Assembly (NCBI GenBank): GCA_017395635.1
Contig: JAFQOE010000047.1
Location: 1-64,000 of the forward strand
DNA: 64,000 nucleotides
Source of the DNA: Lachnospiraceae bacterium
GTDB taxonomy: Bacteria > Bacillota > Clostridia > Lachnospirales > Lachnospiraceae
Direction of reading: 5' to 3'
Made by a program: the position numbers and the translations under genes. Every line of letters starts with the position of its first letter. The stretch's first letter is position 1. This document shows positions 1 to 64,000 of this stretch, piece after piece. The notes beneath the pieces were generated by a model. That model saw only the letters and a list, made by a program, of their open reading frames with translations, was not told the origin of the DNA and did no database searches.

Positions 1-110
1 CGTAATTTGGTTTTTATTGTTGTGGTGACTTTATTATACCAAAGAATAGGTGCTTTTTTAATGTCAATGCACCAATTTATTAAGTTTATTTGCTTGGATT
101 TTCAAGCAGT

Positions 111-131
111 TCCACCTGTTTTACAGGTGGG
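111..131. repeat. short perfect inverted repeat in the terminal spacer
   Basis: CCACCTGT and ACAGGTGG form an 8-bp perfect stem around a tiny loop, downstream of the first amylase gene. There is no clear T-run on either side. It could be the terminator of a gene lying left of the window, or a second hairpin behind the amylase. The rest of positions 1-210 holds nothing I can identify. Confidence 0.35.
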
Positions 132-212
132 AAAGTTGAGTAATTAAATTATATTACCAATTAACAATTGTCGCAAGAAAAAAATGTCAGTCATTTTTCA
201 CGTATATTACAA

Positions 213-259
213 AAACAGGCTACCACTAGTATCATATCAATCCTACTGATAACCTGTTT
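213..259 (-). terminator. probable terminator of amylase 1
   Basis: On the minus strand AAACAGG pairs with CCTGTTT across a longer imperfect inner stem, and a run of five T follows directly. It lies about 20 bp past the stop codon of the amylase gene. Confidence 0.6.
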
Positions 260-281
260 ATTGTTGTTCTAATGAATTATG

Positions 282-3200
282 TTATTTTTTCTTAATTGTT
301 GCTTTTTTACTTACTCCTTTTTTCTTAAGAAGTTTTTCATAGTCAGATACCTTTTTCTTTGGTACTTTGATGGTTGCCTTAGATGCAATACCCTTAAATG
401 CTTTACTTCCTACCTTTTTATCTGTAAGTTTGCTTGTATTAATTGTAATTTTATTCAATTTCTTACAACCATAGAATGCCTTTTCACCAATCTTATTTAC
501 CTTAGAAGGAATGGTAATGGATGTAAGCGCTGTACATTTATAAAACGCCTTATCATCAATCGTCGTCAACTTAGAACTTAATGTGACTGATTTTAGTTTC
601 TTACAACCATAGAATGCATTCTCTCCAATCTTAGTAACACTTGACGGAAGTTTTACACTGGTAAGACTTGTACATTTATAAAATGCATCATCTCCAATTG
701 TCTTTACATTCTTACCGATAGTAATACTCTTTAACTTGTACTTTTTCTTAAATGCATTATCAGCAATAGATGTTACTTTATATTCTGTCCCATTAATTGT
801 AATAGTGTTTGGTACTTCTATTGTTTCAGCATTATTGTTAGATATTACATATTCTACCGTTTTTGTATTACTCTTAGACTGTGTTACTCTATATTTGGTT
901 TTTGCTAAGCTATCTTCTACAACGTCCCCAGCTTCTACAACACCATCACTTGTAACAATAACTCCCGGTTTTGATTGATTTCCACCTGTTGCAGGAACAG
1001 TCTCTGTTTGGGTTGTTGCACATGTTGTACATGTATATGTTTTGATACCGGTTGTTGTTTCTGTTGGTGCCTGTGTGATTGTTCCATTATCCCATGTATG
1101 CTTTCCTGTACTGGCAATCACTTCACCCTTTTTAACTACTGCTCCACAGTCTTTACAATATTCATCTCCTGTGTATCCATTCTGAGTACAGGTTTCCTTT
1201 GTTACATTTTTTACTTCTCTATTTCCAGTATGAGTACAGGTTGTCTGTGATAACTTATCAATTTTATCCGTCTTTGTCCCGTTACAGCCTGTTGTTGTAC
1301 AATAATAAGTCTTTTCACCTTCTGTAGTTTGAGTCGGTTGTTTCGTTACCGTTCCTTCATCCCATGTATGTCCGGTTTTGGCAACCACATTACCTTTTTT
1401 GATCATTTCCCCACAGTTCTTACAATACTTGTCTCCTGAATATCCATCCTGAGTACAGGTTGCTTTCACAACATCTTTAAGTTCCTTTTCACCAGTATGT
1501 GTACAAACTTCAGGAGTCACCCTGTCCAGAATTTCTGTCATTGTAACTTCACAGCCATTAATTGTACAAGTATAAAGCATTTCACCTTCTTCAGTTTCTG
1601 TTGGTTGTTTCGTTACCGTTCCTTTATCCCATACATGAGTTGTGTGACCTAATTTACTAATTGACTCTGTCTTTGTCTCATCACAACCTTCTGCCGTACA
1701 ATGATAGGTGGTTTCACCATCTTCGGTTTCTGTTGGTTGCTTTGTCACCGTTCCACCATCCCACACGTGAGTTGTATGTGGCAACTTAGCAATCTTCTCT
1801 GTTTTTGTCTGGTTACAATCTCCGATTGTACAATGATAGGTCTTTTCACCTTCTGCAGTTTCTGTTGGTTGCTTTGTTACCAGACCATCATCCCATACAT
1901 GTTCATGACCTGATAGTGGTTGTAACACTTCTGTTTTTATGTCAGAACAATTCGTACATGTATACGTCTTGATACCTGAACTTACTTCTGTAGGCTCTAT
2001 GGTTACTGTTCCATCATTCCATGCATGTCCTGTTTGCGGAACAACACTTCCTGTTACAACAATTGTTCCACATTCCTTACAATATTCATCTCCAGTGTAT
2101 CCATCCTTGGTACAAGTTGCTTTTACTACATTCTTAACTTCTCTATTTCCGCTATGAGCGCAGTTCGTTCCTGTTACTTTAATCGTAACAGTTACAGATT
2201 TGTAGTTTGATGCATCTGCCCCTGTATAAATTGCAGTCACTTCTAACGTCTCATTAGCTCCCACTGTCTTATCTGCATCTTCTGCAGACCATGTCCAACC
2301 ATTATTTAGTGGAATTTCAGACAATTTTGTATTTGCTGTTACAACACTATCTGTTGGTACATTCTTAGGTGCATCAGCTTTTTCAATGGTAAATGTTTTG
2401 TTAACACTTCCTTTATAATTGCCACTTCCTGTAATTGTAACGGTTGCTGTACCTGCATTTATATTATTGCTATAAGAAATACTGCAATCCTTTGTATCAT
2501 CCTCTACACCTGTAACCGATACATCCGGTTTAATTTCTGCACCTGTGTAGATATATGTTCCTGTAATTTCAGCCACATCTGTATCCGTTAATTTCTTAGG
2601 CTGAATAGTAAAATTACAGCTTGCTTCTCCTGTATAGGTACCTGTTACAGTTGCTTTCACAGTTGCCGTACCTGCATTTACATTATTGCTATAAGAAAGC
2701 GTATAATCTGTATTCTCTGTCAAAACTGTGTCATCGGCTTTCACTACAACTTTTGCCTTATGTTCTTTACCATTATAGACATATTCCGTGCCGGTATCCG
2801 CAAGAGAAACTGTAATGGTTGCATCAATTGGCTTTTCATTGACCGGCATATCCTTAACATATCCATTAATATTAAAGCATGTGTTAATCTGTGCAACCAA
2901 ATCACCTGTCTGATTCGAACCATCATTAAAAATTACATTTAACGTTTCATTTTCTTTTCCTTCCGGCCATTCAATTCCGTAAAGTCCATCTTCTACCTCT
3001 GTCATAGCTGTTCCAGGCCAGCTAGCATTCGTCCACGTTCCGGAACCGGTCCAAAAATAAGCTCTGATATTATTACCCCAGTTGTCCGGCTTCTGGAAAT
3101 AAATTGCATTACCATAAATCTTAGAACCATTGACAGTTACCTGCATGGTAGCCGAAACCCCTGAAGCTGTTTCTGCTGTAATTGTTGCAGTTCCACTACT

Positions 3201-5795
3201 GATAGCTGTAATCAAACCGGAGTTGCTTATTGTTGCCACCTTTGTATTGCTAGATTTCCATGTAAGCGCAGCATATTTCGGTTCTGCATTAGCCGGTAAA
3301 ATTGTTGCATTGACCTGAGCTGTCTGACCAGCTTCTAATGTTACTGCTGTTTTATCAAGAGTTACAGAATCTACTTTTACACCTGTTGCCTTTACTGTTA
3401 CTGTTGCAGTGGCTTTTAATCCGTTGTTGGTAGCAGCTGTAATCGTAGCTGTTCCTTCTCCTTTTGCAGTTACTTTACCACCTGCTACTGTTGCAACAGA
3501 AGCATTGCTAGAAGACCATGTAACACTCTTGTTAGTAGCATTGGATGGTGCAACTGTAGCTGTAAATGTTGCTGTATCACCCAAATCCAAATCTGCTGTT
3601 GTTTTATCAAGAGTGATTCCTGTTGGCTGTACTACATCAACAACAAGCTCACAACCACCTGACATATAATCACTAAATCCATCAATCATTCCCGGGGCAG
3701 ATGTTTTGCTTGTGCTTAAAACATAAACTCTTAAGTCACCCTGTCCTTTTACACCTGATGTAGTAATACTTCCACCTTCAGCAACTGTCTTTGTGTCTCC
3801 GGTAATAGCATCTACATAAGTACCACCCGGGATATTAGAAAATGTGGCATTACCTGAAATAGTTACTAATGCAAAACTATCCGTTGTCGCATCTGTATAT
3901 CTTCTTTTAAATGCCATTCCGTCACCTGAACAATTCTCTGTAGAGTACTGTCCTTTTCTAAGTGCCGGAATTGCTGCACGAAGTCTGTTCAATCTCTGAA
4001 TGTGTTGAGACAATGGATACTCCAATGAATCTGCCATAGCACCTGTTGCATTACTATATCTACCAAAATCTACTACATCTACACTACCTTCAATATAATC
4101 ACCAAAATAAGCTCTACCTGTTTCAGACAAAGGCTTTGTATTTCCCGGATCAATCACCTTACCTTTTTGGAATTCAACTTCACTTCCATAATAAATACAT
4201 GGAATGCCTCTGAAAGTAAACATCAAACTTAAGTTCTCTGCCCATGTAGCCGTTGTTCCGGCAAATCTCTGGGTCTCCGGAGCACCATCCGGAGCATAAT
4301 CGTGAGAATCTACATAAGTTACATTATATGTAGCATCGTTATAATATTGGTCGCCTCCTACAGCAACCGAAAATGCATCACGTGCATTTGCAAAGTTCCA
4401 ATGCATTGGAAAGTCAATCACATTCATTCCGGATGCATCACTGTAATCTGGTGTATGATAGTTGTTGCCATCCAAGAATGCATTAGTACTAGTTGGTTCA
4501 TTATCTACATTTTTGTTATCCTCATAAGCTTGTGCTACTGAAGCAGTATTGGTTGCAATTGCAGCATCTGTTTCGCTATCGTCCCATGCATATTCTTTTT
4601 CTTCTTTCCAAGTAAAAAACGGAGCAGAAAGTGCAGGAATATCACGATTCCATACACCACGAACTCTAGTACAAGCCTCGCCAAACATATAGAAGTTTCC
4701 TTCGCCTGTTGTTCCATGCTTTTTATTGTATGCATCATTCAATTGTGAGATAAATGCATTGTTAAAAGTAAGTCTTGATACATGCTTTACAGTATCAATA
4801 CGAAACGCATCCACACCCATATCAATATACTTACTATAGCAATCTACTAAATAATGATATACTTCCGGATTTTCTGTATTTAAGTCCATACAATCTCCAG
4901 CTATGGTTGTAATCTGTTCTTGGTAAGTTTCCCAACCTTTGATGTAATCATTATGGTGATAGATATCTTCTGTATCATTTTCCCCGTTCATAATCAAAGC
5001 TTCTCTAACATTGAACTGTGGTGTTGGTTCTAAAGAATAATAATCACCCTTCATATCCCAATTATAATTTTTATTCAAAACCATAGTTGCTTCGCAATCA
5101 GACAAATCCTGTGAATAATCCTTTGTTGCGATAGGATATAAGTTATTTTCACCCCAGTTTCCTGTATGGTTAAATACAACATCCTGAATTACCTTCATGC
5201 CTTTATCATGTGCTGCATCGATTAAATCCTGATAAGTCGCTCCTTCTGATTCATAACGTGGATCTACCTCCGAGAAATCAATTGCATGATATCCGTGATA
5301 ATCATATCCACTGGCATTCTCAACAACAGGTGTAATCCATATTGCAGTAAAACCTAATGCCTTAATATAATCTAATTTTTCAATCAGACCTTTGAAGTCG
5401 CCTCTCCATGGTGGATCATTTTCATTTAGTTGTTGTGCATCCCAACACTGTACGTTGTTAGATGAATCTCCATCATAAAATCTAGTTGTCAGCAGGAAGT
5501 AAATTGTCTCGTCACGGAAATCCGTCATCTGACTATTAGAATTATAATAAACACCTTCGCACTCCTCATCCTCTACAAGGACAGAACCACTGCTTTGCTC
5601 TATGTCTGAAAGCATTTCTTCATCTATGCTTACACTCACATCAGATACATCTTCCACATCCTGCGGTTGCGCACATACCGTATTAAGATTACTTCCTAAT
5701 CCCGTAAATGAAACACAACAAGCCATAAATAATGCAAGGATACGAGAGCTTATTCTCTTTCCCTTCACTCTTGTTTTAATTTTTTTACTTTTCAT
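282..5795 (-). CDS. giant secreted alpha-amylase with Ig-like, starch-binding, Cys-repeat and BspA LRR regions
   Basis: 1837-aa extracellular GH13 alpha-amylase, expected to cut alpha-1,4 bonds in starch. A Lys/Arg-rich signal peptide fills about residues 1-42. The catalytic region (about 90-690) shows all four GH13 signatures: DVVFNH, GVDAFRIDTVKH (nucleophile Asp), FGEA (acid Glu) and YVDSHD. Two Big_2 Ig-like domains follow (about 715-890), then a CBM26-like starch-binding module (about 892-980; AIYFQKP, WPGTAM) and two MBG-like repeats. About 1210-1600 is an array of CxxC-bearing repeats, and the C-terminus (about 1668-1837) is BspA-type LRR_5. No LPXTG motif is present, so surface retention probably relies on the repeats or LRR tail. 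AGAGG precedes this ATG. It is a tandem partner of the next gene. Confidence 0.93.
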   Translation of the reverse strand: MKSKKIKTRVKGKRISSRILALFMACCVSFTGLGSNLNTVCAQPQDVEDVSDVSVSIDEEMLSDIEQSSGSVLVEDEECEGVYYNSNSQMTDFRDETIYFLLTTRFYDGDSSNNVQCWDAQQLNENDPPWRGDFKGLIEKLDYIKALGFTAIWITPVVENASGYDYHGYHAIDFSEVDPRYESEGATYQDLIDAAHDKGMKVIQDVVFNHTGNWGENNLYPIATKDYSQDLSDCEATMVLNKNYNWDMKGDYYSLEPTPQFNVREALIMNGENDTEDIYHHNDYIKGWETYQEQITTIAGDCMDLNTENPEVYHYLVDCYSKYIDMGVDAFRIDTVKHVSRLTFNNAFISQLNDAYNKKHGTTGEGNFYMFGEACTRVRGVWNRDIPALSAPFFTWKEEKEYAWDDSETDAAIATNTASVAQAYEDNKNVDNEPTSTNAFLDGNNYHTPDYSDASGMNVIDFPMHWNFANARDAFSVAVGGDQYYNDATYNVTYVDSHDYAPDGAPETQRFAGTTATWAENLSLMFTFRGIPCIYYGSEVEFQKGKVIDPGNTKPLSETGRAYFGDYIEGSVDVVDFGRYSNATGAMADSLEYPLSQHIQRLNRLRAAIPALRKGQYSTENCSGDGMAFKRRYTDATTDSFALVTISGNATFSNIPGGTYVDAITGDTKTVAEGGSITTSGVKGQGDLRVYVLSTSKTSAPGMIDGFSDYMSGGCELVVDVVQPTGITLDKTTADLDLGDTATFTATVAPSNATNKSVTWSSSNASVATVAGGKVTAKGEGTATITAATNNGLKATATVTVKATGVKVDSVTLDKTAVTLEAGQTAQVNATILPANAEPKYAALTWKSSNTKVATISNSGLITAISSGTATITAETASGVSATMQVTVNGSKIYGNAIYFQKPDNWGNNIRAYFWTGSGTWTNASWPGTAMTEVEDGLYGIEWPEGKENETLNVIFNDGSNQTGDLVAQINTCFNINGYVKDMPVNEKPIDATITVSLADTGTEYVYNGKEHKAKVVVKADDTVLTENTDYTLSYSNNVNAGTATVKATVTGTYTGEASCNFTIQPKKLTDTDVAEITGTYIYTGAEIKPDVSVTGVEDDTKDCSISYSNNINAGTATVTITGSGNYKGSVNKTFTIEKADAPKNVPTDSVVTANTKLSEIPLNNGWTWSAEDADKTVGANETLEVTAIYTGADASNYKSVTVTIKVTGTNCAHSGNREVKNVVKATCTKDGYTGDEYCKECGTIVVTGSVVPQTGHAWNDGTVTIEPTEVSSGIKTYTCTNCSDIKTEVLQPLSGHEHVWDDGLVTKQPTETAEGEKTYHCTIGDCNQTKTEKIAKLPHTTHVWDGGTVTKQPTETEDGETTYHCTAEGCDETKTESISKLGHTTHVWDKGTVTKQPTETEEGEMLYTCTINGCEVTMTEILDRVTPEVCTHTGEKELKDVVKATCTQDGYSGDKYCKNCGEMIKKGNVVAKTGHTWDEGTVTKQPTQTTEGEKTYYCTTTGCNGTKTDKIDKLSQTTCTHTGNREVKNVTKETCTQNGYTGDEYCKDCGAVVKKGEVIASTGKHTWDNGTITQAPTETTTGIKTYTCTTCATTQTETVPATGGNQSKPGVIVTSDGVVEAGDVVEDSLAKTKYRVTQSKSNTKTVEYVISNNNAETIEVPNTITINGTEYKVTSIADNAFKKKYKLKSITIGKNVKTIGDDAFYKCTSLTSVKLPSSVTKIGENAFYGCKKLKSVTLSSKLTTIDDKAFYKCTALTSITIPSKVNKIGEKAFYGCKKLNKITINTSKLTDKKVGSKAFKGIASKATIKVPKKKVSDYEKLLKKKGVSKKATIKKK

Positions 5796-5837
5796 AATTA
5801 CATTCCTCTTAATTAATTTCGCATATATACTTTTAGT

Positions 5838-5869
5838 AAAAGAGAGTCCGTCAAGACAGACTCCCTTTT
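5838..5869 (-). terminator. terminator between the two amylase genes
   Basis: AGGGAGTC pairs with GACTCTCTT (with G-U pairs) on the minus strand and is followed by T's, about 20 bp after the amylase 2 stop. A TTGACG in the loop followed by TATATA 19 bp later could be a weak promoter for amylase 1 overlapping the terminator. That promoter reading is tentative. Confidence 0.65.
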
Positions 5870-5889
5870 GTAAAAAGCAATTTCAACTG

Positions 5890-8800
5890 TTACTTTGAAA
5901 TCTTTGCTTTTGAGCTAACGCCCTTTGCTTTTAACATCTTTTTGTATGATGATAATTTTTTCTTTGGCACTTTAATTGTTGCTTTTGAGTTAATACCCTT
6001 AAATGCTTTGCTACCAACATTGTTCTTATTTAACTTTGTTGTCTTAATTGTAATCTTCTTAAGGTTCTTACATCCGTAGAATGCTTTCTTACCAATTGAT
6101 TTTACCTTTGAAGGTATTGTAATACTCTTAAGCTTAGTACATTTATAAAATGCCTGGCTACCAATCTTTGTAATCTTTGAAGACATCTTAACACTTGTAA
6201 GAGCACTACATCCATAGAATGCCTTTGCCCCAATAGTGGTTACATTCTTGCCCATTGTAACACTTGTAAGCTTCTTGCAATTCTGGAATGCACTTTCACC
6301 AATTGTCTTAACATTTGAACCAATTACAACGGATTTGATATATTTGTTATTTTTAAACGCATCATCAGAAATAGATGTAACCTTATATACAATGTTACCT
6401 ACAGTAACAGTTGCAGGAATAACTACTTTATCTGTTTTTGCATTTGCAATAACAAATTCAACTTCTTTGCTAGTCGCATTATCTTTTGTAACTCTATAAG
6501 TCACATTAGATGATGGATCATCAAAAGTATCTCCTTTGCCAGGAATGGTTACAGTTGGATTATCTCCTGTTGGATTTCCTCCTGTTGGATTTCCTCCTAT
6601 TGGATTTCCTCCTGTTGGATTTCCTCCTGTTGCCGGAATTTCTTCCGTTTTAGTTGCTTTACATGTTGTACAAGTAGAAGTTTTTACACCTTTTTCTGTT
6701 GCAGTTGGCTGTTTTGTAATTACTGCAGCGCCCCATGTATGTTCATGATCTGCTTTTGCTAATGGTTCTGTCTTTGTTGACGCACACTCTGTACATGTGT
6801 AAGTTAATACACCTTCTTCTGTTGCTGTTGGCTGTTTTGTAATTACTCCTGTTCCCCAGCTATGTTCATGCTTTGGCTTTGTAACTTCTTCTGTCTTTGT
6901 CAATGAACATTCTGTACATGTATAAGTAATTACACCTAAAGTTGTATCTGTTGGCTGCTTTGTAATTACTCCTGTTCCCCAACTATGTACATGGTCTAAC
7001 TTCTTAATTGACTCTGTCTTTGTTGCTGTACATCCTGTACATGTATAAGTTAATACACCTTCTTTATCTTCTGTTGGCTCTGTTGTTACTTTTCCTACCC
7101 AGTTATGCTTATGTGTAGTTGTAGAAATCGGCTCAACTTTAGTTGCTGTACATCCATTTGCAGTACACCTGAATGTCTTTTCACCAACTATTGTCTCTGT
7201 TGGTTGTTTTGTTACAGTACCATCATCCCATGTATGGGTATGGCTTAATTTGTTAATTGCTTCTGACTTAGTCGCTGTACATCCTGTACATGTGTAAGTT
7301 AATACACCTTCTTTATCTTCTGTCGGCTCTGTTGTTACAATACCTTCTCCCCATGTATGCACATGCGTTTTCTTTGGTATTACTTCTGTTTTTGTTGCTG
7401 TACATCCTGTACATGTGTAAGTCAATACACCCTCTTTATCTTCTGTCGGCTCTGTTGTTACAACACCTTCTCCCCATGTATGTACATGTGTTTTCTTTGG
7501 TATTACCTCTGTTTTCGTTGCTGTACATCCTGTACATGTATAAGTTAATACACCTTCTTTATCTTCTGTCGGCTCTGTTGTTACAACACCTTCTCCCCAT
7601 GTATGGGTTGTGTGATTTAACATAGGAATTGTATCTGTCTTTGTTGCTGTACATCCTGTACATGTGTAAGTCTTAACACCTGTTTCTGTTTCAGTTGGTT
7701 CTTTTGTTACAATTCCGTCACCCCACTTATGGTCAGTCACCGGAATTTCAGTACCACTCTTAATTAATGCATCACATTTTGCACAGTGAGTATCACCTGT
7801 ATATCCTTTTTCTGTACATGTTGCTGCTTTTGCATTCTTTACTGTTGTTGTTGCATGTGTACAGTCATCTTCACCGCCACCATTGCTTTCAATAGTATAT
7901 TGTTTTGCACTTGTTACTGTTTCGTTATTACTATCCGTAACTATACATTTAATCATATAGCTACCTTCTGATGGTGTCCAACTAGTTGAAACTTCACCAC
8001 TGCCTGATTTTGTAGCTACTGTTTCATTATTCACCTTAAATTCATATGTATACGGTGCTGTTCCACCTTCTCCTACCGCTTTTAATGTTAAAGCTGTTGA
8101 AGCTACCTGTGGGGAAGAACGATCTGCACCAAAGTTTAATTCAAGGTCATCTACCGGTGGTGGAGTAATTGTTCCATTACCAATTTTTGCTAACGGAGCA
8201 GTAATTACATCTCTATCATCTTTTTCTGCTGATGTACTTGCGTCAGCTGAATAAGATCCTGTCGCATTATCAAGCATGCTCAAATCGAATGGGATACAGT
8301 CAAGTGCTGATTCTCCACGTGTCGCAACAAGCATTGCACCGATACCATTGTTTTGAATATAATCTTTATCAATTCCAAGTGTAGCAAGCGGAATCTTTAT
8401 CTCATAGAATGAGTCATACGACGTATTATGTGTTCCTGCTGAACCTGTAAAGGTCTTATAATCTACCCAATCAGCAGAATTATCACAAACATCTGCAGGA
8501 TCACTAGAACTATTAAGTCCCCAAATTGCACTTGAACGGTTTCCTTCTTCCATCTTGTACACAATTCCACCATCAGCGAATCCTACAGCACCATCTTTAT
8601 AGTTTGTATTTCCTACAGAATCGACTGCCTTATACATAGTAGGTTCTCCTTGTCCCGGTTTACCACTCATGTATAAAAGTCTGTCTACATGTACAGCGAA
8701 GTCAACCCCCATCTTCTGACCCCAGATAGGACCACCTGATGTATTTCTATTACTCATGGCTGTACTGTTTGGATTAATACTTAACGCAAGAATTAATGGA

Positions 8801-11628
8801 ACATCCAAAACACGTCCACCATCACTAAGAGAACCATCTCCTGATCTAGCCCATGTATCTGTTGTATTAACCATCTGCCATGCAACATAAAGATTTGTAT
8901 CATCCCATGCTCCATATAATGCATAGGTATCAAGAACACAGTTTTCATGACCACCTTTGTAGTGGTTAGCAACATCCCATGCAGCTCCCTGTGCAATAAG
9001 CATATCATCTGACCAGTCACTAGAACTTCCATCAATTGTGATGGTTGCTTGCTTTCCAACACCAGTTCCATTTGTAGAGTAATATTTTGCTAATGAACCT
9101 GATGAAGCTACCGGAGTCATTTCTGATTCCTCATTTACAGTTCCGTTAAACTCTTTATTATATGTAAATGTATAATTCTTAGTTGTAGTACCTGCTGTAG
9201 CAGTTGCTTTCACAGTAACAGTTGAATCTGCAATTTTACCCTGTCCAAGAACTACTTTTGTAGAACCTGTGAATGATTTAACCGGACCATCATCAACAGA
9301 GTATGTACCTTTTTCTGCATTACTTAATGTTAATGTGATTTCCTTTGTTTCAGTATCAAATGTAGAACCACTTGCCAAAGAACTGGTTACCTTTGGTGTC
9401 TCATCATCTACATCTTCTGTATATACATAAGTAACTGTAATTGTTGCTGTTGTATACTTACCACTCGCATTAGCAGGTGTTTCTTTCAAAGTATATCCTG
9501 CAACAGTAGCTGCTGTTGTTGTATACGCACTTCCTACAGTACCCTGTGATGATGTAGATTTTGCAATTTCTTTTCCTGCTTCATCTACATATTTTACAGT
9601 AACGGTTCCTTTGGTTACCGGTTTTGAATACTGGCTCCACGATCCATCTTTATAAAGCCATGCACCCTCTTCTGAGAATAAGTATCCCTTTTCCATATCA
9701 GCAGGTGTTCTATTCGTATCACTGCTATAGAAAATTACTCTTGGTGCTTCAATGTTCTCCGGCACTTCATACATATAGTATCCAGTATCGGAATCTTTTG
9801 TCATCTGTACGCCTGGCCATTTACCATTATTTACTGTTTCTGTTTCCGAATCATATGCAAAACAGTACACTGGCTCACTCCATCCAGATGGAAGTGAAAG
9901 GTAAGCAACATTTGACTGCTGTTCTACTTTATTAAATGTATATGTCTTTGTATCTGTATTAGTTCCGTCTGTAGCAGTTAATGTAACAGTAACACTATCA
10001 CCATAAGACATACCACTTCCGATTGTGATTGTTTTAGAACCTGTAAATGTCTGAGCAGCTTCATTTCCAATCTGGTATGTTCCGCTTGTAGCGTTCTTTA
10101 AACCAATGGTAAGTGATAATGTTTCAGAATTGAAAGAACCACCAGCTTTTGAGATGGATACAGATGGTTTCTTCTCTCCTTCTTCATAGAAAACAGCAAT
10201 ACCAGTGCTACCAACTTCACCTGTCATAGTTGTAGCTGTAACAGTCCAAGTATTTCCAGTAATTTCATCTTTATATGTACCTGGTTTTACATAACGTCCA
10301 CCATTTGCAATTGTTACCTGTCCGCTTCCGCTTCCTTTAACAACAACTGCACCTGTCTCACGACATACTGCACCAACATTATTAGTCTGATCTTTTACAT
10401 AGTATTCCTTCTGTCCTACTACTGCATTCTTGAAGTGGTTTACAGCTGCTACTTCTTTAGATGTAAAGTGTGTACTTCCCTTTTCACCTGCTTTAATCTG
10501 GGATTTCTCAGTCTGAAATGGACGTGAGAAATACAAAGCAGTTGCTTTACCCTGTGCAGCAAGAAGTGCATAAGCACGGTCTATTTTGTTCTGATCAATC
10601 CATTGTGTTGCTGAACCATACTCTCCGTTATTTGAATAAGTATCATGACTTTCCGGCCAGTAAATTAATTTATCTTTGGAAACACCACGTTCAGAATAGT
10701 TTCCAATCGAAGTTGGAATACTACCGCCATTAATTGCGTTCAAAACGTTATTTCCATATACATCATCAGTAACAGTAATATAATTTGTATATTCTTTCAT
10801 TAATGAATCATTGTTCTGACCACCATTACATGGACCATCTAAAATTTCTCCATAATGATACAATCCCTGCTCTGTTACTTTTTTCCAGAAATTGCTACCT
10901 TCTGAAGGAAGCTGAATGTGCTTTGCTGCATCCCAACGAATTCCATCAACACCAACAGACTGTAATTCCAAAATGTAATCTGCTACAATTTTCTGCAAAT
11001 CAGTATTCTCAGACACTAAATCTCTCATACCAATATTACAGTTGTACACTAGAGAACGATTTTTCCAATCTGCGTCGTTCATATCGCTGCTGTTTCTATT
11101 GTTGTATCTAAAGAAATCATTTCTCTTTAAGTTACTATCAATATTTCCTTTCTCTCCGTCCATACCTCTTGTATGGTTAGCAACTACGTCCACGATAATA
11201 TTGATACCATACTTATCTGCTTCCTCACAGAGAGCCTTCAACTCTTCCTTTGAGCCAATTGGATTCGTTGTAATTGCGAAGTTCTGTGGCTGATACATCA
11301 TGTACCATGGTTCTCCAAAGCTGTCATTTCTCTGTGCAGGCGATGTCTGAATGGATGTAAAGCCTGCTGCAGCAATATTAGGAAGCTCTGCTTTGATATC
11401 TGTATACTTCCAGTCAAAACAATGCAAGATTGTTCCATCCTGAATATTATCTGCCAGACCATAATCCGTTGCAGCACTGACCTCAGATAGGGCTGCTACT
11501 TGACTACCAGTTACACTACCGATCATATTAGCCGGAATATTTGTGAACATTAAAGATGCTGCTGTCAAAACCGACAACACTCTGCAAGAAATTAATCTTT
11601 TGGATCTTTTTGTTCTTCTCGTTCTCAT
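5890..11628 (-). CDS. giant secreted alpha-amylase with CBM26, MucBP-like, CBM74-like, Cys-repeat and BspA LRR regions
   Basis: 1912-aa extracellular GH13 amylase of the Bacillus AmyE type. Start chosen at 11628 because AAAGGAG lies just upstream of that ATG; an in-frame ATG 39 bp earlier lacks a site. Signal peptide about 1-45. Catalytic signatures: DVVANH, GVDGIRWDAAKH, YGEIL, PESHD. Then come Ig-like stretches, a CBM26-like module (about 576-668), a MucBP-like repeat (about 669-736; VKYVDEAGKEI), and a roughly 310-residue region (about 840-1150) that I recognise as CBM74 from its ALYGAWDD and STSAEKDD motifs. About 1256-1660 holds ten or so repeats ending TYTCTGCTATKTE, followed by a Gly-Asn-Pro linker and LRR_5 repeats. 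CBM74 with CBM26 is known from granular-starch degraders, so resistant starch is the likely substrate. No LPXTG. Confidence 0.93.
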   Translation of the reverse strand: MRTRRTKRSKRLISCRVLSVLTAASLMFTNIPANMIGSVTGSQVAALSEVSAATDYGLADNIQDGTILHCFDWKYTDIKAELPNIAAAGFTSIQTSPAQRNDSFGEPWYMMYQPQNFAITTNPIGSKEELKALCEEADKYGINIIVDVVANHTRGMDGEKGNIDSNLKRNDFFRYNNRNSSDMNDADWKNRSLVYNCNIGMRDLVSENTDLQKIVADYILELQSVGVDGIRWDAAKHIQLPSEGSNFWKKVTEQGLYHYGEILDGPCNGGQNNDSLMKEYTNYITVTDDVYGNNVLNAINGGSIPTSIGNYSERGVSKDKLIYWPESHDTYSNNGEYGSATQWIDQNKIDRAYALLAAQGKATALYFSRPFQTEKSQIKAGEKGSTHFTSKEVAAVNHFKNAVVGQKEYYVKDQTNNVGAVCRETGAVVVKGSGSGQVTIANGGRYVKPGTYKDEITGNTWTVTATTMTGEVGSTGIAVFYEEGEKKPSVSISKAGGSFNSETLSLTIGLKNATSGTYQIGNEAAQTFTGSKTITIGSGMSYGDSVTVTLTATDGTNTDTKTYTFNKVEQQSNVAYLSLPSGWSEPVYCFAYDSETETVNNGKWPGVQMTKDSDTGYYMYEVPENIEAPRVIFYSSDTNRTPADMEKGYLFSEEGAWLYKDGSWSQYSKPVTKGTVTVKYVDEAGKEIAKSTSSQGTVGSAYTTTAATVAGYTLKETPANASGKYTTATITVTYVYTEDVDDETPKVTSSLASGSTFDTETKEITLTLSNAEKGTYSVDDGPVKSFTGSTKVVLGQGKIADSTVTVKATATAGTTTKNYTFTYNKEFNGTVNEESEMTPVASSGSLAKYYSTNGTGVGKQATITIDGSSSDWSDDMLIAQGAAWDVANHYKGGHENCVLDTYALYGAWDDTNLYVAWQMVNTTDTWARSGDGSLSDGGRVLDVPLILALSINPNSTAMSNRNTSGGPIWGQKMGVDFAVHVDRLLYMSGKPGQGEPTMYKAVDSVGNTNYKDGAVGFADGGIVYKMEEGNRSSAIWGLNSSSDPADVCDNSADWVDYKTFTGSAGTHNTSYDSFYEIKIPLATLGIDKDYIQNNGIGAMLVATRGESALDCIPFDLSMLDNATGSYSADASTSAEKDDRDVITAPLAKIGNGTITPPPVDDLELNFGADRSSPQVASTALTLKAVGEGGTAPYTYEFKVNNETVATKSGSGEVSTSWTPSEGSYMIKCIVTDSNNETVTSAKQYTIESNGGGEDDCTHATTTVKNAKAATCTEKGYTGDTHCAKCDALIKSGTEIPVTDHKWGDGIVTKEPTETETGVKTYTCTGCTATKTDTIPMLNHTTHTWGEGVVTTEPTEDKEGVLTYTCTGCTATKTEVIPKKTHVHTWGEGVVTTEPTEDKEGVLTYTCTGCTATKTEVIPKKTHVHTWGEGIVTTEPTEDKEGVLTYTCTGCTATKSEAINKLSHTHTWDDGTVTKQPTETIVGEKTFRCTANGCTATKVEPISTTTHKHNWVGKVTTEPTEDKEGVLTYTCTGCTATKTESIKKLDHVHSWGTGVITKQPTDTTLGVITYTCTECSLTKTEEVTKPKHEHSWGTGVITKQPTATEEGVLTYTCTECASTKTEPLAKADHEHTWGAAVITKQPTATEKGVKTSTCTTCKATKTEEIPATGGNPTGGNPIGGNPTGGNPTGDNPTVTIPGKGDTFDDPSSNVTYRVTKDNATSKEVEFVIANAKTDKVVIPATVTVGNIVYKVTSISDDAFKNNKYIKSVVIGSNVKTIGESAFQNCKKLTSVTMGKNVTTIGAKAFYGCSALTSVKMSSKITKIGSQAFYKCTKLKSITIPSKVKSIGKKAFYGCKNLKKITIKTTKLNKNNVGSKAFKGINSKATIKVPKKKLSSYKKMLKAKGVSSKAKISK

Positions 11629-11759
11629 AATTTTTCTCCTTTTTCTTAAATCTCGGTTAGATAACAAAAAACACTAACCCTTCAAAAACTTTTCCCATAA
11701 TTCAATCACGACTCTAAGTCTCCATATACCTCCTCCTTCAGTCAAACATATTGTTTATA
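11629..11759 (-). other. leader region of amylase 2
   Basis: The untranslated leader between promoter and start contains a 6-bp hairpin (GGTTAG at 11655 with CTAACC at 11674). It also has a strong AGGAGGAGG followed by a four-codon frame that stops at once (ATG GAG ACT TAG). Neither can be given a function from sequence alone. Confidence 0.35.
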
Positions 11760-11788
11760 ATTTTACGCAATTTCAGCAATTGTCACAA
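11760..11788 (-). promoter_or_regulatory. sigma-A-type promoter of amylase 2
   Basis: On the minus strand TTGTGA (11783-11788) and TAAAAT (11760-11765) are separated by exactly 17 bp, about 130 bp before the chosen start. An imperfect CAATT/AATTG palindrome fills the spacer. The flanking 11818-11947 region is extremely AT-rich with T-tracts and no gene. Confidence 0.6.
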
Positions 11789-11803
11789 GTCCTTTTTATT
11801 CCG

Positions 11804-11817
11804 TTTTATCGTTTTCA
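11804..11817 (-). promoter_or_regulatory. candidate CcpA cre site
   Basis: The minus-strand sequence TGAAAACGATAAAA matches the cre core TGNAANCGNWWNCA with one mismatch. It lies 16 bp upstream of the -35 box of the amylase 2 promoter. Catabolite control of a starch enzyme would make sense, but this rests on a motif match alone. Confidence 0.45.
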
Positions 11818-11953
11818 GCTTTTTACATTAATTTTTTATTAATTTTTTATTAATTTTAACCATATTTTTTCCTTTCCATCATATTTTTTTCAAAAAAACA
11901 CATGTTTTTTTATTCATCATGCACAAACACTTTTGTTCCTTTTAACACAAAAA

Positions 11954-11991
11954 AGGACAATCTTCTAAAATGTCTATTAGAAAATCGTCCT
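11954..11991 (-). terminator. terminator of the fic / FN3-fragment transcript
   Basis: A 15-bp stem with two G-U pairs, AGGACGATTTTCTAA against TTAGAAGATTGTCCT, is followed by six T on the minus strand. It lies 26 bp past the stop of the 145-aa gene. Confidence 0.85.
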
Positions 11992-12016
11992 AAACAATGA
12001 AATTTATTTGCACTTC

Positions 12017-12454
12017 TTATTTCTTTATTATAAATTTCTTTGATGTAGACCAGTCGGAGTAAATCTTATTTCCACCCAAGAGTTTATAAGTCCATACGCG
12101 AGCATAGTAGGTTTTCTTCTTTTTCAACTTTGTAAAGGTATAATTCTTTACCAGCTTACTCGTGATAGTTTTCGTCTTTTTTCCTTTCTTGAATCCCTTA
12201 TCAAGGGCTATTTGTACCTGATATCCGTCCACATCTTTTTTCACCGACCAGGTGATTTTTGCTTTTTTACCCGTTAAATTCTTTGCAGAATTCACACGGT
12301 AATCAAGCAATCTTGTATTTGCCGAATCGTAAATTCGCATTCTGACATTATTCTCTCCCGACTGATTCACTCCTTTTTTCAGCTCATATTCCCTCACAAC
12401 ATCTGCATTTAACTGTTCAGTCTCTATAAGATAACCATCGTCTCTTTCCTTCAC
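12017..12454 (-). CDS. fibronectin type III-like fragment downstream of fic
   Basis: 145 aa with a GTG start (AGAGG 13 bp upstream), 20 bp after the fic stop. Residues about 55-145 look like a fibronectin type III domain (GKKAKITWS, VDGYQVQIA, YYARVWTY) of the kind that ends many Lachnospiraceae surface proteins. There is no signal peptide or membrane segment. The frame is open into the 3' end of fic, so this is probably the surviving tail of a larger surface protein whose 5' part was lost, perhaps when fic was inserted. It ends in a good terminator and may still be transcribed. Expression as a functional protein is doubtful. Confidence 0.55.
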   Translation of the reverse strand: MKERDDGYLIETEQLNADVVREYELKKGVNQSGENNVRMRIYDSANTRLLDYRVNSAKNLTGKKAKITWSVKKDVDGYQVQIALDKGFKKGKKTKTITSKLVKNYTFTKLKKKKTYYARVWTYKLLGGNKIYSDWSTSKKFIIKK

Positions 12455-12474
12455 TTCGTTGTTCTTTTCCTCTC

Positions 12475-13614
12475 TTACGTATCCTTCCTCAATATCCCTA
12501 AATACTCCTCATACGCAAACACTCTATTTCTCGCAGCATTGGTTTTTTCCTGCAAAATACCAAGTTCTACAAGCTTCTTCACAGCCGTAGCTACTGTATT
12601 ATAACTAATATCTAATTCCTTTGCAGTTCTCTTAATATCAATAATCGGATACTGCTCAATATAATCAAAAACTGCTCGTAAATTATCTTTGCTTCGAGTT
12701 GTCTTTGGAAGTTTTTCTATATTTGTATCATGCAATGCAGAAAGCTGACGAATTGCTTCTAAAGAGTCCGATGCTGCTTTACTCACCGCTTCCAAAAAGA
12801 ATCTTATCCATTGTTCAAAGTTTCCACTTCTTCTAACTTCACCAATTCGATCATAGTATTCTACCTGATTTTTTTTCAAAAAATAGGATATATAAATGAC
12901 CGGTTTAGCAAGCAACCCCTGCTCAATCAGATAGAGTAATATCAACAACCTTCCGATTCTTCCATTTCCGTCCAAAAACGGGTGTATTGTTTCAAACTGA
13001 TAATGAATCAATGCAACACGAATCAATGGATCATAATCCACATTTTCATTGATAAATTTCTCCAAATCAGACATTGCGTTTTGCATATCCTCTACATTCG
13101 GCGGAATATATCTTGCATCTTTCAATGAACAGTTGGCAGATCCAATCCAATTTTGAGAATGTCTGAATTCTCCAGGGGTCTTATCCTGTCCGCGGACATT
13201 TTCCATTAATACTTCATGTATTTCTCTTATTAATCTGCAACATAAAGGTAATCTTTCCAGACGATTCAATGCATATTGTGTTGCTTTCACATAATTAATA
13301 ACATCAGAAACGTCAAGATTTGCATTTGCTTCCACCTCTGGATCTAATACATCATCAAGAGTACACTGTGTGCCTTCTATTTGTGAGGAAATTAATGCTT
13401 CTTTTCTTACATACATTGATATAAACAAATCTGCATTAGAAATTAACTGTGATGCAGTATCAAGTTTTACAAGTTGTTTATTTGCATCTACTAAAAGTTT
13501 TACAATTTCCTCATCCATTTCAATTTCCGGCATAGGTGGTAATGGATTTGGTTTAAAAGATTGATACGTAGCCTCTCCTGTTAAATTGTCAACATATATT
13601 CCTGCTCGACTCAT
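12475..13614 (-). CDS. Fic-family AMP transferase with N-terminal inhibitory motif and C-terminal winged helix
   Basis: 379 aa. Fic enzymes transfer AMP (or related groups) to hydroxyls of target proteins. The active-site motif HPFLDGNGRIGR is at 211-222 with the catalytic His at 211. The N-terminal Fic_N region carries SSQIEG (76-81), matching the S/TxxxE(G/N) inhibitory helix of self-contained class II Fic proteins, so no separate antitoxin is expected. Residues about 300-370 form a helix-turn-helix (DIKRTAKELDISYNTVATA), suggesting DNA binding and autoregulation. Two inverted TTGAAATAA pairs cover its promoter. A diverged copy of its C-terminal part lies at 17680-17955. Start confirmed by GAGGTG upstream. 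Target unknown. Confidence 0.9.
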   Translation of the reverse strand: MSRAGIYVDNLTGEATYQSFKPNPLPPMPEIEMDEEIVKLLVDANKQLVKLDTASQLISNADLFISMYVRKEALISSQIEGTQCTLDDVLDPEVEANANLDVSDVINYVKATQYALNRLERLPLCCRLIREIHEVLMENVRGQDKTPGEFRHSQNWIGSANCSLKDARYIPPNVEDMQNAMSDLEKFINENVDYDPLIRVALIHYQFETIHPFLDGNGRIGRLLILLYLIEQGLLAKPVIYISYFLKKNQVEYYDRIGEVRRSGNFEQWIRFFLEAVSKAASDSLEAIRQLSALHDTNIEKLPKTTRSKDNLRAVFDYIEQYPIIDIKRTAKELDISYNTVATAVKKLVELGILQEKTNAARNRVFAYEEYLGILRKDT

Positions 13615-13630
13615 ATATTTTCACCTCTTT

Positions 13631-13720
13631 TTGAAATAAGTACATTTAGTATACCCCTTTTATTTCAAAAAATCACTAGGTTATTGAAATAAAAACGCTT
13701 ATTCCTACGCTTTATTTCAA
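13631..13720 (-). promoter_or_regulatory. fic promoter with two inverted TTGAAATAA pairs
   Basis: TTGAAATAA occurs at 13631-13639 and 13684-13692, and its complement TTATTTCAA at 13660-13668 and 13712-13720. The two inverted pairs have centres about 52 bp apart, close to five helical turns. A -10-like TATACT (minus strand) lies inside the first pair. This arrangement suggests an operator, possibly bound by the Fic protein's own helix-turn-helix domain. Confidence 0.55.
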
Positions 13721-13825
13721 AAAGTCATTTTTTGCAAGCATTATAGCTGCTTTTCTTCTCAAATACTCCTTATAACTCATTACATACAATTCATCATAAC
13801 CATTTCTAATGATAGGAAACGGCAT
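13712..13825 (-). CDS. possible 37-aa peptide following a spoIVB tail
   Basis: An ATG one base after the stop of the spoIVB-tail copy opens a 37-codon frame beginning MPFPIIRNGYDELYVMSYK and ending in a basic helix (EYLRRKAAIM). The composition looks protein-like rather than random, but no ribosome site is visible and its end overlaps the outer Fic operator arm. It may be the truncated start of a former neighbour gene. Function unknown. Confidence 0.3.
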   Translation of the reverse strand: MPFPIIRNGYDELYVMSYKEYLRRKAAIMLAKNDFLK

Positions 13826-13826
13826 A

Positions 13827-13946
13827 TCAATGCTCTAACATGTTCTCTATAAATATTCCGTAACCACGTGCAGGATCATTGACTAAAACATGAGTCACGT
13901 CACCCACAATTCGCCCATTTTGGAGAATTGGCGAGCCCGACACGCT
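13827..13946 (-). pseudogene. displaced spoIVB 3' tail, copy 1
   Basis: Forty codons including stop encode the C-terminus of SpoIVB from the catalytic-Ser motif (SVSGSPILQ) to IFIENMLEH. They match the last 37 residues or so of the intact SpoIVB gene at 22489 with a few conservative changes. The homology starts abruptly at the SGSP codons. Upstream is GTTGTTCCCTGCTTGACA (minus strand), which differs from real spoIVB but is shared with copy 2. Best read as an old target-gene end pushed away by an insertion. Confidence 0.85.
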
Positions 13947-13981
13947 CTTGTCAAGCAGGGAACAACAAAATTTCAAAATAG

Positions 13982-14012
13982 CCATTACAGAGAACCTAAT
14001 CTCCATAATGGG
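13982..14012 (-). terminator. terminator-like hairpin before spoIVB tail copy 1
   Basis: CCATTATGGAGA pairs imperfectly with TCTCTGTAATGG on the minus strand, with T-rich sequence following. It sits 34 bp past the stop of the preceding broken gene. Its right arm ends GTAATGGCT, the same as the hairpin before copy 2. Confidence 0.5.
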
Positions 14013-14045
14013 TATATGAATTTTTGAAGCAAATCGAATTATTCT

Positions 14046-14559
14046 TTATTCACATCTAGCAATTCTACAAGGAATCCATTCTACAGGTTCTCCTTTATCT
14101 CGTATCTGCATTGCAAAATTTTGTACATCTTCAAAATCATTTTCTATCAAACAATGCTTATTAAATCTTACTAACTCTAATTCTTTGTGTAAACTATTAC
14201 ACAAAAAGGTATGAAATCCACTAAAATCCCATCCCAAAATATCGTAACCCAGCATAATATTTCTGTCTAATTCTTTTAGCATCCTCAATATTTGAAAAAC
14301 GACCATCTATTGCCAAGCACCTTTCAAACATAAAATGTATATCATTTTGTAGTAAAAATGCTTTCGCTTCAGTTATATCCCATTTTTTATAATATTCAAT
14401 TTTTTCCCTTTTTCTATCATTAATAAAATAACAATAGGTCAAATCAGGATGTGTACCAGAAAAACAATCACTTACAGTAATTATTTCATCAGCTTCTATA
14501 CCAAGAAAATCAGGAATTTTTAATTTTTCACATATATAATATCCTAAAACTCTATACAT
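14046..14559 (-). pseudogene. unknown protein split by a frameshift
   Basis: Two overlapping frames together look like one protein of roughly 170 aa. The first runs 14559-14221 (start ATG preceded by AGAGGTG) and ends GLRYFGMGF. The second runs to 14046 and, inside the overlap, reads DILGWDFSGFHTFLCNSL. One inserted base or two deleted bases near 14225-14300 would join them. The joined product is soluble, acidic to neutral, and not a family I recognise. It lies downstream of the 134-aa gene, in the last position of its block before the spoIVB tail. A sequencing error instead of a true mutation cannot be excluded. Confidence 0.5.
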
Positions 14560-14631
14560 TACTTTCACACCTCTTCTGTGATGAAAATTCAAATAATCGT
14601 GTTCATTCAATCTCGATATGAAACTAAATCT

Positions 14632-15033
14632 TTAACATTGCCTATAACTCGTACTAATTGTATCAAAATCTCGCTCAAATGCATCATAATCAAATTTGCC
14701 TTTAGACTTTATTTTATTGACTGCTTTTAAAATCATCCTTTTTGTCAAAAGAATTTTCTCAGTGCTATCTGCATTATAATATTCTTGAAAATCCATTCGT
14801 ATAGAAATAATTGCACAGCTTTTGTTGCTAATCAATTTTACTGACTCTTTCCATTTTCCATCATCATATAATTCCTGTGGTGCAGCAACTGGTTCAATTC
14901 CAATGGTATGCAATGTATCACTATATTCTTTGTCCTTAAAAAACATATACACATTCTGACAAAACCGATATACTTCATCATCAATACCATAGTACTGATT
15001 AAAATGCGCAGGCGTATTGATATTTAGTTCCAT
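14632..15033 (-). CDS. unknown cytoplasmic protein, 133 aa
   Basis: Start placed at 15033, 6 bp after an AGGAGG; an adjacent ATG three bases earlier is equally in frame. It begins MELNINTPAHFNQYYGID and contains mixed helices and strands, no signal peptide and no membrane segment. The family is not recognised. Position and size resemble the small immunity-like proteins that accumulate in Firmicute toxin loci, but no toxin is adjacent, so that is only a guess. The next gene downstream is the frameshifted protein, 72 bp away. Confidence 0.6.
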   Translation of the reverse strand: MELNINTPAHFNQYYGIDDEVYRFCQNVYMFFKDKEYSDTLHTIGIEPVAAPQELYDDGKWKESVKLISNKSCAIISIRMDFQEYYNADSTEKILLTKRMILKAVNKIKSKGKFDYDAFERDFDTISTSYRQC

Positions 15034-15094
15034 CATGTACCTCCTCCCACTATTCAATATTTTGCTTTTTTATATTTTCTATATATTCTCAAAC

Positions 15095-16414
15095 TTACAT
15101 CTCATCCAACAAAAATGCCATATACAATGGAAGCGTAAGAATCTGATTCTCATTACCCACATTATAATCACCTAATTTAATTGCACTTTTAACATGATAC
15201 TTTTCCGGATGATTTAAAATGGTTCTTGTACTCTTGGTATTGCCTGTTGTTGCTTTTACCTCTACTAATGTACACTCACCCTTATATCTCATAACAAAAT
15301 CAATTTCCAAACCGGAATCTTTATGGTAGTAATATAATTTGCGGCCAATTTTAGAAAAAATATCTGCAATTAAATTTTCAAAAATAGCACCCTTATATCC
15401 ATAAAGCTTTCCTTGTAAGACATCATATTGTGTGCCATCCTCCAGCATACTGATAAACAGTCCACAATCTTTCATATATACTTTAAAAACATCCTCTATT
15501 GCATTACCATCCAAAGGCAGTTCTGTAATTGATAAGTTATAACACCGTGATATAATTCCCGCATCTTCTATCCACTGTAGACTTCCTATATATTTTGAGG
15601 CAGTAGAGCCTTTTTTAATAACAGCATATTGAAACTTTTTATTTTCCTTACTTAATTGCTTTGGTATGGACTGAAAGCATTCTTTGATTCTGGATTTATC
15701 TGCTTTCTCCGCATACTTAACCATATCATCCTCATATGAGCGAACAATATCTCGTTGAATTCGAAGCACCTCATTCATTTGCTTAGTATTAACAAAGGTT
15801 TGTACCACATCCGGCATACCACCAACAACAGTATATTGCAATAAAAGCTGTTTCATTTTGTTATGAATCGCTTCCGGAACTGGTTTTGCCTCTTCCAGAC
15901 ACTTTCTTAACATATTTATTATAGTTTCTCCAATATCATTCGCCCAAAGAAACTCCTCAAAATCTAATGGATACATATCAATAACTGTCTCATAGCCTAC
16001 CGGAATAGATCTAGGTTCTTTTCCATACCCCTTTACCCCCAACAATGAACCGGTACCAATCACATCAAAGCGACCATCCACTTGAAAAAATTTAAGTGCG
16101 GTTCTTGCCTCCGGACATTCCTGGATTTCATCAAGAATAAGTACTGTTTCTCCTTCTTCAAATATTGCGTCTTTTCCCAACAATGCTGAAAGCATCATAA
16201 TAATGTTGTCAATTTCTAATGAGCCTGAAAATACAGAAGCATAATCCGGATTTTCAAAAAAATTCAGATATACAACATGACTATAATTATTCTTTGCAAA
16301 TTCCAATACAGAGAAAGTCTTTCCACACTGTCTGCATCCTTTGATAATCAAGGGTTTATGTTCTTTTGTATTTTTCCAATCGATAAGTTTTTGTTCTATT
16401 TTTCTTTTCAACAT
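15095..16414 (-). CDS. AAA ATPase with DUF4143 domain
   Basis: 439 aa. Start taken at 16414 because AGGAG lies 10 bp upstream; the frame is open further but without a site. N-terminal AAA_14 ATPase: Walker A GCRQCGKTF (about 30-38), Walker B LILDEIQ (about 95-101). The C-terminal half is DUF4143 with the restriction-like ending seen in the family (SGLEIDFVM ... CTLVEVKATTG). Such proteins are common, often horizontally moved, and of unknown function; the DUF4143 end resembles PD-(D/E)XK nucleases. It is cargo of the smaller spoIVB-tail block. A spacer of 183 bp separates it from the 94-aa gene. Confidence 0.88.
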   Translation of the reverse strand: MLKRKIEQKLIDWKNTKEHKPLIIKGCRQCGKTFSVLEFAKNNYSHVVYLNFFENPDYASVFSGSLEIDNIIMMLSALLGKDAIFEEGETVLILDEIQECPEARTALKFFQVDGRFDVIGTGSLLGVKGYGKEPRSIPVGYETVIDMYPLDFEEFLWANDIGETIINMLRKCLEEAKPVPEAIHNKMKQLLLQYTVVGGMPDVVQTFVNTKQMNEVLRIQRDIVRSYEDDMVKYAEKADKSRIKECFQSIPKQLSKENKKFQYAVIKKGSTASKYIGSLQWIEDAGIISRCYNLSITELPLDGNAIEDVFKVYMKDCGLFISMLEDGTQYDVLQGKLYGYKGAIFENLIADIFSKIGRKLYYYHKDSGLEIDFVMRYKGECTLVEVKATTGNTKSTRTILNHPEKYHVKSAIKLGDYNVGNENQILTLPLYMAFLLDEM

Positions 16415-16552
16415 AACAAAATCAACTCCTTTTATTGTAGTATATTCGCTTTTTACAACTTTTTCAAGGGAGTTTTTACATAAAACATATATTATTTTAG
16501 TCAGATGTTTGCACATTGTACAACTTTTAGTCAAATAGTTATTCAAAATAAA

Positions 16553-16582
16553 ACAGGCATATTCACTTTTGAACACGCCTGT
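16553..16582 (-). terminator. terminator of the 94-aa gene
   Basis: ACAGGCGTGTTCA pairs with TGAATATGCCTGT (two G-U pairs) on the minus strand, followed by a T-rich tract. It lies 16 bp after the stop codon of the 94-aa gene. Confidence 0.8.
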
Positions 16583-16597
16583 ATCTATAACACACAT

Positions 16598-16882
16598 CTA
16601 TAAGTCCATCAATATTTTCATCTTCTCTGCCTTGTCCCAGTCATTACCATAATATTTTGCAAGATAATTAATTGTTTTATCCAATTTTTCTAGTTCTATT
16701 TCATCTCCGCCAAAACATACAGCCAAATAGGTGTACATCCTATTGTTTATATCTTTATTTAAAATCTTCATAGTCTCATTATCCAAACATCTTCCTTCAG
16801 AGTGTAACTCCTCTACAATTCCGTTACGAAAAACCAGATGTCTTAATGCTCTTGACATATTTTGTAATACTTCTTCATTCAT
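16598..16882 (-). CDS. unknown 94-aa protein next to a spoIVB tail
   Basis: A small, acidic, helix-rich protein (begins MNEEVLQNMSRALRHLVF; ends WDKAEKMKILMDL). The start is 25 bp after the stop of spoIVB-tail copy 2, with GAAGGGAG as ribosome site. A truncated, frameshifted copy lies at 22042-22243, again just downstream of a spoIVB end, so gene and tail appear to travel together as one end of the inserted blocks. No family recognised. It has its own terminator. Confidence 0.7.
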   Translation of the reverse strand: MNEEVLQNMSRALRHLVFRNGIVEELHSEGRCLDNETMKILNKDINNRMYTYLAVCFGGDEIELEKLDKTINYLAKYYGNDWDKAEKMKILMDL

Positions 16883-16907
16883 AATTTTATTTCTCCCTTC
16901 TTGATTA

Positions 16908-17027
16908 TTAGTGCTCTAGCATGTTCTCTATAAAAATCCCATACCCTCTCGTCGGGTCATTGACCAGCACATGGGTCACGGCCCCCACAATCTTCCCATC
17001 CTGAATAATCGGGCTCCCGCTCACTTA
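16908..17027 (-). pseudogene. displaced spoIVB 3' tail, copy 2
   Basis: Thirty-nine codons plus stop match the SpoIVB C-terminus (VSGSPIIQ to IFIENMLEH). They are closer to the intact gene than copy 1 but GC-richer than the surroundings. The codon before the Val-Ser-Gly-Ser-Pro is TAA. Upstream, the frame reads CSLLDT as in copy 1 (CSLLDK), and that sequence does not occur in intact spoIVB. No start codon, so it cannot be expressed by itself. Confidence 0.87.
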
Positions 17028-17086
17028 CGTGTCAAGTAGGGAGCAACATTTTTCTACAAATTTTGATGTTTTTCTTTATATATAAC

Positions 17087-17135
17087 AAAGCCATTACTAA
17101 AATCTGTGTAAAACACGAAATTTAGTAATGGCTTT
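17087..17135 (-). terminator. 15-bp perfect hairpin before spoIVB tail copy 2
   Basis: AAAGCCATTACTAAA and TTTAGTAATGGCTTT are perfect complements around a 19-bp loop, immediately after the stop of the 17144 gene. The T-run is weak. The right arm (minus strand) ends GTAATGGCTTT, as in the hairpin before copy 1. A long AT-rich spacer then leads to the conserved junction. Confidence 0.6.
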
Positions 17136-17143
17136 ACTTTTAT

Positions 17144-17545
17144 TCATCGCTTGTTATTATTCCTCAAAAACCATTCCTTCCCTATATCCTCTAAAATACA
17201 ACCACAATTACATAAGTTATCCCACAATTGACGAATACCCACTATCTTTTCTATATCTCTCAACGACATTTCTGTATCAGACTGATTTAAATTCCAACAT
17301 GGTTCATCAATATTTTCTCCTATTTGTACTAAATTTTCCAAACTATTCTCTTCCCATTTTGTGCTTCCTTTTTCCAACAAAGAATCCAACTCATTTTCTA
17401 CAATTTTTAAAGCGTAAAAATATTTTGATGCACTCCACGCATCAAATCTACGAATAATTTTAGCAAAGTGCATAATATCTTCTCCTAATGTTTCATCGCA
17501 AAAATATTTCAATTCCTCTTTTTGATAGTTAGCTTTATTAAACAA
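17144..17545 (-). CDS. unknown protein, probably 5'-truncated
   Basis: 133 aa if the TTG at 17545 is used. The frame is open upstream to about 17665 with protein-like sequence (ITIYIPIKN, KDVIPIEWYAKR) but contains no ATG or ribosome site, so the true start seems to be lost. The product is soluble and acidic (ends CILEDIGKEWFLRNNNKR); family not recognised. The break lies next to the truncated fic copy, suggesting both were trimmed by the same recombination. It occupies the last position of its block, like the frameshifted gene at 14046 does in the other block. Confidence 0.45.
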   Translation of the reverse strand: MFNKANYQKEELKYFCDETLGEDIMHFAKIIRRFDAWSASKYFYALKIVENELDSLLEKGSTKWEENSLENLVQIGENIDEPCWNLNQSDTEMSLRDIEKIVGIRQLWDNLCNCGCILEDIGKEWFLRNNNKR

Positions 17546-17679
17546 CGCAAATAATTTAGCTCTCTTTGCATACCATTCAATAGGAATAACATCCTTTTTT
17601 TGTATTATTATATTTTTTATTGGAATATAAATTGTAATCTCATCTTGTCTCTATGCTAAATTTTACAACATCTATTTCT

Positions 17680-17955
17680 TTATAAAGTTTTTCTTGCAGC
17701 ATTGGTTGTTTCCTGCAAAATCCCAAGTTCTACAAGTTTCTTCACCGCTGTAGCTACGGTATTATAGCCAACCTCTAATTCCTTTGCAGTTCTCTTAATA
17801 TCAATAATCGGATACTGCTCGATATAATCAAACACAGCCCTTAAATTATCTTTACTTCTAGTCGTTTTCGGAAGTTTTTGTAAATTTTTATCATATAAAT
17901 TTGAAAGCTTATTGATTGATTCCAAAGAATCCGCAGCAGCTTTACCTACAGCTTG
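17680..17955 (-). pseudogene. C-terminal fragment of a second fic gene
   Basis: The translated segment (AVGKAAADSLESINKL through NTVATAVKKLVELGILQ) matches residues about 270-365 of the intact Fic protein at 12475, with most codons identical. The whole catalytic domain is missing. The fragment starts within the stop codon region of the 361-aa gene and ends at ARKTL. An internal ATG would give 81 aa containing only the winged helix, which might still bind the Fic operator, but no ribosome site supports it. Confidence 0.8.
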
Positions 17956-17956
17956 C

Positions 17957-19042
17957 TTATTCTAATTGTCTTACACCACACATCATTAAATTTGTAGTCA
18001 AAACCTCTTGATTAATATAGCACTTGAACTCTGAAGAAATAAGCTCACCAAATCTTTGCCATACGGTATCTTCATCTGATAATCGCTCCAATATTGTAAC
18101 ATCCACCACGTTACGCACTGCCTCATCACCTTTTTTCCACATGATTTCAATGAGGGAAATATAGCAGTCTATCATCAATGTATTTTCATCACATCCATCG
18201 TATAATTTCAGCAAAGGTTCTGTTACCATATCTGCAGCAAAAAGATGCAATAAAATTTCATTATAATCGTTCATATGCTCTTGTAGAACAACTCTTCCAT
18301 CTGAAATCATATCTGCAATCAAAATAGCACATTCCGTAACATTCAACTTTCTGTTATTATCCTGCTTTAAGATGTTTTCTAAATGCTCTAATGTTGTTCT
18401 CTCCCAAAACTCTTGAACCATAGATTCGTATTCACTACGTGCAAAACACCAATTCAAATCCTGGAACCAACGCACATTTCCTTCGGTTTCATAGTAAGGT
18501 AAGGTATAATTCATACGTCTTCTATACAGTTCTTCTTCCCAATTCTCCCCAATCCATTCCTTCCATAAATAACTTGTAGTATTCTCAAGTGCTATATTAT
18601 CACCGTATTTTTCCCAATCCTCATCTGAATAAGCTTCCAGACAAAGAATTCCGCTTCTTTTTTCTTCTTCAAAATCTTCATTGTCATGAAGCACATATCC
18701 CACTCTGTTCCAGTACACAAAGTCTTTCGTTTTGTCAACTTCAACCACGATTACAGTACAGGAAAAATCCAAATCATCCGGGCATAAAAGAATCGGTAGT
18801 ATTGTAGAATTATCTCTGCGAATCAGTTCCCATACAAAGCGAACATCCCCTTTGAAATCCAATTCTTTACTCCATGCCGGACATAAACCATCAAAGGTGC
18901 CACCGATATTTCTTAAATATTCACTATCTATTTTTGAAACATATTCATCCAAATATTGTGGCAATACTTTTCCGTCAACACTCCAATATTCTTCCTCATA
19001 TCCATATTGCGTCATTACTTTTTGCATTTTTATTCGATTCAT
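17957..19042 (-). CDS. unknown 361-aa protein
   Basis: A soluble, acidic, tryptophan-rich protein (residues about 45-110 hold GTFDGLCPAWSKELDF and SCTVIVVEVDK; later DWEKYG, WKEWIGENWEEELY). The C-terminal 120 residues are helical and hydrophobic-patterned. No signal peptide or membrane segment, and no catalytic motif I can name. GGAG 8 bp before the ATG supports the start. It follows the 19093 gene by 50 bp on the same strand and is likely co-transcribed. The look is of a SUKH- or immunity-type accessory protein, which is inference only. Confidence 0.65.
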   Translation of the reverse strand: MNRIKMQKVMTQYGYEEEYWSVDGKVLPQYLDEYVSKIDSEYLRNIGGTFDGLCPAWSKELDFKGDVRFVWELIRRDNSTILPILLCPDDLDFSCTVIVVEVDKTKDFVYWNRVGYVLHDNEDFEEEKRSGILCLEAYSDEDWEKYGDNIALENTTSYLWKEWIGENWEEELYRRRMNYTLPYYETEGNVRWFQDLNWCFARSEYESMVQEFWERTTLEHLENILKQDNNRKLNVTECAILIADMISDGRVVLQEHMNDYNEILLHLFAADMVTEPLLKLYDGCDENTLMIDCYISLIEIMWKKGDEAVRNVVDVTILERLSDEDTVWQRFGELISSEFKCYINQEVLTTNLMMCGVRQLE

Positions 19043-19092
19043 TCTTGTTTCTCCAAATATGCAACAGTATACTATTCGGTCATGTAACTAAA

Positions 19093-20382
19093 CTAATCCC
19101 AATACGAATTTACCAAGTCCCAACATTGATCCTTAGAATTATGATTAACCAAATAATTTATCATATACTGTTCCGATTCCTCGTTTCGATGGTTTAATAA
19201 TTCTTTTATTGCACTTTTTCGCGGTAACTGCAATAAATATTCATCTTCTTCGTCTAGTATCATCTTGGCAATAATATATGCTTCTTCCTTACAACTTTCA
19301 GATAAATATCTCAGTAAATAATCCAGCTTAATAGCACTTTCTTCATCCTTTGATAATAGAAGCGACTTTGCATACTCTACCATGTTACCATTGATATCTA
19401 CTTCTGCATTAATAATCCCTGTCAAAGTTTGTATCGTAGGATATGTACTTATATATCTTTCAGGTAATTTTCTTCCTGTTAAATTATACACGGGTATATT
19501 AATTTCCTTTTCTTTTACACCTTTAACCGGTACATAATCCTTCATTCTTGCACCTGGTTCAGCGTCAATCAGTATGCCTGCAAATCCCACTTTTTCAATT
19601 AATGTATCCTCATCAGCATACTTTGCCCCCCTGACAAACCGAAAACTTTCAGGAGCAATAATTGTGAGACAATTCAGTCTTTTCCCAAGCGAGGATGTTG
19701 CGCATGCTTTATGGTGACCGTCAAGAAGGGCACAAACAAATCCTTCTTCATAATAAGCAAGGCCTCTAGGCAGGTTACTACCATTTTTCATAATTTGGAT
19801 ATATTCATCCACTCTTTCTTCGTGAATCAGTTCACTTGATTGAGTTGGATAAATATATGCCGGATAACCTTCTACTGAACACAAAAACTCCGAATCATAA
19901 TACTCACTACATGAAGCTTCATTATAAGTCAGTTCATTCGGCACTGAATAGAAAAATGCACCTTGCCCGTCAGAGGGATATAGTTTTACATCAGCCAGGA
20001 CGTAATATCCATCCCTCAACAAACCTAATAACGGTTTAATACTTTCAGCTGCATCTTTAATACCTTTATATTCTGTATTCATGCATTCTCTCACTTTTAT
20101 CAATTCTTCAGAATTAATATTTTCAATTCCATATCCGGTTGCCAGCATTCCTGCACAAGTCGGACATATCGGATACTTCCCCTGAATAATAGGTTTATCA
20201 TCCAGCAACAACTGTGAGAAGAAAGCATAATCTTCGTCTTCCTCACTGATACGATGTGCTAATGTGCCTTTTCCGTTTTTTACACGAATCAAAACAGCTT
20301 CGTCGCACCATTCAATATCACTGACATTAATTGATTTTAGTATTTCCACATTCGGTTTTCTATTAAAAATATTATATTTCAT
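19093..20382 (-). CDS. unknown 429-aa protein with Cys pair and DGHH motif
   Basis: Contains CPTCAG (about residues 73-78), a possible metal-binding Cys pair. It also has ALLDGHHKACATSSLG (about 217-232), which resembles the D-G-H-H/N-R motif of ParB/sulfiredoxin-fold proteins, although the rest does not show a clear ParB domain. The C-terminal about 100 residues look like helical repeats. Start supported by GAGGTGAC upstream. The AACATT repeat array at 20465-20502 lies in its promoter region, matching the array upstream of the AlbA_2 gene, so both may be under the same regulator. Function not assigned. Confidence 0.65.
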   Translation of the reverse strand: MKYNIFNRKPNVEILKSINVSDIEWCDEAVLIRVKNGKGTLAHRISEEDEDYAFFSQLLLDDKPIIQGKYPICPTCAGMLATGYGIENINSEELIKVRECMNTEYKGIKDAAESIKPLLGLLRDGYYVLADVKLYPSDGQGAFFYSVPNELTYNEASCSEYYDSEFLCSVEGYPAYIYPTQSSELIHEERVDEYIQIMKNGSNLPRGLAYYEEGFVCALLDGHHKACATSSLGKRLNCLTIIAPESFRFVRGAKYADEDTLIEKVGFAGILIDAEPGARMKDYVPVKGVKEKEINIPVYNLTGRKLPERYISTYPTIQTLTGIINAEVDINGNMVEYAKSLLLSKDEESAIKLDYLLRYLSESCKEEAYIIAKMILDEEDEYLLQLPRKSAIKELLNHRNEESEQYMINYLVNHNSKDQCWDLVNSYWD

Positions 20383-20462
20383 ATCTTACGTCACCTCTAA
20401 ATTTCAATAATAATTAATGTTTTCACTTTTTTATTGTTTATGATGCAGAAAACCAACTCTAT

Positions 20463-20508
20463 GGAACATTGCAAAAACATTACAAAACATTTCGATACAT
20501 TACATATC
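20463..20508 (-). promoter_or_regulatory. phased AACATT repeats, array A
   Basis: AACATT-type hexamers begin at 20465, 20476, 20486 and 20496 (last one TACATT), spaced 11, 10 and 10 bp. The array ends GATACATTACATATC, identical to the end of array B. It lies between the stop of the AlbA_2 gene and the start of the 429-aa gene, 80 bp before that start. The helical spacing suggests one face of the DNA bound by a multimeric regulator. Confidence 0.65.
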
Positions 20509-20526
20509 GCTCTAATACCGAACTCG

Positions 20527-21924
20527 TCAATTGTTCTTCAGCTTTATACGTGCCGTGGGTGACTTTGTATTTCCATCTCGATAGATAATGCCTTCTGCAA
20601 TAAGTGGATTTATTACCTCTGTCAAGAATTGACTTCTGCTCTTGTAATTTGTAACCGCCTGAAGTTCTTTTATACGCTTTGGTCCTTCCGTTCTCAACAA
20701 TTCTAAGATTTCCTGTGCCTCTGATAAATCTTCGTGCAATATATATGTTTCACTTTCTTCATAAAGTCTATCAAACAAGCGCAAATCTAAAAATCCCGGA
20801 TATATCAAAACAACAGGTTGTAAATGCTCTGCACTGTCGCTGTAGCTTTCAATCATTGTCTGAAATCCTGTTCCTCCACGCTCCATCAAATTTGCTATAT
20901 CCAAACAAGCTGCTATAATCGAATTTCTTCTAATAGACGGAATAGACCCTACCGGATATTGTTCATAGCTCTTTGGCAATAACCACGAACCCGGAGAGAC
21001 AATATCGATCCTATCACTATAGACATCCACATCGATTTGTGTCCCTGCAATCGAGTAATCTCTATGCGCAATAGCATTAACCAATGCTTCTCTAATTGCT
21101 TCTTTAGGATAAGCACGCACTTCTTCTCGACCACCATCCTCTGTCTTACGCCATCCGGTTTTAGTGTTTCTTTCTATAAAATTCAATGCATTTTGAAAAA
21201 CTTTTGCCAAAGAACCTTTATATCTTCCACTATCAAGCACTGTACCGGTTTTATCTTTTCCCTTCCAAAGACGACAGCAAATCAAAGAGTCATCACCGGT
21301 GTAATTATCACCAAACATAATAAAACCTGATTTTGCATAGCCATCTTTAGAAATTATTTCTTCATTTTGCAATTCTTTGATGGTAGGTACTGTGGAAGCT
21401 TTTCTATATTCTCTACATAAATCAAGATATTCCTTCCATCCATTTTCTTCATATAGTATTTCACTTGTTTCGTTATCCACTCCGTATTTTCTTTTTGATA
21501 ATGATATGATATCTTCCGGTGTTGCAGGAGTCGAATTTCCGTCCCCTTTTATATAAACTGTTTCATTAAAATCACCTTCTCGATATCTCACAACAGAATC
21601 AGCCGGAGCAACATTTACTGCTAAAACAAATCTTTCGGCATTTGCGTCCACACTTCTCATCATATATCGGATTCTTGCATGAGGGAAAATATGTCTATCG
21701 TTAATTCTTGCTATAAGATTTTTGGTCTTATCTATTTCATCCAGTTCAATACCAAACGCCTCACCCTCATTGGAAACCCCAACGAACATGATTCCACCCT
21801 TACCATTAGCATAACCTACAATCGTTTTCGCCCATTTGATAGGATTCTCGGGATTTAATTGTGACTTATATTCATAATCTAAATCCTCTGAAATAGCATC
21901 CGGATACAACTCTGATATTTTCAT
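20527..21924 (-). CDS. AlbA_2 (Schlafen-like) ATP-binding transcriptional regulator
   Basis: 465 aa of the COG2865 type often annotated as RecG-like regulator. N-terminal AlbA_2 domain (about 12-125; EYKSQLNPENPIKWAKTI, ANGKGGIMFVGV). A central to C-terminal GHKL-type ATP-binding fold follows (about 280-350; EALVNAIAHRDYS, DRIDIVSPG), then a winged helix at about 390-460 (IKELQAVTNYKSRSQFLTEV). GGAGGTGATGG before the ATG fixes the start. A TACAAT -10 box (21948-21953) lies just downstream of array B. Members are usually autoregulators or defence/stress-island proteins. Here it is the lead gene of the larger spoIVB-tail block. Confidence 0.88.
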   Translation of the reverse strand: MKISELYPDAISEDLDYEYKSQLNPENPIKWAKTIVGYANGKGGIMFVGVSNEGEAFGIELDEIDKTKNLIARINDRHIFPHARIRYMMRSVDANAERFVLAVNVAPADSVVRYREGDFNETVYIKGDGNSTPATPEDIISLSKRKYGVDNETSEILYEENGWKEYLDLCREYRKASTVPTIKELQNEEIISKDGYAKSGFIMFGDNYTGDDSLICCRLWKGKDKTGTVLDSGRYKGSLAKVFQNALNFIERNTKTGWRKTEDGGREEVRAYPKEAIREALVNAIAHRDYSIAGTQIDVDVYSDRIDIVSPGSWLLPKSYEQYPVGSIPSIRRNSIIAACLDIANLMERGGTGFQTMIESYSDSAEHLQPVVLIYPGFLDLRLFDRLYEESETYILHEDLSEAQEILELLRTEGPKRIKELQAVTNYKSRSQFLTEVINPLIAEGIIYRDGNTKSPTARIKLKNN

Positions 21925-21961
21925 TCCATCACCTCCAACATTCTCTTATTGTAAGGATAGC

Positions 21962-22046
21962 AAACATTACGGAACATTGCAAGAACATTACCAAAACATT
22001 GCGAAACATTACTAAACATTACTAAACTTTGGGATACATTACATAT
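21962..22046 (-). promoter_or_regulatory. phased AACATT repeats, array B
   Basis: Eight AACATT-like hexamers begin at 21963, 21973, 21984, 21995, 22005, 22015, 22025 (AACTTT) and 22035 (TACATT), a steady 10-11 bp step. They lie directly upstream of the AlbA_2 start and overlap the expected -35 region. The distal end GATACATTACATATC is shared with array A. Autoregulation by the AlbA_2 protein is the simplest reading. Confidence 0.7.
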
Positions 22047-22243
22047 CATCACCAAAACACGCTGACAAGTAGGTATACATCCTATTATTTATATCTTTAT
22101 TCAATAGTTTCATAGTCTCATCATCCAAGCACTTACCTTCAGAATGCAATTTTTCCACAATTCCATTACGAAATACAAGGTGTGTTAACGCCCTTGAAGT
22201 ATTCTGTAATTTTTTTCCATCATAAATTCAATTCTCCCTTCTT
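22042..22243 (-). pseudogene. truncated, frameshifted copy of the 94-aa gene
   Basis: Clear nucleotide similarity to 16680-16900, including the GAAGGGAG ribosome site. The coding part translates as LQNTSRALTHLVFRNGIVEK through INNRMYTYLSACFGDDM and then stops at about residue 57 of 94. The ATGs at the 5' end are out of frame with this stretch, so it is dead. The 3' part was replaced by array B sequence. Confidence 0.8.
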
Positions 22244-22249
22244 ACTACG

Positions 22250-22425
22250 TCCAAGCAGCTTCTGTAAACAACCTTAAATTGCTTACTTTCATTGAGAAAT
22301 GCAGTTCGATTCCGCTTTGCTTCATCTCGCTGTATGGCTTTCGCCATATAGTCCAGTCATAAGCCGTGCGACATTCGCAGACCTTCGGTCTTGCTCATGT
22401 ACGGCTTTCGCCGTATGTCGGAACA
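22250..22425. other. GC-richer noncoding segment with GNRA-type hairpins
   Basis: Three small perfect hairpins sit within 90 bp: 22333-22348 (TATGGC/GCCATA) and 22400-22415 (TACGGC/GCCGTA), each with a GAAA loop on the minus strand, and 22379-22391 (AGACC/GGTCT). AAGCCGT at 22361 can also pair with ACGGCTT at 22401, giving an alternative fold. There is no gene. The composition differs from neighbours, so this may be a repeat element or structured RNA transcribed behind spoIVB. Confidence 0.45.
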
Positions 22426-22467
22426 TCGAAAAAGACTTCATGGTATGCAAACTTCCCAGAAGTCTTT
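22426..22467 (-). terminator. terminator of spoIVB
   Basis: AAAGACTTC and GAAGTCTTT form a perfect 9-bp stem on the minus strand, followed by T's, 22 bp past the spoIVB stop. The short spacer between stop and stem is unusually GC-rich (CCGGGCGGCGGG-like) for this genome. Confidence 0.7.
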
Positions 22468-22488
22468 TCCTCGTCCCGCCGCCCGGGC

Positions 22489-23541
22489 TCAATGCTCCAG
22501 CATATTCTCTATAAATATCCCATATCCTCTTGTTGGATCGTTTACAAGCACGTGGGTTACCGCCCCAATAATCTTCCCATCTTGCAAAATCGGACTGCCA
22601 CTCATTCCCTGCACAATCCCTCCTGTCAATTCAATCAATTCCTCATCCGTCACATGAATTTCCAACTCCGAATCGCCATTATTATTTTCATGTACATCTG
22701 TTATTTCAATATCATATAATTCTTTCTTACCGCTAACATAGGATTGAATCTGTGCTTTTCCGAGTTTGACATCTTCTTTATCTGCCAACTCTAACGGCTC
22801 CGATTGATTCACCTCATTCAAAAATTCATCTGTCAATTTTCCAAACACGCCATACAAACAGTTTTCCTCGATACGTCCTACCACATTTTCTGTCTGATAC
22901 GCAATCATCCCTTCAATTTCACCAGGTGTTCCAACCACACCTTTCTCCACACCAAATATATCCGCCTCATATATTTCACCACTAGATACAGAAAGCACTT
23001 CTCCGGTATCACTATCGTTCACACTGTGACCTAATGCGCCAAATGATTCTCCTATTACATAAGTAATGGTTCCTAACCCCTGCAAGTCATCCTTTACCCA
23101 TATCCCTACTTTATAGGTATCCGTATCAGCCTGAACAGGTTCTACTTTAACATCTATCTTTTCATTATTACGAACCACTTCAAATACTAATGTATCACCG
23201 TTACAGTTCGTGATATTTTCCACCAACTGTTTTTTAGTTTTCATAGACTCCCCATTTAATCCCACTATATAATCTCCCTGCATAAGCTTATTCTTGGCAG
23301 GAGAACTATTTTCCCCATTTATTCCAGTCACCTCTCCCGTATCAATTACCAATATGCCTTTTGTATTAATATAGATTCCCACTGTATTCCCCATCGGAAT
23401 TGCCTTTTTCACATCTATTTCATTCGCTACCGGAATCGAAATACTTTCTGTTTCTTTTTTATAACCCAAAAATGCTACCACCAGTATAAAAATAATATTT
23501 GCAGACAGCAGACATTTTAGAAACAACTTATATTTTCTCAT
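22489..23541 (-). CDS. spoIVB: SpoIVB, sporulation signalling serine peptidase (S55)
   Basis: 350 aa. In the forespore SpoIVB is secreted into the space between the two membranes and cleaves SpoIVFA, which releases pro-sigma-K processing in the mother cell. Start at 23541 is preferred (AAGGAG 9 bp upstream) over an ATG six bases earlier. One N-terminal membrane anchor (about 8-27), a PDZ domain (about 95-165), the catalytic His in LGHSVND and the catalytic Ser in GMSGSPIL about 37 residues from the end. All are intact, so the gene should be functional. The last 37-39 codons are duplicated at 16908 and 13827. It follows recN, as usual in Firmicutes, but spo0A does not follow it here. Confidence 0.94.
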   Translation of the reverse strand: MRKYKLFLKCLLSANIIFILVVAFLGYKKETESISIPVANEIDVKKAIPMGNTVGIYINTKGILVIDTGEVTGINGENSSPAKNKLMQGDYIVGLNGESMKTKKQLVENITNCNGDTLVFEVVRNNEKIDVKVEPVQADTDTYKVGIWVKDDLQGLGTITYVIGESFGALGHSVNDSDTGEVLSVSSGEIYEADIFGVEKGVVGTPGEIEGMIAYQTENVVGRIEENCLYGVFGKLTDEFLNEVNQSEPLELADKEDVKLGKAQIQSYVSGKKELYDIEITDVHENNNGDSELEIHVTDEELIELTGGIVQGMSGSPILQDGKIIGAVTHVLVNDPTRGYGIFIENMLEH

Positions 23542-23573
23542 CTTCATTTTCTCCTTTCACGTTACATAAAAAA

Positions 23574-23607
23574 ACTCATAATAAATGCTCTTACATTTAT
23601 TATGAGT
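23574..23607 (-). terminator. strong terminator of the xse-dxs-recN operon
   Basis: ACTCATAATAAATG and CATTTATTATGAGT form a perfect 14-bp stem with a 6-nt loop, followed by seven T on the minus strand. It separates recN from spoIVB, so spoIVB needs its own (forespore) promoter, which must overlap this hairpin. Confidence 0.92.
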
Positions 23608-23625
23608 TCTATCATATTGTCTCAA

Positions 23626-25299
23626 TCAGTTAACCTTTGCCTTGACTGCCAATTCTTTCATTTCTTTCGCACTTTGAATTACTGTATCGGTAATCTTTAC
23701 GCCACCAATCAGTCTTGCAAGCTCCATAATCTCGCTTTCAGAATCCAACTGTGAAATACTGGTAGTTGTCTTACCATCACATGCCTGTTTTTCAATCAGA
23801 TAATGGTGATTCGCCATCGCCGCAATCTGCGGTAAATGTGTAATACAAATTACCTGATGATTCTTTCCAATGCCATGTATCTTTTCTGCCACCATCTGTG
23901 CAGTTCTTCCACTAATTCCTACATCAATTTCATCAAAAATCAAAGTATTAATTCGATCCGCATCTGCCAAACATGACTTCATAGCCAACATAATTCTTGA
24001 AAGTTCACCACCGGAAGCAACTTGCCATAATGGCTTCATTTCTTCACCTATATTCGTCGAAATAATGAAATATGGGTTATCAAATCCACTCGCACTGTAG
24101 TTTTCCTGTTTTTCAAAAACCATATCAAACTGAACATCTAAGAAATTCAAGTCAACTAATGCATTCTTAATATTAGCAGAAAGTTCCGTTGCAACTCTTT
24201 TACGTTCCTGACTTAATTCTTCACTTGCAGTCTCTAATTGCTTTTCAACCGAAGCCAACTTTTGTCTAAGTTCTGCCAGATACTGCTCTTGATTAAGTAC
24301 CTTTTCATACTGTTTATCTAATTGTTCACCATATGCCAAAACTGCTTCAATTGTTTTTCCGTATTTTGCCTTTAGGTGATTGACCGTATTCAATCTCTCT
24401 TCAAGCAGCCTGAAATCTTCATCTGAAAATGTGTTTTCTTCCAAATAATTCCTTGCACTTCTTCCAAAATCCGATATCAAATCAGAAACAGTGAACAGCA
24501 TGTCTGTCATGGATTCTAATTCCTTATCATATTCAGAAACAGAAGTCATTTGTCTAACTGCTCGGTCTATTTCCTCATAAGCTGAATCTTCCACAAAATG
24601 ATATGCATTCGAAACACTCTCAGTAATATTCTTACTATTAGATGCTTTTCGGTACTGCTCTTCTAATTCATCATCTTCACCAACTCTTAAGGATGCTTCC
24701 ATAATTTCATTGCGCTCAAACTCCATCAAATCCAACTTACGTCGTTTCTCTTCCTCATCCATAGTATTGGCCAAAAGCTCTGTTTTTATCTTTGCATATT
24801 CTTTATATATTTCACAAACCTCTTCCTTTAATGAATCCAGTGTATCATGCCCATATCGGTCTAATAACTTTAAATGATTACCCGGAATCAATAAAGATTG
24901 ATGTTCATGTTGTGCATGCAAATCTAATAATAAATCCGCAATCTCGCGAATCTTTGTAAGTGTTACCGTTTCACCATTCACCTTACTAACACTGCGATTA
25001 CCGATAATTTTGCGGGAAAGAATCAATTCCCCACCTGTAATATCCATTACTTCTAATTCCTGCAAACGTTTTATAACTTCCGAATCTTCAATAGAAAAGA
25101 GTAATTCTACCAAACCATATTCTGCATCTTTTCGAACAAAATCTTTCGGCATTTTTCCACCCAACGCAAGCATAATAGAATCAATTACGATGGACTTTCC
25201 AGCTCCGGTTTCACCTGTTAAAATATTCAAATTATCTTCAAAATTGATGTCAATTTCATCAATTAATGCCATATTCTTAATATGTAAATTTAATAGCAT
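23626..25299 (-). CDS. recN: DNA repair protein RecN
   Basis: 557-aa SMC-like ATPase that helps repair double-strand breaks. Walker A GETGAGKS (about 29-36), a long coiled-coil middle (about 150-370), signature LWQVASGGELSR and Walker B LIFDEIDVGISG near 455-470. Length is normal. Its ATG lies immediately after the argR stop, so the two are translated together. It is the last gene before a strong terminator. Confidence 0.95.
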   Translation of the reverse strand: MLLNLHIKNMALIDEIDINFEDNLNILTGETGAGKSIVIDSIMLALGGKMPKDFVRKDAEYGLVELLFSIEDSEVIKRLQELEVMDITGGELILSRKIIGNRSVSKVNGETVTLTKIREIADLLLDLHAQHEHQSLLIPGNHLKLLDRYGHDTLDSLKEEVCEIYKEYAKIKTELLANTMDEEEKRRKLDLMEFERNEIMEASLRVGEDDELEEQYRKASNSKNITESVSNAYHFVEDSAYEEIDRAVRQMTSVSEYDKELESMTDMLFTVSDLISDFGRSARNYLEENTFSDEDFRLLEERLNTVNHLKAKYGKTIEAVLAYGEQLDKQYEKVLNQEQYLAELRQKLASVEKQLETASEELSQERKRVATELSANIKNALVDLNFLDVQFDMVFEKQENYSASGFDNPYFIISTNIGEEMKPLWQVASGGELSRIMLAMKSCLADADRINTLIFDEIDVGISGRTAQMVAEKIHGIGKNHQVICITHLPQIAAMANHHYLIEKQACDGKTTTSISQLDSESEIMELARLIGGVKITDTVIQSAKEMKELAVKAKVN

Positions 25300-25300
25300 A

Positions 25301-25768
25301 TTATCCCTCCAACATATCGTCAGATGCTACTTTTCTGATATCCGCAATAATTTCTTTACAAAATGAGCTACTGCGAGCCACACAAAAAATGGTATCATCT
25401 CCCGCAATACAACCCATAAAACCTTGAATATTCATGTTATCTAATGCAGCAGCAACTGCCATAGCCATACCGGACACGGTATGAATTACAATCATATTCT
25501 CAGCATAATCCATATTCAAAATACCGGCACTCAATACCTGATGATATTTTTTGAGTACATCAGTATCTGCACTTTGAACAATGGCATATTTTTGCTTACC
25601 ATTTCCATCGGATATCTTTGTCAAGTTAAGTTCTCGGATATCCCGCGAAATCGTTGCCTGTGTTGTTGAAAAACCAGACTTTGTCAATTCAGCTAATAAT
25701 TCATCCTGTGTTTCTATATTTTTTAATTCAATAATCTCTTTAATCTTATTCTGTCTTTTTTCTTTCAT
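25301..25768 (-). CDS. argR: arginine repressor ArgR/AhrC
   Basis: 155 aa, family length about 150. The N-terminal winged helix (ELLAELTKSGFSTTQATISRD) binds ARG boxes. The C-terminal domain (about 85-155; GCIAGDDTIFCVAR) binds arginine and forms hexamers. It sits between nadK and recN in the conserved Firmicute order. The gap to nadK is 12 bp. Confidence 0.95.
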   Translation of the reverse strand: MKEKRQNKIKEIIELKNIETQDELLAELTKSGFSTTQATISRDIRELNLTKISDGNGKQKYAIVQSADTDVLKKYHQVLSAGILNMDYAENMIVIHTVSGMAMAVAAALDNMNIQGFMGCIAGDDTIFCVARSSSFCKEIIADIRKVASDDMLEG

Positions 25769-25780
25769 TTCTACACCTGT

Positions 25781-26638
25781 TTATAAATGATTTGTTATTT
25801 TTTCTCTCAACACTTCATAAAAGCTTACATCAAATAACTTTATCATCTTCGTCACTGTATCTGATTTACGAACCACGATTCGATCTCCGGCTGCTAACTG
25901 CGTACCTTGTTGCCCATCAAAACTTACAATTGCTTCCTCCTCTTGTGCTTTTCGCATCTTAAGAACTTCTACAACAATTTCATCATTACTGGAAAAAACA
26001 ATACTCTTTGAGGTCAGTGAATGTGGTGAAATTGGTGTTACAATCATAATATTGGTCTTAGGGCACACAATTGGTCCACCTGCAGATAAATTATATCCGG
26101 TAGAACCGGTAGGGGTACTAATAATTACACCATCTGCTTCGTAAATATCCATGACCTTTCCATTGACATATATTTTCAGACCTATAATTCTGGAAAATCC
26201 GGCTCTTGAAACAACAATATCATTCAATGCAATATCTTCCAAAACCGGTGAACTTTTTCCTTCTTTATAAACAGAACCGGTAATATTAATCCGTTCCTCC
26301 ATTTCATAATCATCTGCCATAAGACGGTCTAAAACAGAAAAAATCTGTTCCGGTTCTACTTCAGCCAAAAATCCAAGTGTACCTAAATTCACACCTACGA
26401 TTGGTAAATTCATATCTCTCAAATCTCTACTTACATTCAGAATCGTTCCATCTCCACCGAGTGCAATAATACATTCATATGACTCCTTTTCGTTCAATGA
26501 ATACTCCGCCAGATTATTCATGCCAACCGTAATCCGATGACTACTACCACCATGCATGGCAATATAATTCTCAATCTTAGAGGTCAAAATGAAATTCTCA
26601 TCCTTTATGAAATTGGTTGCAATCAAGAAGTTCTTCAT
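25781..26638 (-). CDS. nadK: NAD kinase
   Basis: 285 aa; phosphorylates NAD to NADP using ATP or polyphosphate. The catalytic GGDGTIL motif is at about 60-66, with the conserved NLSAGGPIV segment near 180 and the family's terminal beta-domain. It lies 13 bp downstream of tlyA in the operon. No anomalies. Confidence 0.95.
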   Translation of the reverse strand: MKNFLIATNFIKDENFILTSKIENYIAMHGGSSHRITVGMNNLAEYSLNEKESYECIIALGGDGTILNVSRDLRDMNLPIVGVNLGTLGFLAEVEPEQIFSVLDRLMADDYEMEERINITGSVYKEGKSSPVLEDIALNDIVVSRAGFSRIIGLKIYVNGKVMDIYEADGVIISTPTGSTGYNLSAGGPIVCPKTNIMIVTPISPHSLTSKSIVFSSNDEIVVEVLKMRKAQEEEAIVSFDGQQGTQLAAGDRIVVRKSDTVTKMIKLFDVSFYEVLREKITNHL

Positions 26639-26651
26639 ATATATTCCCCTA

Positions 26652-27452
26652 TTACTTATCTAATGTTCCATGAGAAGCATCTACTATTTCTTCCACATTA
26701 ATATCACCCGCTGTATGTAACGGATTTTTACTCAAATGCAACAAATATTCAATATTACCTTCCGGTCCCTTAATCGGAGAAAACTCCAAATTACACAAAA
26801 CAAACCCAATAGAGCTTGCATAATCCATTACCATATGGATAACTTCTTCATGCACTTTCCGGTCACGAACCACACCTTTCTTTCCAACCTTTTCGCGACC
26901 AGCCTCAAATTGTGGCTTAATTAAACACACAATTTCTCCGTCTTCTGTCATTAACTCTTTTACCGGACCTAATACCTTTGTAAGAGAAATAAATGAAACA
27001 TCAATGGATACAAATGCCGGTGGTTCTTCAATCTGATCCGGTGTAACATAACGAATATTCGTTTTCTCCATACATACAACACGATCATCATTGCGAAGTT
27101 TCCAATCTAACTGACCATGCCCCACATCCACAGCATATACCTTAACTGCTCCATTTTGTAACATACAGTCTGTAAAACCTCCGGTAGAAGACCCTACATC
27201 CATACACACCTTACCATCTAGCGTAATATCAAAATGACTCATAGCCTTTTCTAATTTCAATCCACCACGGCTGACATATTTCAGGGTAGCTCCCTTTATC
27301 TCAATATTCACTTTTTCATCAAAAGTGGAACCCGCTTTATCCTCGCGCTGACCATCCACAAAAACAATACCTGACATAATAATCGCTTTTGCTTTTTCAC
27401 GAGAGGTTGCAAGTCCGCGATTCACCAACATGACATCTAATCGTTCTTTCAT
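26652..27452 (-). CDS. tlyA: TlyA-family rRNA 2'-O-methyltransferase
   Basis: 266 aa. N-terminal S4 RNA-binding domain (about 2-60; LDVMLVNRGLATSREKAKAI) and a FtsJ-type methyltransferase domain with SAM motif DVGSSTGGFTDCML at about 80-95. Relatives methylate 16S/23S rRNA, and some are annotated as haemolysins. The start overlaps the dxs stop by 4 bp, implying coupled translation. Confidence 0.92.
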   Translation of the reverse strand: MKERLDVMLVNRGLATSREKAKAIIMSGIVFVDGQREDKAGSTFDEKVNIEIKGATLKYVSRGGLKLEKAMSHFDITLDGKVCMDVGSSTGGFTDCMLQNGAVKVYAVDVGHGQLDWKLRNDDRVVCMEKTNIRYVTPDQIEEPPAFVSIDVSFISLTKVLGPVKELMTEDGEIVCLIKPQFEAGREKVGKKGVVRDRKVHEEVIHMVMDYASSIGFVLCNLEFSPIKGPEGNIEYLLHLSKNPLHTAGDINVEEIVDASHGTLDK

Positions 27453-29320
27453 ATTGCCCTCATTTGCTCCTCTATTACCTTAACAATACTATCTGCATCT
27501 ATTCCAAGTTTTTCGCGCAAAGCAAAAACACTTCCGTGTTCCACAAACTTATCATCTATAGCCAAATTGACAACATTGACTTCTTTTATTCCACTATTCA
27601 TATAAAATGCTGAAACTGCCTGACCAAATCCTCCTTGGAACACATGCTCTTCCAACGTAATAACGGTGTGATGTTTCTTTGCCAAATCAACTAACAAATC
27701 TTCATCCAAAGGTTTGATAAATCTGGCATTCACTAGTGTGATATCCATTCCTTTTCCCAAAAGAACATCATAAGCCTTTGTTGCAACTTCAACCATATTT
27801 CCAACTGCAACCAAAGCAACCTGTTTGCCTTCAAAGAGCATTTCGCTCTTTCCGTGTTCAATAGGTTCCAACTGATCTTTCAATCCATAAAATGCATCTC
27901 CACGACTATATTTAACGGCAATTGGTCCGTTATATTTCACAGCAAATTCCATTGCCTTTGTCAATTCATATCGATTCTTTGGAGCAAGGATTGTCATATT
28001 CGGAATCTGAGCAAGATAAGCAGTATCAAAAATACCCTGATGTGTTGCACCGTCTTCTCCCACAAGTCCGGAACGGTCAATCGCAAATATCACATGTAGA
28101 TTCTGCAAACACACGTCATGCAAAATCTGATCATATGCTCTTTGTAAAAAAGAAGAATATACTGCAACAACCGGAATCATCCCTTCACTGGCAAGTCCGG
28201 CTGCAAACGTAACAGCATGCTGTTCAGCAATCCCCACATCAAAAAATCGCTTTGGATATACATTTGCAAATTTTTCTAATCCCGTTCCCGAAGCCATCGC
28301 TGCAGTAATAGCAACAAGCTCAGGATATTCTTCACCTAAAGCTAACAATTTTCTGCCAAACACATCCGTATTGGTCATCTTGGTCTTTTGTTTAAGAGGT
28401 TTTCCCGTATCCAAGTCAAATGGTGTTACACCATGGAAATATTTCGGATAACGCTCTGCATAACGATATCCCTTTCCTTTTTTCGTCTTAACATGAACTA
28501 CCACCGGACGATTCAACTTAATTGCAGATTCAAATGTATCCACTAACTGATTCATATCATGCCCATCTATTGGTCCAATATAGGTAATCCCCAAATCTTC
28601 AAAAAACATTCCGGGAACTAATAACCCCTTAATACTATCCTTACCACGTTTAACAACTTTTGCAATCCCTTCACCAATTCCGGGAATATTCATAAGCCCC
28701 TTTTCTACGCCGGACTTCACATCATTATATACTTGTCCAACTCTGATTTTGGTAAGATAGGAAGACATTCCACCGACATTCTCATCAATGGACATTTCAT
28801 TATCATTTAGCACAATCATACAACTACTTTTTAAGCGTGCCAAATTATTCAATGCTTCATAAGCAAGACCACCAGTAAACGAACCATCTCCAATAACTGC
28901 TACAATAGTACTTTTCACGCCTTGTAGCTCATGAGCCTTTGCCATACCGATAGCTGCCGAAATAGAAGTAGAACTATGTCCTGTCTCAAAAACATCCGTT
29001 TCACTTTCTACACGTTTTGGAAATCCACTCATACCATCCAGTTGTCTAAGCGAACAAAATCCATCCTGTCTACCCGTTAGAATCTTATGAGTATAACTTT
29101 GGTGACCCACATCCCATATAATCTTATCTTTCGGAAAATTTAACACCAAATGTAAGGCTATAGTAAGTTCTACGCAACCTAAATTAGATGCCAAATGTCC
29201 TCCCGTTTTCGAAATATGATTTAACAGAAATGTTCGAATCTCATCTGCAAGTAATTCCCATTCTTCTTCCTCAAATTGCTTTATATCATTGGGCTGACTA
29301 ATTCTCTTCAATAGTTCCAT
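27449..29320 (-). CDS. dxs: 1-deoxy-D-xylulose-5-phosphate synthase
   Basis: 623 aa; joins pyruvate and glyceraldehyde 3-phosphate using thiamine diphosphate, the first step of the MEP isoprenoid pathway. Thiamine-diphosphate motif GDGSFTGG followed by ALNN (about 150-175), pyrimidine-domain motif GLASEGMIPVVAVYSSFLQR, and a full C-terminal transketolase domain. It follows ispA, so isoprenoid precursor synthesis and chain elongation are co-expressed. Confidence 0.96.
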   Translation of the reverse strand: MELLKRISQPNDIKQFEEEEWELLADEIRTFLLNHISKTGGHLASNLGCVELTIALHLVLNFPKDKIIWDVGHQSYTHKILTGRQDGFCSLRQLDGMSGFPKRVESETDVFETGHSSTSISAAIGMAKAHELQGVKSTIVAVIGDGSFTGGLAYEALNNLARLKSSCMIVLNDNEMSIDENVGGMSSYLTKIRVGQVYNDVKSGVEKGLMNIPGIGEGIAKVVKRGKDSIKGLLVPGMFFEDLGITYIGPIDGHDMNQLVDTFESAIKLNRPVVVHVKTKKGKGYRYAERYPKYFHGVTPFDLDTGKPLKQKTKMTNTDVFGRKLLALGEEYPELVAITAAMASGTGLEKFANVYPKRFFDVGIAEQHAVTFAAGLASEGMIPVVAVYSSFLQRAYDQILHDVCLQNLHVIFAIDRSGLVGEDGATHQGIFDTAYLAQIPNMTILAPKNRYELTKAMEFAVKYNGPIAVKYSRGDAFYGLKDQLEPIEHGKSEMLFEGKQVALVAVGNMVEVATKAYDVLLGKGMDITLVNARFIKPLDEDLLVDLAKKHHTVITLEEHVFQGGFGQAVSAFYMNSGIKEVNVVNLAIDDKFVEHGSVFALREKLGIDADSIVKVIEEQMRAI

Positions 29321-29350
29321 GCCAATTCCCTCTCCTATTTATCAGACACA

Positions 29351-30319
29351 TTAATTCTTTCGGTCAATCAGATACTCAATTAAATGTTGTAAAAATTCCG
29401 AATCTCCATCCATAGATTCTAATATTTCAATTGCTTCTCTCGAAAGCTTTTCTATTTCATTTCTAGATTCTTTGATTCCATGAATCGTAACATATGTTAC
29501 TTTTCCGTTCTTCTCATCACTGTGAAGCGCTTTTCCTAACTCTTCAAACGTAGATGTTTCATCTAATATATCATCCTGAATCTGAAATGCCATTCCAATA
29601 TTATACGCTACTTTTTGTATCTTTTCAATTGTACTCTCATCCACACCTGCAAGAATCGCTCCAATCATCATAGAGGACTCGATTAAAGCTCCCGTTTTAT
29701 TCTCATAAATATAAACTAACTGTTCTTCTGTTAACGTGCTACCTGTTAATTCAACATCTACAACTTGTCCACCAATCATTCCATATATCCCCGGTTTAGA
29801 GGAAAGAACCTGTAATGCACGTTCCACACTTTTTCGTTGCTTCAATTCATTCACATATACATATAGAGTGCTTGTATCATTTGCTATAGTTTCTGTATCA
29901 ATATCTAACAAATTCTGACTCATAATCAAATCAAATGCCTTTGTGGCCGTTTCAAACGCATAGTTCAATAAAGCATCACCTGCAAGAATTGCCATATCTT
30001 CACCATATACAATATGTGCAGTCTTTCTTCCTCTACGGTAATCGTCATTATCCAAAGCTGGTAAATCATCATGTATCAGCGAATACGTATGAATCATTTC
30101 TATTGCAGCCATAAATGGTTCTACAACGTTAGCCGTACCTCCAAACAAATCATAGCACGCCTTCATCAACATAGGTCGAATTCTTTTTCCTCCTGCTGAC
30201 ATTGTATAATCCATTGCATCTATTATTGTCTTTTGAAAAGTATACTCTTTAGGCATATAAGCCTGAATGACATTTTCAATTTCAACCACTTTATCGTTCA
30301 TTTGTTTTTCAAAATCCAT
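29351..30319 (-). CDS. ispA: farnesyl/geranylgeranyl diphosphate synthase (polyprenyl synthase)
   Basis: 322 aa when started at 30319, where AGGAGAG sits 5 bp upstream (an earlier ATG lacks a site). Trans-prenyltransferase that condenses isopentenyl diphosphate with allylic diphosphates. The two Asp-rich motifs are DDLPALDNDD (about 87-96) and QDDILDET (about 230). The product length cannot be settled from this reading. Confidence 0.93.
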   Translation of the reverse strand: MDFEKQMNDKVVEIENVIQAYMPKEYTFQKTIIDAMDYTMSAGGKRIRPMLMKACYDLFGGTANVVEPFMAAIEMIHTYSLIHDDLPALDNDDYRRGRKTAHIVYGEDMAILAGDALLNYAFETATKAFDLIMSQNLLDIDTETIANDTSTLYVYVNELKQRKSVERALQVLSSKPGIYGMIGGQVVDVELTGSTLTEEQLVYIYENKTGALIESSMMIGAILAGVDESTIEKIQKVAYNIGMAFQIQDDILDETSTFEELGKALHSDEKNGKVTYVTIHGIKESRNEIEKLSREAIEILESMDGDSEFLQHLIEYLIDRKN

Positions 30320-30364
30320 ATTCTCTCTCCTATCATGCAAATTTGCAAATTACCAGCTATTACA

Positions 30365-30574
30365 TTATTCATTCTCTTTCTGTAATTCTTCTCCAATGAT
30401 AATGATTTCCTTTTCAATCCCACTCAATTCATCTTTGCATCTCGCAATTATTTTTGCACCATTACTATATAATCCAATAGAATCCCTTAGTGAAATATCT
30501 TCTGATTCCAATTGTTCAATAATATTTTCCAATTCACCAAAGGCATCTTCTACCTGAAATGTCTTTTCATCCAT
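30365..30574 (-). CDS. xseB: exodeoxyribonuclease VII small subunit
   Basis: 69 aa. Start chosen at 30574 because GGAGG lies 8 bp upstream; this gives the usual family length. Coiled helical protein with the typical FGELENIIEQLESEDISLRD segment. It partners XseA, encoded just upstream, to degrade single-stranded DNA. Confidence 0.92.
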   Translation of the reverse strand: MDEKTFQVEDAFGELENIIEQLESEDISLRDSIGLYSNGAKIIARCKDELSGIEKEIIIIGEELQKENE

Positions 30575-30628
30575 TAACCTATCCTCCATTTTTGATACCT
30601 ATTCATACTATCGTCTCTTAGTTATCAA

Positions 30629-31852
30629 CTACTCTTTATTGCTTGCATCATTATGCTTTTCTATCTTTTCTACTACTGTTTCTATTCTACCATCTGATAT
30701 GGTAACTGTCAGATGACTGTCCTTTTGCAGGTCATCAACCGACTTTAATGCTGTACCATCTTTCGTTTCCACATATCCAAAACCACCAACCAACTTAGCT
30801 GTTGGACTTAAGCCATGCAAGCGAGTAGTATAAAGAGCATATTGGTGTTGTATTTTAGAATATTTCTGATTTATAGCCGTAATCAACCGATCCTGCAAAC
30901 TATCTAAACACATCATTTGATTGTGTAGTTTGTTCTCAGGTGATAAACGCTCTAGTTTCATTGATAACATCTTTAGTCTTTGAATCGCATTATTCGCATT
31001 GCGAAGAATCTGCTGTTGCAACTGATATTCATATTGTTTTACCTGATGTAAAGTAGTTAAAACATCCGGTATCGCCAATTCTGCCGCTGCACTGGGAGTC
31101 GGCGCTCTTAAATCTGCCACATAATCGGCAATGGTATTATCAATTTCATGACCTGTTCCTGAAATAATCGGAGTTCGTGCTTCAAAGATAGCTCTGGCAA
31201 CTATCTCTTCATTGAATGCCCACAAATCTTCTATGGAACCTCCACCACGACCAATGATAATGGTATCCATCTCCATTTCATCCAAGACTTTAATTCCTTG
31301 AACAATGGTCTTTGCTGCACCTTCTCCTTGTACTTGTGCCGGATATAGATATAATTGTACATACGGATTTCTACGTTTAGCAATATTCATAATATCCTGA
31401 ATTGCTGCGCCGGTTCGTGCAGTCACAATACCAACTTTTTTCGGAAATTTGGGAATCTCTTTCTTATAATCAAATTCAAAAAGGCCTTCCTCATAAAGCT
31501 TCTGTTTTAACTGCTCATAAGCTTCATAAAGATTGCCCCTTCCATCTAATGAAATTGCTGTTGCATATAACTGAAACTGTCCATCTCTCTCAAATACAGA
31601 AACAAACCCTGAAACAATCAGATTTTGCCCATTGTTCAAACGAAAATCCAAGCCACGTTCACGATAAGTTTTGAACATAACTCCTTTAATGGCTGTTCCT
31701 TCTTCTTTGAGAGTAAAATAAATATGCCCCGAAGAATGATATACCACATTAGATATCTCACCTTTAACCTGTAAATTACGCATCAGCAAATCATTATCAA
31801 ACATATTCTTAATGTAACGATTAACATCTTTTACTGAATATATAACACCCAT
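30629..31852 (-). CDS. xseA: exodeoxyribonuclease VII large subunit
   Basis: 407 aa from 31852 (MGVIYSVKDVNRYIK); the open frame extends 51 bp further, but family alignment favours this start although its ribosome site (AGGT) is weak. N-terminal OB fold (about 8-100) and catalytic Exonuc_VII_L domain (GIVTARTGAAIQDI, IIIGRGGGSIEDLWAFN, VGHE-like GTGHEIDNT). Paired with XseB. Confidence 0.94.
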   Translation of the reverse strand: MGVIYSVKDVNRYIKNMFDNDLLMRNLQVKGEISNVVYHSSGHIYFTLKEEGTAIKGVMFKTYRERGLDFRLNNGQNLIVSGFVSVFERDGQFQLYATAISLDGRGNLYEAYEQLKQKLYEEGLFEFDYKKEIPKFPKKVGIVTARTGAAIQDIMNIAKRRNPYVQLYLYPAQVQGEGAAKTIVQGIKVLDEMEMDTIIIGRGGGSIEDLWAFNEEIVARAIFEARTPIISGTGHEIDNTIADYVADLRAPTPSAAAELAIPDVLTTLHQVKQYEYQLQQQILRNANNAIQRLKMLSMKLERLSPENKLHNQMMCLDSLQDRLITAINQKYSKIQHQYALYTTRLHGLSPTAKLVGGFGYVETKDGTALKSVDDLQKDSHLTVTISDGRIETVVEKIEKHNDASNKE

Positions 31853-31913
31853 ATAATTACCTATTACAACTATTCTTCCAATTTCCATCAGAAGAACAAT
31901 CAAGACTTCTGTA

Positions 31914-32321
31914 TTAACCTAAACTTTTCTCTACTTTTCCAAGAACTGCATTGACAAATCCTTTAGCGTCTTCATCACAATATAACTTTGAAAGTTCAAC
32001 CGCTTCGTTGATGGAGACTTTACTTGGCATATCTTCTTCCATCATCATTTCATAAACAGCAATTCGCATAATAGTAATCTCTGCTTTACCGATTCGATTG
32101 AGATTCCAACCTTCACAACATTCTTCAACTTTTGAATCAATAACTGTAATATTGTCTAAAATTGCATTCACTTTGTCTTTGATATAATTAATATTATCTT
32201 CGCTCTTTCCTTCCAAATCTTCTAAAGAAAAAGATACCTGTTCTTCCATCTCTCCTTTTTCTACAAACGGATAACGAAACATAATCTTAAATATTTCTTC
32301 TCTAACCTGACTTCTTAACAT
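31914..32321 (-). CDS. nusB: transcription antitermination factor NusB
   Basis: 135-aa all-helical protein that joins NusE at boxA during rRNA transcription. Family features include KVSINEAVELSKLYCDEDAKGFVNAVL (shown here only as position about 98-125). GAGG precedes the ATG. It lies between asp23 and xseA, a common Firmicute order. Confidence 0.93.
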   Translation of the reverse strand: MLRSQVREEIFKIMFRYPFVEKGEMEEQVSFSLEDLEGKSEDNINYIKDKVNAILDNITVIDSKVEECCEGWNLNRIGKAEITIMRIAVYEMMMEEDMPSKVSINEAVELSKLYCDEDAKGFVNAVLGKVEKSLG

Positions 32322-32354
32322 ACTTTTATCCTCTCGAATTCTTATATCATAAGA

Positions 32355-32389
32355 AAGCTGCTCTCGCCCCTTGCGGACAGACAGCAGCC
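32355..32389 (-). terminator. hairpin between asp23 and nusB
   Basis: GCTGCT pairs with AGCAGC on the minus strand around a GC-rich inner loop, with only a short T stretch after it. It is probably a weak or partial terminator/processing site that lowers nusB-xse-dxs transcription relative to asp23. Confidence 0.5.
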
Positions 32390-32404
32390 TTATCTACACA
32401 TGTA

Positions 32405-32815
32405 TTATGCTTTTGGAGCTTTCAAAGGTTTCTCACTTTTATCAATTGCAACTCCGGCAATACGCACACGAACCATAGAAACCTTTAATCCTGTCATGGT
32501 CTCAATTGCCTGTTTTACCTTTTCTTGTACTTTCTTAGAAACTTCCATCACGCTATATCCATAACGAACTTCTAAAGATAAATCCACTTTCACATCATCC
32601 GGTGTTACAGCAATCTTAACACCTTTGGATAAATTCTTAATACCAATCTTACTTACCAATTCATTCGTAATATTACCATACATCTTAGCCACACCTTCTA
32701 CCTCTGTAGCAGCAAGGCCTGCGATAATTGCAATTACTTCATCCGCTATTTGTATATCCCCAAGTGCACCTGACTCTCTAACATTGTAGGTACTTTGTTG
32801 AACTACTGTTGACAT
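32405..32815 (-). CDS. Asp23/Gls24 family envelope-stress protein
   Basis: 136 aa from 32815 (AGGAGG 7 bp upstream). A single Asp23 domain (IQIADEVIAIIAGLAATEVEG, GVKIAVTPDDVKVDLSLEVRYG). Members are abundant, membrane-associated proteins linked to cell-envelope homeostasis. The copy before nusB is a conserved arrangement in clostridia. The exact role is unknown. Confidence 0.92.
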   Translation of the reverse strand: MSTVVQQSTYNVRESGALGDIQIADEVIAIIAGLAATEVEGVAKMYGNITNELVSKIGIKNLSKGVKIAVTPDDVKVDLSLEVRYGYSVMEVSKKVQEKVKQAIETMTGLKVSMVRVRIAGVAIDKSEKPLKAPKA

Positions 32816-32945
32816 AACCATTCCTCCTTCACCACCATGTGGTCGAAACTGTTTTCATATGTATTGTATAGTATACCAAATATTTGCCATCTTTTGCAAT
32901 CTATTTTCATATTTTTTGCTTTTATTTTCATATTTAAGTATTTGT

Positions 32946-33713
32946 CTATTCTTGTGTAGTTGTTATAACAATATTTTCTAATTCACATCCTGTCTTTCGC
33001 ATAATAATATCCTCTATTTGTGTACGCTGTGTATCAGTTAAAGAATCCTTAGAAATTGTAACATCTACACTCCCTTCTGATATACTTACAATTGCATCCT
33101 GAAATCCTTTTGCAGCTAATTGTGTTTCTGCGGCAGTCTCTTTTTCCATCTGCTCTGTCATTGAAATCATCTTATTCACCGCATCTTTTTTTGCATCCTC
33201 AGAAAGGCTCTCACTATTAATAATCTCCAAAATCATTTCTTTTGCTTTGGAACGCGTCTGTTCACGGTTCAACTTTGCCTGAGAAAGTGTTATAGACGCA
33301 TTGGTTAAGACAGCTTCTCCTACAGACTCAGAATCAATCGGTTCCCCATCTTCATTCAAACTTGCTTCAGCCACATCTTCACCGTTTTCTCCTTGTGATT
33401 CTAACGTGTCTTCTATTACATCCTCTACATCCGTTTCAGATTCTTCCTTCTTAGAAGAATCATTTACTGCAACTGAGCCATCCACTTCTTCTGATTGTTC
33501 AGAATTTGCCATATCCTTGCCTGCTATTTCATCATCAACAGACGCACTAACTATATCATCATCTGAATTACCACTTGCACCTTCACTCTGCATATCTTCC
33601 ACAGAAGCATTTAACACCGGACTTTCACTAGAAAAATTAAGATATCCTGCTACTGCAATCATAATTGCCAACGCTGTAATAATCACCTGATTTTTTTTGA
33701 ACATTTTCTTCAT
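32946..33713 (-). CDS. spoIIIAH: SpoIIIAH, mother-cell part of the sporulation channel
   Basis: 255 aa. One N-terminal membrane segment (about 10-28), a long acidic Ser/Glu/Asp-rich linker (about 35-140), and a C-terminal domain of the YscJ/FliF-like type (about 150-255). It forms a ring that docks with forespore SpoIIQ. The acidic linker is long compared with the Bacillus protein. GAGAGG precedes the ATG; last gene of the spoIIIA operon. Confidence 0.93.
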   Translation of the reverse strand: MKKMFKKNQVIITALAIMIAVAGYLNFSSESPVLNASVEDMQSEGASGNSDDDIVSASVDDEIAGKDMANSEQSEEVDGSVAVNDSSKKEESETDVEDVIEDTLESQGENGEDVAEASLNEDGEPIDSESVGEAVLTNASITLSQAKLNREQTRSKAKEMILEIINSESLSEDAKKDAVNKMISMTEQMEKETAAETQLAAKGFQDAIVSISEGSVDVTISKDSLTDTQRTQIEDIIMRKTGCELENIVITTTQE

Positions 33714-33735
33714 ATCATCCTCTCTTTCAATATTA

Positions 33736-34365
33736 CTACTGTTGTAGCTTACACACTACAATCTTATGGGTATCAATGGAAAATAATGCCTGCACAGCCT
33801 CTTTAATCCGAAGAGATGTCTTTGAATCATCACCGCCTTCACAAACCACCACCACTCCTTCAATATCCGGATATCGTTCTTGAATGATAATAGGACTGGT
33901 ATCGCCATCTACATCAATTAATACTGTTTGTGAATCACTTTGTATTGTGGATATTTCTGACTCCTTCCCATCCTCCTTCACAACTTCCGAGCTGCTTTCA
34001 TAAGGTTGATTCTTGTCTAATATTTTTTCTCCACTATCCTCCAAAGTAATCATTACATGAACCTTCCCTGCACCCTCCATACCTTCAATGGTTTGTTCTA
34101 GCTTATTCTCTAACATTGAAATATATTCATCATTTTTCACATTTTGTTTTATTTCTTCTGTTTCCGTACTATTTGTATTAGTAGTCAGAGTATTCTTATC
34201 TGAAGTAATCGATGATACCGGAGTTGCCACTAACAAAAAAAACACTCCTAACAAAAAGAGAATTGCAATCTTTTCCTTTTTTTCTTTTGATACTTTTATA
34301 ACTGGAAATCTCTCGCTCCATTTTTCCATTATTTTTGTTTTCTGCTCATCCATACCCATAAACAA
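33736..34365 (-). CDS. spoIIIAG: SpoIIIAG, ring-forming sporulation protein
   Basis: 209 aa. A TTG start at 34365 fits best because AGGAGG lies 6 bp upstream; the in-frame ATG is 12 bp away from it. One membrane segment (about 30-50) and a C-terminal ring-building domain with the insert typical of SpoIIIAG (about 75-209). It overlaps the spoIIIAF stop by 20 bp, indicating translational coupling. Confidence 0.92.
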   Translation of the reverse strand: MFMGMDEQKTKIMEKWSERFPVIKVSKEKKEKIAILFLLGVFFLLVATPVSSITSDKNTLTTNTNSTETEEIKQNVKNDEYISMLENKLEQTIEGMEGAGKVHVMITLEDSGEKILDKNQPYESSSEVVKEDGKESEISTIQSDSQTVLIDVDGDTSPIIIQERYPDIEGVVVVCEGGDDSKTSLRIKEAVQALFSIDTHKIVVCKLQQ

Positions 34366-34810
34366 TTTTTACCTCCTCACCAAAAAGACGATGCAAATAC
34401 ACCTCTATCTGTTCTAAATTATCTATTGCACTTACAAATGAAAGACGAATTTCACGAACACTTCCATCATTTTCTGCCTTTACTTTAATTTCGTCCACAT
34501 TATAACCACTTTCCTTTAAGGATGCAGTAAGCTGAAGAGCAACTGATTCTTCATACATAGCAATATGATTTTCCGACATATTTTCCTGCATTCTTTCCAT
34601 TTTTAAGAAATTCTCCAAATAAGAAACATAAACTTTGCTATCCAGATTAAAAAAGCTCATAATCGGATGAACCATTACCAAAATAAATAATAGACCAACT
34701 ACCAAACTAATATGTTTCATATAACTTTTGTTAGGACTCAACATCAATATTACAGATGCTAAAATGGTAAAGAGTAATCCACTTTTTACCCACGACATAA
34801 TTCCTTCCAT
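34346..34810 (-). CDS. spoIIIAF: SpoIIIAF, sporulation membrane protein
   Basis: 154 aa from the ATG at 34810 (AGGAAG 7 bp upstream). Two N-terminal membrane helices (about 8-58) followed by a soluble domain with the family ending (YLHRLFGEEVKIVYGYG). Required for engulfment-stage channel assembly. Its 3' end overlaps spoIIIAG. Confidence 0.92.
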   Translation of the reverse strand: MEGIMSWVKSGLLFTILASVILMLSPNKSYMKHISLVVGLLFILVMVHPIMSFFNLDSKVYVSYLENFLKMERMQENMSENHIAMYEESVALQLTASLKESGYNVDEIKVKAENDGSVREIRLSFVSAIDNLEQIEVYLHRLFGEEVKIVYGYG

Positions 34811-34821
34811 CAAGACACTTC

Positions 34822-36024
34822 CTATCCCACATATAAGCGAATGTTTGTTGTCATAATTACAATTGCAATGGATAATACAGATAAAACCATCGACGTTGTC
34901 GTTGCACGAAGCAAAATCCCTGTACTATCAGCCGCACCTTGAATCCCCTTTAAGATTCTTTCATCACTAATCGGCTGCACCATCGCAAGAATCACCTTAT
35001 AAACCACATAAAAACATACTATCTCCAACAATGGAATGGTTCCCATTACTAATAAAATCACTACAACTGTTATTCCAACACTATTCTTAATTAATACTCC
35101 GGCACCAACTAATATTGTACTAAGACCGGAGAGGGCAGAACCACCCGGAACAACCGAAAGCCCTTTTTGTAACATATTATATTTTGCATTGTCATAAACA
35201 GGGACCAATATGCTCTTCATAACATTTAAACCGATTAATCCTGTTACAATCCCCTTTAAAGAAAACTGTAATCCTTGTTTGATAAGACCCGCTAACTTTG
35301 AAAAGCGGTCCACTGTACTAATCTGATTTAACAATACAATCAAAAAATAGATTTGAACGCCCGGTAACACAATTCCAAGCAAGAATTTTTCTATTACAGA
35401 AAGCATTCCTAAAAACATCGTGTTTACCATATGGGAAGTTGTCAATCCACTGCACAACATAAGGGACATATAAAGTGCCGGCAAAAGACAGGTGATGAGC
35501 TCATTTATATAATAAATGGTTTCTTTTGCCAACTCAAAAACCAATGAAAAGGACTGCAACAATAATACTGCAATCATTATGTATGTAACAAAAAAACCCT
35601 GTTCCCCCACATAGCTAAACTTATAAATCGAAGAATATGTGTTAAATATGGCTGCTATTATCACTAGCAGTATTAACTTTATAATTAACCGGCTATTTTC
35701 TTTTATTTCAAGTGTTATATTCTCATAAAGCTGTAATATCGTTTCCTGAATCGCTTCATCTATCTTTCCTTCCATCATCAAAGAAAAAATGTCTTCAAAT
35801 GAAATTTCATCAGATTTCCCATATTTACGGTTAATTGACTGTAGTTCTTTTTCCAAATTTCCTATATCTATATTTTCATAGAAACTATCATAATAAGAAT
35901 CTAACAAATCATCATTCTCTATTAAGCTTTCCTCTTCACTTGCAATAACATACTTTTTATAAGTACACAAAAAAATAAGCCCGGCAACCAGAACCAGATA
36001 ATAAATCATTTTCTTCTTATTCAT
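34822..36024 (-). CDS. spoIIIAE: SpoIIIAE, polytopic sporulation membrane protein
   Basis: 400 aa from 36024, where AAGGAGG ends 5 bp before the ATG. Signal-like N-terminus, an extracytoplasmic acidic stretch (about 25-95), then about eight membrane helices. It is thought to form the membrane pore or export core of the mother-cell complex. An 80-bp spacer with a short dispersed repeat separates it from spoIIIAD. Confidence 0.93.
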   Translation of the reverse strand: MNKKKMIYYLVLVAGLIFLCTYKKYVIASEEESLIENDDLLDSYYDSFYENIDIGNLEKELQSINRKYGKSDEISFEDIFSLMMEGKIDEAIQETILQLYENITLEIKENSRLIIKLILLVIIAAIFNTYSSIYKFSYVGEQGFFVTYIMIAVLLLQSFSLVFELAKETIYYINELITCLLPALYMSLMLCSGLTTSHMVNTMFLGMLSVIEKFLLGIVLPGVQIYFLIVLLNQISTVDRFSKLAGLIKQGLQFSLKGIVTGLIGLNVMKSILVPVYDNAKYNMLQKGLSVVPGGSALSGLSTILVGAGVLIKNSVGITVVVILLVMGTIPLLEIVCFYVVYKVILAMVQPISDERILKGIQGAADSTGILLRATTTSMVLSVLSIAIVIMTTNIRLYVG

Positions 36025-36052
36025 CTCCTCCTCCTTCCACACAAACTCATAT

Positions 36053-36100
36053 TAGGCAATTGCGAAACTCTCAAAAACTGTCATTGCCTTGTGCAAGTTT
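36053..36100 (-). repeat. short dispersed repeat, copy A (spoIIIAE-spoIIIAD gap)
   Basis: The minus-strand block GAGTTTCGCAATTGCCTAA closely matches GAGTTTCGCAAACGCCTAA in the leuB-ilvD gap. In this copy AGGCAAT and ATTGCCT can pair as a 7-bp stem. It lies inside an operon, so it is not a complete terminator. Confidence 0.4.
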
Positions 36101-36123
36101 AACAATTATCTAAAACCCATATA

Positions 36124-36507
36124 CTACAATACAGATGTCACTGTATCTACAATAGCTAATAATATCGGCATACTCATTACTAGCATTGTAAGCTTTCCCC
36201 CTATCTCAATCTGACTTGCAACAGATAGAAAACCGGATTCTTTACAAAGGTTGGACGCAAATTCACAAAGATACGAAATACCAACTATCTTAATTAAAAT
36301 TTCAAAATAACCAGATTCCAATCCAATATCAGTCATGACATCATCCAAAAAATCCATTACAAAGCTTAGTCGATTGATAATATAAAATAATACAAATATG
36401 CTTAAGCCTACGGATATATACACCCAAAATGGACTTCCAAGTCCTTTTAACTTAATAGCCAATAAGACTCCGACTAATACCCCACATATAATTTGGAAAA
36501 AGCTCAT
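36124..36507 (-). CDS. spoIIIAD: SpoIIIAD, sporulation membrane protein
   Basis: 127 aa with four predicted membrane helices, AGGAGG 5 bp before the ATG. Matches the family in size and in the SGYFEILIKIVGISYLCEFA-like segment near the middle. Part of the mother-cell membrane complex. Confidence 0.92.
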   Translation of the reverse strand: MSFFQIICGVLVGVLLAIKLKGLGSPFWVYISVGLSIFVLFYIINRLSFVMDFLDDVMTDIGLESGYFEILIKIVGISYLCEFASNLCKESGFLSVASQIEIGGKLTMLVMSMPILLAIVDTVTSVL

Positions 36508-36516
36508 GAAAACCTC

Positions 36517-36711
36517 CTATACACCAAACAATTTCTGCATTGTTGCAAACAAATCCACAAAGTATGGGAGTAACCATGTAAGTACAACTACAATACCTGC
36601 TAATGTTACAAAAAATGCCTGATCCTCTCTTCCGGCATGCTTTAATACTTGGTTCAGCAAAGCAATTACAATTCCTAATGCTGCTATTTTCATTATTATT
36701 TCAACGGACAC
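36517..36711 (-). CDS. spoIIIAC: SpoIIIAC, small sporulation membrane protein
   Basis: About 64 aa. I prefer the GTG at 36711, 8 bp after AGGAG, giving the family-like start SVEIIMKIAALGIV; the GTG at 36720 overlaps the ribosome site itself. Two membrane helices. Nine bp separate it from spoIIIAD. Confidence 0.88.
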   Translation of the reverse strand: MSVEIIMKIAALGIVIALLNQVLKHAGREDQAFFVTLAGIVVVLTWLLPYFVDLFATMQKLFGV

Positions 36712-36738
36712 ACTCAACACTCCTCATCCTTTTACGTT

Positions 36739-37266
36739 CTATAGTAACAATATCAATGTCATAGCTCCACAAAACAGACTCAAAGTAACCGTTACCTTCT
36801 TTTTTTGTCCCAAGTCTTTTTCTAATACCGTTCGATTTCCTTCTAAATGTAACACAGCATAATCAATCGCTTTGAGCTGTGACGAAACATCTTCACTACC
36901 AAGCTTGTCCGCCAGTTCTTTTAATGGTTCTACATCCTCTTTCTCCAAAGCGGAATGTTTATGTAGGTTTTCAACTCCCTCTTTCCACACATCAGAAAAG
37001 GTTATTTCCTCCTTTTCTTCTAATGTATTAACCATATCAAACAACCATGTAGAAAAAGGCTCCTTTGCACTCTTTGCAAGCTTAGCAAAACTTTCCGGTA
37101 ACGGATTATACATATATTGAATTTCACTTTTTAACTGTATCAAAAGACTGTACAGTTTGCGTAATTCCTGTTTCCTTAATTCCATGGTCTGATTCATACT
37201 AACTGCAAAATATCCTGTCGCTCCCATTATGCAAATCGCACCTGCCAGCTTGAAATATATACCCAT
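36739..37266 (-). CDS. spoIIIAB: SpoIIIAB, sporulation protein with GspF-like fold
   Basis: 175 aa. N-terminal membrane helix (about 3-22), a helical cytoplasmic domain (about 25-150), and a C-terminal hydrophobic tail (TLSLFCGAMTLILLL). Related to type II secretion GspF-type proteins. The ATG lies right after the spoIIIAA stop, so translation is coupled. Confidence 0.92.
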   Translation of the reverse strand: MGIYFKLAGAICIMGATGYFAVSMNQTMELRKQELRKLYSLLIQLKSEIQYMYNPLPESFAKLAKSAKEPFSTWLFDMVNTLEEKEEITFSDVWKEGVENLHKHSALEKEDVEPLKELADKLGSEDVSSQLKAIDYAVLHLEGNRTVLEKDLGQKKKVTVTLSLFCGAMTLILLL

Positions 37267-37268
37267 TA

Positions 37269-38225
37269 TTACATCACTCCTGTATACAAAACATTTCCAA
37301 GTTCGTCCAATACATTCCGTACCTTCCCAGGTCCTTCCATTCCATCCAACACAATATAACGTTTAAACATCTTATCTTCTATCATTTTACTTAACACCGG
37401 CTTATTATGTACATCAGCAACCGATGAACCATGCACCGTTGCCAGTATGCGACAACCACAATTCATTACATATTCCAACGCATCAATATCTTCTCTCTTT
37501 CCAAGCTCATCTACTGCAATCAAAACCGGCGACATACTGCGTATCATCATAAGCATTCCTTCCGCCTTTGGACAACAATCTAATACATCTGTCCGTATAC
37601 CAACATCATTTTGTGGCACACCTCGATAACAGGCAGCAATTTCAGAACGCTCGTCCACCACCCCCACCGTAATTCCAGGGTACTCCCTATATCCATCTGA
37701 TATTAAACGAATCATATCCCTTATCAACGTAGTTTTTCCACACCCCGGAGGTGATATAACTAAAGTATGACAAATCTGTTGATTCACATACAAATATGGC
37801 AAAATACTCGCACCACATCCTATCACTTCATGTGACATACGGATATTGATAAAGGAAATGTGTTTTATGCTTTTTACTTTCTCCTGCTCTAATATCACTT
37901 TTCCCGCAAGTCCAATTCTATGTCCACCTTGCACTGTAATAAACCCTTGACGAATCTCATCTTCATAAGCATATAACGAAAAACTGCTGATGTACTCTAA
38001 CGTTTCTTTCAAATCAATCGCGTTTACGATATATGCATTCTGTCTATCCCGTTCCAAACCACCATGCTCGGACAAAAAGTATTCCTTACCTCCATAAATG
38101 ATAATAAAAGGCGAATGAATCCGAAGTCTTAATTCCTGCAACCACTCATAATGAATATTGGCAGCGGTTAAAATCTTTCTTAATTTTGCTGATAATATTT
38201 TAAAGATTTCTTCTTGTTTTGTCAT
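37269..38225 (-). CDS. spoIIIAA: SpoIIIAA, ATPase of the spoIIIA complex
   Basis: 318 aa from 38225 (GAGGGA upstream); the frame is open 126 bp further, but that part has no site and no family similarity. Secretion-ATPase-like domain with Walker A SPPGCGKTTLIRD (about 155-167) and Walker B-like VLIAVDELGKRED. It powers the SpoIIIA-SpoIIQ channel that supports late forespore gene expression. First gene of the operon. Confidence 0.93.
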   Translation of the reverse strand: MTKQEEIFKILSAKLRKILTAANIHYEWLQELRLRIHSPFIIIYGGKEYFLSEHGGLERDRQNAYIVNAIDLKETLEYISSFSLYAYEDEIRQGFITVQGGHRIGLAGKVILEQEKVKSIKHISFINIRMSHEVIGCGASILPYLYVNQQICHTLVISPPGCGKTTLIRDMIRLISDGYREYPGITVGVVDERSEIAACYRGVPQNDVGIRTDVLDCCPKAEGMLMMIRSMSPVLIAVDELGKREDIDALEYVMNCGCRILATVHGSSVADVHNKPVLSKMIEDKMFKRYIVLDGMEGPGKVRNVLDELGNVLYTGVM

Positions 38226-38309
38226 AATTCCCTCACATCCTGCCCTAAAACAAACGGAACATAATCGTCTATTCAGTACCTTTTTACTTACACATACTCT
38301 TATAGTTTT

Positions 38310-38338
38310 AATATATGTTGTCCTACAAAAAATATGAC
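38310..38338 (-). promoter_or_regulatory. sigma-E-type promoter of the spoIIIA operon
   Basis: On the minus strand GTCATATT (38331-38338) and CATATATT (38310-38317) are separated by 13 bp, close to the sigma-E consensus of ATATT and CATACAAT with 13-15 bp. It lies 85 bp before spoIIIAA, which is known to be sigma-E-controlled in Bacillus. Confidence 0.7.
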
Positions 38339-38375
38339 TATAGAATATCACTATAAAGGAAGAAAGAGCCCAAAA

Positions 38376-38403
38376 AAGCCGCGGAAGCTAGCTTCCACGG
38401 CTT
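38376..38403 (-). terminator. terminator of efp
   Basis: AAGCCGTGGAAGC pairs with GCTTCCGCGGCTT around a two-base loop on the minus strand, then a T-run. It lies 34 bp beyond the efp stop. Confidence 0.92.
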
Positions 38404-38436
38404 ATATATTCTTTCATTCTATTATGCACTTCAAAA

Positions 38437-39000
38437 TTACGCTCTTGATAAGTATTCTCCTGTACGTGTATCAATCATAATCTTATCACCCTGATTAACG
38501 AATAAAGGTACCTGAAGAGTTGCACCTGTCTCAACTGTACAAGGCTTTGTAGCACCAGTAGCAGTATTACCCTTAACACCTGGCTCACACTCTGTAACCT
38601 CTAATACAACGTTAATTTCCGGCTCAATTGCAAATACGTTACCTGAATGAGAAACAACCTTAACCGTCTCATTCTCTTTAACAAACTTCAATGAATCGCC
38701 AACAACATCTGCACCTAATCCAATCTGGTCATATGTCTCATTATCCATGAAGTAGAATAAACCACCATCTTCATATAGGTACTGCATATTCTTACGATCA
38801 ATATGAGCAGTTTCAAACTTCTCAGTTGGACGGAAACTGTTCTCAATCACGCCACCATTCACAATGTTCTTTAACTTTGTACGCACAAATGCTGCACCCT
38901 TACCAGGTTTTACATGCTGAAATTCAATAACCTGACAAATCTTTCCATCATATTCGATTGTTACACCATTTCTAAAATCGCCTGCTGTAATTGTTGCCAT
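38437..39000 (-). CDS. efp: translation elongation factor P
   Basis: 187 aa, normal length. EF-P relieves ribosomes stalled at proline runs. Three domains in order; the loop [13 protein letters not shown] (about 31-43) carries the residue that is modified in some bacteria. AAGGAGG precedes the ATG. It is transcribed alone, with its own terminator. Confidence 0.96.
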
Positions 39001-39136
39001 TATAATAATCCTCCTTAAAATGAATCACATATCATATGTACTTATCCTATCTTTGACATAAGCACTCAATTAATAGGATTATACATTATATCGAAATGTA
39101 TTTCAACACAAAATTTGCCAATAACCCAATTCCGAA

Positions 39137-39158
39137 AACTGAATGCATACATTCAGTT
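39137..39158 (-). terminator. terminator of the VKGEL-repeat gene
   Basis: AACTGAATG and CATTCAGTT form a perfect 9-bp stem with a 4-nt loop, followed by T's on the minus strand, 10 bp after the stop codon. Confidence 0.75.
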
Positions 39159-39167
39159 CACGACATA

Positions 39168-39833
39168 TTAGTTGATAGATTGGTCCCTAATCAATTTGAC
39201 CACTTCTTCTTCTCGTCCACTCTCTTCATTGTATGCAGAGGCTACTACAATCATAGTAACTCCCAATTCCAATGCAGCTTCCATTTTCTCAATAAAACCA
39301 CTGGAAATCTCTGAGTCTCTTGTAACCAGATAGCGAATATCATAATCTTTCAATGTAACATAATTCATCATTCTGGAAAAAGGACCTTTCATTCCAATCA
39401 AATGTTTTCCTGCAATTCCTAATTCCTCACACGCATTAATAATTTTGCTATTAGGCAGAACTCGAGAATATATTCTTTCTTTGTAATCCTTTAGTTTCGT
39501 ATACTCGTATATTTCCAAAGCACCTGTTGTAGTTAATATATTTCCCTTTGTTTCCTGTAAATATTCCACAGCCGCTTTAATATTTTCTACAATAATAATA
39601 CGCTCTCCGTTATTATTTTCCTCTAATTCTCCCTTAACGGATATTTCCCCACGTGTCGCCAATTCTTGGATTGCTGCCAATTCTCCTTTGACTGCAAGCT
39701 CTCCTTTGACAGACAATTCTCCTTTCACAGATAAACCGGTTCTTGGTATAGCAAGCTCATCATTCTTGCGCACTACCATTTCTTTCTTTTCGTCATCGTT
39801 CATTTTATCTATATTATTATTTTTTTCTTCCAT
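39168..39833 (-). CDS. VKGEL-repeat protein with CbiJ/CobK-like C-terminal half
   Basis: 221 aa from 39833 (AGGAGG 6 bp upstream). Residues about 30-72 hold five or six degenerate copies of the six-residue unit S/A-VKGEL. Residues about 85-215 resemble the C-terminal half of precorrin-6A reductase: ILTTTGALEIYEYTKLKDYK, RVLPNS, GMKGPFSRMMNY, YLVTRDSEISSGF. The N-terminal half of a normal CbiJ (about 250 aa) is missing and the repeats take its place. No cobalamin gene is nearby. Either it is a domesticated fragment with another role or an odd reductase; I cannot tell. It has its own terminator. Confidence 0.65.
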   Translation of the reverse strand: MEEKNNNIDKMNDDEKKEMVVRKNDELAIPRTGLSVKGELSVKGELAVKGELAAIQELATRGEISVKGELEENNNGERIIIVENIKAAVEYLQETKGNILTTTGALEIYEYTKLKDYKERIYSRVLPNSKIINACEELGIAGKHLIGMKGPFSRMMNYVTLKDYDIRYLVTRDSEISSGFIEKMEAALELGVTMIVVASAYNEESGREEEVVKLIRDQSIN

Positions 39834-39908
39834 TATAAACCTCCTAACACAATTCAATATCCTTTACTTTATTCATTATACACCTTTTATAAACAGGATA
39901 AAAGAAAA

Positions 39909-39948
39909 AAGTGGTTTATTCGATTGGATAATCAGAACAAAACCACTT
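39909..39948 (-). terminator. terminator of asd
   Basis: AAGTGGTTT pairs with AAACCACTT across a 22-bp loop on the minus strand, followed by six T. It lies 57 bp beyond the asd stop. Confidence 0.8.
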
Positions 39949-40004
39949 ATCTTCCTAATTACGATATACAATTAAATTGCATTTAAGATTATAACAAAAA
40001 CATA

Positions 40005-41096
40005 TTATTTCTTTGTAATATACCCCTGAGCCTTTAATAATTCTGCACAAAGAACAGCACCACCTGCTGCACCACGTACTGTATTATGAGAAAGTCCAAC
40101 GAACTTCCAATCATATACACTATCCTCACGGATACGTCCTACAGAAACACCCATTCCATTCTCATAATCTACATCTAACTGAACCTGTGGGCGATTATCT
40201 TCTTCCATATACCGGATGAACTGCTTTGGAGCACTTGGTAATTCTAATTCCTGAGGAACTCCCTTGTACTCTACTAACTTCTGAATCAACTGCTCCTTTG
40301 TAGGCTGTTTTTTGAACTTAACAAATACCGCAGCTGTGTGACCATTCAACACTGGTACACGAATACACTGACATGTGATAACAGGACCATCAGCAGGAAC
40401 AATTTCACCCTTCTCTTCGTCAATATGACCCCAGATACGAAGTGGCTCCTTTTCTGATTTCTCTTCCTCACCACCGATAAATGGGATAATATTCTCAACC
40501 ATTTCCGGCCAATCCTTAAATGTCTTACCTGCGCCAGAAATTGCCTGATATGTAGTAGCCACTACCTCATATGGCTCAAACTCCTTCCAAGCTGTAAGAA
40601 CCGGTGCATAGCTCTGAATAGAACAGTTAGGCTTAACCGCTACGAAACCACGTGTAGTACCAAGACGCTTCTTCTGGAACTCGATTACATTCATATGATC
40701 CGGATTAATCTCAGGTACCACCATAGGAACATCCGGTGTCCATCTATGTGCTGAGTTATTAGAAACTACCGGAGTCTCTGTCTTAGCATAAGCATCTTCA
40801 ATTGCTTTAATCTCATCCTTAGACATATCAACTGCACTGAATACAAAATCAACTGTGCTAGCTACTTCTTCTACTTCATTAACATTATGTACAATGATAT
40901 TCTTAACGGATTCCGGCATCGGAGTAGACATTTTCCATCTATCTCCTACAGCTTCTGCATAAGTCTTACCTGCACTTCTTGGGCTTGCTGCAATTGTTGT
41001 TACCTCAAACCATGGATGATTTTCCAATAATGCAATAAATCTCTGTCCTACCATACCTGTACCGCCAAGGATACCTACTTTTAACTTTTCACTCAT
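40005..41096 (-). CDS. asd: aspartate-semialdehyde dehydrogenase
   Basis: 363 aa from 41096 (GAGGAG 7 bp upstream). Reduces aspartyl phosphate to aspartate semialdehyde for lysine, threonine, methionine and cell-wall diaminopimelate. NADP-binding GILGGTGMVGQRF near the N-terminus, catalytic Cys in KPNCSIQSY (about 150), and a GHTAAVFVKF segment. This is the longer form also found in archaea and yeast. Monocistronic, with its own terminator. Confidence 0.94.
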   Translation of the reverse strand: MSEKLKVGILGGTGMVGQRFIALLENHPWFEVTTIAASPRSAGKTYAEAVGDRWKMSTPMPESVKNIIVHNVNEVEEVASTVDFVFSAVDMSKDEIKAIEDAYAKTETPVVSNNSAHRWTPDVPMVVPEINPDHMNVIEFQKKRLGTTRGFVAVKPNCSIQSYAPVLTAWKEFEPYEVVATTYQAISGAGKTFKDWPEMVENIIPFIGGEEEKSEKEPLRIWGHIDEEKGEIVPADGPVITCQCIRVPVLNGHTAAVFVKFKKQPTKEQLIQKLVEYKGVPQELELPSAPKQFIRYMEEDNRPQVQLDVDYENGMGVSVGRIREDSVYDWKFVGLSHNTVRGAAGGAVLCAELLKAQGYITKK

Positions 41097-41299
41097 TGTA
41101 AAACTCCTCTTATTGTTACTTATTTGCAAAGTATATATATTTCTTTGCTCATTCGGTAAAGAAACATTCTCTTACCTTAAAATCTACATAATAATACTCT
41201 AAACTTTTTCATTTAGCAAGTTATTTGCAAAAAATTTTTCTTTTTCATCATGAAAAGTTTTCATCTAATCCAGCATCATTCAAATTGCTTTATTTTATC

Positions 41300-42718
41300 T
41301 TATCCCTTCACAGCAACCACAAACTCTACTCCATTCTCTACATTTTGTACAAAATAGTATCCTTCATGTGACTCTATAATCTCACGCACAATTGCAAGTC
41401 CAACTCCATACCCCTGTTTACCCCTGGTTCGTACTTTATCCACTTTACTAAAAGGCTCCCAAAGAGATATAATCTCAGATTCATCAATATAACTTCCCGA
41501 ATTAAATACACGAATTTCATAAAAATCTTCGTTTCTTTCACCCGTTATCGTAATGATCATGTCTTCTTGCGAACCATGAATCATGGCATTTCGAATCAAA
41601 TTATAAATAGCTCTTTCTAATAAAGTATAATCTGCAAATATCGTATCTGATATTGTATAATACTCTTTATAAGTAATTGGGCGCTCCAACTTTTCTTCTT
41701 CAACACGATTTCGCAACTTACTAAAAAGACTTTTCACATCAAATTCAGTCTTATTCAAATCTTCTGTTTTTTGCTCCATCTTAGATAATGTTAGCATTTC
41801 TTTCACCAAAAGATCAATGCGAGCACTTTCATTCGAAATAATATCACAATACTCCAACGCTTTTTCCGGATTCTTAGAAAGTATATTTTTCAAACGATCA
41901 GAATATCCCATAATGACTGCCACAGGAGATTTAATCTCATGAGACAGATTCCTTACTAATCGTTTACGACCTTCTATATCTTCCTGTAATTGAGACATAT
42001 TCGCTTCTAGTTGTTCTGACATTTTATTAATGGATATTCCCAATTGTCCGATTTCATCTTCGCTCTGTACTTCCACTTTGGCATCAAACTCCAGATTGGA
42101 AATACATTCTGCTGTTGTTGTCATTTTTCGAATCGGAACCACCAAATAATGACTTAAGCGATATACAACAATCCACCCTGATAATATGATAAATATTCCA
42201 ACCGTCAAATCAAAAATAATAGCTGAATACATTGCATTCTGTAAGCTTTGATAATTTCTTGACATTACAACATAAAAGTCCTCACCAATTTTTTGAATCA
42301 TAATTAACTGAATTGTTTTTTTGTTATTTTTCCGTTGTCTATTTCTGGTTAAAAATACTTTTTCTCCCTTATCAATTTTATCAAAAGAAGAATCAAACAA
42401 TTCCATAGACATTTTCCAATAATCACTATTCGGATTTAATAACGCTCTTGTAGAATGAAGAACCTTTTTCTCACGATCGATAATCGTAACCTTCACACCA
42501 TACATAGAATCAAACTCATCAATAGCATCCTCAAAAGGTTGTTCACTGCTTACTTTCATTTGTTCCAAAGAATCTCCTAAATCTGACATTTGATCACGAT
42601 AGAATAAAGTTGAAAATGGTGCCATAAAAAAATAAGTCAGAATAACATTAATCAATACAAATGCTACAATCAACAAAGTTCCGATCCAGCAAATCTTTTT
42701 TTCTAATGATTTCTTCAT
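41300..42718 (-). CDS. two-component sensor histidine kinase
   Basis: 472 aa. Membrane helix about 9-35, extracytoplasmic sensor domain about 36-160, second helix about 168-192, HAMP about 192-245, HisKA with phospho-acceptor His in LSHEIKSPVAV (about 258), and HATPase_c with N-box IYNLIRNAMIHG and G-box GYGVGLAIV. The ligand is unknown. It lies 5 bp after its response regulator. Confidence 0.93.
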   Translation of the reverse strand: MKKSLEKKICWIGTLLIVAFVLINVILTYFFMAPFSTLFYRDQMSDLGDSLEQMKVSSEQPFEDAIDEFDSMYGVKVTIIDREKKVLHSTRALLNPNSDYWKMSMELFDSSFDKIDKGEKVFLTRNRQRKNNKKTIQLIMIQKIGEDFYVVMSRNYQSLQNAMYSAIIFDLTVGIFIILSGWIVVYRLSHYLVVPIRKMTTTAECISNLEFDAKVEVQSEDEIGQLGISINKMSEQLEANMSQLQEDIEGRKRLVRNLSHEIKSPVAVIMGYSDRLKNILSKNPEKALEYCDIISNESARIDLLVKEMLTLSKMEQKTEDLNKTEFDVKSLFSKLRNRVEEEKLERPITYKEYYTISDTIFADYTLLERAIYNLIRNAMIHGSQEDMIITITGERNEDFYEIRVFNSGSYIDESEIISLWEPFSKVDKVRTRGKQGYGVGLAIVREIIESHEGYYFVQNVENGVEFVVAVKG

Positions 42719-42723
42719 ATCCT

Positions 42724-43398
42724 CTATCCTCTCACTTCAAAACAATACCCTACTCCTCGTATTGTCTTAATATATGCACCTGCATCTTTAAGATTCGCAC
42801 GCAACATTTTTACATGAGTATCAATTGTTCGAATATCCCCTTCATAATCATATCCCCATATTCGATCAAGTATCTTTTCACGCGTGAGGACTATGTTCTC
42901 ATTGTGTATCAAAAACTCCAGCAATTGAAATTCTTTATTGTTCAAAAAAATCTCCTTGCCAGCAACAAAAACTTTATGTGAAATTGGATTTAACTCCAAA
43001 ACACCAAGTCGAATTATATCTAAACTATCAGCCTTTACCAATTTTAATAGATTTTTCACTCGCTCTACCAATATCTCATAATGAAATGGTTTACTAACAA
43101 AATCACTTGCCCCATTTCTAAGACAAGCCAATTCACTAGAAGAATCTCCTAATGCCGTTAACATCAGTACCGGTACATCACTTCTTTCCCTAATTTCTTC
43201 AAGCACTTCCATTCCGTCTGCTTTGGGCATCATAATATCTAATATAACGAGATCTATGCCGGAATGTTCCCAAAAAATATCCAATGCCTTTTCGCCATTC
43301 TCTGCCTCAAAAACATGATAACCTTCTTCTTCAAATACTTCTTTTAACAGATTTCTCAACAAATCGTCATCATCTGCCACTAAAATATTAATTGCCAT
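42724..43398 (-). CDS. OmpR-family response regulator
   Basis: 224 aa. Receiver domain with acidic pocket DDDD (9-12), phosphorylation site Asp54 (LVILDIMMP) and Lys103 (VSKPF). C-terminal winged helix (about 130-222; REKILDRIWGYDYEGDIRTID, GVGYCFEV). Co-transcribed with the kinase that follows. The promoter should lie in 43399-43505, but I could not fix boxes. Confidence 0.94.
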   Translation of the reverse strand: MAINILVADDDDLLRNLLKEVFEEEGYHVFEAENGEKALDIFWEHSGIDLVILDIMMPKADGMEVLEEIRERSDVPVLMLTALGDSSSELACLRNGASDFVSKPFHYEILVERVKNLLKLVKADSLDIIRLGVLELNPISHKVFVAGKEIFLNNKEFQLLEFLIHNENIVLTREKILDRIWGYDYEGDIRTIDTHVKMLRANLKDAGAYIKTIRGVGYCFEVRG

Positions 43399-43506
43399 AG
43401 TGTCTCCTGTCTACTAAAATAATCTTCAATTACATATTTTTGAAAATAACATTACAATATGAAATATGAGTGAAACGTCTTTCGTGTATACACCCGTTAT
43501 AACGCA

Positions 43507-43563
43507 AAAATCATGCTATACAATAAAATAGATTTTCTACTTCATTCAGTATAGCATGATTTT
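43507..43563 (-). terminator. 15-bp inverted repeat after serA
   Basis: AAAATCATGCTATAC (43507-43521) and GTATAGCATGATTTT (43549-43563) are perfect complements with a 27-bp loop, followed by T5 on the minus strand. Probably the serC-serA terminator. The long loop is unusual, and the arms are flanked by T's on both strands, so it could act both ways. Confidence 0.6.
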
Positions 43564-43637
43564 ATTACATAATCAGTAAGTATTGAGAGCCTCGTTATAA
43601 AATACGTGACTCTAAACATTAACTATAATCATCCAAA

Positions 43638-44801
43638 TTAAGCGATTACTCTTACCTTAACAACACCTTCTACGGCTTCTAACTCTGCTTTACTTGCATC
43701 ATTTACCTGTGATTCTACATCTAACATTGTGTAAGCCCAATCTCCTCTTGATTTGCTTACCATGTTAGAAATGTTAATCTTCTCTTTTGCAAATACACCT
43801 GTAAATCTAGTTAACATATCAGGAATATTCTTATGACAGATACAGATTCGAGCTGCAGATGTGCATACACCTGCGTCACAAGCCGGATAATTCACAGAAT
43901 TCTTAATATTACCATTCTCCATGAAATCTGCAATCTGCTTAACAGCCATAATTGCACAGTTATCTTCAGACTCTGCAGTAGATGCTCCAAGATGAGGTAA
44001 TGTCACAACTCCATCTACACCTGCAATTGCCGGATTAGGGAAGTCTGTCACATAAACTGCAACCTTACCGGAAGCTAATGCATCCTTCATATCATCGTCA
44101 TTAACAAGTGCATCTCTTGAGAAGTTAAGAATCTTAACTCCATCCTTCATCATTGCAAATGCGTCCTTGTTAAGCATACCCTTTGTGCTATCCAAAGCAG
44201 GTACATGTACTGTGATGTAATCACACTCTCTATAAATGTCTTCAACATTCGTAATATGCTTAATATGTCTTGACAAAGACCAAGCGGCATCAACCGATAC
44301 ATATGGATCGTAACCATATACTTCCATTCCAAGGCGGAATGCAATATTAGCAACCTTAGCACCAATTGCACCAAGACCAATAACACCCAATTTTTTGCCC
44401 TGAATCTCGTTACCTGCAAATTCACTCTTCTGCTTCTCTACCTTCTTGGCAATATCAGCATCATTCGCATTTGCTTTTACCCAGTTGTATCCACCCATGA
44501 TATCACGAGATGCAAGCATCAAACCTACAACCACAAGTTCTTTTACACCATTCGCATTTGCACCAGGCGTATTGAATACTACAATACCCTTTTCTGCACA
44601 TTTGTCTAACGGAATATTATTAACACCGGCACCGGCTCTTGCTACTGCAACTAAGCTTTCCGGCAAATCTAAGTCATGCATAGATGCAGAACGCACTAAC
44701 ACCGCTTCTGCATTCTCCATGCTATCTACCATTTCATAATTATCAGAAAATAAACTCAAACCACAATCCGCAATCGGATTTAAACAATTTACTTTTGTCA
44801 T
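43638..44801 (-). CDS. serA: D-3-phosphoglycerate dehydrogenase
   Basis: 387 aa from 44801 (AAAGGAG upstream). First step of serine synthesis, NAD-dependent. NAD motif GVIGLGAIGAKVA (about 145-157), catalytic His region LPHLGAST (about 272), and a short C-terminal ACT-like domain (INISNMVSKSRGDWAYTMLD). It lies 23 bp behind serC, so two successive enzymes of the pathway form one operon. Confidence 0.94.
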   Translation of the reverse strand: MTKVNCLNPIADCGLSLFSDNYEMVDSMENAEAVLVRSASMHDLDLPESLVAVARAGAGVNNIPLDKCAEKGIVVFNTPGANANGVKELVVVGLMLASRDIMGGYNWVKANANDADIAKKVEKQKSEFAGNEIQGKKLGVIGLGAIGAKVANIAFRLGMEVYGYDPYVSVDAAWSLSRHIKHITNVEDIYRECDYITVHVPALDSTKGMLNKDAFAMMKDGVKILNFSRDALVNDDDMKDALASGKVAVYVTDFPNPAIAGVDGVVTLPHLGASTAESEDNCAIMAVKQIADFMENGNIKNSVNYPACDAGVCTSAARICICHKNIPDMLTRFTGVFAKEKINISNMVSKSRGDWAYTMLDVESQVNDASKAELEAVEGVVKVRVIA

Positions 44802-44824
44802 AATGACTCCTTTCATACCTAAAA

Positions 44825-45910
44825 TTACTTCGCGTTATTAGCCTCAAACTCTTTCATGAATGCCACAAGCTTCTCTACACCTTCGATTGGCATAGCATTG
44901 TAGATAGAAGCACGCATACCACCAACACTTCTGTGACCCTTTAAGTTTACGAAACCTGCTGCTGTTGCTTCCTTAACAAACTTAGCATCTAACTCTTCAT
45001 CACCGGTTACAAATGGTACATTCATCAAAGAACGATCTTCCTTTGCAACAGTTCCTTTGAATAAATTAGAAGAATCTAAGAAATCATAAAGAATTGCTGC
45101 CTTCTTCTCATTGTGAAGCTTCATAGCCTCAAGGCCACCCATTTCTTTCACCCACTTAAATACCTTACCACAAATGTAGATACCATAAGCTGGTGGTGTG
45201 TTATATAAAGAATCATTATCAGCCTGTGTCTTATACTTTAACATAGTTGGAGTTCCCGGTAATACATCATCTGTAATTAAATCTTCGCGGATGATTGCTA
45301 CTACAACACCGGCTGGTCCAACGTTCTTTTGAACACCAAAGTAAATCATACCATAATCTTCTACATTTACCGGCTGAGATAGAATGTCAGAAGACATATC
45401 AGCAACTAAGATTTTTCCCTTTGTATTAGGTAATGTTTTAAATGTAGTACCATAAATTGTATTGTTATGGCAGATATGTACATAATCCGCATCTTCTGAA
45501 ACAGGTAAATCGCTACAATCCGGAATGTAAGAGAAAGTCTTATCTGCAGATGAAGCAATTGCATTTGCCTTACCATACTTCTGTGCTTCTTCATAAGCCT
45601 TCTTAGCCCACTGACCTGTAATAATATAGTCAGCAACCTTATTCTTCATAAGATTCATTGGTACTGCTGCAAACTGCTGTGAAGCACCACCCTGTAAAAA
45701 CAACACTTTGTAATTATCAGGAATATTTAATAAATCTCTCAAATCCTGCTCTGCTGTCTGGATGATTTCTTCAAAAGGTTTTGAACGATGGCTCATTTCC
45801 ATAACGCTCATTCCTGTTCCGTTGTAGTTCATCATCTCTTCTGCTGCCTGCTTCAAAACAACCTCTGGTAATACAGATGGTCCTGCTGAAAAATTATACA
45901 CTCTTTCCAT
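44825..45910 (-). CDS. serC: phosphoserine aminotransferase
   Basis: 361 aa from 45910 (AGGAGG upstream, then MERVYNFSAGPS, the family's typical start). PLP enzyme that converts 3-phosphohydroxypyruvate to phosphoserine; the PLP-lysine lies in YFGVQKNVGPAGV. First gene of the serC-serA pair. Confidence 0.95.
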   Translation of the reverse strand: MERVYNFSAGPSVLPEVVLKQAAEEMMNYNGTGMSVMEMSHRSKPFEEIIQTAEQDLRDLLNIPDNYKVLFLQGGASQQFAAVPMNLMKNKVADYIITGQWAKKAYEEAQKYGKANAIASSADKTFSYIPDCSDLPVSEDADYVHICHNNTIYGTTFKTLPNTKGKILVADMSSDILSQPVNVEDYGMIYFGVQKNVGPAGVVVAIIREDLITDDVLPGTPTMLKYKTQADNDSLYNTPPAYGIYICGKVFKWVKEMGGLEAMKLHNEKKAAILYDFLDSSNLFKGTVAKEDRSLMNVPFVTGDEELDAKFVKEATAAGFVNLKGHRSVGGMRASIYNAMPIEGVEKLVAFMKEFEANNAK

Positions 45911-45934
45911 TTTATATCCTCCTGGTATTTGCAT

Positions 45935-45969
45935 TTGCTACATCCATATGCTTCATATAGATGTAGCAA
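45935..45969 (-). promoter_or_regulatory. 10-bp hairpin in the serC leader
   Basis: TTGCTACATC and GATGTAGCAA are perfect complements, with a 15-bp loop, ending 24 bp upstream of the serC start. No T-run follows, so it is more likely a leader structure than a terminator. A small AAATGC/GCATTT hairpin also lies at about 46021-46035, behind ilvB. Confidence 0.45.
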
Positions 45970-46080
45970 GCATTATTTATACTTTTTTATTTTATAATAA
46001 CTATTCAGATTCTCATTTGTAAATGCTTCGCATTTATCTTATATCTTCTATTAACCTGCTTGGTTCTGAACAGTTACATT

Positions 46081-47760
46081 TTATGCATCTAAGTCTTCCT
46101 GTGAGAAACAAGTTGAAATTGGCTGACCGGCTGCTACCATTGGCCATACCTTATCATCCTCATGAATCTGTGCGTCGATTACACAAGGTCTTCCTGATTC
46201 CATAGCTTTCTTAAATGCGTCTTCAAACTCTTCAATCGTAGTCGCTCTAAATCCTAAAGCACCCATTCCTTCTGCAATCTTAACAAAATCTGCATCATCA
46301 TTCAAAATTGTATTCGAATAGTGCTTGTCATAGAACAATGTCTGCCACTGACGTACCATTCCCAACACATGATTATTAATAACAACCTGAATAATTGGAA
46401 TATTATAACGTGCAGCTGTCATAACTTCATTCATGTTCATACGGAAACAGCCATCACCGGCAATGTTAACAACTGTCTTATCTCTGCGTCCAAGCTTTGC
46501 ACCAATACAAGCACCTAATCCATAACCCATGGTTCCAAGACCACCGGAAGTCAATAACTGTCTAGGTTCTTTATACTTATACATCTGTGCTGCCCACATC
46601 TGATGCTGTCCTACATCTGTCGTAATAATTGCATCACCCTTTGTCAACTCATAAATCTTAGCGATTGCAGTTGGACCGGTTAACACATCGGTCGGATATG
46701 AGCTAGGGAACTTCTTCTCTAATTCAGCAATCTCCTCTAACCATTCCTTGTTATCCTTCTGCTCAATCATTGTATTCAATCTGGATAATACTTCTTTTGC
46801 ATCACCAACGATGCTTGCGTCTACAACGATATTTTTGTTAATCTCAGCCGCATCTACATCAATATGAATAATCTTTGCATCGTTAGCAAATTTCTTTGCA
46901 TTACCGATAACACGATCAGAAAAACGTCCACCGACTACAACTAATAAGTCCGATGCAGTTACACCAAAATTGGAAACTTTAGTACCATGCATACCTACCA
47001 TACCTGTATAGTGAGAATCTGTTCCATCCATAACACCCTTACCCATCAAGGTATCACATACCGGTGCATCCATCAACTTTGCAAACTCTCTAAATTCCTT
47101 ATAAGCTCCGGCAGCTACTACACCACCACCAACCATAAGGAATGGTTTCTTAGACTTCTTAATTAACTTTGCTGCTGCTTCCAAATCAGACTCTTTAATT
47201 GTGTTCACAATTGGAACAATCTTTTCCGGCTCTTTGTATTCATAATCTGCAAGATTAGCAGTTACATCCTTTGTAATATCTACAAGTACAGGACCCGGTC
47301 TTCCGGTCTGCGCGATTTTAAATGCACGACGAATCGTATCTGCCAATTCATGTACATTTTTAACGATAAAGCTGTGCTTTGTGATTGGCATAACAACACC
47401 AGCAATATCAACCTCCTGGAAGGAATCCTTACCTAATAAGGAAACGCCTACGTTAGCTGTAATCGCAACCATTGGAATAGAATCCATATATGCTGTTGCA
47501 ATACCTGTTACTAAATTGGTTGCACCCGGACCGGATGTCGCCATACATACACCAACCTTGCCGGTTGCTCTTGCATAACCATCCGCTGCATGGGAAGCAC
47601 CCTGCTCATGAGAAGTCAACACATGAGTAATTTCATCCTGATGTTTGTAAAGTGCATCATACACATTTAAAATGGTACCACCCGGATAACCGAATACTGT
47701 GTCAACGCCTTGTTCTTTCAAACATTCAATTACGATTTCTGAACCTGTTAACTGTTTCAT
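46081..47760 (-). CDS. ilvB: acetolactate synthase, large (catalytic) subunit
   Basis: 559 aa; thiamine-diphosphate enzyme that makes acetolactate from pyruvate, the first common step to valine and leucine. TPP pocket Glu in TSHEQGASHAADGYAR (about 50), cofactor motif GDGCFRMN ... N (about 445), FAD-binding middle domain. GGAGAT precedes the ATG. No ilvN regulatory subunit gene follows; the next gene is serC. Last gene of the leu-ilv cluster. Confidence 0.94.
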   Translation of the reverse strand: MKQLTGSEIVIECLKEQGVDTVFGYPGGTILNVYDALYKHQDEITHVLTSHEQGASHAADGYARATGKVGVCMATSGPGATNLVTGIATAYMDSIPMVAITANVGVSLLGKDSFQEVDIAGVVMPITKHSFIVKNVHELADTIRRAFKIAQTGRPGPVLVDITKDVTANLADYEYKEPEKIVPIVNTIKESDLEAAAKLIKKSKKPFLMVGGGVVAAGAYKEFREFAKLMDAPVCDTLMGKGVMDGTDSHYTGMVGMHGTKVSNFGVTASDLLVVVGGRFSDRVIGNAKKFANDAKIIHIDVDAAEINKNIVVDASIVGDAKEVLSRLNTMIEQKDNKEWLEEIAELEKKFPSSYPTDVLTGPTAIAKIYELTKGDAIITTDVGQHQMWAAQMYKYKEPRQLLTSGGLGTMGYGLGACIGAKLGRRDKTVVNIAGDGCFRMNMNEVMTAARYNIPIIQVVINNHVLGMVRQWQTLFYDKHYSNTILNDDADFVKIAEGMGALGFRATTIEEFEDAFKKAMESGRPCVIDAQIHEDDKVWPMVAAGQPISTCFSQEDLDA

Positions 47761-47852
47761 TGTTTTATCTCCTTAAATATTGTAATCATATAAATTCTCT
47801 TTGTTCTGTATTTCAATCAGAAAATCTCACAAACATTATCTATCAGATATTC

Positions 47853-49514
47853 CTAAAACTCAAGGACTGCACCACGATTACCGGATGTTACCATCTTTGC
47901 ATATCTTGAAAGATATCCGGTTGTAACCTTAGGTTCTCTTGGTGTCCAGTTTGCTTTTCTCTTAGCCATTTCTTCTTCTGAAACATCCAAGTCTAACGTA
48001 TGGTTATCAATATCAATTTTGATAATATCACCTTCTTCAACAAATGCAATCGGACCACCAACTGCTGCTTCCGGTGAAACATGACCGATAGAAGCACCAC
48101 GGCTAGCACCTGAGAAACGTCCATCCGTAATCAATGCTACGGAAGATCCAAGTCCCATACCTGCGATAGCTGAAGTTGGATTCAACATTTCTCTCATACC
48201 AGGACCACCCTTAGGACCCTCGTAACGAATCACAACAACATCACCAGCTACAATCTTACCACCCTTGATTGCTGCAATCGCATCTTCTTCACAGTCAAAC
48301 ACTCTTGCCGGACCTTCATGCTTCATCATTTCAGGTACCACTGCTGAACGCTTAACTACAGAACCATCTGGTGCAAGATTACCTTTTAATACAGCAAGAC
48401 CACCTGTTTCACTATAAGGATTATCCATTGGACGAATAACCTCTGGATTCTTATTCTCATAACCCTCTACTGCCTCACCAATTGTTTTACCGGTTACGGT
48501 CATACAGTTCTCATTTAATAATCCCTTGCTCTTTAACTGATTCATGACTGCATATACACCACCAGCCTCATTCAAGTCTTCCATGTAAGTAGGACCTGCC
48601 GGTGCCAAATGACAAAGGTTCGGTGTCTTTGCATTTACTTCATTTGCTAATGCGATATCAAAATCAAATCCAATTTCATGGGCAATTGCAGGAATATGTA
48701 ACATCGAATTAGTTGAACAACCAAGTGCCATATCTACTGTCAAAGCATTCATAATAGCTTCTTTTGTAATAATATCTCTTGGACGAATATTCTTATTATA
48801 CATATCCATAACTGCCATACCAGCATGCTTAGCAAGCTTTAATCTCTCTGAATATACAGCCGGGATTGTTCCATTTCCAGGAAGTCCCATACCAAGTGCT
48901 TCTGTTAAGCAATTCATAGAATTAGCTGTATACATACCAGAACATGAACCACATGTAGGGCACGCCTTGCATTCGAATTCATTCACATCCTCTTCACTCA
49001 TTGTTCCTGCTGCGTAAGAACCAACTGCCTCAAACATAGAAGAAAGAGAGGTCTTATGTCCCTTCACACGACCTGCAAGCATCGGACCACCGGATACAAA
49101 TACGGTTGGAACATTTACTCTTGCTGCTGCCATCAAAAGACCCGGTACATTCTTATCACAGTTTGGAATCATAACCAAAGCGTCAAACTGATGTGCAATT
49201 GCCATACACTCTGTCGAATCTGCAATCAAATCTCTTGTCACAAGAGAATACTTCATTCCAATATGTCCCATTGCAATACCATCACATACTGCGATTGCAG
49301 GGAACATAATTGGTGTACCACCTGCTGCTGCGACACCAAGTTTAACAGCCTGTGCAATCTTATCCAGGTTCATATGACCCGGTACTATTTCATTGTATGA
49401 ACAGACAATACCTACCAAAGGCTTCTTCATTTCTTCCTCGGTCATACCAAGGGCATTAAATAAAGAACGGTGTGGTGCTTGTTGCATACCTGTCTTAACA
49501 TTATCACTCTTCAT
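47853..49514 (-). CDS. ilvD: dihydroxy-acid dehydratase
   Basis: 553 aa, iron-sulfur enzyme that dehydrates dihydroxy acids to the keto acid precursors of valine and isoleucine/leucine. Cluster ligands visible in [10 protein letters not shown] and [23 protein letters not shown] precedes the ATG. It lies between leuB and ilvB. Confidence 0.96.
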
Positions 49515-49544
49515 AATCTATCTCCTTTTCATGTTTTATGACTA

Positions 49545-49590
49545 TTTAGGCGTTTGCGAAACTCAAGTTTATTTTGTAATGCTTGCACAA
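49545..49590 (-). repeat. short dispersed repeat, copy B (leuB-ilvD gap)
   Basis: GAGTTTCGCAAACGCCTAA on the minus strand matches copy A in the spoIIIAE-spoIIIAD gap in 17 of 19 positions, and the flanking TTGTGCAAG/TTGCACAAG sequences are also similar. It lies within an operon. Confidence 0.4.
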
Positions 49591-49591
49591 A

Positions 49592-50674
49592 TCAGATTCT
49601 CTCCACAATCAAATCACCCATCTCGGAACAACTTACAAGCTGTGTACCTTCCGATAAAATGTCACATGTACGATAACCATCCACCAACACCTGCTTCACA
49701 GCTGCTTCCACTGCATCTGCCTCTGTATCTAAATCTAACGAGAAACGTAATAACATTGCTGCAGAAAGAATCGTTGCAATTGGGTTAGCTTTATTCTGTC
49801 CGGCAATATCCGGAGCAGAACCACCACTTGGTTCATACATTCCGAACTTTGTTTCATTCAGGGATGCAGAAGCTAACATTCCAATAGAACCGGTTACCAT
49901 AGATGCCTCATCTGATAAAATATCACCAAACATATTCTCTGTTAAGATAACATCAAACTGTGCAGGGTCCTTTACTAACTGCATTGCACAGTTATCAACC
50001 AACATATGTTCCACTTCTACTTCCGGATAATCCTTTGCCACTTCATTGACTACTGCTCTCCAAAGTCTTGAAGAATCCAATACATTCGCCTTATCCACTG
50101 AAGTTACTTTTTTTCTTCTCTTCATCGCAATATCAAATCCTCGAATTGCAATTCTTCTAATCTCATCCTCTGAGTAAGTCAATGTATCGATTGCTTTCTT
50201 CTTACCATTTTCTTCAACGGTCTTGCGCTCGCCAAAGTACAAACCGCCTGTAAGCTCACGCATAATCATCATGTCAAATCCTTTGTCTGCAATCTCTTCC
50301 TTTAACGGACATGCACCCTTTAATTCCGGATAGAGGAGTGCCGGACGAAGATTGGCAAACAAGCCTAATTCCTTACGAATCTTTAAAAGACCTGCTTCCG
50401 GTCTTAAATGTGGCTCTAACTTATACCATGGTGAAGTATTGGTATCACCACCAATAGAACCTAACAATACAGCATCTGCCTCTTTTGCTGCTGCCACAGC
50501 TTCATCTGTAAGTGGTACTCCATGTGCATCAATGGAACATCCACCCATCAATAATTGCTCATAATGGAAGGTATGACCGAATTTCTCACCAATCTTGTCT
50601 AATACCTTCATTGCTTCGGTAACAACCTCTGGGCCAATACCGTCACCCTTAATTACTGCTAAATTGTAGTTCAT
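49592..50674 (-). CDS. leuB: 3-isopropylmalate dehydrogenase
   Basis: 360 aa from 50674 (AAGGAGAC upstream), where the family's [17 protein letters not shown] begins. NAD-dependent oxidation of 3-isopropylmalate in leucine synthesis. Substrate/NAD motifs: [31 protein letters not shown]. The gene starts 14 bp after the LRR gene that separates it from leuD. Confidence 0.95.
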
Positions 50675-50687
50675 AATGTCTCCTTTA

Positions 50688-52121
50688 CTATCGATACAAG
50701 ATTCCACCACTGACCTTAATGGTAATCTTTCCATTACGCAAGTCTGTAGTTTTCTTTGTAATTTTGCTTTTATTAATCTTAATGGTCACCGGCTTCATGC
50801 TATTAGCTGGTGCTTTTATGTTGAACTTAGAATATTTCTGTTTTGCAATCTTCTTTCCGTCTTTATAAACAGTAATCGTCAAATTCTTTAAGTATGTACC
50901 GCTCTGACTATAATTATTTAAAAAGTGACCTGAGATAATATAGTTTCCTTTTGAATCACGCTTAATCTTTGAAAATCCAAATCCTGCCATATTCTTCTGA
51001 TAGGCAGAAGGCTTCTTTGAATACTTTTCAAGTTTGTTGCGCTCGTTATTCTTAATCGTAATTTTGCAGGTAGCTTGCTTTCCATCATCACAAGTAGCAG
51101 TTATAGTAGCTTTTCCTTTTTTCTTCGCAGTCACAACACCTTTACTATCTACAGTTGCAACCTTCTTATCTGAAGAGACCCAGGTAATATTACCACTTCC
51201 AATTAATTGTACTTGCGTTGTCGAACCAACACCCACCGTCAACTTACTCTTTTTCATAATCATTGGATTATCAATAAATGTAATCTTAACTGAATCATAT
51301 TTTTTAAACCACTTATGAAAAACTGAATTGTAATAGCAACGCAAATTCTTTATATCTAATCCAGAAAACGCATCACTACCCAATGTAACATTCTTGCAAT
51401 TTGCTACAAGCGTATTAACAGACAAACCATCAAATGCTTCATCTTCTATAGAGGTAACAGAAGCAGGAATAACCAACTCGGATAAAGTAGCATATTCACC
51501 TAATGCATCCTTTTTAATTACTTGCAATGTTTTTGGAAGTGTAATTTGAGTAACTGTATCAGCACTACCAATTGCATCTTCCCATAATGTTATAATACCA
51601 TCGGCAAAAATAATTTCCTTTAATTGACTAGTACCATAAAACAAACCTGTTCCACATTTGGTCACAGAACCAGGAATCGTGATTGTCTCAAATTTTGCAT
51701 ATCCAAAAGCACACTCTTCAATTGTGGTAACAGTGGACGGAATAGTAAAGCTTTCTAACGAACAGCTAAAAAAAGCTCTATCTCCAATAAACTCTAATCC
51801 ATCCCCTAAAAAAATGACTTGTTTTAGTTCCTCACAATGATAAAAACATTTTTCTTCAATACGTTTTACAGATGATGGTATTGTAACAGTTACAATATCA
51901 TCAACATAAAAGCAATTCAAAGAGGACACTGTGTATCCATCAATTGTAGCAGGAACCGTTACATTGGTTGCCTTTCCACCATAAGATGTCAACTGTGCAG
52001 TTCCATCCTCTAATACTTTATAAGAATAATCTCCTGATGAAGCTGCAATGCTTGTTGTTGTACACATAAACACCATTACAACAATCAAAAACAACTGCGC
52101 GAAAATCTTTTTCATACTCAT
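50688..52121 (-). CDS. secreted BspA-type LRR and Ig-like protein within the leu operon
   Basis: 477 aa from 52121 (AGGAG 7 bp upstream). Signal peptide ([16 protein letters not shown] ... SIAAS), about eight LRR_5 repeats (about 30-250), one Big_2-like Ig domain (about 270-345; [17 protein letters not shown]) and a C-terminal beta domain rich in Lys. No anchor motif. It is wedged between leuD (stop 52163) and leuB on the same strand without its own terminator, so it is likely transcribed with leucine genes. Role unknown; surface adhesion or binding is an inference. Confidence 0.88.
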
Positions 52122-52162
52122 ATCATATCTCCTCATATGTCCTATAAACAATACCATAACCT

Positions 52163-52648
52163 TTACTTATTATTGATATAGTTTACAAGTCCCTCAGCCT
52201 TAATAATCTCCTGCATAAATGGCGGGAAAGCCTGACCCTTGAACTCTGTTCCCTTGGTCTTATTATAAATCATACCACTATCAAAATCGATTTCTACTTC
52301 GTCGCCTGCTTCAATTCCCTTTGCAGCCTCCGGGCACTCAATAATCGGAAGTCCGATATTAATTGCATTACGATAGAAAATGCGGGCAAATGTCTCAGCA
52401 ATTACACAACTGATTCCGCTTGCCTTAATAGCGATTGGTGCATGCTCTCTTGACGAACCACAACCAAAGTTCTTGTTTGCCACCATAATATCACCAGGCT
52501 TCACGCGGTTAACAAAATCCTTGTCAATATCCTCCATACAGTTCTTTGCAAGTTCTGCAGGATCGGATGAATTCAAATATCTAGCTGGAATGATAACGTC
52601 TGTATCTACGTTGTCACCATATTTATGTACAATACCATGTGCTTTCAT
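52163..52648 (-). CDS. leuD: 3-isopropylmalate dehydratase small subunit
   Basis: 161 aa from 52648, where [19 protein letters not shown] matches the family start; AGGAGG lies 10 bp upstream. Works with LeuC to isomerise isopropylmalate. Family motif [17 protein letters not shown] is present. It follows leuC by 78 bp. Confidence 0.94.
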
Positions 52649-52726
52649 AGCTCTATAGCCTCCTATATTCATATAAATTCTATTCTCTAACAATGTTTAG
52701 CTAAACTTACTTTATTTGCTATATTT

Positions 52727-53992
52727 CTATAATCCAAGATCACAAGGACAAGAAATCTTACCTGTTATTGCTGAAGCTGCTGCAACAGCCGGTGAAGCCA
52801 AGTAAATCTCTGAATCAATATGACCCATACGTCCTACGAAATTACGGTTTGTGGTTGCTACTGCCTTCTCGCCTGCAGCTAAGATACCCATATGTCCACC
52901 AAGACATGGTCCACAAGTTGGTGTAGAAACAACTGCACCTGCCTCAATAAATGTCTTAAGCAATCCTTCTTCCATTGCCTGCAAATAAATTGCCTGTGTT
53001 GCAGGAATTACGATTACACGAAGTCCCTTTGCACACTTCTTTCCTTCTAATACCTTTGCAGCAACTCTTAAGTCTTCAATACGTCCATTGGTACAAGAAC
53101 CAATTACAACCTGGTCAATCTTAATCTCAGGCACTTCACTGATTGGTTTTGTATTCTCCGGTAAATGAGGAAATGCTACTGTTGGCTCTAACTCGCTTAA
53201 ATCAATTGTATAGACTTCATCATATACCGCATCCTCATCTGCTTCATATACGGTATATTCTTTCACAGAATGCTCTTTCATATATTCAATTGTCTTCTCA
53301 TCTACTGGGAAGATACCATTCTTTGCACCTGCTTCAATTGCCATATTCGCCATAGAAAAACGGTCATCCATGGAAAGGTTGGCAATACCATCTCCAACAA
53401 ATTCCATAGATTTGTAAAGTGCACCATCTACACCAATCATACCAATAATATGTAAAATTACATCTTTACCACTTACCCATTTCTTAGGCTTACCTGTCAA
53501 TACAAACTTAATAGCAGAAGGAACCTTGAACCATGCCTTACCGGTTGCCATACCGGCTGCCATATCGGTAGAGCCAACACCTGTAGAAAATGCTCCCAAT
53601 GCACCATATGTACAAGTATGGGAATCTGCACCGATGCAAGTTTCGCCCGCTACAATCAAACCTTTTTCAGGAAGTAATGCATGCTCGATACCCATCTCTC
53701 CAACATCAAAGAAGTTGGTAATGTCATGGGCACATGCGTACTCTCTTACACATTTACAATGCTCAGCACTCTTAATATCCTTATTAGGAGTAAAGTGGTC
53801 TAATACCATTGCAATCTTATCTTTATCAAACACCTTATCCGTCTTGAACTTATCCATTTCATGAATAGCCACTGGTGTTGTTACATCATTACCTAATACC
53901 AAATCTAAATCTGCTTCAATTAACTGTCCTGCTGAAACTTCAGGTAAACCAGCATGTGCAGCTAAGATTTTCTGTGTCATTGTCATTCCCAT
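52727..53992 (-). CDS. leuC: 3-isopropylmalate dehydratase large subunit
   Basis: 421 aa, the aconitase-like catalytic subunit. [4Fe-4S] ligands in GSCTNGR (about 300) and [11 protein letters not shown] (about 360), plus [15 protein letters not shown]. Short clostridial/archaeal type rather than the 470-aa enterobacterial type. AAAGGAG lies 9 bp before the ATG. First gene of the leu-ilv cluster. Confidence 0.95.
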
Positions 53993-54430
53993 AACACGTC
54001 GCTCCTTTTCTTACTAATTCTTTCTTACCGTCATCCATCCCCATCTAAAATGGTTCAACTTAAATGACTACATTTTATCATTGATAAATATATCATATAT
54101 ATATTCATAATAATAATATATATATTGAATACTTATAATAACCTAAAGTTATAATAAGATAGCTACTAAACGCATCCTTCTTCATATGCCGCTCGAATAC
54201 ATAATACATACACAAGAATACATATCCTCTTCTCTTGGGTTATTCTTCGCCCGGGTTGGATTCCGTAAGCAACAACTTCATATTATAATATCAAAACGAC
54301 TTAGAATCAACCAAAAATCGACATTTCTTTCCATTTACGAATATTTATTCCTTTTATTTTTTTATTTGTGTTGTTATAATTATTAGTAATGGATAACTCT
54401 TTATATATAACTACGAAACGAGGTAAACCT
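53993..54430. promoter_or_regulatory. divergent leuC / LysR control region
   Basis: This 438-bp spacer contains no gene. Two palindromes fit LysR-type sites: CTTATAATAAC/GTTATAATAAG (54132-54158, one mismatch) and the perfect TTTATCA-T-TGATAAA (54074-54088, T-N11-A form). Between them runs a TATATA-rich stretch. I looked for a T-box leader (conserved GGTGG anti-terminator, terminator hairpin) and did not see one. Exact promoter boxes could not be fixed. Confidence 0.5.
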
Positions 54431-55507
54431 ATGGAACAAAATCTGAATTACTACAAAATCTTTTATGAAGTAGCTAAGAGCGGTAATATCAGCAAAGCTG
54501 CAGAAACTTTATACATCAGTCAGCCTGCCGTCTCCAAGTCCATCACAAAACTGGAACAAGCACTAAACCATACGCTTTTCACCCGTAGCAAAAAAGGGGT
54601 AAAACTTACTGACGAGGGAGAAACCTTGTTTCAACATTTAAAGACTGCCTTTGAATCGATAGAAAATGCTGAAAAAACATTGAAACGTATTGATCAACTT
54701 GGTATGGGCCAACTTCGCATTGGAGTATCTACTTCCTTATGTAAATACATACTACTACCATACTTACAGGACTTCATTCGCCACAACCCTCATGTTAAGG
54801 TTTCCATTGAATGTAATCCAACTTATGAAACCATTCAGCTTTTGAAACAGGGAAAAATTGATATTGGATTGATTTGTGAAACACCACTTAATAAACAATA
54901 TCATTTTATGCCATTGCGTTCTATCCATGATACTTTTGTTACAACCCAAACTTATCTTGACAACCTGATTTTAAGAGAAAATGATTCGATTCATAAAGAG
55001 ACTGATTGCAATAGAGAAACAACCAATAATGAGAGAACCGAAAAATTTGATTATGAATCATCCAAAACATCCTCTCCATATTCAGATGAAGAGGATATGC
55101 TTACAAACATTCCGAACGTTGCCGGTCTTCTACTATTTACAGAACCAACAACAAGAACAGAAGATATTTCACTATCCACAAAAGAAATTTTAGAAAAATC
55201 TAACCTAATGTTATTGGATAAAGAAAACATTTCAAGAATCTATATTGAGAAATATTTTGAAAACCAGGATATTCATCCCGGCCAGGTATTAGAAATCAAT
55301 AATATGGATTTATTAATTGATTTTGCCACAATCGGCATGGGAGTTGCCTGCGTTGTAAAGGAATTTGTTTCTTCTTATATTGATTCCGGTCAGGTGATTG
55401 AAATCCCATTAGACTGTGACATTCCTCACCGAACAGTAGGATTTATCTATGATGAACACTCTCTTAGTAATACAACAAAGAAGTTTATTGAATTTACCAG
55501 CTTTTAG
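54431..55507 (+). CDS. LysR-type regulator with acidic insert, divergent from leuC
   Basis: 358 aa from 54431 (CGAGG 7 bp upstream); an ATG 42 bp earlier has no site. N-terminal helix-turn-helix (about 5-62; NISKAAETLYISQPAVSKSI) and effector domain from about 90. Normal members are about 300 aa; here a hydrophilic, acidic Ser/Thr/Asn/Glu stretch of about 45-50 residues (about 185-235) is inserted within the effector domain. Divergence from leuC and the palindromes between them suggest control of leucine/branched-chain synthesis. The only convincing plus-strand gene here. Confidence 0.9.
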   Translation: MEQNLNYYKIFYEVAKSGNISKAAETLYISQPAVSKSITKLEQALNHTLFTRSKKGVKLTDEGETLFQHLKTAFESIENAEKTLKRIDQLGMGQLRIGVSTSLCKYILLPYLQDFIRHNPHVKVSIECNPTYETIQLLKQGKIDIGLICETPLNKQYHFMPLRSIHDTFVTTQTYLDNLILRENDSIHKETDCNRETTNNERTEKFDYESSKTSSPYSDEEDMLTNIPNVAGLLLFTEPTTRTEDISLSTKEILEKSNLMLLDKENISRIYIEKYFENQDIHPGQVLEINNMDLLIDFATIGMGVACVVKEFVSSYIDSGQVIEIPLDCDIPHRTVGFIYDEHSLSNTTKKFIEFTSF

Positions 55508-55533
55508 TAACTGTTAAGCAACCAGACTTTTTA

Positions 55534-55615
55534 TTGCTCATCGTAACTATTCAGTACCTTCATAGTTGCGATGAGCAAATCCATGAAAATCAGCTATACT
55601 GATGGAATTTGCTCA
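55534..55615. repeat. three-arm inverted repeat between convergent genes
   Basis: TTGCTCATCGTAACTAT (55534-55550) pairs with ATAGTTGCGATGAGCAA (55562-55578) over 17 bp with one G-U. The same middle arm TGAGCAAAT can instead pair with ATTTGCTCA (55607-55615), with a nested ATCAG/CTGAT. The two hairpins are mutually exclusive. It lies behind the LysR gene and facing the peptidase gene; no long T-run. The rest of 55616-55721 is empty. Confidence 0.5.
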
Positions 55616-55721
55616 CACTTGAATCAATTTCTTACGAACATTTCGCTTGACAGCTCGATAATGTACATTCACCAAATAGACAGATTCCATATCGTAAAAT
55701 AAAATCCGATATTTTGCTATA

Positions 55722-56855
55722 CTATAAAATTATCAACTCTTTCTCCGACATAGAAAGCTTCTCATAACCATCTTTCTTTACAACAATCAGGTCTTCAATA
55801 CGAACACCGAACTGTTCCGGCAGATAAATTCCCGGTTCGTCCGTGATTACCATATTTTCTTTTGTTATCGCATCGCATTTTGGGGAAAATCTTGGTTCTT
55901 CATGAATATCCAAACCGACTCCATGACCCAATCCGTGACCAAAATATGCTCCATATCCTTTTTCTGCTATATAATCTCTTGCCAACGCATCAATTACATT
56001 ACATTCTATCCCTTCACGAATTCCTTCCATGGCACAAAGATTTGCCTGCAATACAATATCGTAGATTTTTTTCATCTCTTTTGACAGCTGTCCAACCGCA
56101 ACAGTTCTTGTCATATCCGAACAATATCCCTGATACACACAACCAAAATCCATTGTCACAAAATCGCCACACTGGATTTTCCTGTTTGTCACCTGTGCAT
56201 GTGGCATAGATGAATTAGGGCCACTAGCAACAATGGTATCAAAGCTAAGTTTCGTTGCTCCTTGTTTCTTCATGAAGAATTCTAGTTCTAATGCAATGTC
56301 CATTTCCGAGACACCTGGCTTTATCAAAGAAAGAATATGAGTAAATGCAGCATCTCCAATTGCTTCTGCCTGACGAATTTTATTCAGCTCTTCTGAATCC
56401 TTCACCATTCGGCATGCATTGATCCATTCCGTAGCCAACTGGAAATCGTATCCCTCACACATTTTCAAAAGTTTTAAGTACCACGAAAGATTCATGCTTT
56501 CTTCAATCGCAACCGATACCGAAGACTTTGATTTGCCACTACTGTTGTTGGATAAACCAAAGCTCCATTGCATTTCTTTACGAATCTTCGTAAACACATC
56601 CTTAACGGTATCACAATACCCTCTTTTTTCCATACGGACCAGTGTAAGCTCCGGACACTCTTTTTCCACCTGCTCATAATAACGGGAATCCGTAATCACA
56701 TATCCTTCTCCTGTTTCAACCAACAAGAGAAAAATAGCTTCTCCACCGGTAAATCCTGTATAATAATATAGATTCGACGGATCATTTATTAACACAATAT
56801 CGAATTGTTTTTCCTTTGCATTGGTAATTAACTGTTTGCGTCTACGTTCTAACAT
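55722..56855 (-). CDS. pepP: Xaa-Pro aminopeptidase (M24)
   Basis: About 377 aa if started at 56855 (GGGGAAT upstream); ATGs at 56870 and earlier are possible and the ribosome site is weak. Cuts the N-terminal residue before proline. Creatinase-like N-domain (about 1-140) and pita-bread metallopeptidase with metal ligands in MDFGCVY, SDMTRTV, GHGLGHGVGLD, ITDEPGIY and VRIEDL. It follows the AroE-AroK gene on the same strand. Confidence 0.9.
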   Translation of the reverse strand: MLERRRKQLITNAKEKQFDIVLINDPSNLYYYTGFTGGEAIFLLLVETGEGYVITDSRYYEQVEKECPELTLVRMEKRGYCDTVKDVFTKIRKEMQWSFGLSNNSSGKSKSSVSVAIEESMNLSWYLKLLKMCEGYDFQLATEWINACRMVKDSEELNKIRQAEAIGDAAFTHILSLIKPGVSEMDIALELEFFMKKQGATKLSFDTIVASGPNSSMPHAQVTNRKIQCGDFVTMDFGCVYQGYCSDMTRTVAVGQLSKEMKKIYDIVLQANLCAMEGIREGIECNVIDALARDYIAEKGYGAYFGHGLGHGVGLDIHEEPRFSPKCDAITKENMVITDEPGIYLPEQFGVRIEDLIVVKKDGYEKLSMSEKELIIL

Positions 56856-56969
56856 TACTAAATTCCCCATTTCTATGTTAATTGCCTTTATTATGCGTTC
56901 ATTCCTATTGCATGCATATTGTATTCTCATATTGCATTCATACTGCAAATTTTCATTATTACCATTTCC

Positions 56970-58397
56970 TTACAACTCATTTTGAATTGCTTGAATCACT
57001 TCCTCCAAATTATTGGAATTGGTATCCACTAAAACATCTGCAGCAGCCTCATATAAAGGCTTTCTCTGTTTCATCAACTCACATATTTTTCCATAAGGAT
57101 TCTCTCCTTGTAACAAAGGACGCTTAGTATTATCCTTTACTCTGTTATAAATCACTTGATTGGCTGCCGTCAAATAAAACACCTTACCGATTTCCTTTAA
57201 TAATCCGGCATTTTCTGCACGCAACGGCATACCACCACCAGTGGAAAATACTGTATTGGAAACGGTATCCCGTAAAGTAATTAACACTTCTGTCTCTAAC
57301 ATACGAAAGGCTTCTTCTCCATCTTGTGCAAATATATCGGTAATGGACTTTCCTGCTTTTTCTTCTATATATGCATCCGTATCAATAAAATTCATATTCA
57401 TGCGTTTGGCAAGTTCAACACCTACCGTCGTTTTTCCACTTCCCATAAATCCAATTAATACAATATTATCCTTTGGATATACACATCGCTTCAAATCTGT
57501 ATAAATATCTTCTATTATATCTTGCGGAACCTTAATATCATGCCATAACTCATAAGCAATGACTCCTTGATACAATAGCATTTTCAATGCATTATAAGCC
57601 TTACCACCATGCTCTGTCACCAACTGCATGAACTTCGTATTAGCCGGATTATAGATTAAATCCACACCAATTTGCACCTTTTGATAAAATGCAGCATCCT
57701 CTAACACAACATTCTCTACATTTGGAGATAACCCAATAGAAGTCGCCTGAAATACAATCAAATCTTCTTCTAAAATCTTATGATAATCTGCTAGCGCCAT
57801 AGGAATTATTCGCTTACAGCAGATAGTTTTCTCATCTTCTTCCAGCTTTCCCATAACATCGGAAAACATTTCAGTGGCTGTTTCATTCATACTCTCTGCA
57901 ATAGCATCCGCTTTCTCTTTTGTTCGATTTAACAAATAGATTTTGTTCGCTTGTTCTAACAAACACATATACACCACCGCTTTGGCAGCTCCACCAGCAC
58001 CTAGAATAACCACCGTCTTATCTTTCAAAGATATACCATCCTCAAGAATCTGACGTCGCAATCCTAACATATCTGTATTATAGCCCTTATAGCCTTTCAA
58101 AGAATCCATGCGCACTAATGTATTCACTGCACCAATCTTCTTTGCAGCTTCATCTATATCCACCAGACTCTCTATTACCTGATTCTTGTGTGGCACTGTT
58201 ACATTCATTCCCAATATATTCAGTTCATACGCACCCTGAACCGCCTGAGCAAGACCAACCTCTTCCACCTTAAATGGCACATATACGGATGCACACTGCA
58301 TTCTTTCACTAATACCATTATGGATGACAGGTGAAAGGGTATGCTCTACCGGATTTCCAATCAAACCAATTAATCTTGTTTTTCCATCAATCTTCAT
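56970..58397 (-). CDS. aroE-aroK: fused shikimate dehydrogenase and shikimate kinase
   Basis: 475 aa carrying two consecutive enzymes' domains of chorismate synthesis. Residues about 1-300 are shikimate dehydrogenase (LIGLIGNPVEHTLSPVIHN, NVTVPHKNQ, NADP motif VILGAGGAAKAVVY). Residues about 305-475 are shikimate kinase (Walker A GFMGSGKTTVG, substrate residues DTDAYIEE, FSTGGGMPLR). The dehydrogenase part has a slightly expanded region at about 175-205. Separate genes are the norm, though fusions occur. GAGGA precedes the ATG. Confidence 0.95.
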   Translation of the reverse strand: MKIDGKTRLIGLIGNPVEHTLSPVIHNGISERMQCASVYVPFKVEEVGLAQAVQGAYELNILGMNVTVPHKNQVIESLVDIDEAAKKIGAVNTLVRMDSLKGYKGYNTDMLGLRRQILEDGISLKDKTVVILGAGGAAKAVVYMCLLEQANKIYLLNRTKEKADAIAESMNETATEMFSDVMGKLEEDEKTICCKRIIPMALADYHKILEEDLIVFQATSIGLSPNVENVVLEDAAFYQKVQIGVDLIYNPANTKFMQLVTEHGGKAYNALKMLLYQGVIAYELWHDIKVPQDIIEDIYTDLKRCVYPKDNIVLIGFMGSGKTTVGVELAKRMNMNFIDTDAYIEEKAGKSITDIFAQDGEEAFRMLETEVLITLRDTVSNTVFSTGGGMPLRAENAGLLKEIGKVFYLTAANQVIYNRVKDNTKRPLLQGENPYGKICELMKQRKPLYEAAADVLVDTNSNNLEEVIQAIQNEL

Positions 58398-58521
58398 GTC
58401 AATTTCCTCTACCTTTTATCAAATCCATCTTTCACGCAATATGTTTTACCACTTCAAACTATTTTAATAATATGATTTTATGCACCTTTCGAAGAATAAG
58501 ATATAATAGTAATCTATTCTA

Positions 58522-59046
58522 CTATGCTTCTGTATCATATTCCGAAGGCTTTAAACCATGTTTTCTCCGATAATTCCACTTGAAATATTTTTCAGGAATT
58601 CGCTTTAATATAATTTGTATCTCTTCCTTCGGATTAATTGGATCTAACAAAATACTAAAAATGCCAGTTCTCCTAGCACCCCATACATCTGTAAAAATCT
58701 GATCACCCACAAACAAGGTATTTTCCTTGTTCGTACCTAACAATTCCATCGCTTTTTCATAACCGGAACGAAATGGTTTATTTGCTTTATAAATATATTG
58801 TACTTGTAATGGTTCATTAAAGGATGAAACTCTTTCCTCATCATTATTCGACAACAGACAAATCTGAAATCCTATTGTTTTTAACTGTTGTATAAAATGA
58901 ATTGCCTTCTCATCTGCGGGTGCATCATGAGGAACTAATGTATTATCAATATCAAAAATAACACCTCTGTAACCTTGATTATAATATTCTTGAAATGGAA
59001 TATCTTCCTTTTTGTCAAAAAACCGATTTGGATATAATTTCTTCAT
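58522..59046 (-). CDS. yqeG: YqeG-family HAD phosphatase
   Basis: 174 aa. HAD motifs: FDIDNTLVPHD (nucleophile Asp), LLSNND, Lys in KPFRSGYEK, and VGDQIFTDVWGA. This combination is typical of YqeG (HAD IIIA), a probable phosphatase of unknown substrate that often sits near aroE, as here. AAGGAGC precedes the ATG. Confidence 0.92.
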   Translation of the reverse strand: MKKLYPNRFFDKKEDIPFQEYYNQGYRGVIFDIDNTLVPHDAPADEKAIHFIQQLKTIGFQICLLSNNDEERVSSFNEPLQVQYIYKANKPFRSGYEKAMELLGTNKENTLFVGDQIFTDVWGARRTGIFSILLDPINPKEEIQIILKRIPEKYFKWNYRRKHGLKPSEYDTEA

Positions 59047-59087
59047 TCATTTGCTCCTTAAAGTTTAATTAGCATAAAGCAAAAATA

Positions 59088-59122
59088 GAACCACTCCTCA
59101 TGTTACACACAAGGAATGGTTC
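59088..59122 (-). terminator. terminator of the fibro-slime / prepilin operon
   Basis: GAACCATTCCT pairs with AGGAGTGGTTC (one mismatch) on the minus strand and a T-rich tract follows, 31 bp past the stop of the fibro-slime gene. Confidence 0.78.
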
Positions 59123-59153
59123 ATTTGTTATTATGTTTACATGAAATAAACTA

Positions 59154-61775
59154 TTATGTTAAATCTTTCAAACTTGGCAAATCTCTTGTTGCTTTTAATT
59201 CAAAACGAACTTCAGGATAAGACCATTTTTTAGTATTCGCATCATAAACCGGATAAAATGGTATTGTCAACATTTTTGCATTAACTTTAGTATCCCTATT
59301 CATTGTTGAATACTTCTCTGTAGTCGTAATCGTTTGACCACTCGCATCTTTTGCAGTAACAATAGACTTACCGTTAACGATTACCGTATATCCGGTTAAT
59401 ACTGACTCATCTACCGTTAACGTATAATCTCCCTGCGATAACTTATCCAAAGTAATTTCATTTACTCCATATGCTGTATCATTTGTATAACGTATTGTTG
59501 TTGCATTCATTTTATCCGTTCTGGTAACAACGAATTTTCCATAATCAGCTAATTCTTTTTTCCAGTTAACCTCGTCAATAAATCCATCACCATCTAAATC
59601 TTCATCAGGTGCCGTGGTAATCTTAATGCTTCCAACAATAACCTTAACCGGATTCGATGCTGATAGTACATTGTTGGTAGGTGTTGAAGCTCCATTCATC
59701 CATGCATCGTACTTTACTTGTGGTACAAAGGTTAGTACTTTAGAATTCACTCCCATATCGTCTGCCACCTCTGTATAAAAGGTAGTATCATCATAAGATT
59801 TTGTTGCAGTATCAAACTGTGCACCACTAATTTCCAAAGTTTCAAAACGACCAATCCCCACATTAGCAAAATATTCTTTCAATCGCGCCACCGTCGCAAG
59901 ATCTGCCGCCGAAGTTGGATTCTTCGGATTTTCAAAGACAAAAGATGTACTCTTTTCCGGAATCAACGTACCATCTTGGTCCTTTACATTAACCGTCAAC
60001 GTATTGTTCAACAAACTGACACCTTCACCCAACGTGAAACCATCTACACCAATTACATTACCAAAATTATCTGTAAAGGTAAAATTCTTATCGGTATTCA
60101 ACTCTCTTTTTGCTGTAAAACCATAAGTCAAATTCGCCATATATCCATATGGAATAGTTTCATAATCAAAAACGTGCTTTAATAAGTCTGTTGCCAACTT
60201 GAAATTCATTTTGGCATAGAAATTACTTCCAGTAGTATGTCGTTCCATATAAAACATCTTAAGTGAAACCGGCTCTCCATCAACTAAACCATAGTCATTA
60301 TTAGGATCACTTGCTAAATTATCTAAGTTAAACGAATCATCAATCTGTGAATGTGCACCACCTAAGTCAACTAACAATTTACCATTAAGAAACACATACA
60401 CATCATCATCACCGGAGAAATAAAAATACTGTCCTTGACCTTTTTTGTATACAAAATAACTTTCAGATGATAAAGTATAATGGAAATTATGATATCCTCC
60501 ACCATCTCCCCTCAATTTCGTATCAAGTGGAAAACTCATTTCTGCATCATCCGCAATAAATAAAGCTCCACCAGGCTTAACTACATCTCCATTCGTGGTA
60601 TCACCAGTATCACTACCATAAACATTACGAACTGTATGTTTATCTTTGTTAAAAATCAGTTGAGTACTCGAATGTCGTTGATCTGCCATAAATTCATACG
60701 CTGTCTTACCCGTTGCCGGATCGTCAACTTTATGGAATACCAATTGTTCATAGTCATTATATTGTGTATTCAAAGTAGAGTTGTACTTAAATAAGTTGCT
60801 TGTTACAAAATATGCATAATCCATACAGGTTCTCATATCCGTCCAGCCACGTGTGTTCTGGACACCTTCAGTGTCAGGATCCATATCCTCAGTATAATAT
60901 CTCTTGGAATCTTCATAATCACCTAACGGATATTCACCATTTGAATTAGAAATCTCAATATAATCCAAATCAGGACCATATTCTCCATATCTTCCTGAAA
61001 CAGTAATAGTATTGGTGCCTGCCTTCATCCAAACATCCATCTCTGCCGGAGCAGCTGTTCTATTCCAATCACCACTATTCAGATTCCAAAGGTCATGATT
61101 ATTACCATTAACAATAACCCTGCAATTTCTATTTGTGCCTGCCGCATAGTATAGAGCAAGCCTACAGTTCCCTGCCTCACTGGCATTATATTCAAAAGTG
61201 ACAGTTCCACGCCCATCTCTTGTTCCATCTCCACTAATATAATCTACACCAGCTTGATTCGAAAAATTCGTTTTATTGGTATTTATACGAGCAGCACCAG
61301 CGATAATACCATCTTCTGCTTCAATCTTGACAGAACCTTGTTTCTTAATATAATTCCTCACACTAAGATAATTCACTTCACCATTATATACCGGACGATC
61401 TATAATGGTTTGATTATTATACTTGCTCAATCGCTGCTGAACATATTTTGCAATACGATTTAACGTATCTTCTGTGTATTCAGGTACACCATCCGGACCT
61501 AATTCGTTTTTTACTAAGCCTTTACCATTATTATTTTCCGCACCGGTAAACAAATCCAGATAAATACCTTGACTTGTAACATTTATACCACTATTATACT
61601 CAAACAAAAGATTATCTGGTCTAAAGTCTAATACCTTAATCGGAAACAAAATCTCTGGTGGGTAATCATCCGGTCCGGCATACACAACCGAATTATTCGG
61701 TAATGCAACAACCGTCATCACAACTGCTAATGAAAAAGCTGTAATTCTTTTTATATATTTCTTCAACTTCATCAT
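59154..61775 (-). CDS. secreted fibro-slime protein with CBM35/CBM6-like module, probable pilus-linked adhesin
   Basis: About 873 aa from 61775 (AAGGAG 5 bp upstream; the next codon is also ATG). Signal peptide about 1-35. A carbohydrate-binding beta-sandwich of CBM35/CBM6 type at about 150-285 (SVKIEAEDGIIAGAARI, WMKAGTNTITVSG, GPDLDYIEI). A PA14-like fibro-slime domain at about 390-545 (YFYFSGDDDVYVFLNGKLL, DLGGAHSQ). Further Ig/Cna-like domains and a Ca-binding-like DEDLDGDGFIDE near 715. No LPXTG. It follows two prepilins in one operon, which suggests a pilus-tip or pilus-secreted glycan-binding protein; that role is inference. Confidence 0.85.
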   Translation of the reverse strand: MMKLKKYIKRITAFSLAVVMTVVALPNNSVVYAGPDDYPPEILFPIKVLDFRPDNLLFEYNSGINVTSQGIYLDLFTGAENNNGKGLVKNELGPDGVPEYTEDTLNRIAKYVQQRLSKYNNQTIIDRPVYNGEVNYLSVRNYIKKQGSVKIEAEDGIIAGAARINTNKTNFSNQAGVDYISGDGTRDGRGTVTFEYNASEAGNCRLALYYAAGTNRNCRVIVNGNNHDLWNLNSGDWNRTAAPAEMDVWMKAGTNTITVSGRYGEYGPDLDYIEISNSNGEYPLGDYEDSKRYYTEDMDPDTEGVQNTRGWTDMRTCMDYAYFVTSNLFKYNSTLNTQYNDYEQLVFHKVDDPATGKTAYEFMADQRHSSTQLIFNKDKHTVRNVYGSDTGDTTNGDVVKPGGALFIADDAEMSFPLDTKLRGDGGGYHNFHYTLSSESYFVYKKGQGQYFYFSGDDDVYVFLNGKLLVDLGGAHSQIDDSFNLDNLASDPNNDYGLVDGEPVSLKMFYMERHTTGSNFYAKMNFKLATDLLKHVFDYETIPYGYMANLTYGFTAKRELNTDKNFTFTDNFGNVIGVDGFTLGEGVSLLNNTLTVNVKDQDGTLIPEKSTSFVFENPKNPTSAADLATVARLKEYFANVGIGRFETLEISGAQFDTATKSYDDTTFYTEVADDMGVNSKVLTFVPQVKYDAWMNGASTPTNNVLSASNPVKVIVGSIKITTAPDEDLDGDGFIDEVNWKKELADYGKFVVTRTDKMNATTIRYTNDTAYGVNEITLDKLSQGDYTLTVDESVLTGYTVIVNGKSIVTAKDASGQTITTTEKYSTMNRDTKVNAKMLTIPFYPVYDANTKKWSYPEVRFELKATRDLPSLKDLT

Positions 61776-61801
61776 TTCTTCTCCTTTCCTTAAAGAACAC
61801 C

Positions 61802-62644
61802 TTATTTCCACTTGTACATCTGTTGCGGTGGTACAGTCAACACATTAGAATTACGCAATACAATCGTTTCCACATAATTGTATGTGTAACCTTTGAACTT
61901 TTCATTTTCAAATAACATATCTAAAAATACCGTGTTCGCTTCTGTATCAGCCGAAAAGTAGCAATCTGACATATTCTCTGTTAGTAATGAAGCATTCGTA
62001 CTTAAGGAAGCAACTGCCTCTGTAAAACCATCTGTAGCAACTGATGATAAATTAGGTCGGTTCATATAGATTTTCTTATCATTGAAATAATAAACCACAT
62101 AACCTGTACTCGCATCTTTCTTCTTATACTGCATATAGATATACTTAGGCTTCACATATAATGACTTATCTTCAGGATCTATATTATGCGTCAATTTACG
62201 AAATGAAAAAACATTAGCCTGATAAGGATCCCCATCCGGTTTAACCAACGTATAATTCGTTTCATTAAGTATAATCTGATGATTTGTTCCATGATTTAAA
62301 AAATTTGGATAATTGTCAACAACCAAGTCACCACCTACAGTACCTACTTCTGTTAATACTCTCTGCTTTCTATCATTTGCACCCATATTCGTATTAAGTT
62401 CGTAGATTTTACCATCCTGTGTCTGAACACGAATATAGGTAGCCTGCATAAAAGCATCAGAAAACTGACTTCCAATCTCCATTGCTTCGGTCTGAATATT
62501 CTGATTCTTTTTTGCCTTTGTTAATGCCCACGAAGTAGTGCCCATAAACTGTGTTACCATAAGCATAATAATCGACAATAAGGTTACAGCAATTAGTAAT
62601 TCAATTAAAGAGAAACCTTTATTTTTATTCATTTGATGTTCCAA
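61802..62644 (-). CDS. type IV prepilin-like protein (minor pilin)
   Basis: 280 aa with a TTG start (AGGAGG 9 bp upstream). The ATG at 62632 is the alternative. Prepilin signature NKG|FSLIELLIAVTLLSIIM with conserved Glu at position 5 after the cut, followed by a large C-terminal domain (PilW/PulJ-like size). It lies 13 bp after the smaller prepilin. Expected to be cut by a prepilin peptidase and placed in a pilus or pseudopilus. Confidence 0.88.
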   Translation of the reverse strand: MEHQMNKNKGFSLIELLIAVTLLSIIMLMVTQFMGTTSWALTKAKKNQNIQTEAMEIGSQFSDAFMQATYIRVQTQDGKIYELNTNMGANDRKQRVLTEVGTVGGDLVVDNYPNFLNHGTNHQIILNETNYTLVKPDGDPYQANVFSFRKLTHNIDPEDKSLYVKPKYIYMQYKKKDASTGYVVYYFNDKKIYMNRPNLSSVATDGFTEAVASLSTNASLLTENMSDCYFSADTEANTVFLDMLFENEKFKGYTYNYVETIVLRNSNVLTVPPQQMYKWK

Positions 62645-62657
62645 CTGCTTTCACCTC

Positions 62658-63194
62658 CTATTTGATGTAGTGTTTTCCTGATATAGGATCTACATAAATT
62701 GATGCATAAATCCTTTCAGTTCCACTCATTTCCGTATACAAATCATATTGACCTGCTCCATAACAAACGGTACCGTCACTTTTAACAAATTGAAGAATTA
62801 TCTGTTCATCTGTAGTAGCAGTATGTTTCTGAGTTGCAACTGTAGGTGTATATGTAATCTTAGTTATCTGTCTCGGCAATATTGCCTCACACTTCTCATC
62901 CGCTGTATCGTCAACACCATTTACATTGGAACCATCAAGTGTTCCTTTCATAATTACATAAACATTATCCGTACTTCTCTTCTTAATCACTAAACACATT
63001 GGTTTATCAACAGCGGATATCGCCTTTGTTTGTATCAGACAATTACTCATCTGATTATTCAAAGTGTTAACTGCAGCAGAACATCTCGCTTCATCTACTA
63101 TCGCAAAGGTTGCAAATGAAAGTCCTGCCAAGATTCCCATGATAGCAATTACAATAATCATTTCCACTAATGTATATCCTTTATTATTTTTCAT
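62658..63194 (-). CDS. type IV prepilin-like protein
   Basis: 178 aa. Prepilin motif KNNKG|YTLVEMIIVIAIMGILAG with conserved Glu5, then a helix and a beta-rich globular domain ending DPISGKHYIK. Size fits a minor pilin or pseudopilin (GspH/FimT-like). Gap of 11 bp from the upstream partner gene. Confidence 0.9.
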   Translation of the reverse strand: MKNNKGYTLVEMIIVIAIMGILAGLSFATFAIVDEARCSAAVNTLNNQMSNCLIQTKAISAVDKPMCLVIKKRSTDNVYVIMKGTLDGSNVNGVDDTADEKCEAILPRQITKITYTPTVATQKHTATTDEQIILQFVKSDGTVCYGAGQYDLYTEMSGTERIYASIYVDPISGKHYIK

Positions 63195-63205
63195 ACTATC
63201 ACCGC

Positions 63206-64000
63206 CTAATCTACATTCTTCTTCCAGTTTGCAAATGAAATCATATCCTCATAGACAACTGCCGACATACTCTTCATAGATTCAACATGCTCTGATGCCG
63301 GATTACCACTTGCATCCGCATAATTGGCAGCAAACTGTTTGAACAGACGACAAACCTTTGCTTCTATATCACTAGGCTCAAGTCTTTGAGATAACTCTTT
63401 TGTATTATTCTTATCATAGCATTCACGCAAAATAGATTTCACAACTTCTGCGTTAGCAACGAAATTAATGGACTTACCAACTTTAATCTTACCACCGGCA
63501 ACAATCAATCCTTCAAATTCTTTTACATCTGAGCCAAATGTTACATCACCCTTGCAGATAACAATTCCCTTAATTTTTTCAGAATTGCCATCTTCAACAA
63601 TAACATCTTCTTTACTCATAAATACCTTGTATCCAGAATTCATTGTCAATGTTCCATCAAATAATTCAGAAAAATCAAAATGATGGTTAATTGGTGTAAT
63701 TTCACTTTCCACTTCCCCACGGGCATCATCAACCGCATCAGCGTCTTTAGATGTATTGGTTAACAACATTTTCATCTCTTTGTATTCTGACTGTATACTT
63801 GTTGTAAGTATGGTTGACCTTATTGTTGTATCACCTGCCTGCTGAATCGTTGCCACATTATTAAGATTCTGTTGATCCATCTTTCCTAATTCGTTTGCAG
63901 CAGTTGTTAAAACAGCAACTGACTTACTATCAGCAATTATATTAATCTTATCACCAACCTTGTAGGAAATTGCAGAATTAGAATATATCTTGTTCTCAAT
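63206..64000 (-). CDS. partial protein of the pilus operon (5' end outside window)
   Basis: The frame is open through the window edge, so at least 264 C-terminal residues are seen and the start is missing. The central part (about 110-170 of the visible piece) reads KIKGIVICKGDVTFGSDVKE and LIVAGGKIKVGKSI, like the repeated beta-turns of bactofilins/polymer-forming proteins. PilX-type minor pilin partners can look similar. It sits directly upstream of the two prepilins, so a role in the same surface structure is likely. Identity uncertain. Confidence 0.6.
   Translation of the reverse strand: MENKIYSNSAISYKVGDKINIIADSKSVAVLTTAANELGKMDQQNLNNVATIQQAGDTTIRSTILTTSIQSEYKEMKMLLTNTSKDADAVDDARGEVESEITPINHHFDFSELFDGTLTMNSGYKVFMSKEDVIVEDGNSEKIKGIVICKGDVTFGSDVKEFEGLIVAGGKIKVGKSINFVANAEVVKSILRECYDKNNTKELSQRLEPSDIEAKVCRLFKQFAANYADASGNPASEHVESMKSMSAVVYEDMISFANWKKNVD

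Follow-up and report, generated by a model that had tools for sequence, protein, structure and literature searches.

The available excerpts of PMC3900703 and PMC6222049 describe SCC/SCCmec and ECC elements, in which CcrAB or CcrC serine recombinases act at the 3´ region of rlmH; composite islands, repeated attachment sequences and pseudo-SCC elements devoid of recombinases belong to the same picture. Streptococcal serine-triplet ICEs, according to an excerpt of PMC4701971, target mutT, traG and hsdM, disrupt the gene upon insertion and are bounded by 2-8 bp repeats. Their three integrases point the same way, occupy one end of the element and are related by position in the triplet. Sporulation genes are also known to be entered: in the excerpted text of PMC5595907, gin in gerE is a non-phage element with three serine recombinases, and both gin and skin (in sigK) are excised in sporulation, while the part of PMC10747680 at hand names yin in yabG as a further gene-intervening element.

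The locus described here lies in a stretch of 64,000 nucleotides from a Lachnospiraceae bacterium (the window). Its best explanation overall, and in our opinion a very probable one, is that the 3´ end of spoIVB serves as attachment site for elements integrated by large serine recombinases (LSRs), which stack there and include LSR-free cassettes. We base this on an arm shared by the junctions, on LSRs beside that arm and on one element that diverges after a TG dinucleotide in two genera. Measured against the excerpted accounts, the system resembles SCC/ECC in its LSRs, in using the 3´ portion of a conserved gene for attachment, in stacking and in recombinase-free members. It differs in that the target is spoIVB and not rlmH, that a 37-codon gene end holding the catalytic serine is exchanged, and that the recombinases come as three. 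Against Ccr models (cut-offs 700-900 bits) the LSRs of related spoIVB elements reach 40-84 bits; recombinases of CcrA, CcrB or CcrC type were found neither there nor in the window cassettes. A full spoIVB together with a displaced end was seen in cis only in LSR-free cases, namely the window and genomes G014 and G305, and the window shows stacking with repeated attachment sequences: two arms, two displaced ends and no LSR.

Comparable to the excerpted description of the ICE triplets, LSR lineages A, B and C of the spoIVB elements are orthologous by position across elements. Three adjacent serine integrases are present in LSR-bearing relatives (L118, L127, G168, G161, MT836038.1) and absent from the window, G014 and G305, where, unlike in ICE targets, spoIVB is whole. 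Pfam named no conjugation module in 10 proteins of a 36.9 kb contig (G800) or in the window cargo; the LSR-bearing elements at hand are incomplete. Likeness to skin, gin and yin, as excerpted, consists in serine-recombinase elements residing in sporulation genes; those elements, however, interrupt the gene, which skin and gin leave split in vegetative cells until their excision in sporulation restores it, whereas here spoIVB is uninterrupted even though the insertions are present. The spoIVB system works like SCC at rlmH and belongs neither to SCC nor to the gene-disrupting ICEs with serine triplets.

Displaced spoIVB ends and their arms

The following features of the window, all on the minus strand, are relevant to the junctions:

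22489..23547, minus strand: intact spoIVB, 352 aa (Peptidase_S55, E 3.3e-78; TIGR02860, 301.7 bits, just below the 305.25 cut-off)
22603..22604, minus strand: presumed crossover dinucleotide TG, the last two bases of the Met codon in GM/SGSP, placed by the divergence point of one element in two genera and by alignment of 15 junctions
22489..22602, minus strand: present 3´ end of spoIVB, probably supplied by an element
17024..17048, minus strand: right arm of cassette 2 (attachment half-site), TG at 17022-17023
16908..17021, minus strand: displaced spoIVB end, tail 2, 37 codons and stop
13943..13967, minus strand: right arm of cassette 1, TG at 13941-13942
13827..13940, minus strand: displaced spoIVB end, tail 1, outermost and most diverged, 37 codons and stop

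An earlier note on this DNA had proposed an intact spoIVB ending at 22489 and two segments of the same strand that encode only its C-terminus. Both statements hold. The displaced ends match the intact 3´ end with 108 and 55 bits in blastn, while the best score from 50 shuffles of window positions 1-22400 (2-mers shuffled) was 29 bits; the protein match is 92% (E 1.7e-20) and 80% (E 3.3e-18). The tails are indeed C-terminal only; their length, given as 39 codons, had to be corrected to 37 codons plus stop. Within GMSGSP, homology starts with the codon of the Ser that follows Met, which makes the duplicated end 114 nt long, and the three ends are spaced start to start by 3081 and 5581 bp. In the window's own genome (E<=10), the spoIVB end is matched in these three places and no other.

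Each displaced copy is preceded, 6 bp before TG, by the near-identical arm TGTTGYTCCCTRCTTGACA, which intact spoIVB lacks. In the window the arms consist of 19 bp with two Y/R differences, followed by 6 variable bp and TG. The arm of tail 2 is identical over 22 bp to the arm of a recombinase element in G168 and G245. Including the two of the window, we collected 15 junctions of arm, TG and spoIVB end from at least four genera, a second family and metagenome contigs. TTGACA stands 6 bp ahead of TG in 11 of them and 7 bp in three (MT836038.1, G630, G751); in the remaining one (L148) it is altered.

The arm pattern with at most one mismatch is present in 82 of 397 family genomes. Exact matches number five, four of which are spoIVB junctions (two in the window, G168, G245); the fifth, in G119 (L075), proved to be no such junction. 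Among 30 arm loci whose surroundings were inspected (L073-L102), only the window's own is a junction. IMG/VR yielded 25 exact-arm stretches: three are spoIVB junctions, in 21 no spoIVB end was seen, and the stretch L103 is another LSR set without a spoIVB end.

Serine recombinases beside the arm

At 11 of the 15 junctions the arm adjoins the last of tandem LSRs, normally three, lying 32-64 bp behind it in the five cases measured. The LSR nearest the arm belongs to lineage C in these 11, with A and B upstream (in L126, A is only partly on the contig). From sequence, the integrases are likely to be LSRs, normally three in tandem.

Two observations define the junction. Firstly, the elements of G168 and G245, which belong to different genera, are identical at 4989 of 4991 bp through LSRs and arm, and diverge from the very first base beyond TG, which belongs to the codon preceding that of the catalytic serine. 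Secondly, L118, L126 and L127 have an identical arm followed by three different spoIVB ends. The remaining four junctions (two in the window, G014, G305) are LSR-free, with the arm kept and unrelated cargo. In G305, two spoIVB ends with arm, identical at 122 of 126 nt, stand 10.0 kb apart. Serial insertion displacing the old gene end, as first suggested from the window alone, is well supported, since the junction is common to serine-recombinase elements at the same codon in other genera.

Several observations count against integration. We saw no circle, nor any single contig containing both ends of an LSR-bearing element. The assemblies of G168, G630 and G751 yielded no intact spoIVB end, so restoration of the gene is not supported there; for G751 we noticed none in the ORFs of the 26 kb upstream of the LSRs. 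G245 has its intact spoIVB on a separate contig, and the next 18 kb carry no LSR. Finally, six of 17 lineage-C loci with enough sequence have no spoIVB end.

Cassette cargo and the spoIVB-spo0A locus

The DNA between and beyond the tails holds, on the minus strand:

22274..22488, minus strand: left-end module with hairpins, following the spoIVB stop; G121 and G386, of other genera, match it at 83-84% over 178-185 bp
22045..22233, minus strand: broken copy of the 94-aa ORF, left part of cassette 2; 79% over 193 bp to the 16598-16882 ORF
20527..21924, minus strand: SLFN_AlbA_2 / HATPase_c_4 protein, cassette 2 cargo, by family match
19093..20382, minus strand: cassette 2 cargo, a protein without family match in which a DGHH motif was noted by eye
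17957..19042, minus strand: DUF7674 protein, cassette 2 cargo, by family match
17680..17954, minus strand: Fic C-terminus remnant, cassette 2; the Fic gene 12475-13614 matches it at 84% over 265 nt
17144..17545, minus strand: 133-aa ORF of unknown kind, cassette 2, from the ORF list
16598..16882, minus strand: 94-aa ORF, left end of cassette 1, from the ORF list; broken copy at 22045-22233
15095..16597, minus strand: AAA_14 / DUF4143 ATPase, cassette 1 cargo, by family match
14046..15057, minus strand: three small ORFs, cassette 1 (14632-15057, 14221-14610, 14046-14306), the first two without family match
12475..13614, minus strand: Fic protein beyond tail 1 (PADLOC SoFic, E 2.2e-123), which may be part of an older insertion

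All accessory genes named earlier (AlbA_2, DGHH, AAA/DUF4143, Fic remnant) are found between the tails, and the apparent lack of an integrase there agrees with tblastn of 14 serine recombinases: of the 20 best-scoring rows (E up to 2.3), none fell within 13.8-22.5 kb. The two cassettes have their left end in common, represented by the 94-aa ORF and its broken copy. In the genus loci fetched, part of the left-end module occurs in G003 only, and the left-end pattern found nothing in IMG/VR. Rfam (10000-26000, E<=1) returned a single miRNA-like match near 23556-23620, judged to be due to chance, so the structured stretch 22274-22488 is not accounted for by any known RNA family.

As the earlier note expected, the locus varies in relatives. 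In 18 of 26 genus genomes spo0A directly follows spoIVB, and in G014 a single contig shows spoIVB, 7.7 kb, arm and displaced end, an MCP gene and spo0A, that is, one insertion with one tail. Neither intact intermediate spoIVB genes nor an invariant locus, named there as contrary signs, was seen in the genomes examined. G009 has a 5.2 kb insert with no displaced end, which counts against the model. In the window's own assembly spo0A was not found (the best was a 32% partial match; contig C170 has one Spo0A_C domain in a different gene setting). Because this usual neighbour is missing, the flank at 13826 cannot be claimed as native, and tail 1 may itself have been brought by an older insertion.

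The present tail of the window is 79.0% identical by DNA to its best match in another genus versus 77.1% to the best genus-mate, and therefore on its own is no proof of import. Comparison of gene bodies against tails is only suggestive, as a ranking by tail similarity had supplied 28 of the 31 other-genus loci, all but L141, L146 and L232 (the tail-1 row, read in a wrong frame, was discarded). A spo0A-like gene lies within 1.5 kb of one of 13 MLEH-type ends versus 24 of 34 others (Fisher p 1.6e-4, loci with at least 900 bp), in rows that are non-independent and share the bias of the tail-ranked list.

Possible routes to the stacked ends

In our model, a circular element would carry attP composed of the arm, TG and its own spoIVB 3´ end (37 codons and stop). 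Recombination at TG of the Met codon in GM/SGSP would fuse the host spoIVB with the end supplied by the element, so that the gene stays whole, and the old end would come to lie beyond the arm, on the element's far side. A further insertion at the site so restored would displace its end in turn, giving the stack of the window. LSR-free cassettes would be moved in trans by LSR-bearing relatives. We infer the circle, the acting LSR, movement in trans and import of the present end of the intact gene. The two segments of the window and those in G014 and G305, with attachment sequences kept and the recombinase absent, resemble pseudo-SCC cassettes and were possibly moved in trans.

The same integration may have been followed by decay, the window cassettes having lost their own LSR sets by deletion. 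This is a real possibility, if somewhat less likely than not. It would fit the broken 94-aa ORF and Fic remnant in one cassette, the decayed displaced ends of G148 and G370, and the own genome, where no recombinase of matching lineage was found at E<=1e-120 (an LSR triplet on contig C114 is a different element, with no such arm seen behind it). Random deletions, however, should leave a remnant or remove the arm, while all four LSR-free cases with recognisable arm keep it at half-site size with no LSR remnant (window and G014 by tblastn, G305 by Pfam, 8 ORFs).

Homologous recombination between similar spoIVB ends or left-end modules might also have spread the displaced ends with no site-specific step. 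Tails and modules are alike across genera, the window cassettes share both ends and differ in the middle, and the excerpt of PMC6222049 reports, for the SCC-like ECC system, mobilisation through homologous recombination of IS copies. We nevertheless regard it as unlikely, since the shared arm, the homology start at the same base and the LSRs at 11 of 15 junctions are left unexplained; it may have reshuffled cargo afterwards. Ancient tandem duplications of whole spoIVB, with tails as remnants keeping strand and order of the gene, are scarcely credible when both tails start at one codon behind an unrelated arm, the 5´ part is absent, a single gene stands beside spo0A in 18 of 26 genus genomes and the same foreign DNA reaches the same base in two genera.

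Returning to LSR-mediated integration, one could extend it to a two-tier cassette system at a single chromosomal site across Clostridia, a reading we find plausible yet somewhat short of probable. Autonomous LSR-triplet elements would lend their integrase to small recombinase-free cassettes for defence, transport and regulation, and each integration would swap the catalytic end of SpoIVB, a sporulation protease, with its THV motif and the equivalents of Ser378 and Thr393. On mobile DNA, functional 3´ ends of a developmental gene of the host would then circulate and stack, and the elements could influence sporulation. If integration at spoIVB is true, it represents a second stackable serine-recombinase cassette site sparing its target gene, besides rlmH, here within a developmental gene of gut Clostridia. 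Accessory and defence genes could gather directly behind spoIVB in such genomes. A sequence signature would be at hand for integrase-free cassettes, a recombinase set and attachment site would be named and open to in vitro work, and the effect of an imported SpoIVB catalytic end on sporulation would become testable.

Further matches to the spoIVB end exist. Tail 2 with its arm matched three phage-collection records by DNA, over the tail part only and with the arm unmatched. The 44-aa end found 11 records in phage and three in plasmid collections, of which MT836038.1 was followed up. G261 and G341 have at least four matches each, with the intact ones located.

Displaced spoIVB ends and the state of the site in relatives

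The window belongs to a contig that is one of 197 in its draft genome. It carries one intact spoIVB gene and, downstream of it on the same strand, two segments representing its 3´ end only:

spoIVB and its displaced ends in the window
22489-23547, minus strand: spoIVB, intact (Peptidase_S55, E 3.3e-78)
16908-17021, minus strand: displaced spoIVB 3´ end (tail 2), 37 codons plus stop
13827-13940, minus strand: displaced spoIVB 3´ end (tail 1), 37 codons plus stop

The earlier note had described two C-terminal copies in the orientation of the gene, and both were recovered; its length of 39 codons has to be corrected. Homology begins at the Ser codon following Met in GMSGSP and extends through the stop. 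Alignment to the intact 3´ end gives 108 bits for tail 2 and 55 for tail 1 (top score among 50 shuffles, 29), and no further copy was found in the genome at E<=10. Each tail is preceded by TGTTGYTCCCTRCTTGACA, then six variable bases, then TG. This presumed attachment half-site, here called the arm, is absent from intact spoIVB. The cassettes ending at the two tails have their left ends in common (a 94-aa ORF, of which one cassette has a whole and the other a broken copy; 79% over 193 bp), and their middle parts are unlike each other.

The spoIVB 3´ end is very probably an attachment site, where insertion would restore the gene and push the old end outward. Relatives vary at this place, as the earlier note had expected. 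spoIVB is directly followed by spo0A in 18 of 26 genus genomes (window's genome included) and not in three (the window, G009 and G014); the contig stops behind spoIVB in G003, G004 and G021, and the spoIVB end was not found in G006 and G008, all assemblies being drafts. A single contig of G014 holds full spoIVB, a 7.7 kb insert, arm TTGTTGCTCCCTACTTGACACATTCGTG with one displaced end, an MCP gene and spo0A; the insert encodes an M13 peptidase, FtsX/ABC transporter and LytTR two-component genes. The 5.2 kb insert of G009 has no displaced end. In the family sample, a spoIVB end was matched at E<=1e-6 in 252 of 397 genomes, more than once in nine. G305 has two ends 10.0 kb apart, identical at 122 of 126 nt, with arm TGTTGTCCCATCCTTGACACAAGCATG at the outer one. 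G261 and G341 give four matches each to the SpoIVB C-terminus; because the intact gene of G341 adjoins a spo0A-like gene, its extra ends are sited elsewhere.

spo0A was not found in the window's own assembly, so the island may continue beyond position 1, where the contig ends, and the host's original end is not necessarily tail 1. At the expected place of spo0A lie two very large secreted-protein-like ORFs (282-5795, 1837 aa; 5890-11667, 1925 aa), the second amylase-like by eye; no relative was seen in the genus loci fetched.

The present spoIVB end was likely imported. Sequence following the intact stop codon resembles the same place in other genera (83.7% over 178 bp in G121, 82.7% over 185 bp in G386) and matches G370 at 77% over 88 bp; among the genus loci fetched, it matches only G003 (94.6% over 74 bp, 82.6% over 69 bp). 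Window spoIVB, compared over at most 600 nt ahead of the crossover, averages 65.6% to 22 genus loci vs 52.2% to 31 others; its tail averages 70.9% and 74.5%, respectively. The tail figures alone are not decisive, because the others were mostly chosen by tail similarity and the best match within the genus (77.1%) is nearly as high as the best one outside (79.0%). The non-coding module behind the stop is the better evidence of import.

Probable crossover point and recombinases beside the arm

Elements of G168 and G245, members of different genera, match at 4989 of 4991 bp through recombinases and arm, and part at the base following TG into differing spoIVB ends. Likewise, IMG/VR contigs L118, L126 and L127 join one arm to three differing ends. 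When 15 junctions are aligned on TG (decayed ends of G148 and G370 excluded), TTGACA stands 6 bp before it in 11, 7 bp in three and is altered in L148. Since TG closes the Met codon, serine is the first codon behind it; in the alignment it is paired with the alanine that replaces Ser378 in 9LNF, the solved S378A variant (PMC12502668). Thr393 has been proposed in that paper as third catalytic residue of SpoIVB and Thr-His-Val as PDZ-binding motif, and both positions fall inside the exchanged part.

The same three contigs, obtained by an arm scan of IMG/VR, carry tandem large serine recombinases (LSRs), then arm, then spoIVB end. Each has three LSRs with Resolvase and Recombinase domains (the first in L126 truncated by the contig end), designated lineages A, B and C, with C nearest the arm. 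A lineage-C query retrieved 3 of 397 family genomes (G161, G168, G245; E<=1e-120) and 2 of 391 class genomes (G630, G751; E<=1e-130), both from another family; lineage C also occurs in record MT836038.1 and additional IMG/VR contigs. Arm and spoIVB end follow in 11 of the 21 loci counted (15 IMG/VR loci of at least 48% identity, 5 genomes and MT836038.1), the end being truncated by the contig in G245 and L118. The contig stops too early in L149, L151, L153 and L157. Six loci have sequence behind the LSR but no arm or spoIVB end (L137, L152, L154, L155, L156, L158) and probably use another attachment site. TG lies 32-64 bp past the stop of LSR C (five measured). Among L118, G168, MT836038.1 and G161, identity is 38-61% for A-A, 44-58% for B-B, 45-62% for C-C and 23-33% across lineages; on these alignments, the lineages are orthologous by position.

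Neither an excised circle nor a complete LSR-bearing element within one contig was found. The intact spoIVB end was not found in the assemblies of G168, G630 and G751, and no spoIVB was noticed among ORFs upstream of the G751 recombinases. In G161 the contig of intact spoIVB stops about 0.5 kb behind the gene; in G245 intact spoIVB lies on a separate contig, with no recombinase in the following 18 kb. Restoration of spoIVB by LSR-bearing elements is therefore inferred from the LSR-free cases.

L103 (IMG/VR 3300028327_000554, positions 1-65) shows another serine recombinase set, then the identical arm TGCTCCCTACTTGACACATTCG, with no spoIVB end before the contig stop; this arm is possibly attP or a site in another target. 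The window's own genome holds a different triplet of tandem LSRs (C114:49917-54911), preceded by a resolvase-like fragment and a MazF/PemK-like ORF. Resemblance to lineage A (44%) is confined to the first LSR of this triplet, and no arm of the spoIVB type was seen to follow the set.

Comparison with known systems

SCC/ECC elements at rlmH are alike in mechanism and likewise form composite islands in which pseudo-SCC lack a recombinase (PMC3900703, PMC6222049). However, their target is other than spoIVB and the recombinases of the spoIVB elements are far below Ccr cut-offs; the latter are not SCC by membership. Streptococcal ICEs possess serine-integrase triplets clustering by position and disrupt mutT, traG or hsdM (PMC4701971), and the gin element, with three serine recombinases, interrupts gerE (PMC5595907). 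We found no paper naming spoIVB as an integration site, which is weak evidence of absence given thin coverage of subscription journals; the main text of an LSR survey (PMC10083194) does not mention it.

Cassettes without recombinase

Recombinase was not detected in the two window cassettes, as the earlier note had remarked of integrases, nor in those of G014 and G305, though the arm is present in all four. Window cargo comprises an AlbA_2/HATPase protein, DUF7674, a DGHH protein, a Fic remnant, AAA_14/DUF4143 and unknowns. G305 carries largely candidate defence genes: NsnA- and NsnC-like proteins with ATPase, TOTE primase-helicase, HEC-02A and HEC-02B. We lean toward movement of these cassettes in trans, because each of the four retains an arm the size of a half-site and LSR remnants were not detected. 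Decay of formerly complete elements is somewhat less probable, yet a serious contender; either course is compatible with integration at spoIVB.

Short repeats of type AACATTAC flank the AlbA_2 gene (20448-20508 and 21956-22047) and are possibly its operator sites.
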